Positions 1-64,000 of a DNA stretch of 64,000 bases are shown here, one piece after another. The first letter of the stretch is position 1. Each line of letters starts with the position of its first letter. The notes under the pieces are model-generated. The model saw nothing but the letters and a program-made list of their open reading frames with translations. It had not been told where the DNA came from and searched no databases. Origin of the DNA: Hirsutella rhossiliensis (Eukaryota > Ascomycota > Sordariomycetes > Hypocreales > Ophiocordycipitaceae). A program made the translations under genes and the position numbers. The stretch is from positions 310,001 to 374,000 of the forward strand of contig NW_025408677.1 of assembly GCF_020360975.1 (NCBI RefSeq). Direction: 5' to 3'.

Positions 1-1835
1 CCTACGGCTGAATTAGATCGATAGTTCAGTCTCTCGAGGTCCCCGAGCCAGTGATAGTTATGTCGGACTCCTCAAGGGGTCCCCGTTCGAATCGGAGATC
101 CTCCGGACCCCTCGGTGGTCTAGGAAAAAGAAACAACAGTCTGCAGACTTCCCTTCTTACCTGGTTTTAAGCTGTATTACCTAGAGAGACCTAGAGACGT
201 CAACTCGTTCGGACCTTCTTCTCGACATATACGCCTTCCGGTGGGACGACATCTGCGGCAAACGTTATTGAGGCCATGGTTGATCGGTTCTTGGCAATTC
301 GATGTGCTGGGTACGGCGTGGGTGGGGCGCGCTAGGGGCACGTTTGGTAGTCTGCGGGGGAAAAACGCGCCCAGGCGCCACTTTATCAGTCGCCTGAAAC
401 CGTTCGGTCATCGGTTAGCCTACAAAGGATCGCGGAACTGTCAGAATAACGGGGGCATGGGTCACGTGCGATAGGGAGATAAGAAGATGACTCATTGCAA
501 GAGAGCTCGAGAGAACCCCCAAAAGGGGTCCCGGGCGCGCCCCGGAGGGACACACACACAAGAATACACACATCTCTGCAAGCCTAATCGGCCTGCACTC
601 CCACATACGATTGTTCCATTGCATCACAACTGTGCATTTCCTATTCAGTATCACCTAGAACCTTCGGTTCTGACAGGAACCCACTTAGCTGCGACGTTTT
701 ACAATCTCTATCCCCGCCCAATCGGCGGCACACTCATGACCCTTCCACAGATCGACAAATCGTCTGATTTTCTTCCTTGCTGCCGCGATGCACCCCGCGC
801 ATGTCCACTTTTTAGTCAAGTCTCTGCAAGGAGCAAGCTATCGCCTCGCATAATTATCACTGAATGAAACATCCGACTCATATGCGAGTGAATTACAGGA
901 GGATCTCTCATGTGTTGACAAACAAATCGTGTAGCCTTATATGCCCTTGGCAACTAGGCATCCATCATCCCTGCGACATTTACTCTCTTTCCCCGGGGCC
1001 CACTGCATAAATTTAGGGACCACTTAACAATCCACCGCTTTCCGCTATCCATCCACCAAAATTGGGGTGAAGCAGAACGTGAGCTCCGTTCATTGGCTAC
1101 ATCCTCGAGTCATACCCGATTCCTAGAGAAGTACTCCGTACTCAATACGAAATTATCAACACCTTGTTCTACAATTGTTAAGCGGCCCCTAAATTTAGTT
1201 ATGTGGACCCGATTCCGCCGCCCGAACTCCCTCAGCGGACTCCAGAACGCATGTAATCATAATGGGAGACGAAGGTGGTATCTGAAACGCATTGTGTGGA
1301 GGCCGTACATTGCCCGCAAGTATCGCTGGCATCGTCAGGATGTCAAGAGCCATCCGAGACAGCCTCGATCCGGTAACTCAACTGGGTGGGCGACGTCCCT
1401 GTCGTTCCTAGACACAATAGTCGATCGCCTGCGGACGTATTCATCTAGATGCATTGCTGACGCAACCGCAGCGCCCAAAGCCTCTTCATCTGCCGTTCAC
1501 TTTGGTCAGCCATTGGATCCAACCACCGAGATGGGACGAATATTTCAACTCGTGGCGCCCCGAGCGAGCTTACTTAGAGTCATTCGGCCCGCTTTTATCC
1601 CAACCATGTCCCTACGAGGTCATTTTCCTGTCCCGCGCGTTGCAGGCATCTCTTTTGGCCGACTTTTCGGCTGAAGACCCTAAGGTCGGTCCCACAAATG
1701 AAGGCTTTGCATGAGATGGGGTCACGATAAGTGCACCCTAAGGAATGCATTGAAATGCACCCTGCATGAAAAAGTTTCAGTCTAGGTAAGAACCAGATGA
1801 TCATGGTACCTGAATTAAGACGCCGAGAGTAGAGG
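1..1835. other. Left edge, no supported gene
   Basis: I see no domain, repeat boundary or convincing intron-exon structure here. The open frames at 487-867 and 1093-1674 on the plus strand have low-complexity or arbitrary composition and no family match I can recognise. Part of it is probably upstream sequence of the metalloprotease gene at 1947. Confidence 0.5.
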
Positions 1836-1839
1836 TATC

Positions 1840-1849
1840 TATATAAAAG
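1840..1849 (+). promoter_or_regulatory. TATA box of the metalloprotease gene
   Basis: The sequence TATATAAAAG lies about 100 bp before the ATG at 1947. It is followed by a pyrimidine-rich leader (CCTCTGCTTCCCGCCCCTC) just before the start codon, a common layout in ascomycete genes. No transcription factor site was identified. Confidence 0.55.
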
Positions 1850-1946
1850 AAAGGTTAAACCTCGAGTTAATCTTATCATCTCAACAATAGCTATTTTCTA
1901 TCCAGCCTCAAAGAAACCCTCTGCTTCCCGCCCCTCTCTAACCGCA

Positions 1947-3123
1947 ATGAACCTGACAAAAACAATGGTAGCGCTATTTTCCGTCGTTATCGGCCTTTTC
2001 GCTACAGTTGCGACGCCTTACTCAATGGGAGATAGGGAAGAGAGCCCTAGCATCGCCCCCAGGGAGGCCCCCCTCGGGATTCTTTCTCCCCCGGCTGACA
2101 CCGGCCAAAATATCAACTTCGATGTAGTCGCTCACCTATGCTGTCCTCCTGGAGTTCCTTGTGGAAATGTAAGACCCTCTACTGCATATTTACCTTAAGG
2201 CCGGGGACTAACTAGGTACGCAGGAAGACGGAGTAAAACAGATGGTAGGCAAGCTGAATGAAAAGTTTGCACAGTTCCAAATCAGCTTCGACCTGAAAAA
2301 ACCCCACCAATTCAGCGACCCTAGGTGTTCAAATACCGACATCGGCGGTCAAAACTCACATGACGTTATGGCGTCAGTACGCGAAGGTGGCCAGAGTACC
2401 CTCAATTATCTCTTCTTGCCAACAAATTCCGGAACTTATGGCATTAAGGGGTTTACTCTTGATCCGCCTCCGGACTTTGCTAAGCCGGTGAATCCACAAC
2501 ATGATGGACCGCATTGCGATATGGTCCTCCTGACTCGAGAAGGCACATTTTCCGAGATCGACAAGATAATCATGGTTCACGAGTGTGGTCACTGGTTTGG
2601 ACTTAAGCACTCGGAAACCAGTCCTCGTTCGAACGTAGCAAACATCATGGCTGCTAGTACCAAGTATGTATACGTATTCGCCTCTGCTAAGGTTTTGGAT
2701 GTTAGTATTCTCTTCTAACCTGAGGATACCAGTGAGCATCCTGCATATGAGTTCGAATCAAGCCGGAAAGCCGAGGTGCGCCAGGTCGCGCTCATGCGCA
2801 AGGCCGCAGATGGCGCGGGTGCTCCAACTGGAGGCGACAAGGGCAACCGAACAGGAGGCTCCCCGAAATCAGACACAAACAACTCTCCGCCTTCACCACT
2901 CCCGCCAGGGCCCTTCCGACCAGGCTGTAAACCAAAGCTTCCGGGTCCACCATATCCCGGGAGCTCCGGCATCCCAAATCAGCCTTCAGGTACAGGTATC
3001 TCGAATCCGCCGGGTGGTCCAGAGAGTCCACAATCACCAAACTCTCCGTTTCCAGGGCCGCCAAAATGCATGTGTACATGCCCGGGCCATCCATCTCCAT
3101 CTCGCAGGGCTGCTCATCTTTAA
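1947..3123 (+). CDS. Secreted M43 (pappalysin-like) zinc metalloprotease
   Basis: Three exons are inferred: 1947-2168, 2224-2663 and 2733-3123. The introns are 55 nt (GTAAGA...CAG) and 69 nt (GTATGT...CAG), and the frames join cleanly to give about 350 residues. The N-terminus has a hydrophobic signal peptide (about residues 1-23), so the product should be extracellular. Residues 193-203 are HECGHWFGLKH, the HExxHxxGxxH zinc site of metzincins, followed about 15 residues later by a NIM Met-turn candidate. The layout fits fungal extracellular MEP1-type proteases of family M43. The last 110 residues are unusual: a low-complexity Pro/Gly/Ser tail with a CMCTC motif near the end, where typical MEP1 proteins end soon after the catalytic domain. 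The gene lies beside a Helitron and has no operon-like neighbour. Family call firm from the motif; substrate unknown. Confidence 0.8.
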
Positions 3124-3427
3124 GAACCTGGTCCCATTCGTCTATCAAAGTTCTCGCGCCGCAATGGTGTAACAGGCTGGGCCCCGTAGGGGTCTCGGCT
3201 CTGCTCTCGACAAGACCCATACGAGTTCCAGAGCCCCGCTCAGAAGCCCCCGCCACTTTCGAGTTTTTCTCTTTTTCTTCTTCTCTCTAGCTTTAGTCTC
3301 GCAGGTTTTGGAAAGGTAAGGGTCAACATGTAAATTGAGGTTCGTCTGTTCTATCTAAGAAGGAGTGAGCAAGAACCCTATTTATGATCAACAGGGTGGC
3401 GATCAACGCAACGTCAATCACGAGGTG
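3124..3427. other. Intergenic, protease 3' region
   Basis: Downstream region of the metalloprotease. No gene seen; the Helitron 5' end may lie here or in the repeats that follow, but no convincing TC-start boundary was found. Confidence 0.4.
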
Positions 3428-3948
3428 CCTTGAGGAACGAAAGGCTCTTCCTTCCGCCCCTTCCGTAAACACGGACCGCATGGTGCCCCGTGCGCTCCCC
3501 AGCCACTCTTCACTGCCACCTACTTCCGGCCAAACAGAGCCACTGCTTCCTGCTGCCCGCTCCGGCCCCTCTCCCCGGGCCGCCTGACCGCTCCGGCCAT
3601 GGCCTTGAGGAACGAAAGGCTCTTCCTTCCGCCCCTTCCGTAAACACGGACCGCATGGTGCCCCGTGCGCTCCCCAGCCACTCTTCACTGCCACCTACTT
3701 CCGGCCAAACAGAGCCACTGCTTCCTGCTGCCCGCTCCGGCCCCTCTCCCCGGGCCGCCTGACCGCTCCGGCCATGGCCTTGAGGAACGAAAGGCTCTTC
3801 CTTCCGCCCTTCCGTAAACACGGACCGCATGGTGCCCCGTGCGCTCCCAGCCACTCTTCACTGCCACCTACTTCCGGCCAAACAGAGCCACTGCTTCCTG
3901 CTGCCCGCTCGGCCCCTCTCCCGGGCCGCCTGACCGCTCCGGCCATGC
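3428..3948. repeat. 175-bp minisatellite, three copies
   Basis: Three head-to-tail units start at about 3428, 3603 and 3778 (TTGAGGAACGAAAGGCTCTT...). Units 1 and 2 are essentially identical over 175 bp. Unit 3 differs mainly by four or five single-base losses in C/G runs. The repeat lies about 185 bp ahead of the Helitron reading frame, so it may belong to the Helitron 5' leader. Open frames through the repeat exist on both strands but are by-products of the repeat. Confidence 0.85.
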
Positions 3949-4131
3949 TCCGGCCGGTCGGCGGCTCGCCCTCACTTCGTGACCGCCATTCTTCTACCAA
4001 CCAGCGGGACCAAGGGTCTTGACCTGACCTACGCACTCCGTGAGCCCTCTGATCTTCCAACGCCGGATTCTTGCTGGGCGCCATAGCAGATCATTCCCTC
4101 CCACTTCGTCCCAGCTCTCGTTCGCAGCACC

Positions 4132-5364
4132 ATGCCGCGAGAACACCCAGCCACTGTCGCACCCGAAGAGGTTCACCGCACCTTGAGGATCTTGAATCGC
4201 AGGCGTCCTATCGGCGCCGGTCCTACAACGCCCTTCACCGCTTGCCAGAGTCCCCACGATGAGATCCTCCGTGTCTTGCGAGATATGGACCGCCAGCGCG
4301 CCGAAGACCGAACCCGCCGCCGTGAAGCTCAATCCCGATTTGCTGCACAGACGCCGCCGCCCGCCACTCCATCACCGAAACGACCTAGACAAGAGCAAGC
4401 GCCTCTCACTCCGCCGCCGACGCAGCCAAGGCGCTCCCCCAAAAGACCCCGGCCGATGCGAGAAACCGTTCAACTTCAACGAGACTCTGTCGAATCCATA
4501 CTGCATCACTACAACGCCACTTTCCGCGTCAAGGAGCAGGCATCATCGACAAGATCCTGGTGCAACGAAGTTCCGGTTGCCCTCCAGGTAGAGGCTGCTA
4601 AATCTTTCTACCAAGCGTTTACCGAGGAACGGACGTTGCCGGTTTCCCACTGCGTCTTCTGCTATAGGAAGACACCGCCTTGCGAACTCGCCACCATACA
4701 GTGGAGGGATCGCTTGTCGCCCTCCATGCTGCAGGCGACCAAGACTGTCCAAGAGTGTGGCGCGTGCCTTCCGTCACACGAGGGCGCCAGAGTTGACGTG
4801 TGCCGCGAGTGTCGCGCCGGCTTCGACAGTGGACGGCTGCCCAAAGCCTGCTCGGTCAACAACATGGCCATCGGTTGCGAACATCGGTACCCCGAAGAGC
4901 TTGATGACCTCTCCCCCGTTGAAGAGAGACTCATTGCCCTGCATGCACCTTTTGGCTATATCACCAAGTTCACGGTCGACAACAAGACCCGTTCGGGAAT
5001 CAGCTACCGCAAGCACGTGAAAGGACACATCGTCGTCTTCCCGAACAAAGTGGATGATCTTGTGGCCACGGTTCTTCCTCATCCCTTACTGCAGGCCATT
5101 GAGAACATCCACGTCTCTTGGAGCGGTCCGGGCAAGCCTGGCTCCGCAGACGTCAGACACCTGCTTCAAGTGCGCAAATCTCGAGTGGCAGCTGCCCTGG
5201 CATGGCTGCAAAGGAACAACCCGCTCTACGAGGATATCGCAATTAACCAAGCAGAGATAGATGGCTGGCAGTATGCCGACGGCTCCACTGTTCCGACCGT
5301 CATCATGGACCGCATGCGAAGGAGGAACCGTCGACCGTTGAGAAGACACAAACGGACCACATAG
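4132..5364 (+). CDS. Helitron RepHel, N-terminal part
   Basis: This 410-residue frame starts at ATG 4132. The first 110 residues are Arg/Pro-rich with KRPR-type basic clusters that could act as nuclear targeting signals. Residues about 170-240 contain paired cysteines (CVFC, CGAC, CREC), then the segment LSPVEERLIAL, which resembles the Cys-rich region before the Helitron N domain in fungal RepHel proteins. The frame then meets a stop, and the expected continuation lies in other frames from 5365 on, so this is probably the first part of one large protein. Role in transposition follows from the family. Confidence 0.7.
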   Translation: MPREHPATVAPEEVHRTLRILNRRRPIGAGPTTPFTACQSPHDEILRVLRDMDRQRAEDRTRRREAQSRFAAQTPPPATPSPKRPRQEQAPLTPPPTQPRRSPKRPRPMRETVQLQRDSVESILHHYNATFRVKEQASSTRSWCNEVPVALQVEAAKSFYQAFTEERTLPVSHCVFCYRKTPPCELATIQWRDRLSPSMLQATKTVQECGACLPSHEGARVDVCRECRAGFDSGRLPKACSVNNMAIGCEHRYPEELDDLSPVEERLIALHAPFGYITKFTVDNKTRSGISYRKHVKGHIVVFPNKVDDLVATVLPHPLLQAIENIHVSWSGPGKPGSADVRHLLQVRKSRVAAALAWLQRNNPLYEDIAINQAEIDGWQYADGSTVPTVIMDRMRRRNRRPLRRHKRTT

Positions 5365-7744
5365 TCCCGGACACTGATCGAGGCTTGGAGGAAAACAGCT
5401 TCAGAAGCATCGATGAACTGGTGAACTCGATCAACCCCACTTTTGCGGCTGAATCCTGCGATTTAGATCGTACTCTGTCCCCGAGCAGACTCAACCATCC
5501 CTGGTGAGCCGGCGACTCTTGTCCCCGACTCGGCTGCCATCGGCCTGGAAGTTGACGCCGTCTGTGAGATGTCTGCTTCCGGCATGTTTCCTCTCAATGG
5601 ACCGGCTGCCTTCGCCGAGACCGATAAACTGTCGTTTCTGGCCGACATCGTCAACGCCAATCCGGATCGACATGGCAACTCTGTGCCGTGCGTTATGCAG
5701 GTCCAAACTGCGGAGACCAGCCGTTTGTCCGAGTAGAGCGTGGTGCGGATTTTGCAGACAACTTGCACGAAGATTTCTTCCTCGAACATTTCCGAAGCTT
5801 TTTCCGTGGGAAGGGTGGCCCGAAATCAAAGGGCGACTCGAGTCACAGCCGACAAAGCGTTGTTGCCGACCGTCGTCCGAATCACTCGCTTAATTACTGG
5901 GCCAGATACGTATTGCGACGGCACGGAGGCCGATTTGCCACCCATCCTGTCTTTTGTTTCTTAGTATTCAACACCCTCCTTCGCTCCTCCAACCGCCGCA
6001 TCAGCATGGTTCGTGTCGCTAAAGATTCCTTCCACAGGCTCGAGCAAGCGTATGCGAACTTGAACGAGGACCGACTGAAGAGAGCCGAGGCGGAGATGCG
6101 GGAGGCAAGGACCACGTCGGACCCTGACATATCGGTCTTGCTTCGCGAGCTGTCGATTTTGGCCACGCACAGCCGCTCTCGAACGAATCCCGTTTGCTTA
6201 TGCGGAGGAAGATACAAGCTGTTAACATTTGGGCCGGTATGCCTGCAGTTTGGATTACCATCAGTCCCAACGACATTAATAATCCGATAAAGATGAAACT
6301 TGCCATTCATAGGCTGCACGATTATGACTCTGCAATGGAGCTTTTAGCCGATCTCCGTGAAAGGTACGACAGAATCGCCCTCAGCACCATGGATCCGGTT
6401 AGCTCGGCCATCTTCTTCCACCGAGAAATATCCTTATTCTTTGACAAGTACGTGAACACGGGCCAGGAATCGATCTTTGGAAAGATTAGCCACTACTACG
6501 CCACGGTGGAAACGAACGAGCGAGGCAGCCTCCACTTACATGGACTCCTCTGGCTGGACGGCAACATGCGGTTACCGAACCTGGTAGACGATATGGCCAA
6601 TCCTGCGGAAGAAGGATACCGTGCCCAAGTGACCCGGTACGTAGACTCTGTCTTTCACGAGTGTTTAGATGAAGATGCTGGAAAAACCCTGCGACAACAG
6701 AGGAAGCCCATCCATCCCGTGGAGGAGGTCATGACCAGCACCTCGGCTCTCACTGCGGCCTTCGAAGACGAATCCAACTTCATCGCGTACTGTTGCCAAG
6801 TGCACTCCCACACGTACACCTGCCTCAAGTATTCTCTGAAGGGGATCGTTGAACAGGGTGCAGATCCACAGAGACGGACGGCCTGCCGCTTCAAAGCACC
6901 GTGGAAGATCGTCGACGAGACAGGGTTCACAGAGGACGGCTTGCTTCAGATCCGGCGCAACCATCCACTCGTCAATCGGTATAACAAGTCATTGGCGGTC
7001 GGCCTTCGTCATAACCATGACGTCTCGATGATCTTGACCAAAACCAAGGGCCTGGCCATGGTGTACTACATCACGAACTACGCCACCAAACTGGATACGC
7101 CGATGTGGAAACGCATTGCTCTTGCCGCCGAGGTTGCCCGCCAACTTCGCGAAGCCGGTCGTCCGACGTCTCGCGCACCAGATCCCACCCTGCCCGACGA
7201 CAGGCAGCAGGCAGTATTGAATGAAAGCCGTCAATTCCTGATGAGAACGGCAAATCGGATCTTCTCCGAGCGACAACTCTCGGCCGTAGAGGTCTGTTAC
7301 CATCTCCTTGGATATGACACCGACTTTACCAACGTGCCGCATTGGTCTTTCCTGAACCTGACGGCGCTCTATTGGGCAATCTTTCGGCTATGGGCACATC
7401 TCCGCCATCAGGCCGGCGAGCTGACGGACGCTGAACAGCCCCCGGAGACAATCCGTCTGAGGCAAGGAGGGCGAACCCTTTTATACCTGGACGCGTACGC
7501 GTACCGGGGCCATGTTCTACGAGACCTATGCCTGTACGACTATATGTCAATGATTCATTTGATGCGTCGAAAAAGTCGGAGTGAAGACGACTCTCACATT
7601 TTCTCGATGGGCAGGATTCCGACTGTGACGGCTGGATGCAAAAGCTTCGACGGCCAGACCAGTACGCCGTCCCGATCTTCCAAGGATACATCAGCGACGA
7701 CCATGAGGACGATCACCCAGTGTATATTAAGCGGTACGCTCTAA
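5365..7744 (+). pseudogene. Helitron N domain and HUH Rep nuclease
   Basis: Coding signal resumes in broken frames: 5688-6290 carries RVERGADFADNLHED and RFATHPVFCFLVFN, typical of the Helitron N domain. The frame 6194-7744 carries WITISPNDINNP, then GSLHLHGLLWL at about 6525-6555, the HUH metal-binding motif. At 7064-7090 comes YYITNYATK, the Tyr-x3-Tyr catalytic motif with its Lys. The nuclease would nick and join single strands in rolling-circle transposition. At least two frame changes occur between 5400 and 6200 and the end at 7744 is premature, so the copy looks inactive unless these are sequence errors. Confidence 0.8.
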
Positions 7745-8462
7745 CCCCCCAGCAACATTTTGGCCCCGTCTGACAGCCTGTGCAGAAATTCGGTCCTACA
7801 TTTGGCGTTATTCGTCCCTTGGGAAAACTTCGTTTCTGAAAGCCAAGGCGATATAACCGACATATGGACGAGGCATCGGGCGGGCTTTGTCCCGCCTCCG
7901 TTTCCATGTCTCCAACATTTGTCTTTTGAAAGTCTGCCGAAGACGCGCGTAAAGACACGAAGCTCTGGGCCAGTCGATCGGAGGGTGACGACACAATTGA
8001 CGTTGAGTACCCACTGGACGACGGCCACTACGAGGATGAGCCTCCAGCGATGGCTCAACATCAGGCTTACACAGCTCTACTCCAGATTTTGCGAAATGCC
8101 GTGCAAGATACAGACGCCACGAAAGACTCCCCGTCCTCTTGGATCTAATACGCGACGTGCGTAAGGGAACCTCGCTGGAGGACAACCTTTGTCCAACGTC
8201 AGGAGGATCTGTACCTCAATATACCCCACGACCAAGGCGACACCTTGTGCCAATTCCCAATATTATCTCGAGATGATGTCCAAGCAGCAGCCAAGGCCCA
8301 AGACCTGTTGCATCTTCGAATGCTGGACGACATCGAGGGTGGTTCTCAGGGCACCGTACTATCCACGAATGGCGCCGACATCGACGATACCCTAGCTCGC
8401 TACGGCGATATGGACACCGCCGCTGCGCTCACAGGCAGTGACCTCAATGAACAAGGACTGGA
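7745..8462 (+). pseudogene. Helitron linker region between Rep and helicase
   Basis: No long open frame. The region lies between the Rep and helicase parts, and short coding-like pieces occur in changing frames (for example around 8245-8460), which suggests the same RepHel frame broken by indels. No independent gene is seen. Confidence 0.5.
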
Positions 8463-10080
8463 ATGCTCGTTGACGTCACTCCGGCGACTAGCTTCGCGGA
8501 GATGGGGCACACCACCGCAGCCACCTTCACACTGAACTATCTACAGACCATGGCCCTTCAACTCGTTTGCGCATTTCTAGACAGGTATACGGCTAATCCG
8601 GACTCAGCTGGCCAACATCTCCAGTATACCGGCGGGCCGGGTGGCACGGGAAAGTCGAGGATCATCGATGCCCTGAAGGACGTGTTCGCGGCGAGAAACC
8701 AGCCACATCTTCTGCAGATAACCGGCACATCGGGCAGTTCGGCGGCCCAGATTGGCGGCACGACGATCCACTCGGCCTGTGGGTTAGATTCCCATCGCGA
8801 TCCAAACAAACCGCCTCCCCTTTCTCGGAGGCGAAGAAATGGATCTGGAAACAGAAGCTGGTACTCGTGATTGACGAGGTCAGTATGCTTGGGGGGGCCA
8901 CTCTGCACAACGTCAGTCGTCATCTCCAGGCACTCCGTGACTGTCCGGACGAGCCATTTGGTGGGATGCCTGTAGTTCTGCTGATGGGAGACTTCTACCA
9001 GTTCGCCCCTGTGCGGGAAACAAGCCTCCTGATCAATAGACCGCCGGACGGAACCCAGGCACCTCTGCGACAAGCGACCGTCTCTCACCATAGCGGCTGT
9101 AGATTGTGGCATCTGTTCAAAACCGTTGTGCTCCTCGAAGACCAGGTCCGGGCACGCGACGATCCCCAACTCGGCGCACTCCTGGATCGAGTTCGTGACG
9201 GGCGGCAGACACGGCAAGACCTCGACTTGCTCAACGCCAACATTGTAGGACGCTCCCAAATCACCTTCGACAATGGTTTGCGTGCTATAACGCCGCTGAA
9301 CCGCACCCGCTGGGCCCTCAACATGGAAGCTGTCGTAGGCTGGGCGCGCTTCAACAAGCAACATATCCGTATCTTTATCTCGACTCACACCTGGCGCAAC
9401 GGCACGCTTTCTCCAAACATCATAGCACAAACCATTGGACAAGGTGATGACTCTGTCTGCAAAGTCCCTGGTGTCTTTTTCTACGCCCAAGGTATGCCGG
9501 TGGTTGTGAACAAGAACATCTATACTGGCTTGAAAGTTGTCAACGGAGCCGAGTTTACTGCCGTGGACGTTATACTCGATCCCAATCACCCAGGATACTA
9601 CTTGGCAGATGACGTGACAATCCACTTCGGGCCACCGCTAGGCATTCTTCTGCAGTCTCAAGAGACGAAAACGTTGGCGATACCGTCCCTGCCGTTGGGG
9701 ACCGTGCTCATCCGACCCATGTCACATACGCTCGATTCGACTAACTCTCACTTCAAATTCTTGTCAGCAAGATGCACACGACGTGGATTACCCGTGGCAC
9801 CAGCGTTTGTTCTTACCGATTACAAGGCCCAGGGTAAAACGTTCGTCGAAGTACTTTTGAGCTACGTGGAAATCGTGTGACCAATGGGGAACCCTCCAAA
9901 TGCAATTTTACGAGCCTCTATGTGCAACTGTCCAGGTGCACTACGCTTCGGGGCATCAAGCTTCTCGGTCCCGTGAGACAGCATGATTTCATTGGCAATG
10001 GGCTGGATCAGGCCATAGTTGATGGAATGCAGAGACTTAAGAACTTGGCCGTAGAAACGAGACGAATGTACGAGAATTAG
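8463..10080 (+). pseudogene. Helitron PIF1-like helicase domain
   Basis: Helicase motifs appear in order. Walker A GGPGGTGKS is at about 8631-8657, Walker B IDEVSML at about 8870-8890, then GDFYQFAPV, then TDYKAQGKT near 9820 and YVQLSRC near 9922 (motif VI). These define the SF1B PIF1 family that Helitrons fuse to Rep; it unwinds DNA during strand displacement. Three frames are used (8463-8870, 8867-9880, 9877-10080), with one-base shifts close to 8825 and 9870. Both shifts lie in otherwise well-conserved sequence, so a recent mutation or an assembly indel is likely. Confidence 0.85.
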
Positions 10081-10142
10081 GGTTGCGAAAGATAGGCATA
10101 CTGACCAAGTTCGGGAACGGGGGGGGGGGGTCCTTTAGCACT

Positions 10143-10177
10143 GCCGGGCGCGTTGATACTTGCCGCCGGCCAACTAA
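10143..10177 (+). terminator. Helitron 3' end hairpin and CTAA
   Basis: GCCGGGCG and CGCCGGC can pair with one bulged G around a 13-nt loop (10143-10170). Then come CAA, CTAA (10174-10177) and T. Helitrons end in CTRR a few bases after such a hairpin and insert 5' to T. A run of 12 G residues lies just upstream at 10119-10130. Assignment is by motif only. Confidence 0.5.
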
Positions 10178-10201
10178 TGCTTTAGTCCGTTCCTCAAGGC
10201 A

Positions 10202-10520
10202 TTGGCGGACCCTGGAAGGGGCCGGTCTCCTGTCTCACCGGGTCCCTTAACACCAGCTCCATCCACACCCGAGCCGTCAACACCAGCCGAGGCCCGCGCC
10301 ACTCGACGAGACGAAGATCGATTGTTCCACCATTTCCGTGGTTACACATGGGCCCAGCGAAGCCGAAACACAAAATCATGGGTATGGAAATAGGGCTTTG
10401 ATATCGAGAAGGGCTCGGATCGGCGATGGGTTTGCAAAGTTTGCATCGAACGAAACAGGCCGAAGCCCGGTACTGTAATTTCCATTGGCACCCAAAACGG
10501 CTGAGCGGCATCTCTGGGAC
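10202..10520 (+). pseudogene. hAT transposase N-terminus, remnant
   Basis: The plus strand reads a Pro/Thr-rich stretch, then KSWVWK, a stop, GFDIEKGSDRRWVCKVCIE and, after one more frame change, AERHLWD. This W-x-CKxC...GTQN-x-xHLWD pattern is the N-terminal zinc-binding segment of fungal hAT transposases. The sequence stops at 10521, where the copia C LTR begins, and the rest of the gene is not found in the window. It is a dead remnant cut by a later insertion. Confidence 0.6.
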
Positions 10521-10680
10521 CTGTCGTGAAAACGGGTTAACGATCTAAGTCCGAAGGTTACCTAGTCGGGCTGACTCTAGCAAAGGTGACTGAGAAGGAT
10601 GAATAATGTCGTTGGTAAGCGGTGGTATCGAACCTTCTAGATGACAACGTCATCTACTAGGGGGGTCTAAAAGTCGACCC

Positions 10681-10958
10681 CCCGCGCTTGAACATCAAGC
10701 ACGGGGGGGCCATTGACTAGGAAAAGGGTCACTGACTGGGAAATGCCTGGGAGTACTTTACTTTACGGATATTTGGGCAGTAAGTGAAAGTACCCCTTTT
10801 GAGGTAGATTTATTTATCGGGGCGATCTAAATAAGCGGTATAATGCGGTACTTTCTATTACACTAATTTCTCGGCGAGATAGAGGTACCTTTTCCTTTCC
10901 CAGTCAGTGACCCTTTTCCTAGTCAATGGCCCCCCCGTGCTTGATGTTCAAGCGCGGG
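10681..10958. mobile_element. 278-bp palindromic MITE-like insert in a TIR
   Basis: The arms 10681-10743 and 10896-10958 are inverted copies, apparently perfect over about 63 bp, around a 150-bp AT-richer core. Each end holds a smaller palindrome, CTTGAACATCAAG. The sequence sits within the left TIR of the 6-kb transposon: the right TIR runs from GTCGACCCCCCGCG straight into TACGG, while the left TIR has this block between them. It has no coding capacity. Target duplication is unclear (G/C-rich junctions). Confidence 0.75.
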
Positions 10959-11764
10959 TACGGTGGGCGATAGGGGTCACTGTTGCAAAACTCCCTGTCA
11001 TTTTCTTTTGGGTTTAGGCGCCCAGCCCCCTGGTCATCCGTATACTTCAGGTCAGCATGAGAGTATGTACTGCGGACTAGCAGCGGGCCCGCACGGTCAT
11101 CCTTCTGCCAGTCTAATTGCCAGTTTGCCGCACCAGTCGTAAAATGGTATCCGGCTCGCAAACCACTTACACACGTATGGATGCGCATGATGCTATACCC
11201 AAAATTCGTTCCTGAAAAGCTGATCGATATTTTTCCAAGTGAAATCGAGCGAGCGGCGCGGTGTTTTCGCCAAACAACTTTACTTTGGTATTGTCGCGGC
11301 CCGAAGACAGCGACAATACCAAAGACAAAGACGGCGAATATTGCCAAGTCCCCTCCCCTGGATGGCGCTGGGAACTTGTGAAAGCCGGGCCCTACAGACA
11401 AAGAATGCAAATACACACGAGAGTTTGAGGTCTTCTGCTATACGGTGCCGAGTTGAAACTTTGGACTTTAATGTTTCCACTTCCTCCTGGCCACCACAGC
11501 TGTGTTCAGTTTTCATCCTAACGTTCATAGGAGTAACTGGGACGAGGAGCGGCGCCATGAGGCAGCAGAGGATTACCGCAGTAATCCCGCTACTGGTCAG
11601 CACCGGACTAGCGTTGAAGTCTCTTGCTAAGCCTGGCGATCTTCATTCGCCATGGCAAGGGGATATTGTTCTGTAACTATTCTGCTTATATTAAAATCCC
11701 GTTTCCGAGTCCGATCCTATTTGTCCTCCTTTTCCCCTGGTTCTACCTCTTCTCCTCAACCGAA

Positions 11765-13490
11765 ATGGGCCCTCCACAGATTCCCCCTGGGCATGTCTAC
11801 TGCGTCCAAGCCGGACAGAAGCACTATGACCTCTTCACTACCATATACGTTGGCGCGAACTATTGCGGCCGTTGCGGCTTGGCCAACCCCTTTCGGCCGC
11901 AGCGTCGGGCCAGGTCTAAAACTCCGGCACTTCCTGGCCCATATGATGAGGTGGTCGAGGTCGAGGACTCTCCGCCACGGCCAGTCAGTCCAGCAAGTCA
12001 GCTGCTGCGTGACAGACTGAAACCAGTGTCATCCATCGGCGTTGGACACGCCGCCCAACTACTCCCCAATGAAGTTGCTGGTACCGGTGCGATGAATACA
12101 CGGGCACGCATACCTCCCTTCGAGGCGTCAAGCAATCCCCAGTTCATGACCGTCGCATCAACGGCCAGTCGAGCCATTCAAAACTCCAAAGGCAGCACCA
12201 GGAAGCCTGCGAGGCAACGAACTGGCTACCAGTGGGTCCATGTAAGCCTGCTGCTTGTGAGTTTGGAGACCAGGTACTTCAACGGGCTTGCAGTGGAGGT
12301 TCCAGAGACGGTGCTGCCTCTGAAGGATACGGTGATCAAGTTTCCCTCGGCAGATCTACTGACTTGGCCCTCGTTCACCGAGACTTTATTCGATCACCTC
12401 CGTCCGCTTCCGCCCACGATCGATCCTGCCAATAAAGATCTATCGCACAGGGTGTAGAGCAGCAGCAAGCATGAAGATCAGGAAGTGGAAGAACTCTTGA
12501 TTTAGCTATCTAGAGGGGAAAAGGAGCAACATCTTTATAGATGACATAAAGGAGTGGCTGGGAGATGCTAGAAGCATCTGATCATATAGTGTAGGTGCCT
12601 ATAACGTGTGCATAATGTTGATGGTTGGTGTGGCTGTTTGGCATAGTGTAGATGGTAGGGGTTAGCCTGTTGGAGGCTGATATCCTGTGTGTGACAAGAT
12701 CTCTGGAACATTTCTTACGCTTCGACCTTCTCTGGCAAGAAAATCGTTACCGTTCCAAACACCGACAAGTACACGACACCGTCAAGCATGCTCGCATCGG
12801 GGCACTTTTCGAACAACCAAGCAGGGCAGTTGAAGGTGCTAGTCGTTCTGACATCCACGGATGTGGTTGATAAGCAGGAGCCGGTCACACCGTTGAGGCC
12901 AGATCAATGCTCGACGCCAGTCAAGGAAGACAAGAAACGGAGGGTCAAGCAAGAAGACATAAGCCCAGCCTCTAGACGCAAGAAGCGCGTCAAGCAAGAG
13001 GAGCAAGTCAAGGAAGAGATACGCGTCAAGATTAAGCACGAAGAGCCCGTTTCAACTTCATCCTGCCAGAGCCCGACACGCGACGAGCTTGGATATACTG
13101 CCAAAGAAATTGTTGGACATGGGGATGCGGTAGGCCTTGGTGAGCTGGAAGATCCACTATGCGATTTAGTGTTTGGCAGTGACCCTAGTGGAAAGGTGTA
13201 TAAAGGCGTGGTGGCCGAAGGAGTCGAAGTGGACGAAGAAGATAGAGAGGAGGAGACAAGTTTTGTTCCGGAGTTCGTAAGAAACCGAACCAACTCATCA
13301 ACGAGCCGAGCGCTAACTTCAACAGGTAAACCCGGAGTCAATTTCCCAAGCCTTCAGGGAAACTCAAACTCGACTGTCCGACACTAACGCTGCTAAAGCG
13401 CTTCCTCCAGCTCACTCTACACGCTTCAAGGGTGCAAAGATCCCTACAACGTTTGCTATTCGATATAGGAAAAGGAAGGATTGACTACTC
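11765..13490 (+). pseudogene. Companion gene 1 of the TIR transposon, unknown function
   Basis: Coding signal starts at ATG 11765 (MGPPQIPPGHVYCVQAGQKH) with a CGRCG pair near residue 35 and a basic, Pro-rich stretch. It runs to 12457 with a stop, then resumes from about 12715 (DLWNISYASTFSGKK) through 13320, and in a shifted frame to a stop near 13487 (ending RYRKRKD). Residues coded at about 12920-13050 are highly charged and contain VKQE twice, VKEE and IKHE, all matching the SUMO-acceptor pattern (hydrophobic-K-x-E). An intron between 12457 and 12715 and one frame change near 13325 are inferred. I do not recognise the family. Its position inside the TIRs, opposite the transposase, suggests a transposition helper or passenger. 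Confidence 0.5.
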
Positions 13491-13783
13491 AGGCTCCCCA
13501 TTCGAACCATCGCTATCCTCCCCGTCATCACTTACCGGTATTTTCTCCATGTCGCTTCCCTGCACGTCCTCAAACCCAAGCTCAACAAGTGGCTGCTCTG
13601 CTGGTTCCCCATCTCCAAATTCACCTTCTCGGGCTTGATTTGCTTGCTCAAGTAATGCTTGCTATACGCGCTTAGATTGGTCAACTCGCAAATAAATAGT
13701 ATGTCTTACATATTCAGCAACGCCTCCAGTTGGCGCTTTACGGTATGCCAGCGTAGGCTGTCGGCCACTTTCGATATGTTGAA

Positions 13784-15257
13784 TTATCTTATCTCGAAGA
13801 CCAAGGTAAAACGCTTGAAAGGTCGCAACTTGTCCGGCTCCTGGTGAGTTCCAAGGACTACGTGATCGTAGCCCATTTCAAGGAGAACTTGGCGGCACCA
13901 GTTCTTTGTCTCCGGCTCCAAACTCGTGCTAATGTCAATATCAGCCAACGGCCGCTCCATTTCGTCTAGAATGGAGCGGTCAATCGGATACCCCAATTGC
14001 ATGCCTTGTCTGGGTCGGGGTAATGGTAGTTCATCCAGGGCTGGCCGTGGACCACATGGGGACGGTTCTTTGGAGGCGTATCCGATGAAGATTCCACGCC
14101 TCCACGAAGTCGAAGAGTTCTCGGCGTAGTAAGTCTTCGAAGACGGCGTAGATGGAAATCTGATCTTCCAGCATATCGCCGTCGAAGTCCCCGTCCCTGG
14201 CGAGTTCTCCAAAGTAGTCTACCTACTGCCGGGACGAGACATGCAGCATGCGCTCCCACCAACTCTCGATCTTAACGTTCTTCGTACTTGGAGCCGCCTT
14301 GTACGAATCCTTTAGTCGATTTCCTTGTTGGAAAACTTGCCCATGCCATTCCACTCGCCCGTCTGTTGCCAAGACAAAGTTCCAGTGTGCTGCTGCGACC
14401 AATGGCGTTTCGCTCCCCCTGTCTGCTTGCAAATACCATGGCCGAAAGCCGTAGGCGCCACACGCGGCCAAGTACTGCTTCAATACGCTCAAAGCGGTTG
14501 TAGCGGAGTGGCCAATATAAAACCAGATAATGTTGCGCGAGTATGCATCGATTGCTGCATATATCTCGAATCCATACGCCTTGAGCTTGTCGTGACCGTC
14601 AATGCACCACTGGTAGTTTGGTCCTGGGACAAGAAACTGTCCCTTCTTCCTCCGAAACATCCTTTTCGGAGTTCGACCTCATTTGGGAACATGATTTTGT
14701 ACATCGCAAAGAGGGTCTCTCGGGACCCAGAGCTGCTTTTGCTGACGAAGATAAGGCTGGAGAAGGCTTTTGCCATATCCCGAAATGGCATTGGACCGTC
14801 GCGTCATCTCGATGATAACCTGTTCTGTCTTTTCCAGCAACACAAGGCGCTCCTCGTCACTATTGAGCCTGCGTACCCAGCGGCGGTCCGGGTGAAGTCT
14901 GATGCGCTTTAGACCTCGTTTCGTGATCGGCCAGCCTTGTCTTTGTAGCACGCTCAGCGTCTGCTTCTCGGTAAGCCCAACGCGAAAGATCAGGTCACGG
15001 ATGGTTTCTATCAGCTCTGGAGTTTCTTTGGTACGGGCTTGCTGGCGCGGGAGACCCCAGTTTGCGATTCGGCGAGAGAGTGTACTGAGATTGACGGCGA
15101 CATGGTAATGCTTCCGAAGCTTATACTTAATCTTGCTTCGCGAGACACCGTTGAGGTATAGATGAGTGATATAGTTACGGTATTGATCGATTGGATTGGG
15201 CGGACGTGCCATTGTTGCCGGTAACGTCGAAGGGATGGTGATTTTCTTGGTCCTCAT
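13784..15257 (-). pseudogene. Integrase-like (DDE/rve) transposase, broken
   Basis: Read on the minus strand from near 15257. Residues coded at 15240-14830 form a helix-turn-helix type region (VNLSTLSRRIANWGL, then ITKRGLKRIR). After frame changes near 14720-14660 comes VPGPNYQWCIDGHDKLKAYG, then IYAAIDAYSRNIIWFYIG and LQADRGSE, the D...D of an RNase H-fold integrase core. A RPHVVHGQPWMNY segment follows near 14050, and the C-terminus ends at 13784. The frame shifts at about three places. Fungal genomes hold many such integrase-core proteins with a DGHxKL motif. Here it lies within TA-flanked TIRs, so it is the likely transposase of the element. Confidence 0.7.
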
Positions 15258-15480
15258 GCCAGGAAAAAGGGGGACAGCGATATAAATTGACTTACCGCGT
15301 TTTCCCGCAGCGGTGGTGCCGCTGGCCCGCAGCGGCTTAGTGCCAGGGGGCTGTTCGTGGAACGGTTACCAAACCAGGAACAGATCGACGCTGCTCACCC
15401 GCAAATATTTACAGAACCCAGATCCCTTCCAACCCTAGTTCCTACCTTTCCTTCTGTATCATCATTGCCGTGGAAAGCCA

Positions 15481-16244
15481 ATGGTCAGCAGCGTTGTCAT
15501 GTCCACAGCAGATCCCGCTATCGTAAGTGAAACTGCAGTCGCTGGCCCGATGGATGGGGACTCGCCCAGCAGGAATAAAATAGTCAAGGGTAGAGGATTG
15601 GTCCGACTCAACGCCCGCAAATCCACGGCCAAGATTACCGTACAATCCAATAAGTTCTTCTATGAAGAAGAGGCGGCTGCTAACTTGCTCGCCCGAGCAG
15701 AAGAAGAAGCAGACAAAAAAGGCCCCTCCCGTCGGCTCGGTGCGAGACTTCCCATGCCGTCCTTGCGTCACACGCGCCACCAAGACTCCCGGCCATGAAT
15801 GTGCCTCCCAGGACAGTACGTTGATTGTCCCCTGTAGTATATGTCTGCCTCACTAATTTGCCGGGATAGATACCGGTGCTGCGTGCTGGGACTGCGCAAA
15901 GAACGCTCACACGTGCAGGCCAGTATGAGACCTTTGTTTGCTCCAAAGAAGCGAGAAATTAATCGAGTTGAATGTTCTAGGTCCCTGCTGGGGCTGTTGC
16001 TGCCGTGCGTGCCTTTTGGGACGTGAATCGGCATCTCAAGCTTGCAGATGCCGAACCCGATGACACCTGGCGCATCGCTGCGCAGCGAGCAGCACAACAG
16101 CTACGTGCTTGCGGTGGTAGTGCGGCTCCTTCTACCGCTTCAGGACCAGCTCCCGCTTTGGCCCCCGAAGAGCGGAAGCTTATGGCGTTAGAAACCATCG
16201 CTGAGGCTGCTCGGCTCTGGATTGTGAGCGAACTGAAGTTGTGA
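15481..16244 (+). CDS. Companion gene 2 of the TIR transposon, Cys-rich protein
   Basis: The start is ATG 15481. After an A6 run near 15715 the coding frame appears to change (homopolymer indel likely) and reads FPCRPCVTRATKTPGHEC. An intron with donor GTACGT near 15820 and acceptor near 15870 leads to AACWDCAKNAHTCRPV. A second intron (GTATGA donor near 15924, TAG acceptor near 15981) leads to the C-terminal part ending at 16244. The pattern CxxC...HxC...CxxC...HxC could bind zinc and DNA, but no named family was recognised. It lies 370 bp inside the right TIR, on the strand opposite the transposase, and travels with the element. Confidence 0.5.
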
Positions 16245-16762
16245 GTTGCATTTTGGCTGCTAACTGGATATATAGCAGCTTAACAAGCCGGAGGATGAGG
16301 ACGAGGAGAATGTATAGATAGAATAAGGGAACACATTAAAGCGTTGGAATTACCGTGCGGTATTTTCGCCATAGGCGACTGATATGTTTGTGACGAGAGA
16401 CGCGGCTGGTCCGCAGCGGCCCCGTAGCTGTGACTACCCCTGCCGTAACGCCAAATTTTCCAACGAAGTTGGGCCGAGATACATAGACCAATGTACCGTG
16501 GGGCGGGCCGTTCATGCCGCTAACCCATTTTGACTCTCGCGCGGTGACTTTTTGGGTTTTGCAACAGTGACCCCTATAGCCTGCCGTACGCGGGGGGTCG
16601 ACTTTTAGACCCCCCTAGTAGGCGGCCTGGGTGGCGACATCGCCACCACAAGGCAGCCACAGGTGACGGGAACTATAAGAAGTCGCCTTTTGTTAGAGAG
16701 GAGAAAGAATCTAAGGACAAGGAACTTAATGAATTCATCACTTGCATCCTCTCTTCGCGAGA

Positions 16763-16776
16763 GTTATGAGCCCGGG
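16763..16776 (+). promoter_or_regulatory. Copia C primer-binding site (half-tRNA type)
   Basis: GTTATGAGCCCGGG directly follows the LTR end. It is complementary to the anticodon arm of initiator tRNA-Met (GGGCUCAUAAC), not to a tRNA 3' end. Drosophila copia is known to prime from such an internally cleaved tRNA-iMet. Confidence 0.65.
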
Positions 16777-16914
16777 AGAAACAGTGTTTCTGTAACTTCC
16801 GGCTGCTGCATTCTTCCACAGCCGTTCTCGATTGGACTTGTCCATTAAGACACCTTATCGCGCCTTTACGCCCCCTTTCTCCCTCCTTAATCCTCCTTTC
16901 CTCTTCAACCCAAG

Positions 16915-17994
16915 ATGTCGAAGGACACCATCCAGCGCACGATTCTTACAGAACCTCAGGATTGGGATAAGTGGCTGAAGGAGCTTCGAGCCCGTGTGGA
17001 TAAGACCATCCACAAGCTCATCTTCGAACATGACAGGGCCCCCCTTGAGCTACCTGAACGCCCCGAATTCAGCGATTTCGACGCTGAGGCTGAGAGATTT
17101 GCTGATCTGAATGTAGGCCAACAGAAAGCTTATTCTGAAGCATCGAGGGACTACGAAGGTCGCCGAAAGGAATACCTCTACGAGACGAGGCTCGTCACGG
17201 CAGCCCGTACGACGATTACGGAGACGATTAGCAAAGCGAAGCTGACCTCCCATCACGACGATGAGACTCTTCGCGAGTGGTTTGTAAAGTTTGAAGCGTC
17301 GACAGCTCCAACGAGGGGCTATATGATGGAACGTATCCGAACCCAGTACACGATCCATCTTCGAGCCTTTTCAACGAAGAATATCTCTACCTGGCTCGCT
17401 AAATGGGAAGAAATCATGGGAGAAGCTGAGCAGTACTTCCTCGTGGAGGCTGTGACCGGCCAATGGCTGCGAGACATAGCCAGCCTGATTAAGCCTCTTT
17501 CCGACGGCTTTTCAGCTATATTTATCCGCGGAAGCAAGAGACTAGACGAAGAAGCCGCTGCCATCCAGTTCAAGATCTATCAAGCACATAGGCCAGGGCT
17601 GCATCGAGAATCCCCAAAGCGACCAAAACCATACCTAGAAGAAAGCTGGACCTACCAGGAAGCGGCTCGCCAGATCAGAGAAATTGTCGAATTGAACCCA
17701 ACAACGGCCCCAGGCACGGTGAAAAGAGGAGCCGGCTTTCAGGCCAGTCCGAAAGAAGATTCCTCGCCACGGAAGAAGAGGAAAGGAGCATCTGACAAAG
17801 ACCGTTGCCCAGCGTGTGGTCTTGACAGTCACGAGCTTGAGGGTTGCTGGCAAGTCTTCGAGGAATTACGGCCAGGCCATTTCAATCGATCTGAAAGGCT
17901 ATGCAAGAAAGCCCAGAAAGCTGTCGAGGATAGTCCCGACCTACGGAAACAGGTTGAAGATATCCTGGCAAGCCAGAAAGATTGGAAATTGTAA
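16915..17994 (+). CDS. gag: Copia C Gag
   Basis: An intact 359-residue frame from ATG 16915. The N-terminal part has EPQDWDKWLKELRARVDKTI, which recurs almost unchanged in copia A Gag at 25400. The C-terminal part has a basic stretch (PRKKRKG) and a zinc-knuckle-like CPACGLDSHELEGCW. Gag packages RNA in virus-like particles. The stop TAA overlaps the first bases of the Ty3 LTR (17990), so the present C-terminus may be an accident of that insertion. No protease or reverse transcriptase follows. Confidence 0.8.
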   Translation: MSKDTIQRTILTEPQDWDKWLKELRARVDKTIHKLIFEHDRAPLELPERPEFSDFDAEAERFADLNVGQQKAYSEASRDYEGRRKEYLYETRLVTAARTTITETISKAKLTSHHDDETLREWFVKFEASTAPTRGYMMERIRTQYTIHLRAFSTKNISTWLAKWEEIMGEAEQYFLVEAVTGQWLRDIASLIKPLSDGFSAIFIRGSKRLDEEAAAIQFKIYQAHRPGLHRESPKRPKPYLEESWTYQEAARQIREIVELNPTTAPGTVKRGAGFQASPKEDSSPRKKRKGASDKDRCPACGLDSHELEGCWQVFEELRPGHFNRSERLCKKAQKAVEDSPDLRKQVEDILASQKDWKL

Positions 17995-18225
17995 GAGGCT
18001 GGCCCGGAGTTTGTTCAACTAGCAGGTGCCTATGTGTTGTCTATCTAGAGCTAAGGAGGAAAGGAAGCTGAACTCGAGGCGTAGCCTCGAGTGCGAGCTT
18101 ATATTGCCCTTCACGGAATGTTCTCGCAGATTCCGGGTCCGCGGAGCGGGGCCGGTGTTGCCACCGGAGCACGACCCACCGGACCCGGTACAACCGGGTC
18201 CACCAGCCGGGCATAGCCCGTGACA
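17990..18225 (-). repeat. Ty3 element 3' LTR
   Basis: 236 bp, matching 23174-23409 with scattered substitutions. Ends are TG...CA in the plus orientation. Confidence 0.9.
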
Positions 18226-18246
18226 TTACCCCCCTTCTCCCCTCCG
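18226..18246 (-). promoter_or_regulatory. Ty3 polypurine tract
   Basis: On the minus strand GGAGGGGAGAAGGGGGGTAA lies directly before the 3' LTR, the expected place for the plus-strand primer of reverse transcription. Confidence 0.8.
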
Positions 18247-18301
18247 ACCAGGTCGGCGTCTGCGCGTTCCTGCCAGCGTCTCGTACCTCTCCCTAGGGCC
18301 A

Positions 18302-21300
18302 TCATTGGTCTTGATTGGCCCGTACTTGTCCTCGAATGCCTTCATCGCAATTGTTCCTTGCAACCTCAACTGGCTCCCAAGTCGGCTCTGCGTAGCCCGT
18401 CCATCGCACTAGTGCTTACCTGAATTCCTCGTCCGCCCTTCTTCCATCCCGCGCAGAGAATCTCGTCGACACCCCACAGACCCGTGCCGGACTCTTCTTG
18501 TCCGGGTGGTGGCTGTGCGTCATCTCCTTTTGGGCCAGGAGCCGGATTTTGATGCCCCCGCCGCAAAAGGTCAACATGAAATCGCGGGTAAATTGAGCCA
18601 CGAACATCGAGCTCAACAACGTGCGAACTAATTACCTTCGTGACTGTGTACTTGTGATGCAGCCAGTCGAGCTTCTTGCACGGTCGTGGCGATCTGTAGT
18701 TTGCCATCGAGAGCCACACCTTGTCACCAACTTCAAATCGCTCCGCAGGCTGTCGCTTTGCGTTGGCAGCCTCTTCTTGTTGTTGCTGTGAGGAGGCCAT
18801 CACTGCTTGCATGTACTCATTGACCTCCTGCAGGCGACTGAGTAGGCTATCAGCTCTGCTTTCTTCTCTATGCCTCGGTGGCTCTTCCGATTCCTCGACG
18901 CTGATGGGAGCGACGTGGTAACCATGCTCAGCGAAAAAGGGGCTGATCTTGGTTGCTGCGGATTCACGATTGTTGAGTGCCAGCTGCGCGGCAGGGAGCA
19001 GTTCTCCCCAGTCGTCCTGCACGTACGACACGTAGGCTCTCAGGTAGGCCTCGACCTCCTGGTTCATTCTCTCTGGTCCTCCGTCCGTCTGAGGATGATA
19101 GGCCGTGCTCAATTTCTGCGTGACACCTGCAAGACGACAGAACCTCTTCCAGAACCTACTTAGCCAGTTGCTCCCGCGGTCGCTGACGATGGACCGTGGC
19201 ATTCCGTGAAATCGGTAGTGACACTGGAGAAAACGGTTTGCACACGGCTCAGCTTCCATGTTGTCCATCACCTCGAGGGTCACAGCCTTTGTCAGTCTGT
19301 CCACAATCACCCACAGGTACCTTGCCTTGCTCGGTCCAGTAGGCGGCAGATCTGTGATGAAGTCCATGGACAAATGGCTCCGGGGTCGATCTGGAATCGG
19401 CAGAGGCTTGAGAAATCCCCTTTTCGACTGGCGCCAGATGTGTGCTCTGCCGCAGGTGTCGCAATTGGCTACGAACCGGCGAACAAGCTGGGACTGTCCA
19501 GGCCAGTAGAATCGCCGAGCCACAATAGCCAGCGTACCTCCCTGCCGGGATGACCGGTCGCAACAGAGTCGTGCGACTGCTGCACAATGCGGGTTCTCAA
19601 CTGGTCTTTCTCAGCTTCCTCCTGGTTACCCTCCTCTCCGGATCCACCCGGCACCCAAATACGGTCTCTGAATGTCAGCCTTTTGCCTGCGTCGATCGCA
19701 CATTCTGAAATCTGGATCTTCAGGCCCAGCGAGGGCGGGAAGGCACGCTCGCGATCGCGGACTGCCTCATAGGCTGCCCCGAATATCGAGTCCTTCGCCA
19801 CCGTTTCGTCCCAGAGTTGCTGCAGGTCCGCTTCCTCGAAGACCTTCATCTCCGGCAGGGTGGATGCCTCTGAACAGTCAGAACCCATCGCGTTAATACA
19901 TGCTCTTGTCGATGATGGAATGGCACTATCCGGTATCAACTGTATCATTCTTCCTTGTTCCCGCTCGTCGTCAATGCCATGTGGCTTGTCTTGTTCACGG
20001 CGGACAATGCATCGGGCACGACAGCCTCGCTGCCCGGTCGATACTCGAGCTTGAAGTCGAACTGGGACAATTGGCTGCCCAACGGCTCTGCCGTTCCGTG
20101 AGCTTCTGGCGTGTCATGAAATACCCAGGTTGCGGTGGTCGGTAAGGATTGTAAATGGGCCGCAGCTCCTAAGTTCGGCGTTCCAGTTGTCGAGACATCT
20201 CATGATGGCAAGCATCTCCTTGTCGTGAATGGGATAGTTGTACTCCGCTGGCGAAAGTCGCTTCGAGAAGAAGGCGCATGCGTGTCGACGCCCATCTGGG
20301 CCTTCCTGCGACAGGACGCCTCCCAATGCGTAGCCTGAGCAATCCGTCTCCAAAAAGGTCGGGAGGCTCGGGTCCCACTGCTTGAGCACCGGTGACTCGC
20401 AAAATCGTCGCTTCAGCTCCTGAAACGCCTCGTTCTCCGCTCGTCCCCAACGAAAGGCAGTTCCTTTCTTAAGCAGGGCATCCAGAGACTGCGTGATCTT
20501 GGCATAGTCGGGGATGAAGATCCGGTAATAGTTGGCGAAGCCCAGAAAGCTTCTGACACCCTTCACCGTGGTCGGGGCCTCCCATTCGCGGATGGCGCGC
20601 TGCTTTTCGGGGTCGCAGGCGATTCCTTTCCCTGCGTTGACGATGAACCCAAGGTACTTGACCTCTTGTACCGAAAACTCGCACTTCGCTGGGTCTAGGT
20701 GCAGCCCAGCGTCGGCGAGTGCTTGGAGAACTCGTCGCACCTTAGCCTCATGATCCGCCTTCGAACCGCTCGAGTAGATCAGTACATCATCCAGGTACGC
20801 TGTGACAAAGTCGTCCAGCCATTCGCGCAACACACTGTTCATGTATCGTTGGAATGATGCCGGGGCGCCGCTCAGGCCGAAAGGGCACACGAGCCACTCG
20901 TAGAGCCCAAACCTCGTGCGAAATGCGGTCTTTCCTCATGTCCCGGAGCCATGCGGATCTTATGGAAAGCGGCCACCACGTCCAACTTGGTGAACCACTT
21001 AGCCTTGGCCAGATTCTGCAGGGTCTCCGCGATGAGGGGCAGTGGGTATCGGTCGCGCTTGGTGATTGCATTCAGCGCTCGGTAGTCGCAACAAAATCGC
21101 AGCCCTCCATTCGGCTTCCGCACAAACAGCACCGGCGCGGCAGCCGCTGAGCTACTCGCTCGGATGAATCCTCTGTCCAGCAGGTCTTTCAGAGTCTTTC
21201 GCAAGACCAACAGCTCTTCTCGTGACATGTTGTAGAGTGGGCCCACGGTAGGGGTGGCTCGTTGCCGTTCTTGTCAGGCTGCAGGTTGACTTCATGATCC

Positions 21301-21946
21301 ACACCCGGTCGATGTGGCGGCAGCTTCATTGCCTCTTCTGGTGAGAATAGGTCGCGGAATTCTTTCAGCACTTCTGCCGGGACCTTCTCGCTCGGATCGA
21401 CTGGCGGCTTCGGCTGAAGCGCCCTCTATATCCGACAAACTGATTGCATGAATCGAGATCGCGTTGCACTTCTTGCGTCTCTTTGCGCGTCGACACCCGC
21501 CGTGAATACGGCTGCCGACACGAGTCTTGCGCTTCGAATCGCGCGTATCTTGGCGGGCTCTTCCTGCCCAATGAGGCGTATCGTCACACCTGCCCTCCCA
21601 TGGTACATTCGCTGCTTGGCAGCATCGTACACGACGTGATTTCTCTCATACAAGGCCGGCCGAGGAACATGTCCTGGCCCAGGCTTGGGATCACGTATGC
21701 AAAGACACGTTCGTCAAATCCAGCTGTTTCGACCACAACAGCCACGACCCCTGGGGATATGACACTCTTCGCTGACTCTGAGAATCCCTCAATTTCTCGT
21801 GGTTTCGAGCCGACGAAGGGTATCCGCAGCTTCCGAACAAGGGCTTCGTCGATCACGGCATAGCAGTCACATCCACAGTCGACAAGGGCGCGTATTCGAT
21901 AGCCTTGGTTTACCCGCGCGTTGACTAGTACAGTCCGACTATTCAT
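18302..21946 (-). pseudogene. pol: Ty3 Pol polyprotein with chromodomain, frame-broken
   Basis: From the minus strand start near 21946: an aspartic protease region with ALVDCGCDCYAVID (DCG where DSG/DTG is usual). Reverse transcriptase follows, with [17 protein letters not shown] (21130-21070) and FVTAYLDDVLIYS (YLDD box, about 20800). RNase H has FLETDCSGYALGG (about 20350), the integrase zinc finger has H-H-C-C (about 19600-19440), and the catalytic core shows MDFITDLPP, VSDRGSNW and the downstream E. The C-terminus has VDEILCA...RWTGYAEPTWEPVE, a chromodomain that would direct integration to heterochromatin. Frame changes near 21190, 20890, 20110-19950, 19500 and 18420 break the frame; each is small. 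Confidence 0.85.
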
Positions 21947-22017
21947 TCGTGGCTTGAACGCTTCCCAGTCCCGGATGTCTGCCTTTGCAGGCCCCGGCGC
22001 CCGCTTTCGCCCCGGGG

Positions 22018-23125
22018 CTAGTCTTTTCCCGCCGACTCGTCCTCACTGGATGCTGCGGTTGATTCCGAATCATCTGCGGCATCGGGTTTCTTCATGCGCG
22101 CAGCTTTAGGTCGCTGTTGCTTCCCTTCGCCAGGAAAGACCACCTGGGCTGGGCAGTCCACGATAAGGTGATCCGTCCGACCACAGCGATAGCAGCGGCG
22201 CTCATCCTTCGGCTTCTTATCGACATGTCGACGACCCTTCGACTCGTGGCCAATACGGTTGATGTCCGTCATCTTAACATCTCCGTCGGGGTCCTCCGGT
22301 TCCTCCTTGGGTCGTTGCCTTGGTAGCTGTTGAGGCGTCCGCTCAGTCGACGTCGGCTGCCTACCGGGTTTCAGTCTCTCCAATCTGCCCGCAATTTCCT
22401 GAACTCTCGCAAGCCATCCCTGGTAGTCGTCGGGTAGGACAGCTGTGACCAAACTCTCTTGGAGGCGTGCATTTATTGCGTTCTCTAGAAATACGATCTT
22501 TGCACTGTCCGGCCAGTCTGCTCCCCCGGCTTCAGCTAATGCCTGTTCGAATCGGGGAAGGAAGGACGCGAGAGGTTGGTCTTCGCGCTGCCGCATAGTT
22601 CTCAGCGTGGCAGCAGCGCGGGATTGGATGTTGCTGTCCTGGTAGGTTCGGTCGAGGTATCGCATGAACTCTTGGGGGTCGTAGCTACCCCCAGGGCCTC
22701 CCGCGGCGTAAAAGGTAGCGACCACTTGCTGTGGTCGCTCGTCCAAACATGAGTTGATGAGGTACCAAAGTCCGCGATTTCCACTGTAGTAGTGTGCATC
22801 AAGGTCCAGCTTGTCTCGCATCTGCCTGGCCCAGGCGGAGTAGCTCTTCCGTGAGCCGTCATACTTGGGTGGGTTGGGCAACGGTTTCCGCGTTCCAGTA
22901 CCGCAGGTTTTGGGGAGGGGCGTGCCCAAGCCAGGCGTGCTCTCCCAATCCTCGTGCCACTGGCGGCGATTGCAAGTCGGCGCTCTGCGGCTGCGCTCGC
23001 CCGAGTTGCTCCATCAGCAAGGAAAGTTGGTCCTGTAGAGGGCTGAGAGTCGCATTGACCGCTTCTTGAATGCGTTGGTCAATCCATTGCTGCTGGAGAC
23101 TTGGGCTCTCACTCTGCTGGTCCAT
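22018..23125 (-). pseudogene. gag: Ty3 Gag
   Basis: The minus-strand start is ATG 23125 (MDQQSESPSLQQQWIDQRIQ). One frame change near 22920 leads into the 22929-22018 frame with the capsid-like region (SYSAWARQMRDKLDLDAHYY) and the CCHC knuckle CYRCGRTDHLIVDC. The C-terminus is acidic and Ser-rich. Gag forms the particle and binds genomic RNA. It is followed at 21946 by the protease frame. Confidence 0.85.
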
Positions 23126-23173
23126 CCTTACGAGCAGTCTGCAGCTTGCGGTGTTTAGAAGGAGCTCTAGATA

Positions 23174-23409
23174 TGTGAAAGGCTGGCCCGGAGTTTATTC
23201 AACAAGCAGGTGCCTAGGTGTTGTCTATCTAGAGCTAAGGAGGAAAGGAAGCTGAACTCGAGGCTTCGCCTCGAGTGCGAGCTTATATTGCCCTTCACGG
23301 AATGTTCTCGCAGCTTCCGGGTCCGCGGAGCGGGGCCGGTGTTGCCACCGGAGCACGACCCACCGGACCCGGTACAACCGGGTCCACCAGCCGGGCACAG
23401 CCCGTGACA
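23174..23409 (-). repeat. Ty3 element 5' LTR
   Basis: 236 bp, pair of 17990-18225; as 5' LTR it would hold the promoter of the minus-strand element. Confidence 0.9.
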
Positions 23410-24479
23410 AAGACAAGTTGTTCGAGTGCTTGTGACCCAGCATGGCAGGATCGGTGATGCCAGATTTCGGACGAATCCAACCGTGGTGGAGGCGGAACTC
23501 TTGAAATCGCCATTCTCTGCCGTCTTGGCCTAGTGTTGTCTGTCCGAAAGGAAGAAAATACGCCTTGGAAGGCGTTGAACACGGAGATAAGTGATCGTGG
23601 AAGCTTGAAGTAAGAGCGGGAAACTGTCTTGTATTCGACTACGTCGAGATCATACTGGTCTGTGAGCTGACAAAGGATACCATTGTCGTCATAGGTCCCC
23701 ATTCGAAGCGTGTTGTCGACCCCACAATGCCACAGACCCTTTCTTGCAAGCTTCTTCGCGCTGACAATGTTCGTGTGGAATCTTGGCACGTGCGCAACGT
23801 CGAGAAGAACGAGAGCGCGTGTGTTTCTTCCGTTTTCGCCATCCAGAACATTTTCCATTCTTCGAGTGCCTCGTGCTTCGACCTTCAAGGAACCCTCTCC
23901 GATCATAACGTAGTCGGTTTCCTCAGCTTCGCGGATGTCGGTCAGCAGACTCTTGTCATTGACGATATGGGTAGTTGCTCCTCCGTCATAGATCGTCGAA
24001 TTGTAAAGAGGATGCTTCTCGCGTAGAGCTGAAAATACCGAGTCGGTGGTTCCACTTGTGAGGCTTTTAGCATCGATTGTCAATCCGGCAAAGTCGCCGT
24101 GTTTGCGTGAGTTTCCTTTATCTCCTGCTTGATCCGTCTTGGCAGTGGCTGCCGAGGCCTTGACCGTGTCTACAATACTCTTCCACTTGGCTTGCTTGAG
24201 AGCCTCCTTGCAGGTCTTGACGCGACTGGACTTGACTTGTCGTCCATCCTTGGACTCGCCATTGATAGCGATTTGTACAGCAGCGCAGTCAAAGGACTTC
24301 CATCGGTGCTTAGACGACGGCACTCCGCATGGACAGTGGCTTTGAGCTACATCAGAGGCGGCAAACACGCTGTCAGAAAGCTTGCTGCTCATTCTGGTGC
24401 TTCGGACTTGCTCATGGAACAGTTCGCCCAATGCGCGTAGTGTGACATCAATCTTGAGGCCGAACTTTTTGCTGTTCAT
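23410..24479 (-). pseudogene. Copia D Gag-protease fragment
   Basis: The minus-strand frame starts at ATG 24479 and runs into the Ty3 LTR at 23409. It holds CPCGVPSSKHRWKSFDC (zinc-knuckle-like), the protease motif IYDGGATTHIVND, then the VAHVPRFHTNIVSAKKL segment and the start of the pre-integrase domain (IWHHRSCHAGSQALEQL). These are the Gag end, protease and GAG-pre-integrase region of a Ty1/copia polyprotein. Integrase and reverse transcriptase are missing because the element is cut by the Ty3 element. DGG replaces the usual DSG in the active site, or belongs to a family variant. Confidence 0.8.
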
Positions 24480-24913
24480 AATGTGGACCTTAAGCGAGGT
24501 ACTTCTGCCTGCCCCTACTTTATTAGGATTTGCTTCAACTCACCCACTACCTTAACGTGCCTAAATAAACAGATTACCTAAATAAATAGAATTATTTATT
24601 TTCAACTTTACAACCCTATATCACTTAGTTACAAAAATAAGAAAACTGTCTAATTTACCTATTAAGGTACGCTTACAGGCTGTTATAAAGTGCCTAGAGA
24701 GTTATATTAATTCTAAAGTTGTCGGTAGGTCTCTACACAGGCCTGCGTGCAAATCGCAATGGTATGTGTAATCGTTGATGTCTGTTCTAGAAAGGGGGAA
24801 GAGGGGGCAAAGGGCACGGAGCTAGCTATGTGTCCTCCGCTATCCTCAACTGCACACGTGAGAGCGCACGTGACCTATCTAGATGGGTACAATGGATTAC
24901 TACAATTCCCACA
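24480..24913. other. AT-rich intergenic or copia D leader
   Basis: About 190 bp (24530-24720) are clearly AT-richer than the rest, with AAATAAA and ATTTATTT runs. No gene seen. It lies upstream of copia D and may hold its LTR, but no paired LTR exists to define it. Confidence 0.4.
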
Positions 24914-24918
24914 GTAGT

Positions 24919-25206
24919 TGTCGCGAAGAACGGCCCATGGTCGAGTCAACCAGGTCACCCATGGGTAGCTAGGGCAGCAAGGGAGCTGATAACCAGGTCT
25001 GAACGAGGAGGCTGGAAAGCTCCTCTTAAAAGACTGGAACATCTCCAGTCGAGAGGCTGGGAACCCCCAGGTCCCCAGCCTCCCCTGAACACATTACCTT
25101 TACTACGAAAGAGGGATATAAATAGGGGCTTGGGTTTAGGGCAGAAAGGGAGGAGAACAGAGACACGGAATACAATATGACCTTTCTGCTGACTTTCTTC
25201 GTGAGA
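24919..25206 (+). repeat. Copia A 5' LTR
   Basis: 288 bp, matches 30319-30602. It contains GATATAAATAGGGGC near 25110, a likely TATA box for the element transcript. Confidence 0.9.
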
Positions 25207-25220
25207 GTTATGAGCCCGGG
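25207..25220 (+). promoter_or_regulatory. Copia A primer-binding site (half-tRNA-iMet)
   Basis: GTTATGAGCCCGGG follows the LTR directly and complements the initiator tRNA-Met anticodon arm, as in copia B and C of this window. Confidence 0.65.
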
Positions 25221-25352
25221 AGAAACAGAGTTTCTGGAACTTCCGTGTGCACAATATTGCGCCTTCAACAGTGCCAGCAGGCACTCCCCATTTATCGAAG
25301 ATCAAATCCATCTGATCACTCATACCTTTATCCCTTTACCCTTCAAATCGCA

Positions 25353-26480
25353 ATGTCGAAGAACACCAATTCCACCCGCCGCACGATTCTCTCAGAACCT
25401 CAGGACTGGGATAAGTGGAATAAGGAGCTTCGTGCGAGGGTTGACGAGACCATCCATGGACTAGTATTTGAGGAAGGAACAGTCCCGTTACAATCCCCCG
25501 CTCGGCCTACGTTTTCCGAGTTTGCTGCCGGTGTTATAACCTATGCAGGCCTCACTTCGGCTCAGCAGAAAGCTTTCTCGGCAGCCACTTCACGTTATGA
25601 AAATATGCGTAAGGAATACCTATATGAGAAGAAGCTAATTAAGGAAGCTAGAACGGCAATTACGGAGTCAATCGGCACAGCAAAGATGATTTCGTTGCGT
25701 GAGGAAGATACACTTCGTCAATGGATGACAACACTGGAATCTTCAACCGCCCCTACCAAAGGATTTATGACTGAGCGAATCAGGAAGCTTTACTCGAGTC
25801 ACCTTCGAAGCTACTCAAAGAGCAACAACATCCCTGAGTGGCTTGTCAAATGGGAAGAGATCATACAGGAAGCTATACAGTACTTCCTAATGGAAGCGCT
25901 TACTGGCCAGTGGCTGCGAGATATTGCAACAATCATTAAGCCCCTTAGTGATGGCTATGCAACAATCTTCCTTGAAGAGAGCAGGCGCCTTGACGAGGAT
26001 GCGGCTAGAAAGATGCAACAAGCATTTGATCGACCTGCATATGTGGCAGCAGCACCCGTGGAAGCAGCAGCGGCCCCGCACCAGGAGTAGCGGCACCAGC
26101 ACCCGCAGCCTCACCTTCCCGTTGGACGTTCCAAATTGTTGCAAGAAAATCAGGAAATTGCGGAACAACAACCGCAAAGAGGAATCAAGCGAGGCGGGGC
26201 TTTTCTTACAGATGACCCAATAGACGATTCGGAGCCAGAAGCACAGCCGAAAAAGAAGAGAAAGCGAAAGGAGGATACAAATCCTTCATCTTCGTCTCGA
26301 AAACGCTGCCCTGCTTGCGAAAATAGGCACGAGCTTTCAGAGTGCTGGCAGCTGTTCGAGAAAAACAGACCTTCCTACTACAGGGAAAACAGCAAGCTAC
26401 GAGAAAAAGCAGAAAAGGCTCTAAAAAGTGACCCCGAGCTGCAGAGGAGAGTCAATGAGATCAACAAAGGTTTGGCTTAG
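25353..26480 (+). pseudogene. gag: Copia A Gag
   Basis: The start is ATG 25353 (MSKNTNSTRRTILSEPQDWD). It is homologous to copia C Gag over its whole length. A stop at 26088-26090 and compensating frame changes between 26060 and 26170 interrupt it. It resumes to 26480 with a nuclear-signal-like KKKRKRK and the zinc-knuckle-like CPACENRHELSECW. The stop lies in an Ala/Pro-rich segment, where indels are easily tolerated or miscalled. Confidence 0.8.
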
Positions 26481-29400
26481 CAACTAAAGCCAGTTGGAAA
26501 GATTGTTGGCACAGCAAATCCCGCCTTCGTCTATTCAGCCGATCAGAAACCGACCTCTATAGACTACCCACTCCGTCACTCGACCCTCCTAGACTCGGCG
26601 GCCTCCTTACACGTCTGCAATAACCTTTCCCGCTTCCGCTCCTTTAGAAAGGCCAGGAACGAATATCTAGTCACAGGAGACACAGAAGTCCGGATAGAGG
26701 GTTACGGAAGAGTCAATGTTACGGTTACAGCTCCAGACGGAACATCCGGCAGCTACGGTTAAAACGGGTTGCCTATTGCCCGAGATTCTCAGCCAACCTT
26801 GTTTCTTTTCAGTCTCTTCAGGAAGAAGGGATCTACTGGGATACCTTTACAAATCCAACCCAGCTGGCCTATAAGGAAGGGAGGAAACCAATTTGCGTCT
26901 TATTCCGAAAGCACCGTCAGTTTGTGCTAGATTTCCAACCTGCAATGCAAGACGACCTCGATGAGGCAGCTTTTAAAGCTACAAAGGCACGAAGAAGGAC
27001 CTCTCGAGACCCTAGGCCTGTCGCAACAGCTGATTCGGACCTTTGGCACGCTCGCCTCGGTCACCCTGGCCCTCAAGCACTCGAAATGCTTGGCCAACGA
27101 AAGGGTATTCGCATTAAGGGCCCAAGGACCGTTGAGTGCGAACCATGCGCCCAAGGAAGGGCCTATAGACAGGTCTCAAGGCGAACCCCGAATAAGGATC
27201 GAAGTCATCCTTGCGAAGAAATCTGATCGACTGGACCGACCTATCCCCTGATTATAAGGGATTCGTTCGAGTGATGTTCATAACAGACGCCTATTCAGGC
27301 ATGATTTTCCCTACTTTCTCCGGACCTATCAAAACAAACACAACTGGGGCACTTAGGACTTCGTTAGCTGGATGAAGCTTCGATTTGACTATAGTGTAAA
27401 GACCATTCGTTCAGACGGAGAACTCTTTACTAAGGCAACTAAGAAGTGGCTTCGAAAGAAGGGTATCTCAGCAGAACCTCGTCCCCAAACACCCAATCCC
27501 AGAATGGAGGTGCCGAGAGATCAGGAGGTGCCCTAATGGAGAGGGCCTGCAAGATGAGGATAGCTGCAAAGCTTCTCACGATCTTTGGAAAGAGACCGTG
27601 GAAGCGGCCTGTTATTTGAAAACAGGACCCCACGGAATCCAAAAGCCAGACCGGACTTATCAAGACCTTCTGATCAGGAGAATCTGCATCGACAGCTGTG
27701 GATGACCCTTTGGAGCTATTTACAAAAAGAAGGAACCTGACCACAACCAGCATGCAACTCTTCAGGCGTACGGCTGTAGGGCCTACGCAATGACTGCCAA
27801 CGCACAGTTGAAGAGGAGAAGGCTACAAAAGCTCGATCCAAGAACTCACATCGGCTACCTGGTTGGTTATAGTTCTACGAATATCTTTAGGATATGGGTT
27901 CCTCTTCTACGGAAGGTTATTTCAACCCGGACGTTACATTCGACGAAAGAACCTTCTTCGACGGCAAGCTCGAGCAACCACCGCTGCTTGCAAATATCGA
28001 CGAGCTAGTCGAAAATGTCTCTATTCCAGAGGATCAGCAAGTAAATCAGGAAATCCTTGATGAAGAATCCGAGTCTGAGGAAGAAGACCTCTTTGAAGAA
28101 GAATCTGACGAGGAGGAGGCACAAGACCAAGAAAAAGCCAACGAGGAACTCTTGCTAACGCCGCCGCCCTCTGAAGATGAATTTCAAGCCGTTCTATCAG
28201 TATTTCTTCCTGTCGCTACCCCTGAGGGGGTGGGGAGGAAATCTGCGTTAATAAATCCTTCGGTTTCGACTCCTAAGAAGAAAAGAGTTACCTTCTTGGA
28301 GCACTTAACGCAGGAGCCACTTGATCATACAGGGATACGCCAGGAAGATCAATTTCAAGACCGATTTCGGGACTTCTATCCCCAGAAGATCAGGAATATG
28401 CTCCATGGAACCTTCAATGCTGGACGAATCTTCAAGCCAAAGACACAAAGGCCGCATAAGAAGAACCTACCCGAACCGCCAGAGACACAGAAGCAGCTCG
28501 AAAGGCACCCTTATAAAGAGGAATTCATCAAAGCTCAGAAAGACCACCTTGCCTCACACGAGGAGATGGGGTCCTTTCTCGAGGTTCCTTGGAAGAGGGC
28601 TGCCGGCAAGCAAATTCTAGGCTGCAAGTGGGTCTTTATTTACAAGACAGACAAGCACGGGATCCTTCAAAAGTGCAAAGCTCGTCTCGTGGTCTGCGGC
28701 AACCAGCAGGAAAAGGGGGACCTTCCTACCCGGGCTACGACCTTAGCCGGGATGTCGTTCAGGGCCCTAATGGCGATTTCGGCAGAATTCGACCTCGAGC
28801 TTGATCAAATGGATGCAGTCAACGCCTTCGTCAACTGCCCACTCGAGGACGAGGTAGTCTATATGAGGATGCCTCCCGGATTCGTTAAGCCAGGCAGAGT
28901 TCTGCTACTTAGGAAGGCCCTCTATGGCCTACGACGATCGCCACTCCTTTGGCAACAACACCTTACCGGGTCCCTTAAATCCCTAGGCTTTCAGACAGTC
29001 CCACAAGAACCCTGTGTTATGAGAAAGGAGCAATTCTTGTCTTCTTTACGTGGACGATATCATCTGGGCCTATAAGAAAGGAGACCAGGAGGTTGCAAAG
29101 GAAGCGATAAGAGGGCTTCAAGCTCGATATCAAATGACGCTTCTTGGAGAGCCTAGGTGGTTCCTCGGGATACATCCTTAGGGATAGATCTCAACGAACG
29201 ATTTGGCTGACGCAAGACGCCTATATCGAGAAGATCGCCCATAAGCTCCTAGACCCAAGCAGGCTCGTCTCAAATCCCCCTGATACTCCAATGGCATCTG
29301 AGGAACTGCTTCCCTCAACGAGCCAAGCAGAGAAGGGTTATTTACACAGATTTCTGCAAAAGGTTGGATCTATACTATTTGCGGCTATCTCAACGAGGCC

Positions 29401-30011
29401 GGATGTTGCTTTGCGGTCTCTCGACTAGCAAGGCACAACCAGAACCCCGGCGAAATACACCAGCAGGCAGCCGACAGAGTGATCCTTTACCTCTACGCCA
29501 CACGATCATATGGTATTAGGCTAGGGGGTAACATGGGTCGAAAGGCTGCTGCTGAGATCTTCCTCTGTTCGAGCGATGCAAGCTTTGCGGACAACTCAAT
29601 CGATAGGAAAAGTTCCCAAGGTTACGTCATGACACTATTTGGCGGACCAATTGCTTGGAGAGCTTCGAAGCAGGCCACAGTCACTACGTCAAGCACCGAA
29701 GCCGAATTGCTAGCTATATCAGAAGCTGCAAAGAAGCTATATTTATTAGTCGGTTGCTGCGATCTCTGCAAGTTCAAATCCCAGAGCCGTTGTTGCTTGA
29801 ATCTGATAACACACAAACCATCAGACTGCTTGAAGAAGCTAGTGCAAAGCTCTCTACGAGACTTCGACACGTTGATATCCATCAGCATTGGCTTCGTCAA
29901 GAGACTCAACAAGGAAGGATCAAAATCCAATGGGTTCCAACGGCCCGAATGCGAGCGGACGGCCTTACGAAGGCCCTCCTTTCCAAAAGCTACAAAATTT
30001 CCTCCGAATGA
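26481..30011 (+). pseudogene. pol: Copia A Pol polyprotein, frame-broken
   Basis: The protease region reads LLDSAASLHVCNN near 26590 (DSA in place of DSG). The pre-integrase domain has DLWHARLGHPGPQALEML (about 27040). Integrase is partial (SIDWTDLSPDYKGFVRVMF, about 27225-27290) and badly broken up to 27780. Reverse transcriptase spans about 28590-29400 with GCKWVFIYKTDKHG, QMDAVNAFVNCP and FYVDD at about 29040 after a frame change. RNase H has SSDASFADN (29565) and TTSSTEAELLAIS (29690). The last segment, HVDIHQHW and ADGLTKAL, ends at 30011. At least eight frame changes or stops are present. Confidence 0.85.
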
Positions 30012-30318
30012 TAGGGGTAGCTGACTTACGGAGCCGATTACAGCGAGAAGCCCGATTGGAACTCCTAGCTGACAAGATCAGAGCCAGCAGGAAAGCAAAA
30101 CCCCCAACTAGCTTTGCAATAAAGGAGGGATTTCCCTCTGGCTTAGCTCAGTAATATTTGGGAGGTCACTTCCCCTGCCGCGTATACATGGCCCAGCTTT
30201 TCGCGAAGGAGTCCTACGGTTCTCCCTTCTTAATTCCGAAATGATGTCCCTCCGTCTAGGAGGCCCTATAAGGCTGATCTAGCTGTTCCCTATGGGGTAG
30301 GCTACAGCTAAGGGGGTG

Positions 30319-30602
30319 TGTCGCGAAGAACGGCCCATGGTCGAGTCAACCAGGTCACCCATGGGTAGCTAGGGCAGCAAGGGCTGATAACCAGGTCTGA
30401 ACGAGGAGGCTGGAAAGCTCCTCTTAAAAGACTGGAACATCTCAGTCGAGAGGCTGGGAACCCCCAGGTCCCCAGCCTCCCTGAACACATTACCTTTACT
30501 ACGAAAGAGGGATATAAATAGGGGCTTGGGTTTAGGGCAGAAAGGGAGGAGAACAGAGACACGGAATACAATATGACCTTTCTGCTGACTTTCTTCGTGA
30601 GA
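30319..30602 (+). repeat. Copia A 3' LTR
   Basis: 284 bp, pair of 24919-25206, followed by the target duplication GTAGT. It ends 17 bp from the last codon of the ferric reductase gene, which is convergent to it. Confidence 0.9.
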
Positions 30603-30618
30603 GTAGTCGAGTAATATT

Positions 30619-32429
30619 CTAGCCAAAATATCGACTTCTTCCATCTAAAGTTGCTGCTCTCTCGACGGTGAGGCCTTCCAATGGCTGCCTACTTGCTAGT
30701 GCATTCGAGCCGACCGTTATGTCTTGTAGTGGTTGAAAATCCATTTCCCTAACAGTAATTCGATGAGATGAAGCGCTTGCAACCTCTTTTACTTTGTCTC
30801 TAACCCGCGTACCAGAAGAGACAAGGACAAGCGTCGTGCTCCCAGTATGGTCTTCGGAGGCTGCAAAATAGCTTTTCTTAGGATGAAAAGCATCAGGATC
30901 TGTCAATATTTTTTGAAAATCCGGAGCTCCTGGAAGAATCGCTACACGACCGACGTTTTCTGGCAAACGCCGGCCATCTTCGTGGACTAGAACCTTCATT
31001 CTCTGTTAAACGATTAGCTTTGCTCCCAGCCCACCAAATATCACTTACCTTTGCAGATAAGTCTTTGTCTAAGGCTTCGTTGAAGAGATTCAGTATGTGA
31101 GAAGGATCTAAAAGGATCAGTCTTGTTCAATTTGGAGTAGCTCAAGCATACCCGAGGCTCGTTTCATCCAAACGACCCGAATCTGACGAGTGCGGCTCGT
31201 TGCAAAGGCACGTGCCATTTCCTCGAGACATGTGAACATAGATAAAACACCAAAACCTTCTGCAATCATAACCACTATGTTGAACCTCTCATGGGGAATC
31301 CGGGCCCCATGTGGCCCCGTAAAAAAGACTCGTCGCTCAACGTATGCGCTCTCGTCCGCCACAAGACTATGCCAGAGCTTCTGGCTTAGACCGCGATGAG
31401 GCTCAACAAGCATCTCGAGATTTGAACGTTTCTCGCTCCACCAATACCGTGATATTGTGTAAGGATGACTTGACCAAAACTGCAAACTTGGGATCCACAC
31501 GTTTATGTATTGTCCTGCTGCTACCTTTAAGGGCTGTGAGACGCGGATTACCATATAGATGGAACCGTCTAGTCGCTTCAGAAACGCACGCGGCCAGGGC
31601 AGATTGAGATTGGTGTTCCGGCAGAGTATCCGAAAAGAATAACATATATTGATAAAGCAGATGACTCCGCCGTATTCGAACAATGGCATACTTTCGAACC
31701 TAGCAACCGGGGAGACATGATCAACGATGCCGACTATAAGAGTTAGAGCGATAGACTGGTGAAGCCGTAGATGAAGCTCGAAGGGAAGGGCGATCTTAAG
31801 CAGCGACGCGAAGACAAGTAGAAGGAACGACAATGCAACCTAAAAAATCTTAGCACTAATTCTTTCAAGCGAGACGTCATCCGATGAGGCGTCAGGGTAC
31901 AGACAAGAAGCTTCTTAATGTCTACCCAACTGTTGATGTCGAATTTCATCCCTTTGCACACCATTATAACGCTATGGACAAGGAATAGGCCGAATGAAAC
32001 TGCACCTGAGACGCGGTGGGCCTTTTTGTAACTGGCGAGTGACAAACCGAACATATCTGCGATGAATGAGTGGTGCAGAGAAAGATACAGCGGCATCAGG
32101 TTGACGACTGAGAGATAGCCCGCTCTAGATGCAGCTTCACTTGGTGAAGCAAGTGATAACACTTGAACCCCCTTCGTGGAAGCTTCAAATGAAATCTTGC
32201 AAAAAACGCATGAAACATTGACAGCGACATATGTACCATTGAGCAAGCTTGAAGAAAAGAGCCATGGACCCAGCATGCGATGTCGTTTCACCATCACACT
32301 GTAAGCAATCTTGTTCGTGACAGTCGCGGAGAGGCGTCTGACACGCTTTCCTGCCGGCCAGTTAGAAACGACGAGGAGCAATGCAAAGATCAATAACATG
32401 CAAGCGGCGTAGATTTCTGGTAAATCCAT
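30619..32429 (-). CDS. Ferric reductase / NADPH oxidase-like membrane flavocytochrome
   Basis: Four exons on the minus strand: 32429-31905, 31839-31152, 31107-31049 and 31002-30619. The introns are 65, 44 and 46 nt; all junctions keep frame and give 551 residues. The N-terminal half has several hydrophobic segments and the haem-ligand His pattern (SLHHSFIAD, then KAHRVSGAVSFGLFLVHSVI). The C-terminal half has the FAD site SHPYTISRYW, the NADPH-site FFTGPHGARIP and VVMIAEGFGVLSM, and ends VREMDFQP-like as in fungal FRE proteins. It would pass electrons from NADPH through FAD and haem across the plasma membrane, to Fe(III) or oxygen. AEGFG replaces the usual AGGxG, so activity should be tested. 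The stop lies just before the copia A target site, so the gene seems just spared. Specific FRE or NOX subtype not decided. Confidence 0.8.
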
Positions 32430-32579
32430 TTTCAATGAGGACAGGGCAGGTAAAGCTCGACAGAAAGAAGGAGACAATTTTAAATAAGCTTGAATTCGAA
32501 TCGTCTCTGATTCGTGACCTCTGCCAGCTTGACCAGATCCAAAAGCGACTCCTGGCAAGCGATGTCATTTTCTGGCCCA

Positions 32580-33762
32580 TTAAGAAATGAATGCTTGATC
32601 ACTTAGCCTGAAGTTTTGCTCTACCGGATGAGTTAAGACACGCACCTGGCGAAGCTCCGAGGCGGTGCTAACCGACGTTGTTGCAGCTACGAAGTCTGCC
32701 ACTTTCCCGCGACTAAGCCAGCGCTGATCCTTAAGTCCCGGCCCCGTATCTTTTTGCAGAAACCAAAGTGTAACTGTTCTAAGATCTGCCATGTCCCTTG
32801 CGGTGACATCTCTATTCAGTTTCTCTAATTTCTCAGGGCTCGCTGATTCATCTCGTTAGCCACAGGGCGATGGCGTCAGAGAAATGATTGGGGTCCATGG
32901 TACGAATCGGCACTGCGCACCTAGCTTGACGACGCCATTCTGCTTAAGAAGAACGTTTTGGTAGCTCAGCTGCCCATGGCCAAGTCCTTGACGCTCTAAA
33001 TATGCCAAGCCATTTAGTGTCTGACTGTTGAAGGCTGTGTAGCGGATGAAGTGTTCATTGAAGGTTGAAGAAATCTGTGAGTAAATACAGAGAAATGCCA
33101 CCTTAATATATCACTTCCAAGCTAGTGTCAGAGGCTCCTCAGAGAGCCTTTCAGGGGTTCAGGGTTTCTGATGACCCACTTCAACACTGACGATGAGGTA
33201 AGCTACGCGACGGCTCCTCCGAAACGTGGCGTACCTGGCGGAGCAATGCAACGGCTTGCAGCTCACTCGGGTACGCTGGGCAGTTGACGAGTTGACGTAG
33301 CGAAATAGTCATTTCCTCAGACACGAAGTAGAAGCCATTAGGGGAATCGTTGAAGATTTCTAAGATGGACACGATATTTTTGTGCTTGAGATGATAGTAG
33401 GCAAGAGGCAGCTGCCCCGTATCGACCGATGGGAATGATCTAATGTTGACAACTCGGCGAGGTGACTTTGTGCTAATGGCAAGTGAGATATCCCCCTCAA
33501 AATCAAGGATCTTGTAAACCTCTTTGTAACTATTCCATGGCTTCCCCGTTTTGGCGGCAGGGATATCTCTCCCAGTCTGAGCTTCGTCGTCGGTGGAGCT
33601 TGGTCCGTCCCCCCTCCGCAGCGGGCGTCTATTCCAGTATGAAAAGGCTTTTGAGGCCTTGGCCTTATCCGTGTCGCCTTCCGTCATAGAAGGCGGTTGG
33701 GGGGCATCGTGATTTGAGAAAAGGTGAGTAGATCGGCCACGACGGTTCGTATTCAAGTTCAT
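32580..33762 (-). CDS. Fungal pseudokinase (protein-kinase-like), solo LTR in intron 1
   Basis: Three exons are proposed on the minus strand: 33762-33235, 33020-32921 and 32842-32580 (296 residues). The N-lobe has the glycine-loop region near ILDFEGDISLAIS, and YHLKHKNIVSILEIF followed by FYFVSEEMTISLRQLV. The C-lobe has LNGLAYLERQGLGHGQLSYQN, where HG replaces the HRD of active kinases, and there is no DFG (VKLA in its place). This is the layout of a lineage-expanded ascomycete family of inactive kinases. Intron 1 would be 48 nt without a 161-bp solo LTR and its 5-bp duplication. The duplication keeps a GTCAG acceptor next to exon 2, so splicing may survive. Intron 2 is 78 nt (GTGCGC...CTAAC...CAG). 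Start ATG 33762 is the first in frame; an upstream exon is possible. Confidence 0.65.
33026..33186. repeat. Solo LTR, 161 bp, with 5-bp target duplication
   Basis: It begins TGTTGAAGG and ends CTTCAACA, with CTGAC on both sides (33021-33025 and 33187-33191). A nearly identical 161-bp copy lies at 58638-58798 beside a polypurine tract. No internal element is left, so it is a solo LTR from LTR-LTR recombination or a very short non-autonomous element. It lies at the 3' end of intron 1 of the pseudokinase gene. Confidence 0.85.
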
Positions 33763-33881
33763 TGCTGTTTCTAAGCTCGCACCATCCTCTTGTTCGGGGC
33801 CGAGGGATACCAAAGACTCTTAAGAAGTCTTCGTGTCGCAGCAGATTCTGGCTCTATGTAGGTCTACTCGAGAGTAACGTA

Positions 33882-36276
33882 CCTCACTGAGTCATGCAAC
33901 GCACCACGTCATGCAACAAATTGCCCGACCGGCAAGCCAGAGCGAAAATTAATCCTGCAACCGACACAACCATTTAAAATACTATTAAACATCACAATTA
34001 TGTGAAACACTTCATACAGAGTCTATCTATATGATGGTTTTCTTAGGAAATATGAGCAGGCGGTCTTGTGGTCCGCCCAGACCTGAGAGACTGAGAAACC
34101 GGCCTCCATACTTCCCTGCGCTTCCGTCGAACGGGAGGTATGTCTTTACCCCTAAAGCTCCGGGACTGTGGTCTCGAGCCACTGAAGCTTCAGAACCAAT
34201 CTTTACCCTTTCTTCCTCCGAGTTGTTGCGTGGTTGAATGCCCGTCGCGCAAACCCGCTTCCAACGCCCTCGTTTTTCTCACCGCTACCATGTCTTTGTG
34301 CCCTCTTACACCAGGCTTTGACGTAGCAGCTACCTCAAACTTGACTTCCCGAATAGCCTGGCGCTCAGCCTCGCGTGCAGACCTCTCTGCTTTTAATTTT
34401 GCTGCGGCCTCCCGTTTCTCAGCTCGCTTTGCCTCGCGCTCCGCAGCACGCTCTGTCTTCTCTCGAGAACGCTGCTCTCGCAAGGCCTGACGCATTGCAG
34501 CCCGCTATTTTTTCTTCTCGGCAGATTCTCGAGCCTTTTCTTCACGTGATATGGCTACCTGGAGTGGACGATCTTCAATGGCTTGCTTGCGCTGCTCGTC
34601 GGCCTGTGCCTTGTCCGTCTGACGTCGCCGCGCCAGTTCCACCTTGGCTGGACTGAAAAAGACCGGCTGGCCACCACTTTCTTCTGGATTGAAAAGGCCC
34701 AAGGCCTTTCTGCGTTTCCTTTATGTGCAAGTTTGAGCGCTTCCTGTAGATCTCGATTTTCGTGTTGTACGAGCTCATATTGTGTCGCCAGTTTCTCTGA
34801 TGCTCGGGAGAGCGCTGTGACTCGGGAGTCCATCAGCCCTTCCTTGCGGAGACGGCGGGTAATGCGCCGAATAGCCCGAAGAGAGCCTGGAGTCTTCATC
34901 GCCCTTTCCTCAGATGCAGTTTGTGGGGGTGTCACATCACTGCTGTGGCTAATCTTGGACAATACTTTGCCGGGGTCGAGTGGATGGATTCCTGTGGCCC
35001 GCCAACCAGCCTCGATATTTTTGGCCGTAAATGCCTGGTTCCACGCATCACGAAAGAGTGGCCAAAAGTTCCGTTTGGTAAGGCGAATTAACCCCCATCC
35101 AATGGACACCAGCTGCTCGGAACCTTGAGCATAATAGGTGGAGAGTGCGGAAAACAGGTCAACATCGAGTGGTTGAAGCCGATGAGTTGAGTGCGATGGC
35201 AACACAGCAATGAGAATTCGATTCCGATCGGCATAGTCAATGAATTTCAGGTTAATGTGACTATTGTGACCGTCTAAAATTAAGAGACGGTAGGCACGAC
35301 CAGCCTTTTGCTTCGTATGGCAGTCAAATATGCGCTGAAGCCAGTGTAAACCCAGTGCGTCACAACTCCAGCCGTTTTCCGTACTGGCGAAGAAGGCTAC
35401 TTCGCTGGAATGGTCAAAATCCTCAAGCCAAGTATCTTGGAAGTCTTTTGACTCCCCTTTGTAAATGAGGGCCGGTGGCAGGTACGAATAATCTGCACAT
35501 ATGGCAGCGATCAGCGTGATGAACTCCCGGTTCCCGTCTTGGCTTGCCCCGACCAGTTTTCCGCGCCTGAGGGCTTCTCGGGGGACAACTCGCTTGGCGG
35601 AGCGAGAGAGACCAATTTGGAATCCCTTCTCGTCAAAATTATAAACATTTGAGGGACTGATGTTGTACTTTTCGATCTTTTCGCGGAGCTAGTTGGATTC
35701 GGTCAGAAATGGCGACTTTACGGCATTTGACCGAGTATTGTCGGCAGTATACCCTTGAAATGACGATAAAAGCAGTCTTACTAAATTGAAGAAGTTTTGA
35801 AATGCCTGAATTATCAGCAGCCTTCCGCTGATGATCTATGGTGCGCAAATACAAGCTCGAAAGACGGTCATGGTGTCGCTTGCGGAAGCGGCTCACCCAG
35901 TTGACACCAAGCTTTGTCCCTGCGATTTCCTCGGCGATATTCTTCAACATCTGAGGGGTAGGCGGGATACCACGGTTGGTCAGCTTATTGACGTGCCCAA
36001 TAAGAATCTCCTCCTGCGCGCTGGTGAGTTTCTGTCGCGAGTAAGAGTTCGCGTCGTGATTTGAGGCTGTTTTGCCTTTGAAGCGGCGCCACAGCGTGGA
36101 TTTGTCGATATTGTATTTCCTCGCGGTCTCTGCATATTTAGGGCGATCTTGGGATTGCAGTTCTATAATTGCCTCTGCAATACGAGTGTTGTGGTCCATA
36201 TCGCGTCAATTTGAAGAAGACGCGTCAGGTGTTGAAAATTGTTGCATGACCTAGTGCGTTGCATGACGCAGTGGGG
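33882..36276 (-). mobile_element. Pogo/Fot1-like transposon 3
   Basis: TIRs CCTCACTGAGTCATGCAACG at the left and the inverse of CCCCACTGCGTCATGCAACG at the right; about 40 bp with a few mismatches. Each TIR holds GTCATGCAAC twice. TA flanks both ends (33880-33881, 36277-36278). Length 2395 bp. It carries one minus-strand transposase and abuts the left composite element at 36279. Confidence 0.88.
34190..36199 (-). pseudogene. Pogo-like transposase 3
   Basis: Minus-strand start ATG 36199. Residues 1-60 are a psq-type helix-turn-helix (ARKYNIDKSTLWRRFKGK), followed by a CENP-B-type domain (GIPPTPQMLKNIAEEI...NWVSRFRKRH). The DDE core has NVYNFDEKGFQIGL (about 35640), LLILDGHNSHINLKF (about 35280) and STHRLQPLDVDLFSAL (about 35180). 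The C-terminus is a long charged coiled coil (about 34700-34200). Breaks: a frame change near 35690 and an in-frame TAG at about 34505. Such transposases cut and paste DNA at TA sites. Confidence 0.8.
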
Positions 36277-36288
36277 TAGGGAGCCAAT

Positions 36289-38700
36289 GCAATGCAATGC
36301 AATTTATTCCGCCCGGAGGGACCAACCCTAGAGGGCCGCGACACTCAGCTATTTACAGATCCTCCACTTTCGACTGCAACACCCAGAAGCCCCACATTTT
36401 GCTCCTATCCGTACATTTCAGCCTCCAATTTCGCCGTTGACAGGCCTGCTTGAAGGCCCATTTCTCCAAGTGTTCAGCATCCTATTCTCAGCAGCTGAAG
36501 CCCGGTCTGTCAATGAGAGGCTGTATGGTGCTAGTACTGTGCACTCTGGTTTGCCAGTACTGTCATCGTTGGTCCGTGTCTAGTCTCCCGGTTGCCATCG
36601 CGAATTTGATCGTAGCGCGTACTGCTGGTAGGTTCGGCTTCCATTTGTCGCCATCGGACATCGACTTCCTCCTAGGAAGAAAGACAGATTTCCATCTTGG
36701 TTCGATTGCATTTCATCATGCTTTCTTTCAGAGATCCATGCCTTACATCGAAAGAGGAAGTGCTCCACTGTCTCGATTGCTTGACCACAGCCACATAGGT
36801 CGCTTTCTGCCGCCTGTATTCCATGAAGGTAACTATTGAGTCTCGATTTGCCTGTGCGAAGTTGCGCAAGTACTCGCTTCTTTCCCACTAAGTGAGTCGT
36901 AGATCGTTCGCGTATGTCTGCCTGGTAACGCCGTGTCAATTCTTTTCGAGTATCTTCCCACTCGCAGGAATTTCCAGTCTTTGCTGTTGCAGTCCAGAGA
37001 GCACTAGTCTTGTTCTTGTCGAGCGGGCTTGAAATGGCGAGTTCTCCTGGATGCGCCCTCGCGTGTCGCTTTCCGCGCTGCTGCCTTTGCTTTTGCCCCA
37101 ACGCAAACCCTTCAGCTCTGCCGGGGCCCATATCATACGAATCGAAACACCCCGTTGCCGGAAGAGCCTGACATGCTTGTAAATTTCTTGATGATGTATT
37201 GGCCCGACTGCTGGCGCGGTTGGCCAATCGCCTGCATGGCCGATCTGTTGCTTGTGACAAAGACTAGCTCTCTTTGCTCGAGTCGCGCTGGCATACATCG
37301 CAGAGCCGTGGCAATCGCCTCCAGCTCCGCGACATATGGGTTTTGATCTTCTCGCGGCCCCAGAGTGATGGAATAGCTCGCCAGTGCTTCTTGCTCGTTG
37401 TTGACTCTCGTATCTCGAACACAGCCTCCCATGCCGACTACGCCTCGCCTTTCGGATGAGCTCGTCGCGACGACAATGCCTTGCGCTTTCGCAACCAACT
37501 CAGCTGCCTGGTCATCATCGAGGTCACAGAGAACACGAATGCGGTCTTCCCACGGGGCCACCGCGTATTCTCTGATGACTTCCAATCTTTGACCTGCTGA
37601 CTCTCCATGCTCTTGAGCCATCGTTTGCAGTGGGGACGTGAATCTTCGGCACACTCTGATGCCCAGCCGGGCGAGAGGATGCGCCCTCGGAGAGTACGAA
37701 CGCTGATCCAAAACCTCGCCGCTGCTTGAGTGTGCCGATTTACCACCGGCCGAATGCTTGCCTCTGCTTCCGCGACTGCCGTCGACACGGTACGGAACGC
37801 TCGGTCACCGCCTGCGCCCCTACCATCTGTGCTCGATTCAACCAGTAGCCCTCCTCACTCCGCATGCATGAGCCCAGACAGTGGAGGCATAATCCATAGC
37901 AGGCGCAACCGCAGCCGTGAACAACTGCCTGGCCACCCGGGGCGACAATCCACGCAGTCTTTTCAGCTGCATCGCGGTTTCCAGTCCCTTCGATGCCGCT
38001 CGTGCCATATGCTCCTTATATCGTAGTTTTGCATCCATGACCACCCCAGCACCTTGGCGTTTTCCTGTGGCCAGATCGTTCTTCCTTTGATAACAAATGG
38101 ACTTGAGCTAGAGCGCTCGGCCATTCGTGTAAAGTGAATGATGGTCGTCTTGTCGCCCTCGAACGTCGCCCCGCTCCGCTTTTCCCACTCTAGGGCACGG
38201 TCGATGATGGACTGGATTCCGTCCCGGTTCGACTCTGCAGTCGAGCCTGTGACCTGCCGAGTAATCGTCCACGAATGCGATTGATCCTCCGGAGGTGCTG
38301 ATTTTGGTCTGCACTAGGTCTGCGTTGAAGAAAAGAAAGAGAATCGGCGAAAGCGGCGATCCCTGGGGAAGACCTGCTTGTGGGAGCTCTTGCTGTGCGG
38401 TACAGTGTCCATTGACCGTGATGCTGGCCGTCCGCTCAGAGCAGAATGCGTCTACCCACCTGACCAGCTCGCGGGCAAACCCTCGCTGCGAGCCGTTGTA
38501 GAAGCCTATCCTGAACACTCCGTTATAAGCACCCTTGACGTCGAAGTTCACAAGACTAAGCACCTTGCCCATTCGCCATGCTTTGTAGATTTTCTCTTGC
38601 AGGAGCACGAGAGCCTGCTCCGCGGAACGCCTCTTCCTGGCTCCAAAGTGGTTAGTTGGCAACAGCCCAAACGTTTCCACCGCAAAGGAAATCCGCTCGG
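36289..38700 (-). mobile_element. 5'-truncated LINE with RNase H, left copy
   Basis: Coding pieces on the minus strand: reverse transcriptase with GLPQGSPLSPILFLFFNADL (about 38340) and IAFVDDYSA (about 38280). RNase H has RRGVVGMGGCVRDT and YVAELEAIATALRC (about 37330). A C-terminal zinc finger has CGCGQAIETVEHFLFRC (about 36770). The 3' end has AATAAA and a pentamer tail (ATTGC, three units here). A 5-bp duplication, ATTGG, flanks it (plus-strand CCAAT at 36284-36288 and 38701-38705). The 5' part (ORF1, endonuclease, N-terminal RT) is missing. The order RT, RNase H, CCHC fits Tad/I-type fungal LINEs. Several frame changes break the frame. Confidence 0.85.
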
Positions 38701-38809
38701 CCAATAGGCTCACGGTACCCGCGAATCTAATATTTCGCGGGCACCGTGACAATGACTAAGCAGATGTCGCAGGGGGGGAGCCAATAGGCTCACGGTACCC
38801 GCGAATCTA
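38701..38809. repeat. Tandemly doubled MULE end, left copy
   Basis: A 75-bp piece of the MULE TIR (CCAATAGGCTCACGG...CAGATGTCGCAGGGG) at 38701-38775 is followed by a second copy that starts GGGAGCCAATAGG at 38776. The second copy is interrupted at 38808-38809 (TA) by pogo-like element 1. The same doubling exists at 53696-53850. Confidence 0.85.
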
Positions 38810-40894
38810 ACGTAATCCACCCCCTTCCCGGTCAGACCCCCTACTCGGTCAAAAATTCCCCACCGACTAGACCCGCACCTTACGCGAGACAAACGGAGCA
38901 CAATACCACGACATATTTACTCCAAGAGACAAGTAACTCGATTAGGACTATCTATTACACGTACGGGCAGTGTGTTCAAAAGACCTGCACTTACTACACC
39001 GTGGTGGTGCACGCTGTCTTGGGACACTCAGCTCTTCTATAAGTCGTTGGTCCCGCTCCTTCTTCCCGCCGTCGCTTGGCCCGCTCATCTTCCTTTGCTC
39101 TCTGTTTCTTGACCCGCTCCTCTTCCTTTCTCGCCGTAGCTTGAACCATTCCTCGTTCTCTTGTCGCCGTCGCTCGGCCCGCTCTTCTCCTTCTTGTCGT
39201 CGCTTGGCCCGCCTCGTCCTTCTCTCGCCGGCGCTTAGTCCTCTCCTCTTCTTCCACTCTCCGTCGCTTAACCCGCTCTTCTTCTTCTTCTCTCCGTTGC
39301 TTTATCCTAACCGTGCCCTCTGCAACCGATAGAGTACCGCCGTCGCCAATGTATTCACGGCGCTGTTCTTTCTCTGCTTTCGCCGCTGGTTTTCTGACCG
39401 AAGTTGCCGGTTTTCGTCGGCAAGGAGGGCGGCGCTGTGCATGGCCATTTGACATCCTTTGATAAGCTGGTTGATAGCTTGTGAAACTGGCGAGTCTGTA
39501 TTTTGTGGCCGGCGTTGAAGAAGCCTTTCGGCGTGAGTGGTAAGCTGGTTGACGTTATGCGGAGTCTTGGCTGCTTCCAGGCTCTTGTTGGGACTTGGAG
39601 TATTCTTGTCGCCGTGATCGTTACCGACTTTGTCAACCTGAACTTGTAACCGCGATAATACTCTGTTTGGGTCAAACGGAAAAAGGCCTGTTGCCATAAA
39701 TCCGCTTCGGATATTCGACGGCGAAAGTGCTTGTCGGCGAGCGTCTAAGTACATGGGAAGGAAGTCCTGCTTGTCGATATGATGGATCCCAGCGAGCATT
39801 TTCTCTTAACCTTTCGGCCGTATATGGTTTTCAACGGCGAAAAGCACCCGACATCAAGAGGCTGCAAGAGATGTGAGGAATGTGCAGGCATTTGGAGTAC
39901 TACGATGGAATTGGCCGTACAGTACTTGTCAAATTCCGGCGTGACGTGACTGCCGTGCCCGTCGAGAATAAGAAGTCGATGCGTACCAACCGTACGGCGC
40001 CGTGTATTCGGATCAAAGACTTCCTTTAACCAATTCAAAGCAAGGTCGTCGGAAGTCCAGCCATTCTCACTAACGGCGATATGCCAGTCATCGGGCACTC
40101 CTGATTCGTACCAGCTTGCTTGGTGTAACTTGCCCTGGAAGATAACCTTCGCCGGTAAAGCCCAACCTTGGCAGTTGATAGACTCGATCACAGTAACCCA
40201 TTCTCGATTTCCAGGCTGCGTGAGTACTGCCCGACCTCGCCGGTCAGACCGGGTAAGGACTCTCGCCGTTGCAGCGACTCCATTTGAAACCCCGTCTCAT
40301 CAAAGTTATAGACATCCTCGTCAAGAATCCCCATTTCTGTTTCGTCGCCGCGACTCGATCGTACCATCCTTGGATCTTTTGGGGGTCTTCGCATTTGGCT
40401 CGTTGGTAGTCGTATCGGCGAGAGTACTTTGCCTTGATTTCGCCGTGGCGGCCAACAAACTTCCGCACCCAGTTTTCCCGACAGGATCTTTGCCTCGCTC
40501 GGAAAGCAATAAGTTGGCCATCCGACGAGTGTAAGCCACTGTCGGCGGCATCCCTCGCTCGTCCATCGACAAGATCCATTGTACCAGGGCAGTCTCTTCC
40601 GTCGCCGTCAACTTCAGGTTGTTCATCTGAGCGTCGCGTCGGCGAATGACACCGCGCAGTCGATCAGATACTGTCGATTGAGGGACGTCGTATGCGGCCG
40701 CAGCCTTGCGGGTACTTTTGAATTGGCCCTGCTGATAGGCCCTGACGGCGAGCAGGACCCGTTCTTCGCGTGGAACCGATTGGTCTCCCGTTGCCGTCAT
40801 AGTGCTCGGTTTGTCTTGCCATAAGTGTGGGTCGCCGCGTGGAGACTTTTTCTGACCGAGTAGGGGGTCTGACCGGGAAGGGGGTGGATTACGT
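38810..40894 (-). mobile_element. Pogo/Fot1-like transposon 1, inside the MULE TIR
   Basis: TIRs of about 43 bp begin ACGTAATCCACCCCCTTCCC and are near perfect. TA flanks both ends (38808-38809 and 40895-40896). Removing it restores the uninterrupted CGCGAATCTAATATTTCGCG seen at the other MULE ends, which proves the insertion. Length 2085 bp; one minus-strand transposase. Confidence 0.92.
38994..40800 (-). pseudogene. Pogo-like transposase 1
   Basis: Start ATG 40800. The psq-type helix-turn-helix reads FKSTRKAAAAYDVPQSTVSD, then a CENP-B-like region (GMPPTVAYTRRMANLLLSE) and frame changes near 40480. The DDE part has VYNFDETGFQMES (about 40310), LLILDGHGSHVTPEF (about 39970) and HSSHLLQPLDVGCFSPLK (about 39880). 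The C-terminal region is a very long charged coiled coil (RREEEEERVKRRRVEEEE and similar) ending near 38994. At least four frame changes. Domain set and TA target site agree with the pogo/Fot1 family. Confidence 0.8.
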
Positions 40895-41036
40895 TAATAT
40901 TTCGCGGGCACCGTGACAATGACTAAGCAGATGTCGCAGGGGAACGCGAGCCCGGTGACCGCGCGTGTTATTGACGGTCGACAACGCGCCTCAGCAAAAG
41001 CACCCGTCCGCTTAAACATGCTGTAGCGACCGTTAA

Positions 41037-43717
41037 ATGGGTCCGCCTTCTCTCGGGCCGACTGCACCGTTTGCCGAAGACTGTCTTCCACCGGAACTTG
41101 ACTACGACTCTCGCGATGACCTCCTCATTTCGATCAACGCTTGGGCTGCGACGCGGGCTATGCCTTCACAACGGAAAGTCCACCAGAGCCAAGGGTGGCA
41201 GACAGACAGTGACCTTCGCGTGCGACCGGTCTTGTCGACCCCAAATCCGTCGATAGAACGTCAGCGAAAGACAACAACCCGAGGGACGGGCTGTGAGTTT
41301 TCGATTTTGGCCAAAGAATCAGCCGACAGGCAATCTTGGGCTGTGCGACACCGCCCAGACAAACGATTTTCCTGCATAATCACGCGCCCAGTCGCCACCC
41401 TTCTGCTCATCCTGCTCATCGTAGGTTGACGGAGAAAGATATTGAAAAGTTATCGCGCCTTTCTAATGCCGGCATTGTCCCAAAAGATATTCGGACCTAT
41501 ATACGACAGAACTGCGATTCTCTTGCCACACAACAAGACATTTACAATGGAATTGCAGCTACCAAGAGAGATGTATGCGAAGGGCAAAGTTCAATTCACG
41601 CTTTGGCCAGTCAGCTCGACCAGGAGGGGTTTTGGAGTCGGATCCAACCCGGCCAAGACGGCCGAGTGACCGCAGTCCTGTTCGCTCATCCAGAGTCCTT
41701 GACGTATCTCCAGGCATACCCAGATGTCTTGTTGCTAGATTGCACGTACAAGACGAACAAACACGGCATGCCGCTCCTCGACATGATAGGAGTAGATGCT
41801 TGTCAGCGATCATTTTGCATAGCATTTGCATTCCTTGGTGGGGAGACCGAAGCTGACTTCGTGTGGGCGTTGGATCGCCTGAGGTCACTGTACGAACACC
41901 ATAGCGCCCGCTTACCCTCTGTCGTCCTAACAGACCGCTGCATCGCCTGTATGAACGCCGTTGCCATTTCCTTTCCCACTTCTTGCTCACTACTCTGTCT
42001 GTGGCATGCCAACAAGGCCGTCCTCCGCTATTGCCGGCCAGCCTTCGTCCGCCAGGACCAACCGGAGTCCACAAACGCAGAGACAATTGATACGTCAGAG
42101 AGCAACGGCTGGTCTGAGTTCTACCAATTCTGGCACTCGATCATGGCTGCACCAAACGAAGAAGCATTCAAGGACCGAGCTACGCAATTCGAGAAGAAGT
42201 ACCTACCCAACCACCTCAAACAAGTTGGATACATCAAAACTTTCTGGCTTGAAGGGTATAAGGAAAAGCTTGTTAAGGCTTGGGTTGATCAACATGCTCA
42301 TTTTGGAAATACAGTCACGTCGCGCGTGGAGGGCATACATGCATTGTTGAAGGCCCATCTCAAAAAGTCCACGCTAAATCTTTTCGAGGCTTGGAGGGCG
42401 ATGAAGCACGCGTTACTCAATCAACTGTCAGACTTGAGATCGAATCAAGCCCGACAGCAGATTCGGGTCCCAATTGAGCTCTCTGGGCCCTTATACGCTT
42501 CAGTGCGCGGTTGGGTCTCCCATGAAGCGCTGAGAAAGGTGGAGGAGCAGCGGAAGATGCTTGGTAGGAGAGATCCTCCCCCACCGCCAACTTGCACGGG
42601 GGCTTTCACCAAGTCCCACGGGCTGCCTTGCCTTCACACTCTAAAATCTTTGCAAGAGCAAGGACAAGTACTCTTACTTGAGCACTTCCATACGCACTGG
42701 CACCTGCAGCGGGATGGAACTCCCGGCCGCTGCTAGAGCCGCGCCAGCGAATCGAGTCGACCTTAGCAAGTTCGGCTATTCCCAAGCAGAGCACTCGGAG
42801 AGAACCCAGTGCATTTGAGAGTATCGAGGAGGCTCGTAAAGCGCCACCCACATGCAGCAGGTGCCATACGGTTGGTCATAGGATGACCGCGAAAGCCTGC
42901 CCGCTGCGCTTTGGAGAGCTGCTTCAAGAGACTACGTCGTCGATGCATTCACGATCGGTGTCACCATCGGAGATCGTACCGTCATCCCAGTACGTGCAAG
43001 CCGCTTTGGACGCACAGGAGCCAGAGCTTGCAACTGAGCCGCCAACTGATGCGTCCCTGGCGACGGATTTGGGAGTGTCGCAGGAACCCTTACAATTCTG
43101 CCCACTACAGCTCCAGACCATCCTCCTGCCCAGTCGGGTCAGTCCTTTCACGCCGAAATAGGTTCAGTTGCCACGACCTTTCCGGTGACCAAGATTCCGG
43201 GCCCGTACCGGGTCCGCCCCGCGATGCCACTGAGCTGCTGGTATCGCCACCACCTATCTCACCTGACTTGCCAGCCCCACCGCCGCCGAAATATGATTCA
43301 CCAGAAGCTATACACAAAAGTTATACCGCTGCAAGAAGCGCATGGTATGCAGCGCAGCCGGCCGGCAGCATCAAGACAAACCAACAATACCGCAAGGCAA
43401 TGAGGCTTCCAGCTAGGTATGACAAGCAAAGCTATGAATGGTGTATGGACTACAAACAAATGTCCAGGCATTGCGCCACTACAACGGGGTTGAGAGCATG
43501 GACGAAAGAAGAAATGATGGCATACCTTGACTGGAGCCATGCAGAAGATCAGCGTGTTGAAGCCCAGATCATGAAGGAGATGGGAGACAATCCGTTAGCC
43601 AACACACGGAAGGGCGTGGCCGACATTTGGCGACAGGTAGAAAAGGACAGCCGAGAGCAGGAAACGCTGTATTCTGCACATGTTGAGGCAGATGATTGTA
43701 TTTTCGTCGAGCCGTAG
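41037..43717 (+). pseudogene. MULE transposase, left copy
   Basis: Start ATG 41037 (MGPPSLGPTAPFAEDCLPPE). It has a FAR1-like N-terminal domain, then the MULE core with DVLLLDCTYKTNKHGMPLLD (about 41730-41790), VVLTDRCIACMNAV (about 41930) and LCLWHANKAVLRY (about 41995). A SWIM zinc finger follows (CTGAFTKSHGLPCLHTL, about 42595), a second knuckle CSRCHTVGHRMTAKAC (about 42860), and a conserved tail to 43717. A one-base loss near 41367 (TTTTCC against TTTTCCC in the right copy) and further indels near 42722, 42815 and 43075 break the frame. It would cut at the TIRs and make the 9-bp target duplications typical of Mutator elements. Confidence 0.85.
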
Positions 43718-43835
43718 TTGGCTCTACTGATATTAGCAGCTCTTTAGTTCTAGTAGACAGTAGACTCACACATACGACGAGCACAGTGCCGACAGACTAC
43801 CCGCATCATGGCTTTACGCAGACAACGGACTGTGA

Positions 43836-43899
43836 TTAGTCATTTTCGCGGTGCCCGCGAAATATTAGATTCGCGGGTACCGTGAGCCTATTGGCTCCC
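43836..43899. repeat. MULE right TIR, left copy
   Basis: 64 bp, inverse of 50735-50798. It contains an inner palindrome (GGTGCCCGCGAA...TTCGCGGGTACC), so each end can itself fold. Confidence 0.85.
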
Positions 43900-44667
43900 C
43901 CTTTCCATGTATGGAAAACCACCCTGATCTGATAGTTCAAGAATCGAAGAGATGTCGACGAGGTTGAGGCGTTTGACGAAGTTTTTAAACTTCTGGCCTG
44001 GAAGCGGCTTGGTGAGACCGTCAGCAAGCATGAGAGCTGTTGGAGTGTATTTGATGTCATAATGCTTCCGTTGATAGGCTTGCCTAGCCCAGCAGGAATG
44101 AATATCAACATGCTTGAGTGCTGTACGGAGCCGTGGAATGTCTTGGGATACAAGACGGATTGTCTGAAGGTTATCACACTGAATCATTGGCTGGCCGTCG
44201 AGCTTCAATGAAAGCTGCATGAAGAGGCGCATGGTTGCAATTGTTTCCTTAACAGTGTGAGTGAGGGCGAGGAGCTCGGCTTCAGTGGATGACGTTGTGA
44301 CGGTATCCTGTTTGCCTGCTTTCCAGATGATTGGCCCGCCGAAAAGGGTGAGAATGCATCCTTGGGATGACTTTCTGGTTTGTTTGTCGTCCGCAAAGGC
44401 TGCATCAGACGCGATTTCGAAATCACTTGTGTAGTGGGTTTCGAGGGATGATGTTGGGGCGGATATGCCTGCGGGTGCGGGATCCGAAATTGAAATGGGC
44501 TCTATTGAGTCTGAGAACTCAATTGCGAGATACCTCGTGGCGTAGAGATACTCAATCAAATGGTCTACCGCCTTGGAATGGTGTTCCGAGGGGTTGAGGA
44601 GGAATTCTGACAGTTTTGAAGCTGCCTTAGCTATGTCCGGGCGAGTGATCACTGATGCGTAATTCAC
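43888..44667 (-). pseudogene. Copia B RNase H end
   Basis: A minus-strand frame of 259 residues with TRPDIAKAASKLSEFLLNP, SDAAFADDKQTRKSSQG, TVTTSSTEAELLAL and ADGLTKPLPGQKF, the copia RNase H signature. The last codons read into the MULE TIR, so the original end and the 3' LTR are gone. It joins the reverse transcriptase frame with a shift near 44667. Confidence 0.85.
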
Positions 44668-46231
44668 AGAGCCGACTTTGCCTTGGTAGAGCTGAATTTC
44701 GTCATCAGAAGCCTTGAGTGAGTTAGGCTGTAACTCATTTGTGGGGAAAGGGACGCCTTTGACTTCATCGAGCTGTCTGAGACCGTATTTCTGAACGATC
44801 TTCTCGATGTAGGAATCTTGGCAGAGCCATAGCTTCCTATTAGGCCTATCGCGAAGGACGCGAATTCCCAGGAACCATTGAGCTCTCCTTGGTCCGTCAT
44901 GGCGAACTTGGCTCGAAGGGCTGCTGCTAGCTGATCTGCTGCAGCTGTATTTGCTTTCCAGTAGAGGAAGACTATGTCATCAACGAAGAAGAAGACAGTG
45001 AGCCAGTCGTTCTGGAAGATACAAGGTTCGTCAGGGCATTGGGTTAGTCCGAGGTCTTCAAAGGCTGCTGTGAGATCTTTCTGCCAAAGAAGAGGGGACC
45101 TTCGTAACCCGTACAAAGCTCTGTTGAGTCTAAGTACCCATCCGATTCGCATGAAGCCGTCGGGGAACCGGACGAAGATGACTTCATCCTTATCAAGGAG
45201 GCTGTTTGTGAATGCGTTGACCGCGTCGAGTTGCCTAGTCTCGAGGTCAAATTTGGTTGTGATAGCCATCAGAATGCGAAAGGAGCGGCCTGCAAGGGTT
45301 GCTGCATAGGTGTCTTTGTCTCCTAGCAATTGCAAGTCTCCGCGGACGCAGATTCGGGCTTTGAATTTGATGAGGAACCCGTGCTTGTTGAACTTATATT
45401 TAAACACCCAGGTCAGGGGTATAACACGGCCTACGGCTTCGGCCTTTGGAATTGGTGTGAACGTTCTTCTCTGTTGGAGGGATCTCCATTCGACGTTTCC
45501 GGCTTCTTTGAACTGTGGTCCAAAGGGATGATTCTTGAGGTCTCTCCAGGTCTTGGGTTCAGGAGGAAGGGATCTTTGATGAAGCTTTTCTTCTCTGCCG
45601 AGAAAGAAGCTGCTGTGAAAGCGTCCTGTTGTGAGAGCTGAGAATGCTCCGTGCTTTCGAGGTTGTGGGGGTCTTTGTGACCTGCGAGGTTGCGGCGCTG
45701 CGGCTGCTGGCTGCCGACTTAGTGGTGTGAGTTGAAGAGAATCTGGTGGAGAATCTCTCGTGGGAGCAGGAGATGGATAGGGATTTTGATCCGTGTTCTC
45801 ATGATCAAATGGTTCATTGGTTTGAACCACGATGGTGTCATCGGGCTGAACTTCAGTAGCCGATTCAGGGGTCTGAGTGATATTTTCGCTGATTTCCTCG
45901 TAGTCAGATTCGTCTTCAATATGAGCTGGAAGTTGAACTTCTAGACGTGAATGCTCCTGATCAGATGGTTCTGATAGGTCCGGGTCGTAGAAAGAGTCCT
46001 CAGTGAATTTGACATCACGAACTCGTCTGATTTCATCTCGGGAAGGAATCCAAATGCGGAAGATGTTAGTAGAATCGTAGCCGACAAGGTAGCCGACTTC
46101 GGCGTGAGGAGAGGTCTTAAGATCCTTCTTCTGGGTGTTGTTTAGAGCCTGAACTGTCAAAGGATAGGCTTTACAACCATATGCTTTGAGGAAGGTGGTG
46201 TCTGGCTTGATGTGACCCTGAAGGTATCCTG
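44664..46231 (-). pseudogene. Copia B integrase end and reverse transcriptase
   Basis: After the pogo insertion the frame continues TGYLQGHIKPDTTFLKAYGC, then an acidic spacer, then reverse transcriptase: PLTWVFKYKFNKHGFLIKFK, TRQLDAVNAFTNS, RALYGLRRSPLLWQ and FFFVDDIVF at about 44975 (the catalytic VDD). The frame is open for more than 1.5 kb, with one shift near 44850. The enzyme copies element RNA in particles. Confidence 0.85.
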
Positions 46232-46233
46232 TA

Positions 46234-48085
46234 AGTCCCTGCACATAGAAATGGGCACCCCCCTGTTTTGGGCACCCCAAAAAAATCACGACCATTTTCA
46301 ACACCATTAATTCAATCCCTTCTCACTGCCCACCACCGTGCACTACGATACAATCGTCACCTATTTCTGAAACCTCAGCTTCGGTTTCATCAGATTCTTC
46401 ATTCTCAGCTGCGTTCACCTCCTCCTGCGCCCGTCGTATTGCCTCAATATTGGCGAACCTCGAATTCGGGCTCGTGACCACCCTCTTCCTTTTTTTCGGC
46501 TTGACGGCCGCCAATTGTGTTTCCAGTGCCTGAATCTGCAATTGAGCTTTTGCTAAAGGCCATCCTTCTCGTCAAACCCTTTCTGATCTTCCTGAACAGC
46601 AATCTCTTCGTGGGCACGTCGTCGTCTAGCTGGTTGAATTGAACTACCTGAACCTTCAGATCTTGCGAGCGCCTCGGGGTCGACCACGCAATCTGGGATG
46701 TGTCTGATTGCCAGTCACTGGTGGGTAAGTGGCTATTGAATGCATTGGCCACATTTTTCGCGTTCTTTTGCGTCTGTTGCTGTTCTCCAGCAGAAGAGGG
46801 CTCAAAAGTGGCTTCGCCATCGACACCGGCCACAAACCCGTCGCTTTCCAGCCACCCTTGATGTTTGACACAGTGAGCGCTTGCTCGCGTGCTTTCTGGT
46901 AGCAGGAAAGAAAGTTTTGCTTGCCGACTGGGCTTGAATCGGTCAGGAGGCTGAGAAATCCGACCTGTTTGCGGTAGTAGTGCTTAAGAGCGGAGAAGAC
47001 AGACAAATCGAGCGGTTGCAACACATGAGAGGTATGGGAGGTAAGAAAAGAAGGTGAATCTGATGCTGGTAGCATAGATACATGAAGTCAACCGTCTCGT
47101 GACTTCCGTGGCCGTCCAATACTAGCAGTCTTCGCTCCGAAGGGTCGGGTGGCTGGGTTCTTGGAATGAACACCTTTTCGAGCCACTCCACCGCAGTTTG
47201 GTCCGAAGTCCAGCCGTTCTTTGTCGCAGTGAATTGCCAGTCACTAAAAGTACTGAGATCTTCTGGGAACCACTGTTGCTGGACCGATTTGCCCTTGAAA
47301 ATGACGAGTGGAGGGAGGAAGGTGCCGGCAGCGGACACGCACTCGATGAACGACGTCCAGACCCGAGAACCAGGCGTCTTCTTTTGTACAGATCGTTTTT
47401 CAGCACTGCCAACGACCAGGCCATTCTCCCCAAGTCCTTCCATGATGCCTGCTTCATCCATGTTGTACCTGTTCTCCGGCTTAATAGCCAGAATCTCGGA
47501 AGGAAGAAATTGTTGAACCAAGGCCGAATTACCTCGGTAGAAGCGCCGTTGACACGCGCAGAGTCTCTGTGATGGCACTTCTGGGTCCGAACTGCAGGAT
47601 TTCGTCTTAAAAATGCTTGCATCCAGTGTTTTCCGAGCGGTGTGTGGTCTCCTTTGACGGCGAGCATGCGCTGCGCGAACTGCCTGATCTGCGAGTGAGT
47701 GGGAGGAAGGCCCAAGGCGTCCTGAATGAGAATCCATTCGGTAAGTTGCTTTTCCTGTGTCTGAGAAAGCCTCTGAAGAGCAGAAAATGCATCCTTTCTG
47801 CATTCGTGACCATGCATGCGATTGTAAAGAGTTGCCCTCGGGACGCCCCAATCGCGAGCAGCCTTCTTGGCGGATCCGCCATTGGCGATTGCCTCAAGGG
47901 CGCTGTGAATGTCAGACTCTGTATATTTCATCAGTAGTGGCTTGAAGACACATGCGTCAATTTTTTAGCAGATTGGATGCGTTTCCGCGGTGAAATTTGC
48001 TGTTGAAGTTGACGCAGCCGTTTAGGTTGGGCACCCATCTTGGGTGCCCAAAACAGGGGGGTGCCCATTTCTATGTGCAGGGACT
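46234..48085 (-). mobile_element. Pogo/Fot1-like transposon 2, inside copia B
   Basis: TIRs begin AGTCCCTGCACATAGAAATG and run about 42 bp, containing GGGCACCC in both orientations (small hairpins). TA flanks both ends (46232-46233, 48086-48087). Length 1852 bp. The copia B reading frame is continuous when it is removed, which fixes the order of events. Confidence 0.92.
46323..47931 (-). pseudogene. Pogo-like transposase 2
   Basis: Start ATG 47931. The helix-turn-helix reads SAKKAARDWGVPRATLYNRM, followed by a CENP-B-like domain (GLPPTHSQIRQFAQRML, then HWMQAFLRRNP). The DDE core has NRYNMDEAGIMEG (about 47460), LLVLDGHGSHETVDF (about 47110) and HTSHVLQPLDLSVFSALK (about 47020). The C-terminal part is short, with a Glu-rich end at 46323 and no long coiled coil, unlike elements 1 and 3. 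Frame changes at about 47480, 47050 and 46800 interrupt it. Confidence 0.82.
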
Positions 48086-48087
48086 TA

Positions 48088-49055
48088 TCCTTCTTTTCGT
48101 CAAGGAGCCATTGATGAAGCTTCTCGAACGGGGTTTTCCAGTCAGAGGATTGCTGGGGCGATCTGTTGTGAAGGAAGGCTGCGGCGTTCCAAGTTTCTGG
48201 CCACAAATCATGGGGAAGATTCGCTCCTATTTGCATAGTGCGAGACTTGGTGGATATTACCCCCCCAGATCGTTCAGCTGATCCATTCTGTGCGGGTGTG
48301 TAGGGAGCAGAAGGCTCATCCTTGATGCCTTCGTGTGTGATCCATTCATCGTAGGCTGTCTGTAGCCCAGGATCGTTGTCCCTGTGGACGATGCAGACTT
48401 GTAGCTTCCATTGACGAAAAATGAAGGCGGCGAATGCTTTGAGAGCACCCATGAGAGACTCTTGCGTGGTGTCGTTGAGAGGATAGACGAAAATCATGCC
48501 TGTAAAATCGTCTGTGACCAAAAGGGCGGCTCTCTTCCCGTTGAAGGAAGGGTGATGACTGAAGATATCTATGTAGATTCTCCAGAAGGGTCGCGGCGCC
48601 TTCGTCTGTGGTTTCCGTCTCGAAACAAGCCGTTTTGCTTTGCCTAGGGAGCAAGCTTCGCAGTCAAATTGCAATGGGCCTTTGATCTTGCATCCGAGAG
48701 TGTTTTCAACAGCGTGTTGAAGTGCATCAGCGTTCAAGTGGCCTAGTCGCTTGTGCCAAAGGCTGGCTTCTGCTGACTGCAATGTGCGCGGGCTTGAAGA
48801 GGCTGCAAATGATGATTTTGGGAGTTCATTGTACTCAAGAACGGGCTGACGATGCACACGCTTTGTGATGCATATGATTGTACCGTCATCTTGCTTGAAT
48901 ACCTTTCCTGAAGCAGGATCCCAATTGTATCCCTTTGAATGAAGAGGTCGAGCGAGGCAACGTTGGTATGGAAGTTCGGGATGTATGCCACGTTGTTGAG
49001 CTGAAATAGCCCACCTGTGATACGTAGCATTACAGTGCCGTAACCAAGAATACAT
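48088..49055 (-). pseudogene. Copia B pre-integrase domain and integrase
   Basis: GAG-pre-integrase segment SLWHKRLGHLNADALQHAV with the zinc-binding CEACSLGKAKR (about 48740-48640). The integrase core has IYIDIF, VHRDNDPGLQTAYDEW and, about 35 residues later, GSAERSGG, the D-D-E triad. Shifted one base from the Gag-protease frame near 48960. It inserts element cDNA into chromosomes. Confidence 0.85.
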
Positions 49056-50368
49056 AGCTGTGAGTCGCCTGCGAAAAGTTCTTCTGGTTGATCAAGGGGA
49101 ACGTAGTTGGAAAACCGGGATTCGTTATTGCAGATGTGCGTATCGGATCCGGAATCCAGGATAAATGAGTCTCGAAGAGGATATGGAGCCTTTAAAGTTG
49201 AAAAGCTCGTGCAATGAGTGAGTGGAGTAGGGAATGAATCCGGCGTAGGGGCAGGCTCGTGATCAGATGCTTCTTCCATCGGAAGTCCTGCAAATGCTGC
49301 ACCTTTGAGGGGTTCTTCCTTCTTGTCCGACTCCAGGAGAGTGCCAGTGCGGTCCAAGATGGTATCAACTTTGCGTTTCAAATCAATGTTGGACTCAAGC
49401 TTATCTCTGATCTTCTTGAGGGCGGGTTCATGAGGGACCCATCCTTCTGGTCTGATCGTTTTGTCGAGGTAGAAACATTTATTGATTGAGTGAAATTTGT
49501 TACCACAAACGCAACGGTTTTCCTTCTTCTCATCGTCTGAAGTAGGCTTCTGCTTCCCATCTTTGTCACGGCCTTGGAAGCCAACTGGAAATGCTCCGCC
49601 TTTATCATTGTTGCCCTTGGAACCGGCATTCTTAATGCGGTGGGCGCGTTCGAAGATCTCAGAGATTTTAATGCCGTCTGGGAAGTGGTCCTTCCAGTCG
49701 GGTTTTCCGGTGACAGCTTCATCCTCCATTTTGTTGATCCAGTAGTCAGTGAATGGTTCGTTGATGGATGAGACTGCCTGAAGAAAGTCTTGAGTAGGGC
49801 GGAGACCCTGTGTGTCAGGGAGCCCTAGTTTCTTAGCTTCGGTGAGGGTCTTCTGCCACTTCGTGACCCAGGTCTCAATCTCGGACCTGTCAGGAGCTCG
49901 AAGAACGGCTCGGTAACGTTCCAAGACTTCTCTCTCAAGGGCCCAGTCAGTCGGTGCGACTCTGGCTTGGAGGAGAGATAGTTGCTTGGCAACGTCATGT
50001 TCGTCAGCAATTGTGCTGTAGTAATTGCCGATATGCTTGACGATGTGTTCTTGAAGGCTGGCGAGGGCCTTCGTGTTGTCCCGATAGGTTTGGAGCCTAG
50101 ATCGGTATGATGTGTGAAGATATTCCAATCGACGGAATTCTTCTGAGGTTAGAGCACCAAGATCAGATGCTTGGGCGTTCACCTGGATGTGTGTAGGCTC
50201 TGATGGCCTTACAATGGTTGATTTGTCGTCATTCGCAGGGTCCACAAACTCCCAGATGTTATGAGATGTGGCGAATTTCTGGATGACGGAAATCCATTGT
50301 TTCCAGTCACAAGGTCCGTTGAGAATGATGACCTTGGAAGAGCTCTCGTGATCAGATGATTGAGCCAT
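48960..50368 (-). CDS. gag: Copia B Gag-protease
   Basis: Start ATG 50368 (MAQSSDHESSSKVIILNGPC), preferred to the upstream non-ATG extension. About 470 residues are open. The capsid region reads CDWKQWISVIQKFATSHNIW, the zinc knuckle CVCGNKFHSINKCFYL (about 49500), and the protease active site FILDSGSDTHICNNE (about 49150) has the expected DSG. The frame shifts near 48960 into integrase. Confidence 0.85.
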
Positions 50369-50436
50369 CTTGTCGTCGCGTGATGATGCGAAGTGGAAGC
50401 GATACCGTGAAAATAATATAATCACCCAGTTGTGCA

Positions 50437-50451
50437 AACCGGGCTCATAAC
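50437..50451 (-). promoter_or_regulatory. Copia B primer-binding site (half-tRNA-iMet)
   Basis: The minus strand reads GTTATGAGCCCGGTT directly after the LTR end. It is the same initiator tRNA-Met anticodon-arm complement as in copia A and C, although the Gag sequence is clearly different. Confidence 0.65.
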
Positions 50452-50734
50452 TATTGCATTACGAGATGGGCAGCAAGCATTAATCTTGAGTGGAATAAAG
50501 CTCTTGATTCTTCTATCTAGAGAGGGAGTGTAAATGATCTTATATAGCTAGAAGAACAGTGGAAGTGAATGAATAACCCAGCTGTTGGGTTGTGGCTGTG
50601 AAAAGCGTAGGCAAAAGGAAGGTTAATTGCCTGCATTAGCCTAGGTTGACTGGAAGACAAAATGAGTCTTGGCTGAGTATACGGCCGAATATGCCTCGGC
50701 TGAGGGAATGGTGAATAAGCCTTGCAAAAGAAAG
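50452..50734 (-). repeat. Copia B 5' LTR, proximal part
   Basis: 283 bp; the remaining 47 bp lie at 55964-56010 on the far side of the right composite element. On the minus strand the LTR would run from TGTTGCACTG to GTAATGCAATA, about 330 bp. Confidence 0.7.
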
Positions 50735-50798
50735 GGGAGCCAATAGGCTCACGGTACCCGCGAATCTAATATTTCGCGGGCACCGCGAAAATGACTAA
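50735..50798. repeat. MULE left TIR, right copy
   Basis: GGGAGCCAATAGGCTCACGG... about 64 bp, matching the inverse at 43836-43899 and, with a few differences, 53710-53775. Confidence 0.85.
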
Positions 50799-50916
50799 TC
50801 ACAGTCCGTTGTCTGCGTAAAGCCATGATGCGGGTAGTCTGTCGGCACTGTGCTCGTCGTATGTGTGAGTCTACTGTCTACTAGAACTAAAGAGCTGCTA
50901 ATATCAGTAGAGCCAA

Positions 50917-53600
50917 CTACGGCTCGACGAAAATACAATCATCTGCCTCAACATGTGCAGAATACAGCGTTTCCTGCTCTCGGCTGTCCTTTTCTACCTG
51001 TCGCCAAATGTCGGCCACGCCCTTCCGTGTGTTGGCTAACGGATTGTCTCCCATCTCCTTCATGATCTGGGCTTCAACACGCTGATCTTCTGCATGGCTC
51101 CAGTCAAGGTATGCCATCATTTCTTCTTTCGTCCATGCTCTCAACCCCGTTGTAGTGGCGCAATGCCTGGACATTTGTTTGTAGTCCATACACCATTCAT
51201 AGCTTTGCTTGTCATACCTAGCTGGAAGCCTCATTGCCTTGCGGTATTGTTGGTTTGTCTTGATGCTGCCGGCCGGCTGCGCTGCATACCATGCGCTTCT
51301 TGCAGCGGTATAACTTTTGTGTATAGCTTCTGGTGAATCATATTTCGGCGGCGGTGGGGCTGGCAAGTCAGGTGAGATAGGTGGTGGCGATACCAGCAGC
51401 TCAGTGGCATCGCGGGGCGGACCCGGTACGGGCCCGGAATCTTGGTCACCGGGAAAGGTCGTGGCAACTGAACCTATTTCGGCGTGAAAGGACTGACCCG
51501 ACTGGGCAGGAGGATGGTCTGGAGCTGTAGTGGGCAGAATTGTAAGGGTTCCTGCGACACTCCCCAAATCCGTCGCCAGGGACGCATCAGTTGGCGGCTC
51601 AGTTGCAAGCTCTGGCTCCTGTGCGTCCAAAGCGGCTTGCACGTACTGGGATGACGGTACGATCTCCGATGGTGACACCGATCGTGAATGCATCGACGAC
51701 GTAGTCTCTTGAAGCAGCTCTCAAAGCGCAGCGGGCAGGCTTTCGCGGTCATCCTATGACCAACCGTATGGCACCTGCTGCATGTGGGTGGCGCTTTACG
51801 AGCCTCCTCGATACTCTCAAATGCACTGGGTTCTCTCCGAGTGCTCTGCTTGGGAATAGCCGAACTTGCTAAGGTCGACTCGATTCGCTGGCGCGGCTCT
51901 AGCAGCGGCCGGGGTTCCATCCCGCTGCAGGTGCCAGTGCGTATGGAAGTGCTCAAGTAAGAGTACTTGTCCTTGCTCTTGCAAAGATTTTAGAGTGTGA
52001 AGGCAAGGCAGCCCGTGGGACTTGGTGAAAGCCCCCGTGCAAGTTGGCGGTGGGGGAGGATCTCTCCTACCAAGCATCTTCCGCTGCTCCTCCACCTTTC
52101 TCAGCGCTTCATGGGAGACCCAACCGCGCACTGAAGCGTATAAGGGCCCAGAGAGCTCAATTGGGACCCGAATCTGCTGTCGGGCTTGATTCGATCTCAA
52201 GTCTGACAGTTGATTGAGTAACGCGTGCTTCATCGCCCTCCAAGCCTCGAAAAGATTTAGCGTGGACTTTTTGAGATGGGCCTTCAACAATGCATGTATG
52301 CCCTCCACGCGCGACGTGACTGTATTTCCAAAATGAGCATGTTGATCAACCCAAGCCTTAACAAGCTTTTCCTTATACCCTTCAAGCCAGAAAGTTTTGA
52401 TGTATCCAACTTGTTTGAGGTGGTTGGGTAGGTACTTCTTCTCGAATTGCGTAGCTCGGTCCTTGAATGCTTCTTCGTTTGGTGCAGCCATGATCGAGTG
52501 CCAGAATTGGTAGAACTCAGACCAGCCGTTGCTCTCTGACGTATCAATTGTCTCTGCGTTTGTGGACTCCGGTTGGTCCTGGCGGACGAAGGCTGGCCGG
52601 CAATAGCGGAGGACGGCCTTGTTGGCATGCCACAGACAGAGTAGTGAGCAAGAAGTGGGAAAGGAAATGGCAACGGCGTTCATACAGGCGATGCAGCGGT
52701 CTGTTAGGACGACAGAGGGTAAGCGGGCGCTATGGTGTTCGTACAGTGACCTCAGGCGATCCAACGCCCACACGAAGTCAGCTTCGGTCTCCCCACCAAG
52801 GAATGCAAATGCTATGCAAAATGATCGCTGACAAGCATCTACTCCTATCATGTCGAGGAGCGGCATGCCGTGTTTGTTCGTCTTGTACGTGCAATCTAGC
52901 AACAAGACATCTGGGTATGCCTGGAGATACGTCAAGGACTCTGGATGAGCGAACAGGACTGCGGTCACTCGGCCGTCTTGGCCGAATTGGATCCGACTCC
53001 AAAACCCCTCCTGGTCGAGCTGACTGGCCAAAGCGTGAATTGAACTTTGCCCTTCGCATACATCTCTCTTGGTAGCTGCAATTCCATTGTAAATGTCTTG
53101 TTGTGTGGCAAGAGAATCGCAGTTCTGTCGTATATAGGTCCGAATATCTTTTGGGACAATGCCGGCATTAGAAAGGCGCGATAACTTTTCAATATCTTTC
53201 TCCGTCAACCTACGATGAGCAGGATGAGCAGAAGGGTGGCGACTGGGCGCGTGATTATGCAGGGAAAATCGTTTGTCTGGGCGGTGTCGCACAGCCCAAG
53301 ATTGCCTGTCGGCTGATTCTTTGGCCAAAATCGAAAACTCACAGCCCGTCCCTCGGGTTGTTGTCTTTCGCTGACGTTCTATCGACGGATTTGGGGGTCG
53401 ACAAGACCGGTCGCACGCGAAGGTCACTGTCTGTCTGCCACCCTTGGCTCTGGTGGACTTTCCCGTTGTGAAGGCATAGCCCGCGTCGCAGCCCAAGCGT
53501 TGATCGAAATGAGGAGGTCATCGCGAGAGTCGTAGTCAAGTTCCGGTGGAAGACAGTCTTCGGCAAACGGTGCAGTCGGCCCGAGAGAAGGCGGACCCAT
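50917..53600 (-). pseudogene. MULE transposase, right copy
   Basis: Minus-strand counterpart of 41037-43717 and nearly identical to it. Start ATG 53600. The frame from 53496 is open for 559 residues through the FAR1-like region, the MULE core (DVLLLDCTYKTNKHGMPLLD) and the SWIM finger to 51817. One-base differences from the left copy occur at about 53480, 51906, 51720 and 51560. At each place one copy keeps the frame the other loses, except near 51820, where both change frame. The C-terminal domain (51693-50917) is open. Confidence 0.87.
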
Positions 53601-53695
53601 TTTAACGGTCGCTACAGCATGTTTAAGCGGACGGGTGCTTTTGCTGAGGCGCGTTGTCGACCGTCAATAACACGCGCGGTCACCGGGCTCGCGTT

Positions 53696-53850
53696 CCCCT
53701 GCGACATCTGCTTAGTCATTGTCACGGTGCCCGCGAAATATTAGATTCGCGGGTACCGTGAGCCTATTGGCTCCCCCCCTGCGACATCTGCTTAGTCATT
53801 GTCACGGTGCCCGCGAAATATTAGATTCGCGGGTACCGTGAGCCTATTGG
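53696..53850. repeat. Tandemly doubled MULE end, right copy
   Basis: Unit 1, 53696-53775 (80 bp, CCCCTGCGACATCTGCTTAG...ATTGGCTCC). Unit 2, 53776-53850, is identical but stops at ATTGG, where the LINE begins. Confidence 0.88.
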
Positions 53851-55944
53851 CCGAGCGGATTTCCTTTGCGGTGGAAACGTTTGGGCTGTTGCCAACTAAC
53901 CACTTTGGAGCCAGGAAGAGGCGTTCCGCGGAGCAGGCTCTCGTGCTCCTGCAAGAAAATCTACAAAGCATGGCGAATGGGCAAGGTGCTTAGTCTTGTG
54001 AACTTCGACGTCAAGGGTGCTTATAACGGAGTGTTCAAGGATAGGCTTCTACAACGGCTCGCAGCGAGGGTTTGCCCCGAGCTGGTCAGGTGGGTAGACG
54101 CATTCTGCTCTGAGCGGACGGCCAGCATCACGGTCAATGGACACTGTACCGCACAGCAAGAGCTCCCACAAGCAGGTCTTCCCAGGGATCGCCGCTTTCG
54201 CCGATTCTCTTCTTTTCTTCAACGCAGACCTAGTGCAGACCAAAATCAGCACCTCCGGAGGATCAATCGCATTCGTGGACGATTACTCGGCTTGGGTCAC
54301 AGGCTCGACTGCAGAGTCGAACCGGGACGGAATCCAGTCCATCATCGACCGTGCCCTAGAGTGGGAAAAGCGGAGCGGGGCGACGTTCGAGGGCGACAAG
54401 ACGACCATCATTCACTTTACACGAATGGCCGAGCGCTCTAGCTCAAGTCCATTTGTTATCAAAGGAAGAACGATCTGGCCACAGGAAAACGCCAAGGTGC
54501 TGGGAGTGGTCATGGATGCAAAACTACGATATAAGGAGCATATGGCACGAGCGGCATCGAAGGGACTGGAAACCGCGATGCAGCTGAAAAGACTGCGTGG
54601 ATTGTCGCCCCGGGTGGCCAGGCAGTTGTTCACGGCTGCGGTTGCGCCTGCTATGGATTATGCCTCCACTGTCTGGGCTCATGCATGCGGAGTGAGGAGG
54701 GCTACTGGTTGAATCGAGCACAGATGGTAGGGGCGCAGGCGGTGACCGGAGCGTTCCGTACCGTGTCGACGGCAGTCGCGGAAGCAGAGGCAAGCATTCG
54801 GCCGGTGGTAAATCGGCACACTCAAGCAGCGGCGAGGTTTTGGATCAGCGTTCGTACTCTCCCGAGGGCGCATCCTCTCGCCCGGCTGGGCATCAGAGTG
54901 TGCCGAAGATTCACGTCCCCACTGCAAACGATGGCTCAAGAGCATGGAGAGTCAGCAGGTCAAAGATTGGAAGTCATCAGAGAATACGCGGTGGCCCCGT
55001 GGAAGACCGCATTCGTGTTCTCTGTGACCTCGATGATGACCAGGCAGCTGAGTTGGTTGCGAAAGCGCAAGGCATTGTCGTCGCGACGAGCTCATCCGAA
55101 AGGCGAGGCGTAGTCGGCATGGGAGGCTGTGTTCGAGATACGAGAGTCAACAACGAGCAAGAAGCACTGGCGAGCTATTCCATCACTCTGGGGCCGCGAG
55201 AAGATCAAAACCCATATGTCGCGGAGCTGGAGGCGATTGCCACGGCTCTGCGATGTATGCCAGCGCGACTCGAGCAAAGAGAGCTAGTCTTTGTCACAAG
55301 CAACAGATCGGCCATGCAGGCGATTGGCCAACCGCGCCAGCAGTCGGGCCAATACATCATCCAAGAAATTTACAAGCATGTCAGGCTCTTCCGGCAACGG
55401 GGTGTTTCGATTCGTATGATATGGGCCCCGGCAGGAGCTGAAGGGTTTGCGTTGGGGGCAAAAGCAAAGGCAGCAGCGCGGAAAGCGACACGCGAGGGGC
55501 GCATCCAGGAGAACTCGCCATTTCAAGCCCGCTCGACAAGACTGGAAATCTGTCTTTCTTCCTAGGAGGGAAGTCGATGTCCGATGGCGACAAATGGAAG
55601 CCGAACCTACCAGCAGTACGCGCTACGATCAAATTCGCGATGGCAACCGGGAGACTAGACACGGACCAACGATGACAGTACTGGCAAACCAGAGTGCACA
55701 GTACTAGCACCATACAGCCTCTCATTGACAGACCGGGCTTCAGCTGCTGAGAATAGGATGCTGAACACTTGGAGAAATGGGCCTTCAAGCAGGCCTGTCA
55801 ACGGCGAAATTGGAGGCTGAAATGTACGGATAGGAGCAAAATGTGGGGCTTCTGGGTGTTGCAGTCGAAAGTGGAGGATCTGTAAATAGCTGAGTGTCGC
55901 GGCCCTCTAGGGTTGGTCCCTCCGGGCGGAATAAATTGCATTGC
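53851..55944 (+). mobile_element. 5'-truncated LINE with RNase H, right copy
   Basis: Same truncation point as the left copy (CCGAGCGGATTTCC). Reverse transcriptase is partly shifted (ELPQAGLP, then a one-base loss), with IAFVDDYSA near 54275, RNase H (RRGVVGMGGCVRDT, 55105) and tail ATTGC in two units. ATTGG flanks it at 53846-53850 and 55945-55949. About 320 bp at 55545 are missing relative to the left copy, including the CCHC finger. The deletion joins two TGGAAAT words. Confidence 0.85.
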
Positions 55945-55963
55945 ATTGGCTCCCAAAAGAAAG

Positions 55964-56010
55964 GTTGATGAGGCTTGTAGATATTGATGTGCCAGTGTAA
56001 CAGTGCAACA
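55964..56010 (-). repeat. Copia B 5' LTR, distal part
   Basis: 47 bp from the target duplication to CAGTGCAACA, the proposed LTR start (TGTTGCACTG on the minus strand). It continues the LTR piece at 50452-50734 once the composite is removed. Confidence 0.6.
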
Positions 56011-57718
56011 CTCCTGTTTCGCTGCTGGCCCATCTCTTCTGCCCTCTTTGTCAAAAGAGAAAAAGAAAACATTATGCGGGACCAAGGAAGTTGCGTGACA
56101 TAGGCAAAAAGCTGACCAACCCCAAACGCTTGATTGTATCAAGAGACGGTTGGTTCATAGTGGCAGCTGTGTCGAGTCGACCAGGGTTTCATAACGAGAG
56201 CTCAATGGCGGCTAGGTCAACGGAAACCTGGCACCTGGCCTTCGGAGGGATGCTCTGAGCGTGATGCACATGCGGGTATCCACCATACAAGCATTGCCAT
56301 CAGACTCAGTAGGCACTGACAACAGGCTTCAGCATAATAGTTTGCCACGAATCGTAAGCCCAGCACCGAGATCGGCGCTGGGGAACTCTTCGTGAACAGC
56401 TGACAGTCTTTTGTCGCCAAAGTCTCCGACTTGTTGCGAAAGCATGACTCTTGCTACCGTCTATCCGACTCCCACATGAGCATTCCGGGGAAACGCTTTG
56501 TTTATGTTGGCGCCGGAGACCCGTTCATGTGCCGGGCAGGACGGAGCAGGCCCAAGATATCCAAGGTCTGCCTTGGTTCGATCTGTGGGTTGCTCAAGTC
56601 AGGCGTTGTAAGAGGCTTGACTGGGTTTCTTCAACAAGCAGTTGTCGTCATATCGTCTAAGTGCAGCCGACGAAGAGAAGAACAAGAGTGAGCGCCTCGA
56701 GCTGAAACCTGACTCGCCATGAAACTGTTGTTAATGCAACAAACAGGCTCCGCCACAGCAGGACCAACCAGTGACCGAAGACGAAACACGGCTGGACGCG
56801 TTCGCCACCACAAGCCCCCGTGCCAATGACAGGTCCATTGTTTCACCGACCATTGACGTTTCTCCTACGCTGACGAACGCTGCCTTGCCACCAAGCGTCA
56901 TTTCAATACTGGCAACGCCAGCCGAGGCCACGTCCCGGTGGGCACGATGAATGCAGCGCGCAAGAAAGCACTCTGATGCTGATCTTCAAACCGAACCGGC
57001 GATTCGGGTTGAAGAGTGCTTCACCTATCTGCCTTCAGGCAGTCGGTTTCCCCACGCCCAATGAGTACCGGTATGCAACACAAGCCAAGTTACGCGGCCC
57101 CCGTAGTAAAGTGGTTCGGCCCGCATAGTCATTGCCTAGTGCAAACCGCAGTTTACACCAATAGTCCCCGAAACCAGTTACACTATTAGGAGCCCTGCCC
57201 GGGCCCCTTGCTTCCTCGCGGCTGAAACGTGAAAGGCCAATGGTAACCCAGGCCTGAAGTTAGTGCTTCAGACAATTCTGGAGGTAAGAGAGCTCTTGAC
57301 TGTACCCGCGCGGCCTCGTTGAAAAGAATATCCTGGCTCAATCCCACCAGACAATTGACAGGACTCTCCTCGGCTGATCGTCTGGGCCACGCCTTCCTCA
57401 GATCTGTAGGCTCCCACAATCACGACCAGTCAACTGCTAGAACATGGGGGACTCACCCTGGTCCCGGTATAGCTTGGATTAAGGCGCACCTCATGACTCT
57501 TGAAACCAGCTACCGACTACCTACCCACTCCACTCGGGCTGCCGGTGGATTGCGTGGAGTGGATTTTAACCCTGGGCTAAGTCGTGGAGAAATGTTGGGA
57601 CTTGCACTTGAACATCGATTCGTGCTGGCTCGTTTCACTAACTTTATTGTTTTCGAGATGCAATAAAAACACAACAATATGGTTCGTGCATGGTAAAAAC
57701 AACTGGGGGGCTCGAACT
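56011..57718. other. Intergenic; a coding-like trace at 56440-56955
   Basis: No gene can be defended. At 56640-56690 and 56745-56955 plus-strand frames read LSSYRLSAADEEKNK and PVTEDETRLDAFATTSPRAN with GTGAGC and ACAAACAG splice-like signals between, which could be the last exons of a decayed gene. The rest shows no family or repeat. Confidence 0.3.
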
Positions 57719-57725
57719 TATAAAG
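57719..57725 (+). promoter_or_regulatory. TATA box of the small secreted protein gene
   Basis: TATAAAG 124 bp before ATG 57849, followed by a pyrimidine-rich leader (CTCGCTTCTTTATCGTCCTC). Confidence 0.5.
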
Positions 57726-57848
57726 TGCGAGCATTTCACCTCGAAGATATAGAATTTTCGCCCGCTAGACTTCTTACTTATACTTACGCCATCATCGATT
57801 TTTACCTCGCTTCTTTATCGTCCTCCTTTTAAGTACCTTTTGGCCAAC

Positions 57849-58264
57849 ATGAAGGTTTCAATTACCCTTTTCACCGTCCTCACCGGGCTAGGACTAGCGG
57901 CCCCAGTGACGGACCAAAATATAGCAGCACGACAAGGCCCTGGTACTACTGATGACTTTGGTCAACCTATATTTAGTGCTGAAGGTGCTACTCCTAATAC
58001 TCAAGGTAGTGGTCCTGGCGGCCAAGGTGCACAAGGGGCTGGTGCAGCTTTGGACAAATTTGCACAGAGTGACGTAAGTTTCCAACCCGTGACTAACGAG
58101 AAGGCGGATTCCACGTGGCATGCTGATACGGCTGGCAACTCTAGCTTGGTCAAAGTATTGCTAAGGGTGCTAATGCCGCCGCACCTGCTGCTGGTGGTGC
58201 TGCTGTTGGTGGTTTTGGTGATGGTGGTTTTGGTAATTTTTTTTCAGGCCCAGGAGGGAATTAG
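57849..58264 (+). CDS. Small secreted Gly/Ala-rich protein
   Basis: Two exons, 57849-58073 and 58145-58264, with a 71-nt intron (GTAAGT...TAG) that keeps frame, give 114 residues. The start ATG 57849 is preferred to 57840 because a signal peptide begins MKVSITLFTVLTGLGLAAPV, with a likely cleavage near residue 20. The mature part is short, Gln/Gly/Ala-rich (NTQGSGPGGQGAQGAGA), and ends in GGFGDGGFGNFF-type glycine repeats. It has no cysteine, so it is not a typical disulfide-rich effector; a cell-wall, surface or effector role is possible but unknown. Transposon-rich surroundings are common for such genes in plant-associated fungi. I recognise no family. Confidence 0.65.
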
Positions 58265-58637
58265 TTGACTTGGTGGCTTTCGGTCGTTGCACGGAGTTCT
58301 CCACTGGCTGGAGTTAAAGCTCGGCCCGGCCCGCAGTGATGGAATTATACATTGTGTGAAAGGCCTCTAGTGAGTTACCCGTTGGCTGCCAGAGGCCCCG
58401 CCAACGGGTAACTAGTCCCTATGCTGTTTACTATCAAGATAGAGAAGAAAGAAAGGGAATCCGCTAGTTACATGAGAGCATGACGGCAGTTTATATATCA
58501 CAGCTTCGAGTCAATGGAAGATTCTAGAAGCACGGCGGTGCAGCCGCCGTTCAAGCGGCTTGCCCGTTACATCACCCCCCTCCCTTCCTATGTTTCCTTC
58601 TTCGCGGGGCCAGGCAGTCCGTGTCAAGATAAGTTGT
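58265..58637. other. Intergenic, downstream of the secreted protein gene
   Basis: No gene seen. Contains an imperfect inverted repeat near 58376-58410 (GTTACCCGTTGGC against GCCAACGGGTAAC), a strong hairpin around the AGAGGCCCC loop region. Confidence 0.5.
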
Positions 58638-58798
58638 TGTTGAAGGCTGTGTAGCGGATGAAGTGTTCATTGAAGGTTAAAGAAATCTGTGAGTAAATAC
58701 AGAGAAATGCCACCTTAATATATCACTTCCAAGCTAGTGTCAGAGGCTCCTCAGAGAGCCTTTCAGGGGTTCAGGGTTTCTGATGACCCACTTCAACA
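58638..58798 (-). repeat. LTR copy related to the solo LTR in the pseudokinase
   Basis: 161 bp, nearly identical to 33026-33186. Next to it on the right, CTCCCACTCGCTCTGAGG reads as a purine tract on the minus strand (GAGTGGGAG), so it looks like the 3' LTR of a minus-strand element. The 5-mers on the two sides do not match. The internal part is not recognisable past about 58900. Confidence 0.75.
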
Positions 58799-59218
58799 CT
58801 CCCACTCGCTCTGAGGACGGCTCTGACAGACAGGCGAAGGTGCTGTGCAGCAGTGTGCTGTTTCCTAGGGCCCTCGCTAAAACCCAAAAAACACCTCTTT
58901 ATGGGTGAAAAATATTGGGAAAGAGTGCGCCACTTTAGGTAACGTGAAATAGTAATGACCCTTAATGGGGGTGACCTCCTTAATATGCCACTTCCAAGCG
59001 GCTGACAGAACCCCCTGGGAGCGCCTTTCAGGGGTCCGGATGACCCACCTCAAACTCGCTTGAAGGGCGGCTCTGTCAGACAGTCAAGGTGCCGTGCAGC
59101 GGCAAGGATAGTCCCGTCTAGCCCTCGCTAAAACCCAAAATCACCTTCGTGGGTAAAAACACAGGAAATAGCGCGCCTACGGGTTCGTTGCTTGCAACGC
59201 GTGGACTGCGGAGGATGA
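58799..59218. repeat. Degenerate duplicated LTR/leader block
   Basis: The stretch 58970-59150 is a diverged copy of 58710-58895: both have the CTTAATAT...CACTTCCAAGC start, the CCTTTCAGGGGT...GATGACCCAC core and the CCCTCGCTAAAACCCAAAA end. This implies two related LTR-element ends side by side. No coding sequence. Confidence 0.65.
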
Positions 59219-59423
59219 CCAGATTGATCTCGCGGAGTGGCCATCAGAGCTCCGTCAGTGTGGCTGCCTTCTTGCAGAAGGGTCTTCGCCAATGGAGGGC
59301 CAGATTGATCTCGCGGAGTGGCCTCAGAGCTCCGTCAGTGTGGCTGCCTTCTTGCAGAAGGGTCTTCGCCAAGGGAGGGCCAGATTGATCTCGCGGAGTG
59401 GCCTCAGAGCTCCGTCAGTGTGT
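59219..59423. repeat. 80-bp tandem repeat, 2.5 copies
   Basis: Units start at 59219, 59300 and 59380 (CCAGATTGATCTCGCGGAGT...), 81 and 80 bp long and nearly identical; the third is partial. Located just inside the proposed 3' LTR of copia E, where it may be an LTR-internal repeat. Confidence 0.85.
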
Positions 59424-59501
59424 AGAGGCTTGAGTGCCTAAGGAGGGCCGAAGATGCCTGTGACACTCCCACTCGATTAGAGGCTGAGCAGTGTGGTGCT
59501 T

Positions 59502-60377
59502 CTAATCGGACTTGACGCCTAGAGAGTCCCGGAAACGGAGGAAGGCATCTCGTGGCAGGGCCTTGGTGAGCCCATCAGCAGGCTGCTTGGTGCCTTCGAT
59601 CTTGATAAGGCTGACGGTCCCTTCTGCAACCTTCTCTCGGATGAAGTGCCACTTAAGAGAGATATGCTTAGTGCGAGAGTGGTGCTGAGGGTTGTTGGCC
59701 AGATCTATAGCGCCCTTGTTGTCCTCGTGTATGGCTGTTGGCACAGCCTGTGGGTGGCTTAGGTCCTTCATTAGGGAACGCAGCCAGATGGCCTCCTGGG
59801 CTGACTGGGTCAGAGCCACGTATTCGGCCTCTGTGGATGAGAGCGTGACACAGGGCTGCCTCTTGGAGGTCCAGCTGATGGCTGCTGAGCCGAGGCTGTA
59901 GAAGAAGCCTGACGTCGATCGTCGGGTGTGCAGGTCCGCCGCGAAGTCTGCGTCAGTGTAGCCTTGGATCGGCTGCAGTGGTCCCTCTAAGACTAGCACA
60001 TAGTCAATGGTGCCCTTAAGATATCTCATGATGCGTTTCACAGCTGTCTGGTGCTGAGACGTTGGGTTGGCAAGGTGTCTGCAGCAGGCGCCAACGGAGA
60101 AGCAGATATCGCTCCTAGTGCCGAGCATCGCATACATCAGTGAGCCTACCCTCTTGGCATAGGCGGCCTGGTCCTTGGGAGGGGCGTGCCAGTCCTCTGC
60201 GGGTGGTTGGAGCGGATCTGCGGCCATAGGGGTGTCCGTTGGGTTGCAGTCTGACATGTTGTAGGTCCTTAGGATCTTTTCAATGTAGGCTCGCTGGGAC
60301 AGTTCGATCCGACGCCTGGCCCTATCTCTAGTGACTTTAATGCCTAGGTAATGGGAGCAGGGACCTAGGTCAGTCAT
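59502..60377 (-). pseudogene. Copia E RNase H part
   Basis: Open for 291 residues: HYLGIKVTRDRARRRIELSQ, then KRIMRYLKGTIDYVLVL, GYTDADFAADLHTRRSTSG (RNase H active-site Asp), VTLSSTEAEYVALTQ and ADGLTKALPRDAF, ending at 59502. It overlaps the reverse transcriptase frame by 4 bp with a one-base shift, so it is the end of Pol, not a separate gene. Confidence 0.85.
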
Positions 60378-61792
60378 CTGGAAGCGTTTGCTGAGGGCAT
60401 CCTTGATCCGTTGGACCTCCGAGGACAGGCTCCAGTGAGAAGTAGGTCGTCGACGTAGATTGCAATGATGCTCTTGCCACGGACGAAGACGCTGACGTCT
60501 GCCGCAATGGGCCTGTAGCCTAGTGTCTCAAGAAACTTGGTGATGGTGTGGAACCAGATGCGAGGCGCCTGCTTGAGCCCATAGATGGCCTTCTTGAGCC
60601 TGCAGACGCGGCCAGTGCCGTCTTCGAAGCCCTCTGGCTGCTCGAGGTAGACTTCTTCGTCGATGTCCCCGTAGAGGAAAGCGGTCTTGACATCCATTTG
60701 CTCGATCTCTAGGTCTTCAGCGGCGGCTATGGCGAAAATTGTTCTGTAGCTTTCTGGCCTGACCACTGAGGCGAAGGTTTCGCTATAGTCGATGCCTTCC
60801 TGTTGCTCGTAGCCCTTTGCAACGAATCTGGCCTTATGGCGGACGATTTGGCCGTCGGTCCCTCTTTTCAGCCTATAAACCCACTTCCCTCGTAGGGCCT
60901 TCCTGCCTGGCGGGAGGTCAGTGAGCTCCCAGGTCTTGTTGACCTGCAGGGACTGGATTTCGTCCGCCATAGCGGCGTGCCAGTTCTTGGCGCTATCTGA
61001 CTGCATGGCCTGTTTGAAGGCAAGGGGCTCGTGGTCTTCCCATTGCTGTGAGATGGCCATAGCCATTGCGAAGGCGTGATCGAAATTATAGCCATAGCGC
61101 AGAGGGGGAACTCTTTGTCTGGTGGACCTTCTGACCGACGGCCTGGTCGGATCAGCAGCGGCATGGATAGTTGAGTAAACAGATGGTTCGGGGCTTGTCT
61201 CTTCCAGCAGGTCGAGCAGGGCACTGTCGTCCGACTCGTCTCTATGGGACACTATGTTGTCTTCAGAGCTGTCAGACAGGTCTCGCGTGGAATCTGAGGT
61301 TTGGCTATCTTCAGGCTCGGGCGAGAGCGCTGTGGAAGTTTCTGGTGTGTAGAGAGACGCGGTGTCGGCTGTTCTATTGTTGCCGTTGCGAAGTGTCCGA
61401 GGCGGACATTCGGCTTGCTGGCCTTCCTCCCGGATCAGCTGGTCAAGGATTTGGCCAGTCTTGGGCCTCTTGGGCTGTCTTTCAGAGACCGTAGGCTTGG
61501 CGACGTGTTCGACAAAGATGACGTTGGGAGACACGAAGACCCTGTTGCTGCTATCAAGCAGGATGTAGTTACAGTGCCCTTGGTACCCCAGCATTCTGCA
61601 CGGGATACCCTTAGGCTGCAGCTTCCTGCGTTTGGCTGCTGGCAGTAGTGCCCAGCCTTTTGATCCGATGACTCGAAGATGGGTAACATCAGGTTTTCGC
61701 CGTGCCAGGCTTCGTACGGTGTGATAGGTAACTTGGCTGTAGGAGACAAATTGCGGACGTAGGTGATGCTCTGGAGTACGTAGGGCCACCAT
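60374..61792 (-). pseudogene. Copia E reverse transcriptase
   Basis: Open for about 470 residues. It has a Ser/Asp-rich spacer, then NWHAAMADEIQSLQVNKTWE, WVYRLKRGTDGQIVRHKARF, IEQMDVKTAFLYGDIDEEVY, KKAIYGLKQAPRIWF and IAIYVDDLLLTG (catalytic YVDD, about 60460). All conserved RT blocks are present, so only the frame shifts at each end would stop function. Confidence 0.88.
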
Positions 61793-62666
61793 TTGCGCTC
61801 GAGGCCGGACCGAATTAGCGTAGGGTTGAGCTTCTCGCTTAGGACCCTATGGAAGACCTCAATGGCCCCGTTTTGCTGGTGCTGTTCCGTGGCGGCGTAG
61901 ATGACTTCGATCGCCTTGTCGGTGCAGAAGGCATCTAGCAGCGTGGAGCGATTTTCACCTCCTAGGTCCATCCGCACGTAGAGGCATCGCCTGGTAGGCG
62001 TCTCATGCTTCTGAAGGAACGCCTGGAAGATCGGGAAGAGGCTGTCTTTGGTGGCCACGCTAAAGGTCCATCCGTACTGAGTGTAGTCGTCTAGGATGGC
62101 CACCCAGTATCTGCTGCCGTCGTATCCAGTGTCCGGAAACGGCCCACAGATGTCAATATGCAGACTTTCTAGCGGCCAGGTTCCCTTTCGAATAGAGTGC
62201 CTATGAGATCCTTCCTTGATCTTGCCAATAGCGCAGGCCTCGCACGGGTCTTGTGGCGATTGGGGTCGCAGACCAGTGGACATCCCTTGCAGCCTCTTGA
62301 TGTTGCGCTCGCTGAGGTGGGCCAGTCTCTCGTGCCAGATGCGTAGGTTGGGATTTTGGACCTGCGAGGTGACGAGGGCAGCTGGGTCGCTATGACGCCT
62401 GATTTCATCAGTAGCTTCGTTCCAGAGGTCAGGTCAGGATCCTGAGTACGCAGGCTAGCCAGTGCGGCGTTGATGTCTCTGTTCGGCTCGTCAATCACGT
62501 AGACACCATTAGCCACAGTGGCCGTCAGCACGATCTGGCCGCCTTTAACAATGGCAGCGTGCTCGCCATTGCCAAGGATCCAGCACCCCTGCTTGCCGAG
62601 AGCTGTGACGGACACCAGGTTGACGCCTGCGTCAGGGGCACAGAGGGCGTCTTGGAAGGTCAGCAT
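61435..62666 (-). pseudogene. Copia E integrase
   Basis: Pre-integrase zinc region near 62290 (CEACAIGKIKEGSH), then the core: SLHIDICGPFPDTGYDGSRY (D), YVRMDLGGENRSTLLDAFC (D) and QQNGAIEVFHRVLSEK (E). The 62169-62666 frame gives the segment between protease and integrase. Frame changes near 62280 and 61700. It continues into the reverse transcriptase frame after 61790. Confidence 0.85.
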
Positions 62667-63822
62667 GTGGTCTTTCCACAGACCTTCACTGGCAGGTCAT
62701 AGCTGCCGGCGCCCATGGGCAGGAATGGGCTCCCTTGGCCCCTGCGTAGGAAGACCAGTGTACGGAGCAAGGGCCCGAATTTGCCTCGGCGGCAGAAGAT
62801 GTGCTGTGAGGCGCCTGTGTCGAGGATGTGGATCTGTGAAAGCAGCGTGTGCTGAGCGGCCAGTGCTGCCGGATCCAGATCATCACGCACTCCCACTGGA
62901 TTGGCAGCACCAGGAGGGGCGAGGTGTATCGTGCATGGGAAGGTGAAACGGGGCATAGCGAGGTTGGCAAGAGCCTGTGACTGCGACTGTGGTTGGTCAT
63001 TGGCTTGACCTTGCAAGTAGGCTAGGGCGGTCTGGATATCTGTGATGGAAGGTGTAGTGGAAGATGTAGTGGGCTCCTGCCTGCCGCGATGATCCTGTTT
63101 CTTTTTGAGTCTCTCTGCATGTCTCTTGTCGAAGTCGGCCTTGAGCTCTGGATGGACTCTAAAGCACTTATCCACGGTGTGTCCTTTCCTTTTGCAGTGG
63201 GTGCAGACGGGCACGTCTCTGTCTCTCCGAGTCATGGCAAGAGCTTGACCGGCGGTGGCGCCTCGTTGCTTCTGGCTCTGTTCTTCGTGTTCAGCAGCGG
63301 CGATGGCTTCTTCGAAGGAGACTGCTGGTCTTTTGACCGCTCCAGCAAGGTCCCTCTTTGGCAGCAGGTTGTGTTGCTGATAGAATGCTGTGAGAAACAC
63401 CTCGTAGGCTGGACCTAGCCCTGTGAGGAACTTGCTGATGAACTGGGGTTCCCCGATTTGACAAGAGACGTCGAGCTCTAGCAGCTCTGAGCGGGCTTGT
63501 CGGAGTTTTTCGGCGAAGTCCATGACATCAGTACAGACATCGAGAGTCAGGTCCATGTACTTCTTATCCAGCTCCTGGAAGCAAGCGCTGCCACTGGGCT
63601 TGTAGCGCGCCTCGATGGCTTGGAGGATCTGCGCGGCCGTTTCTAGGTGCTTGACATCCTCACGGGCTAGAAAGCTAAGTCGGTTGCAGAGGACTGCTTT
63701 AACCCTGGTCTGTCTGTCTAGCCAGATTTCAAGCCTATCTTCGAAGACGTTTTCTGACTCTTCGTCTCGCTGGGCTGGCTGGACGGCTTTCCTACCGCCC
63801 GGAAGAAGGTCTCCGTGTTACG
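62660..63822 (-). pseudogene. gag: Copia E Gag-protease
   Basis: Coding signal runs from about 63822 (NVFEDRLEIWLDRQTRVKAV) into the open frame 63556-62660. The zinc knuckle CTHCKRKGHTVDKC is at about 63190, and the protease site HILDTGASQHIFC (DTG) at about 62820. The Gag start codon is not clear: upstream frames contain stops near 63830, so the first part may be beyond a frame change. The family differs from copia A-D in Gag sequence and in having DTG. Confidence 0.8.
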
Positions 63823-64000
63823 GCCAGGCACATACGAGCCTTGACGGCTATAAAGATGTATTGGCACTATGAACAAAGACTCAAAGCTAAGGAGCAAGAA
63901 AGAAAGACTAGACTACACGACCGAGCTGGCCCTTATGTGCATATGCACGAGGTTACCTCAGCAGCGCTCAGGTAAGCACGAGGTCGCACGTGGGCACGTG

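Follow-up and report, generated by a model that had tools for sequence, protein, structure and literature searches.

Hirsutella rhossiliensis is a nematode-parasitic ascomycete, and the window analyzed here is a 64,000-bp stretch of its genome (contig C11, positions 310001-374000) from an assembly of 40 contigs and 81,811,784 bases (81.8 Mb); positions given without a contig name are those of the window. The composite element that we refer to as copy 1 contains a Mutator-like element (MULE) of about 3.04 kb on the minus strand (50735..53776), with a transposase frame on the same strand (51817..53496; PF10551, E 1e-24). Its 5' terminal inverted repeat (TIR), with the tip GGGAGCCAAT, lies at 50735..50801 on the plus strand, and the MULE is complete with its own inner 3' TIR (53709-53776) ending in ATTGGCTCCC, the base at which six other full copies also stop. 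The TIRs of copy 1 are 68 bp long and 95.6% alike. A second 3' TIR end stands in tandem on the plus strand (53776..53851), with 76 bp identical to 53696-53771, and is broken off after TATTGG where a LINE starts; the intact TIR with its own tip ends inside the composite, at 53776. The LINE (about 53848..55944, plus strand) is truncated at its 5' end, where it overlaps the TIR by 4 bp (TGGC), and carries a 3' tail of GCATT units. The only domain match in this fragment, to RVT_1, is weak and falls below the cut-off. It is followed on the plus strand by an outer MULE tip, ATTGGCTCCC (55945..55954), which probably represents the distal half of the LINE target duplication. The original prediction, made from the bases of this stretch, had placed a LINE in the terminus of a MULE, and both parts of that description hold: the LINE sits between the TIR and the outermost 10 bp, and the PF10551 match, the TIRs, and a 9-bp target duplication are all present. 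Elsewhere in the window we observed tandem repeats of about 175 and 80 bp (3427-3947 and 59213-59422) and a 163-bp repeat found in two places at 99% identity (33026-33188 and 58638-58800).

The 9-bp duplication consists of AAAAGAAAG at 50726..50734 and again at 55955..55963, and the pair abuts the MULE ends directly, with GGGAGCCAAT starting at 50735 on the left and ATTGGCTCCC at 55945-55954 on the right. The flanks of copy 1 are two parts of a single LTR (left part about 50452-50734, right part 55955-56010) that belongs to an adjoining Copia-type element on the minus strand (43927..50734), with RVT_2, rve, and gag_pre-integrs domains. Twenty genome matches to the left LTR flank run to its last base, one of them being copy 1 itself; in 15 of the remaining 19, the right flank joins with an overlap of exactly 9 bp, as in uninterrupted LTRs. 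This test took 17 of the 25 right-flank matches and omitted the 8 without a left match reaching the last base, and the uninterrupted site was inspected base by base at two of the 15 LTRs. Since these empty sites hold the 9 bp once, and not already doubled, the AAAAGAAAG duplication was made by insertion and is the real target duplication it had been taken for. At another copy of that LTR (C19:497600-497677; L121, L135), a MULE tip and a pogo-like element lie at AAAAGAAAG, and MULEs may have entered one LTR site twice, at the copy 1 site and on C19. We considered using the C19 tip beside AAAAGAAAG to date copy 1 and rejected it: the flank differs and none of the left-flank matches lies nearby, and it gives no order of events.

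The 9-bp target duplication is a feature of this MULE more widely, being perfect in five of its six other full copies; it is absent from the sixth, C7b, and from copy 2 of the composite, described below. Two MULEs on contig C7 (C7:3713725-3716762 and C7:3753777-3756813) have a common 5' flank, and one of them, C7b, has its 3' flank replaced exactly at the tip. This MULE has an exact tip without a duplication and contains no LINE, which indicates that breaks at tips also happen otherwise in this genome. The tip itself is common to several MULE families: among the 100 places listed for TATTGGCTCCC, many are arranged as inverted pairs with spacings of 3.0, 3.2, or 5.3 kb. For three such pairs, both ends were examined: in two of them each end bears a TIR, in the third a pogo-like element occupies one end, and the flanks of all three repeat 9 bp (10 in one). 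Tandem TIRs and tips also occur at other MULE ends, 53 and 84 bp apart (C3:1247300/1247353, C3:7465824/7465877, and C3:7509027/7509111; L098-L100). Relatives of the MULE transposase were found in Fusarium and Metarhizium. We count fungal MULEs of the Hop type among the closest known kinds, a likeness drawn from type features only, namely the MULE transposase domain and 9-bp target duplications that they have in common with the element described here.

A pogo-like element (DDE_1 and HTH_psq domains, as identified in the window copy) abuts the MULE tip at the TA of TATTGGCTCCC, with 10 such junctions exact and 8 more carrying one or two mismatches. It is a second family for which the MULE tip is a hotspot, in both orientations and at both MULE ends. 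Four MULEs with the pogo-like element in the tip (C1:8454725-8460038, C2:2153384-2158706, C2:2299363-2304665, and C3:7456517-7461830; L106/L107, L129-L131) were examined at both ends, and they are flanked by perfect 9-bp duplications, GGCTGAGCG, TATCGATAT, CTCAACAGT, and CGGAGGAGG. These four might be taken as proof that composites with a displaced tip are mobile, a reading that we rejected: one pogo insertion is opposite in orientation and another occupies the other end of its MULE, which makes at least three of the four independent insertions into resident MULEs (those at L130 and L131 could not be told apart). Because resident MULEs entered by a pogo-like element are flanked by 9-bp duplications, a duplication around a displaced tip is expected without the nest moving. 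The duplication of copy 1, although genuine, therefore fails as the evidence of composite movement for which it had been offered; entry of the LINE or of the pogo-like element into resident MULE tips is frequent and leaves the same picture.

Copy 2 of the composite lies on the minus strand at 36279..43899, inverted relative to copy 1, with the near ends of the two 7 kb apart. It consists of the outer tip, the LINE, the tandem TIR, and the MULE, and sequence comparison confirmed the predicted identity of its MULE-LINE junction with that of copy 1; both tips and the doubled 3' TIR are present as well. Copy 2 has no target duplication, its flanks being AGTGGGGTA and CCTTTCCAT, a point absent from the original prediction. 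A pogo-like element with a TA target (38810..40894, minus strand; DDE_1, HTH_psq, and HTH_Tnp_Tc5) sits in its inner TIR, and another (33877..36278, minus strand; HTH_Tnp_Tc5, HTH_psq, and DDE_1) meets the outer tip of copy 2 and seems, by comparison with its left end, to lack about 3 bp at its right end. Between copy 2 and the Copia-type element lies a short terminal piece of another repeat (43900..43926, minus strand), presumably hAT-like by its features. Both ends of copy 2 are exact at the tips and set between two unrelated transposons.

A search for the junction scored all of its 37 candidates and gave 37 matches, and only the two that span the junction, copies 1 and 2, carry it in the 81.8-Mb genome. 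Among the places from this search, the second TIR copy is likewise confined to copies 1 and 2. The original prediction had looked to several loci with different 9-bp duplications as a sign of mobility and to a single locus as its refutation. The first was not observed: there are two places only, one of them with a duplication; on the second, the outcome lies in between, with two places 7 kb apart, one lacking a duplication. A search next to other tips for the flank halves that copy 2 lacks did not recover them; the flank 9-mers gave one match, the unrelated L050 locus. The LINEs of the two copies share their 5' truncation, with its TGGC overlap, and one run-length deletion that is not in three full-length copies. 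They differ in a 314-bp internal stretch deleted from copy 1, in how many GCATT units they carry (two in copy 1, three in copy 2), and in a few further changes. The prediction had also pointed to the LINE lying at exactly the same base in both copies. That base is indeed shared; the argument is weaker than supposed, because the LINE family prefers that base, and it is the shared truncation and the tandem TIR that carry it. Judged by these shared features, the compound junction, made up of the tandem TIR and the common truncation point of the LINE, most likely arose once.

The preference of the LINE family was examined with a 17-base probe for the LINE 3' end allowing at most one mismatch, which misses ends that differ by more. 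It detected 37 places in the genome (34 exact and 3 with one mismatch to the probe), and the 3' flanks were examined at all 37, giving 36 rows, as two were identical in the compared stretch. Exact ATTGGCTCCC follows directly after 17 of the 37 LINE ends. The other 20 comprise 3 within one mismatch of the tip (one of which, in L043, runs directly into another LINE piece), 1 with two mismatches (L054, where the LINE ends at the variant tip ATTAGATCCC beside a TIR-like end), and 16 elsewhere. After related ends were collapsed, 13 of 29 separate cases were at the tip; the ends merged were three pairs sharing a 3' flank among the 17, copies 1 and 2, and four pairs with shared flanks among the others. 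Random insertion would be expected to give about 3e-5 tip matches in 37, and 164 Mb of strand contains 150 occurrences of TATTGGCTCCC but 9 of a reversed control. With 17 of 37 ends abutting ATTGGCTCCC, the presence of the LINE in the copy 1 tip is not chance; with 20 of 37 off the exact tip, the family has a strong preference for MULE tips, not strict specificity. A copy on C22 encodes an AP-type endonuclease (PF14529) and a reverse transcriptase (PF00078), and among the listed relatives that bear organism names, all are fungal.

Six of the 13 tip cases have a MULE-type TIR immediately 5' of the LINE (the two C22 copies, L039, L041b/L042b, L050, and copies 1/2), and none was seen on that side in the other 7 (L033, L036, L041a/L042a, L043b, L044, L045/L046, and L084). 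The latter are perhaps chimeric cDNAs or later insertions, and some of them have foreign 5' pieces in common, as chimeric cDNAs would. At L041, L042, L043, L044, L045, and L046, the same foreign 5' pieces (...GAATATGAATCAATACT and ...ATCACCCCTA) occur at different LINE positions, as template switching would give. We also noted short elements (L084, L090, L085/L087, L086, and L088) whose final part is roughly the terminal 70-90 bp of the LINE, from near GGATCTGTAAATAGC; other sequence precedes it, and that sequence is common to L084 and L090. These elements look like SINE-like or chimeric copies using the LINE tail.

In three cases where both flanks can be read, the target duplication made by the LINE contains the tip. 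The full-length LINE at C22:744758-750222 (5.46 kb) is preceded by ...CGCGCCTCTATTGGCTCCCGCC and followed by ATTGGCTCCCGCC, with the tip-holding duplication ATTGGCTCCCGCC on both sides; L039 has ATTGGCTCCCGGTGG and L054 the variant tip ATTAGATCCC on both sides of the LINE. At L041b/L042b and L050, a MULE-type TIR stands directly before the LINE and the tip is on the far side only. Other LINE sites have ordinary 13-15-bp duplications without the tip (L035, L038, and L089). The many copies ending in GGCTCCC suggested that it was simply the 3' end of the LINE, which we rejected: in these three cases the tip also precedes the LINE in the target duplication, and many copies lack it. The other full-length C22 LINE has the same 5' side and only 11 bp matching after it. 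A common 5' flank with different 3' flanks could suggest a second mobile LINE composite; the two C22 LINEs are more simply explained as two insertions into two MULEs, and a search for the 9-bp flank plus 5' tip predicted for these two cases gave 0 matches.

Taken with the empty LTR sites, these observations make it highly probable that a MULE entered the Copia LTR and that a tip-preferring LINE then entered the MULE by target-primed reverse transcription. The MULE insertion would have generated the 9-bp duplication of copy 1, and the LINE would have entered the tip either at copy 1 or in a parent copy. Its endonuclease may have opened the bottom strand after GGGAGCCAAT, and the GCATT tail would have paired with the AT(T) of the tip before reverse transcription. 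The LINE target duplication would include the tip, leaving one tip on the MULE end and a second outside the LINE; one half of a 10-bp duplication would then be the inner tip (53767-53776), the other half the outer tip (55945-55954). On the 5' side, the LINE would have been joined by the short overlap, with 76-80 bp of the TIR also copied in, which would explain the tandem TIR and the LINE together. Copies 1 and 2 would descend from this single event, although the different numbers of GCATT units, two and three, argue against clean copying and would need slippage.

The claim that the composite moved or was duplicated after the LINE landed stands in part: the shared compound junction most likely has one origin, whereas movement as such has to be argued from two copies. 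That one copy arose by transposition using the outer tip is plausible, and it explains most simply why two exact tips border unrelated DNA. In its full form, this account has the transposase binding the TIR about 2.1 kb inside and cutting at the outer 10-bp tip, with copy 2 later losing its duplication through an adjacent rearrangement; it extends the origin proposed above and is compatible with it, and we give it a little less than an even chance. Copies 1 and 2 end exactly at the same two tips with unrelated DNA at both ends, they have the compound junction in common, copy 1 has a perfect duplication with empty sites, and MULE C7b likewise has one flank replaced exactly at the tip. However, in-place landing of the LINE would predict the duplication of copy 1 just as well, in line with the four MULEs that have a pogo-like element in the tip. 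Copy 2 has no duplication and its missing flank halves were not found beside a tip (one unrelated match), no third junction was found in the genome, and the complete inner end at 53776 would seem a better substrate.

The main rival to outer-tip movement is repair of a broken resident MULE tip with the other copy as template. Copying would have run through the tandem TIR and the LINE, with rejoining at the outer tip of 10 bp, and the LINE would have spread by conversion and not by transposition. This would explain both the exact outer tip and the missing target duplication at copy 2, and it suits two copies that are close and inverted; at one site, moreover, copy 2 has GG like MULE C7a where copy 1 has AA. 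A one-base insertion near the MULE 5' end found in copies 1 and 2 alone (column 288) speaks against it, but differences in the MULE body, this insertion included, are mostly run-length changes that could be sequencing error, and neither pattern is firm. A phylogeny of the MULE body was set aside, as substitutions are too few and run-length differences too many for it to decide. Overall, we regard such templated repair as possible but on the unlikely side. Segmental duplication or misassembly of one locus is less probable still: both copies lie within one window and the many run-length differences suggest a long-read assembly, but the copies differ by the 2.1-kb pogo insertion and the 314-bp deletion, and immediately beyond each tip their flanks are dissimilar. 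Two independent LINE insertions would fit the preference of the family for this base and the differing GCATT unit numbers, yet the LINE would have had to be truncated twice at an identical point along its 5.46 kb and to come on both occasions with the 76-bp tandem TIR, which is absent from six other full MULE copies, and we consider this very improbable.

To our knowledge, few LINEs that target other transposons are known. The LINE Tx1L reportedly targets the DNA transposon Tx1D of Xenopus, at a site inside one element; there, too, a LINE targets a DNA transposon, whereas the target here is the extreme tip common to several MULE families. Transposons are among the known targets of target-specific LINEs (PMC4640811). 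Such LINEs belong to the R1 and Tx1 clades and to early-branching clades, and their preferred target lies in repeated sequence, as here. The present LINE also has an AP-type endonuclease, as in R1/Tx1, and partly retains its target in the duplication; it differs from the known target-specific LINEs in its fungal host, in a target formed by the tips of several MULE families, and in an incomplete preference (17/37). No report of a LINE preferring MULE tips was found in one open-access literature collection, judged on titles and abstract openings. LINEs targeting transposons are thus already known, and a fungal LINE that prefers the tips of several MULE families, a case that appeared in none of the reports so judged, appears new. 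Plant MULEs with tandem TIRs are described in a study that leaves their origin open and has elements with an extra TIR at one end only hardly ever in multiple copies (PMC3310237). The duplicated terminal repeat of those elements is as found here, except that here the outer TIR copy has lost its tip to the LINE.

The MULE tip is the very sequence that its transposase must cut. It is conceivable, though we think it rather unlikely, that this LINE lineage exploits MULEs, its tip-holding duplication building a new outer end that would be cut by a MULE transposase bound far inside, with the LINE carried along by a DNA transposon. As a caution, a target duplication around a nested transposon says nothing on whether the nest moved. 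Insertions of the LINE and of the pogo-like element at one base form a natural series from which one may ask what portion of a MULE end may be displaced with mobility still retained, and the genome lets one ask how a target of only about ten bases is located by a LINE.
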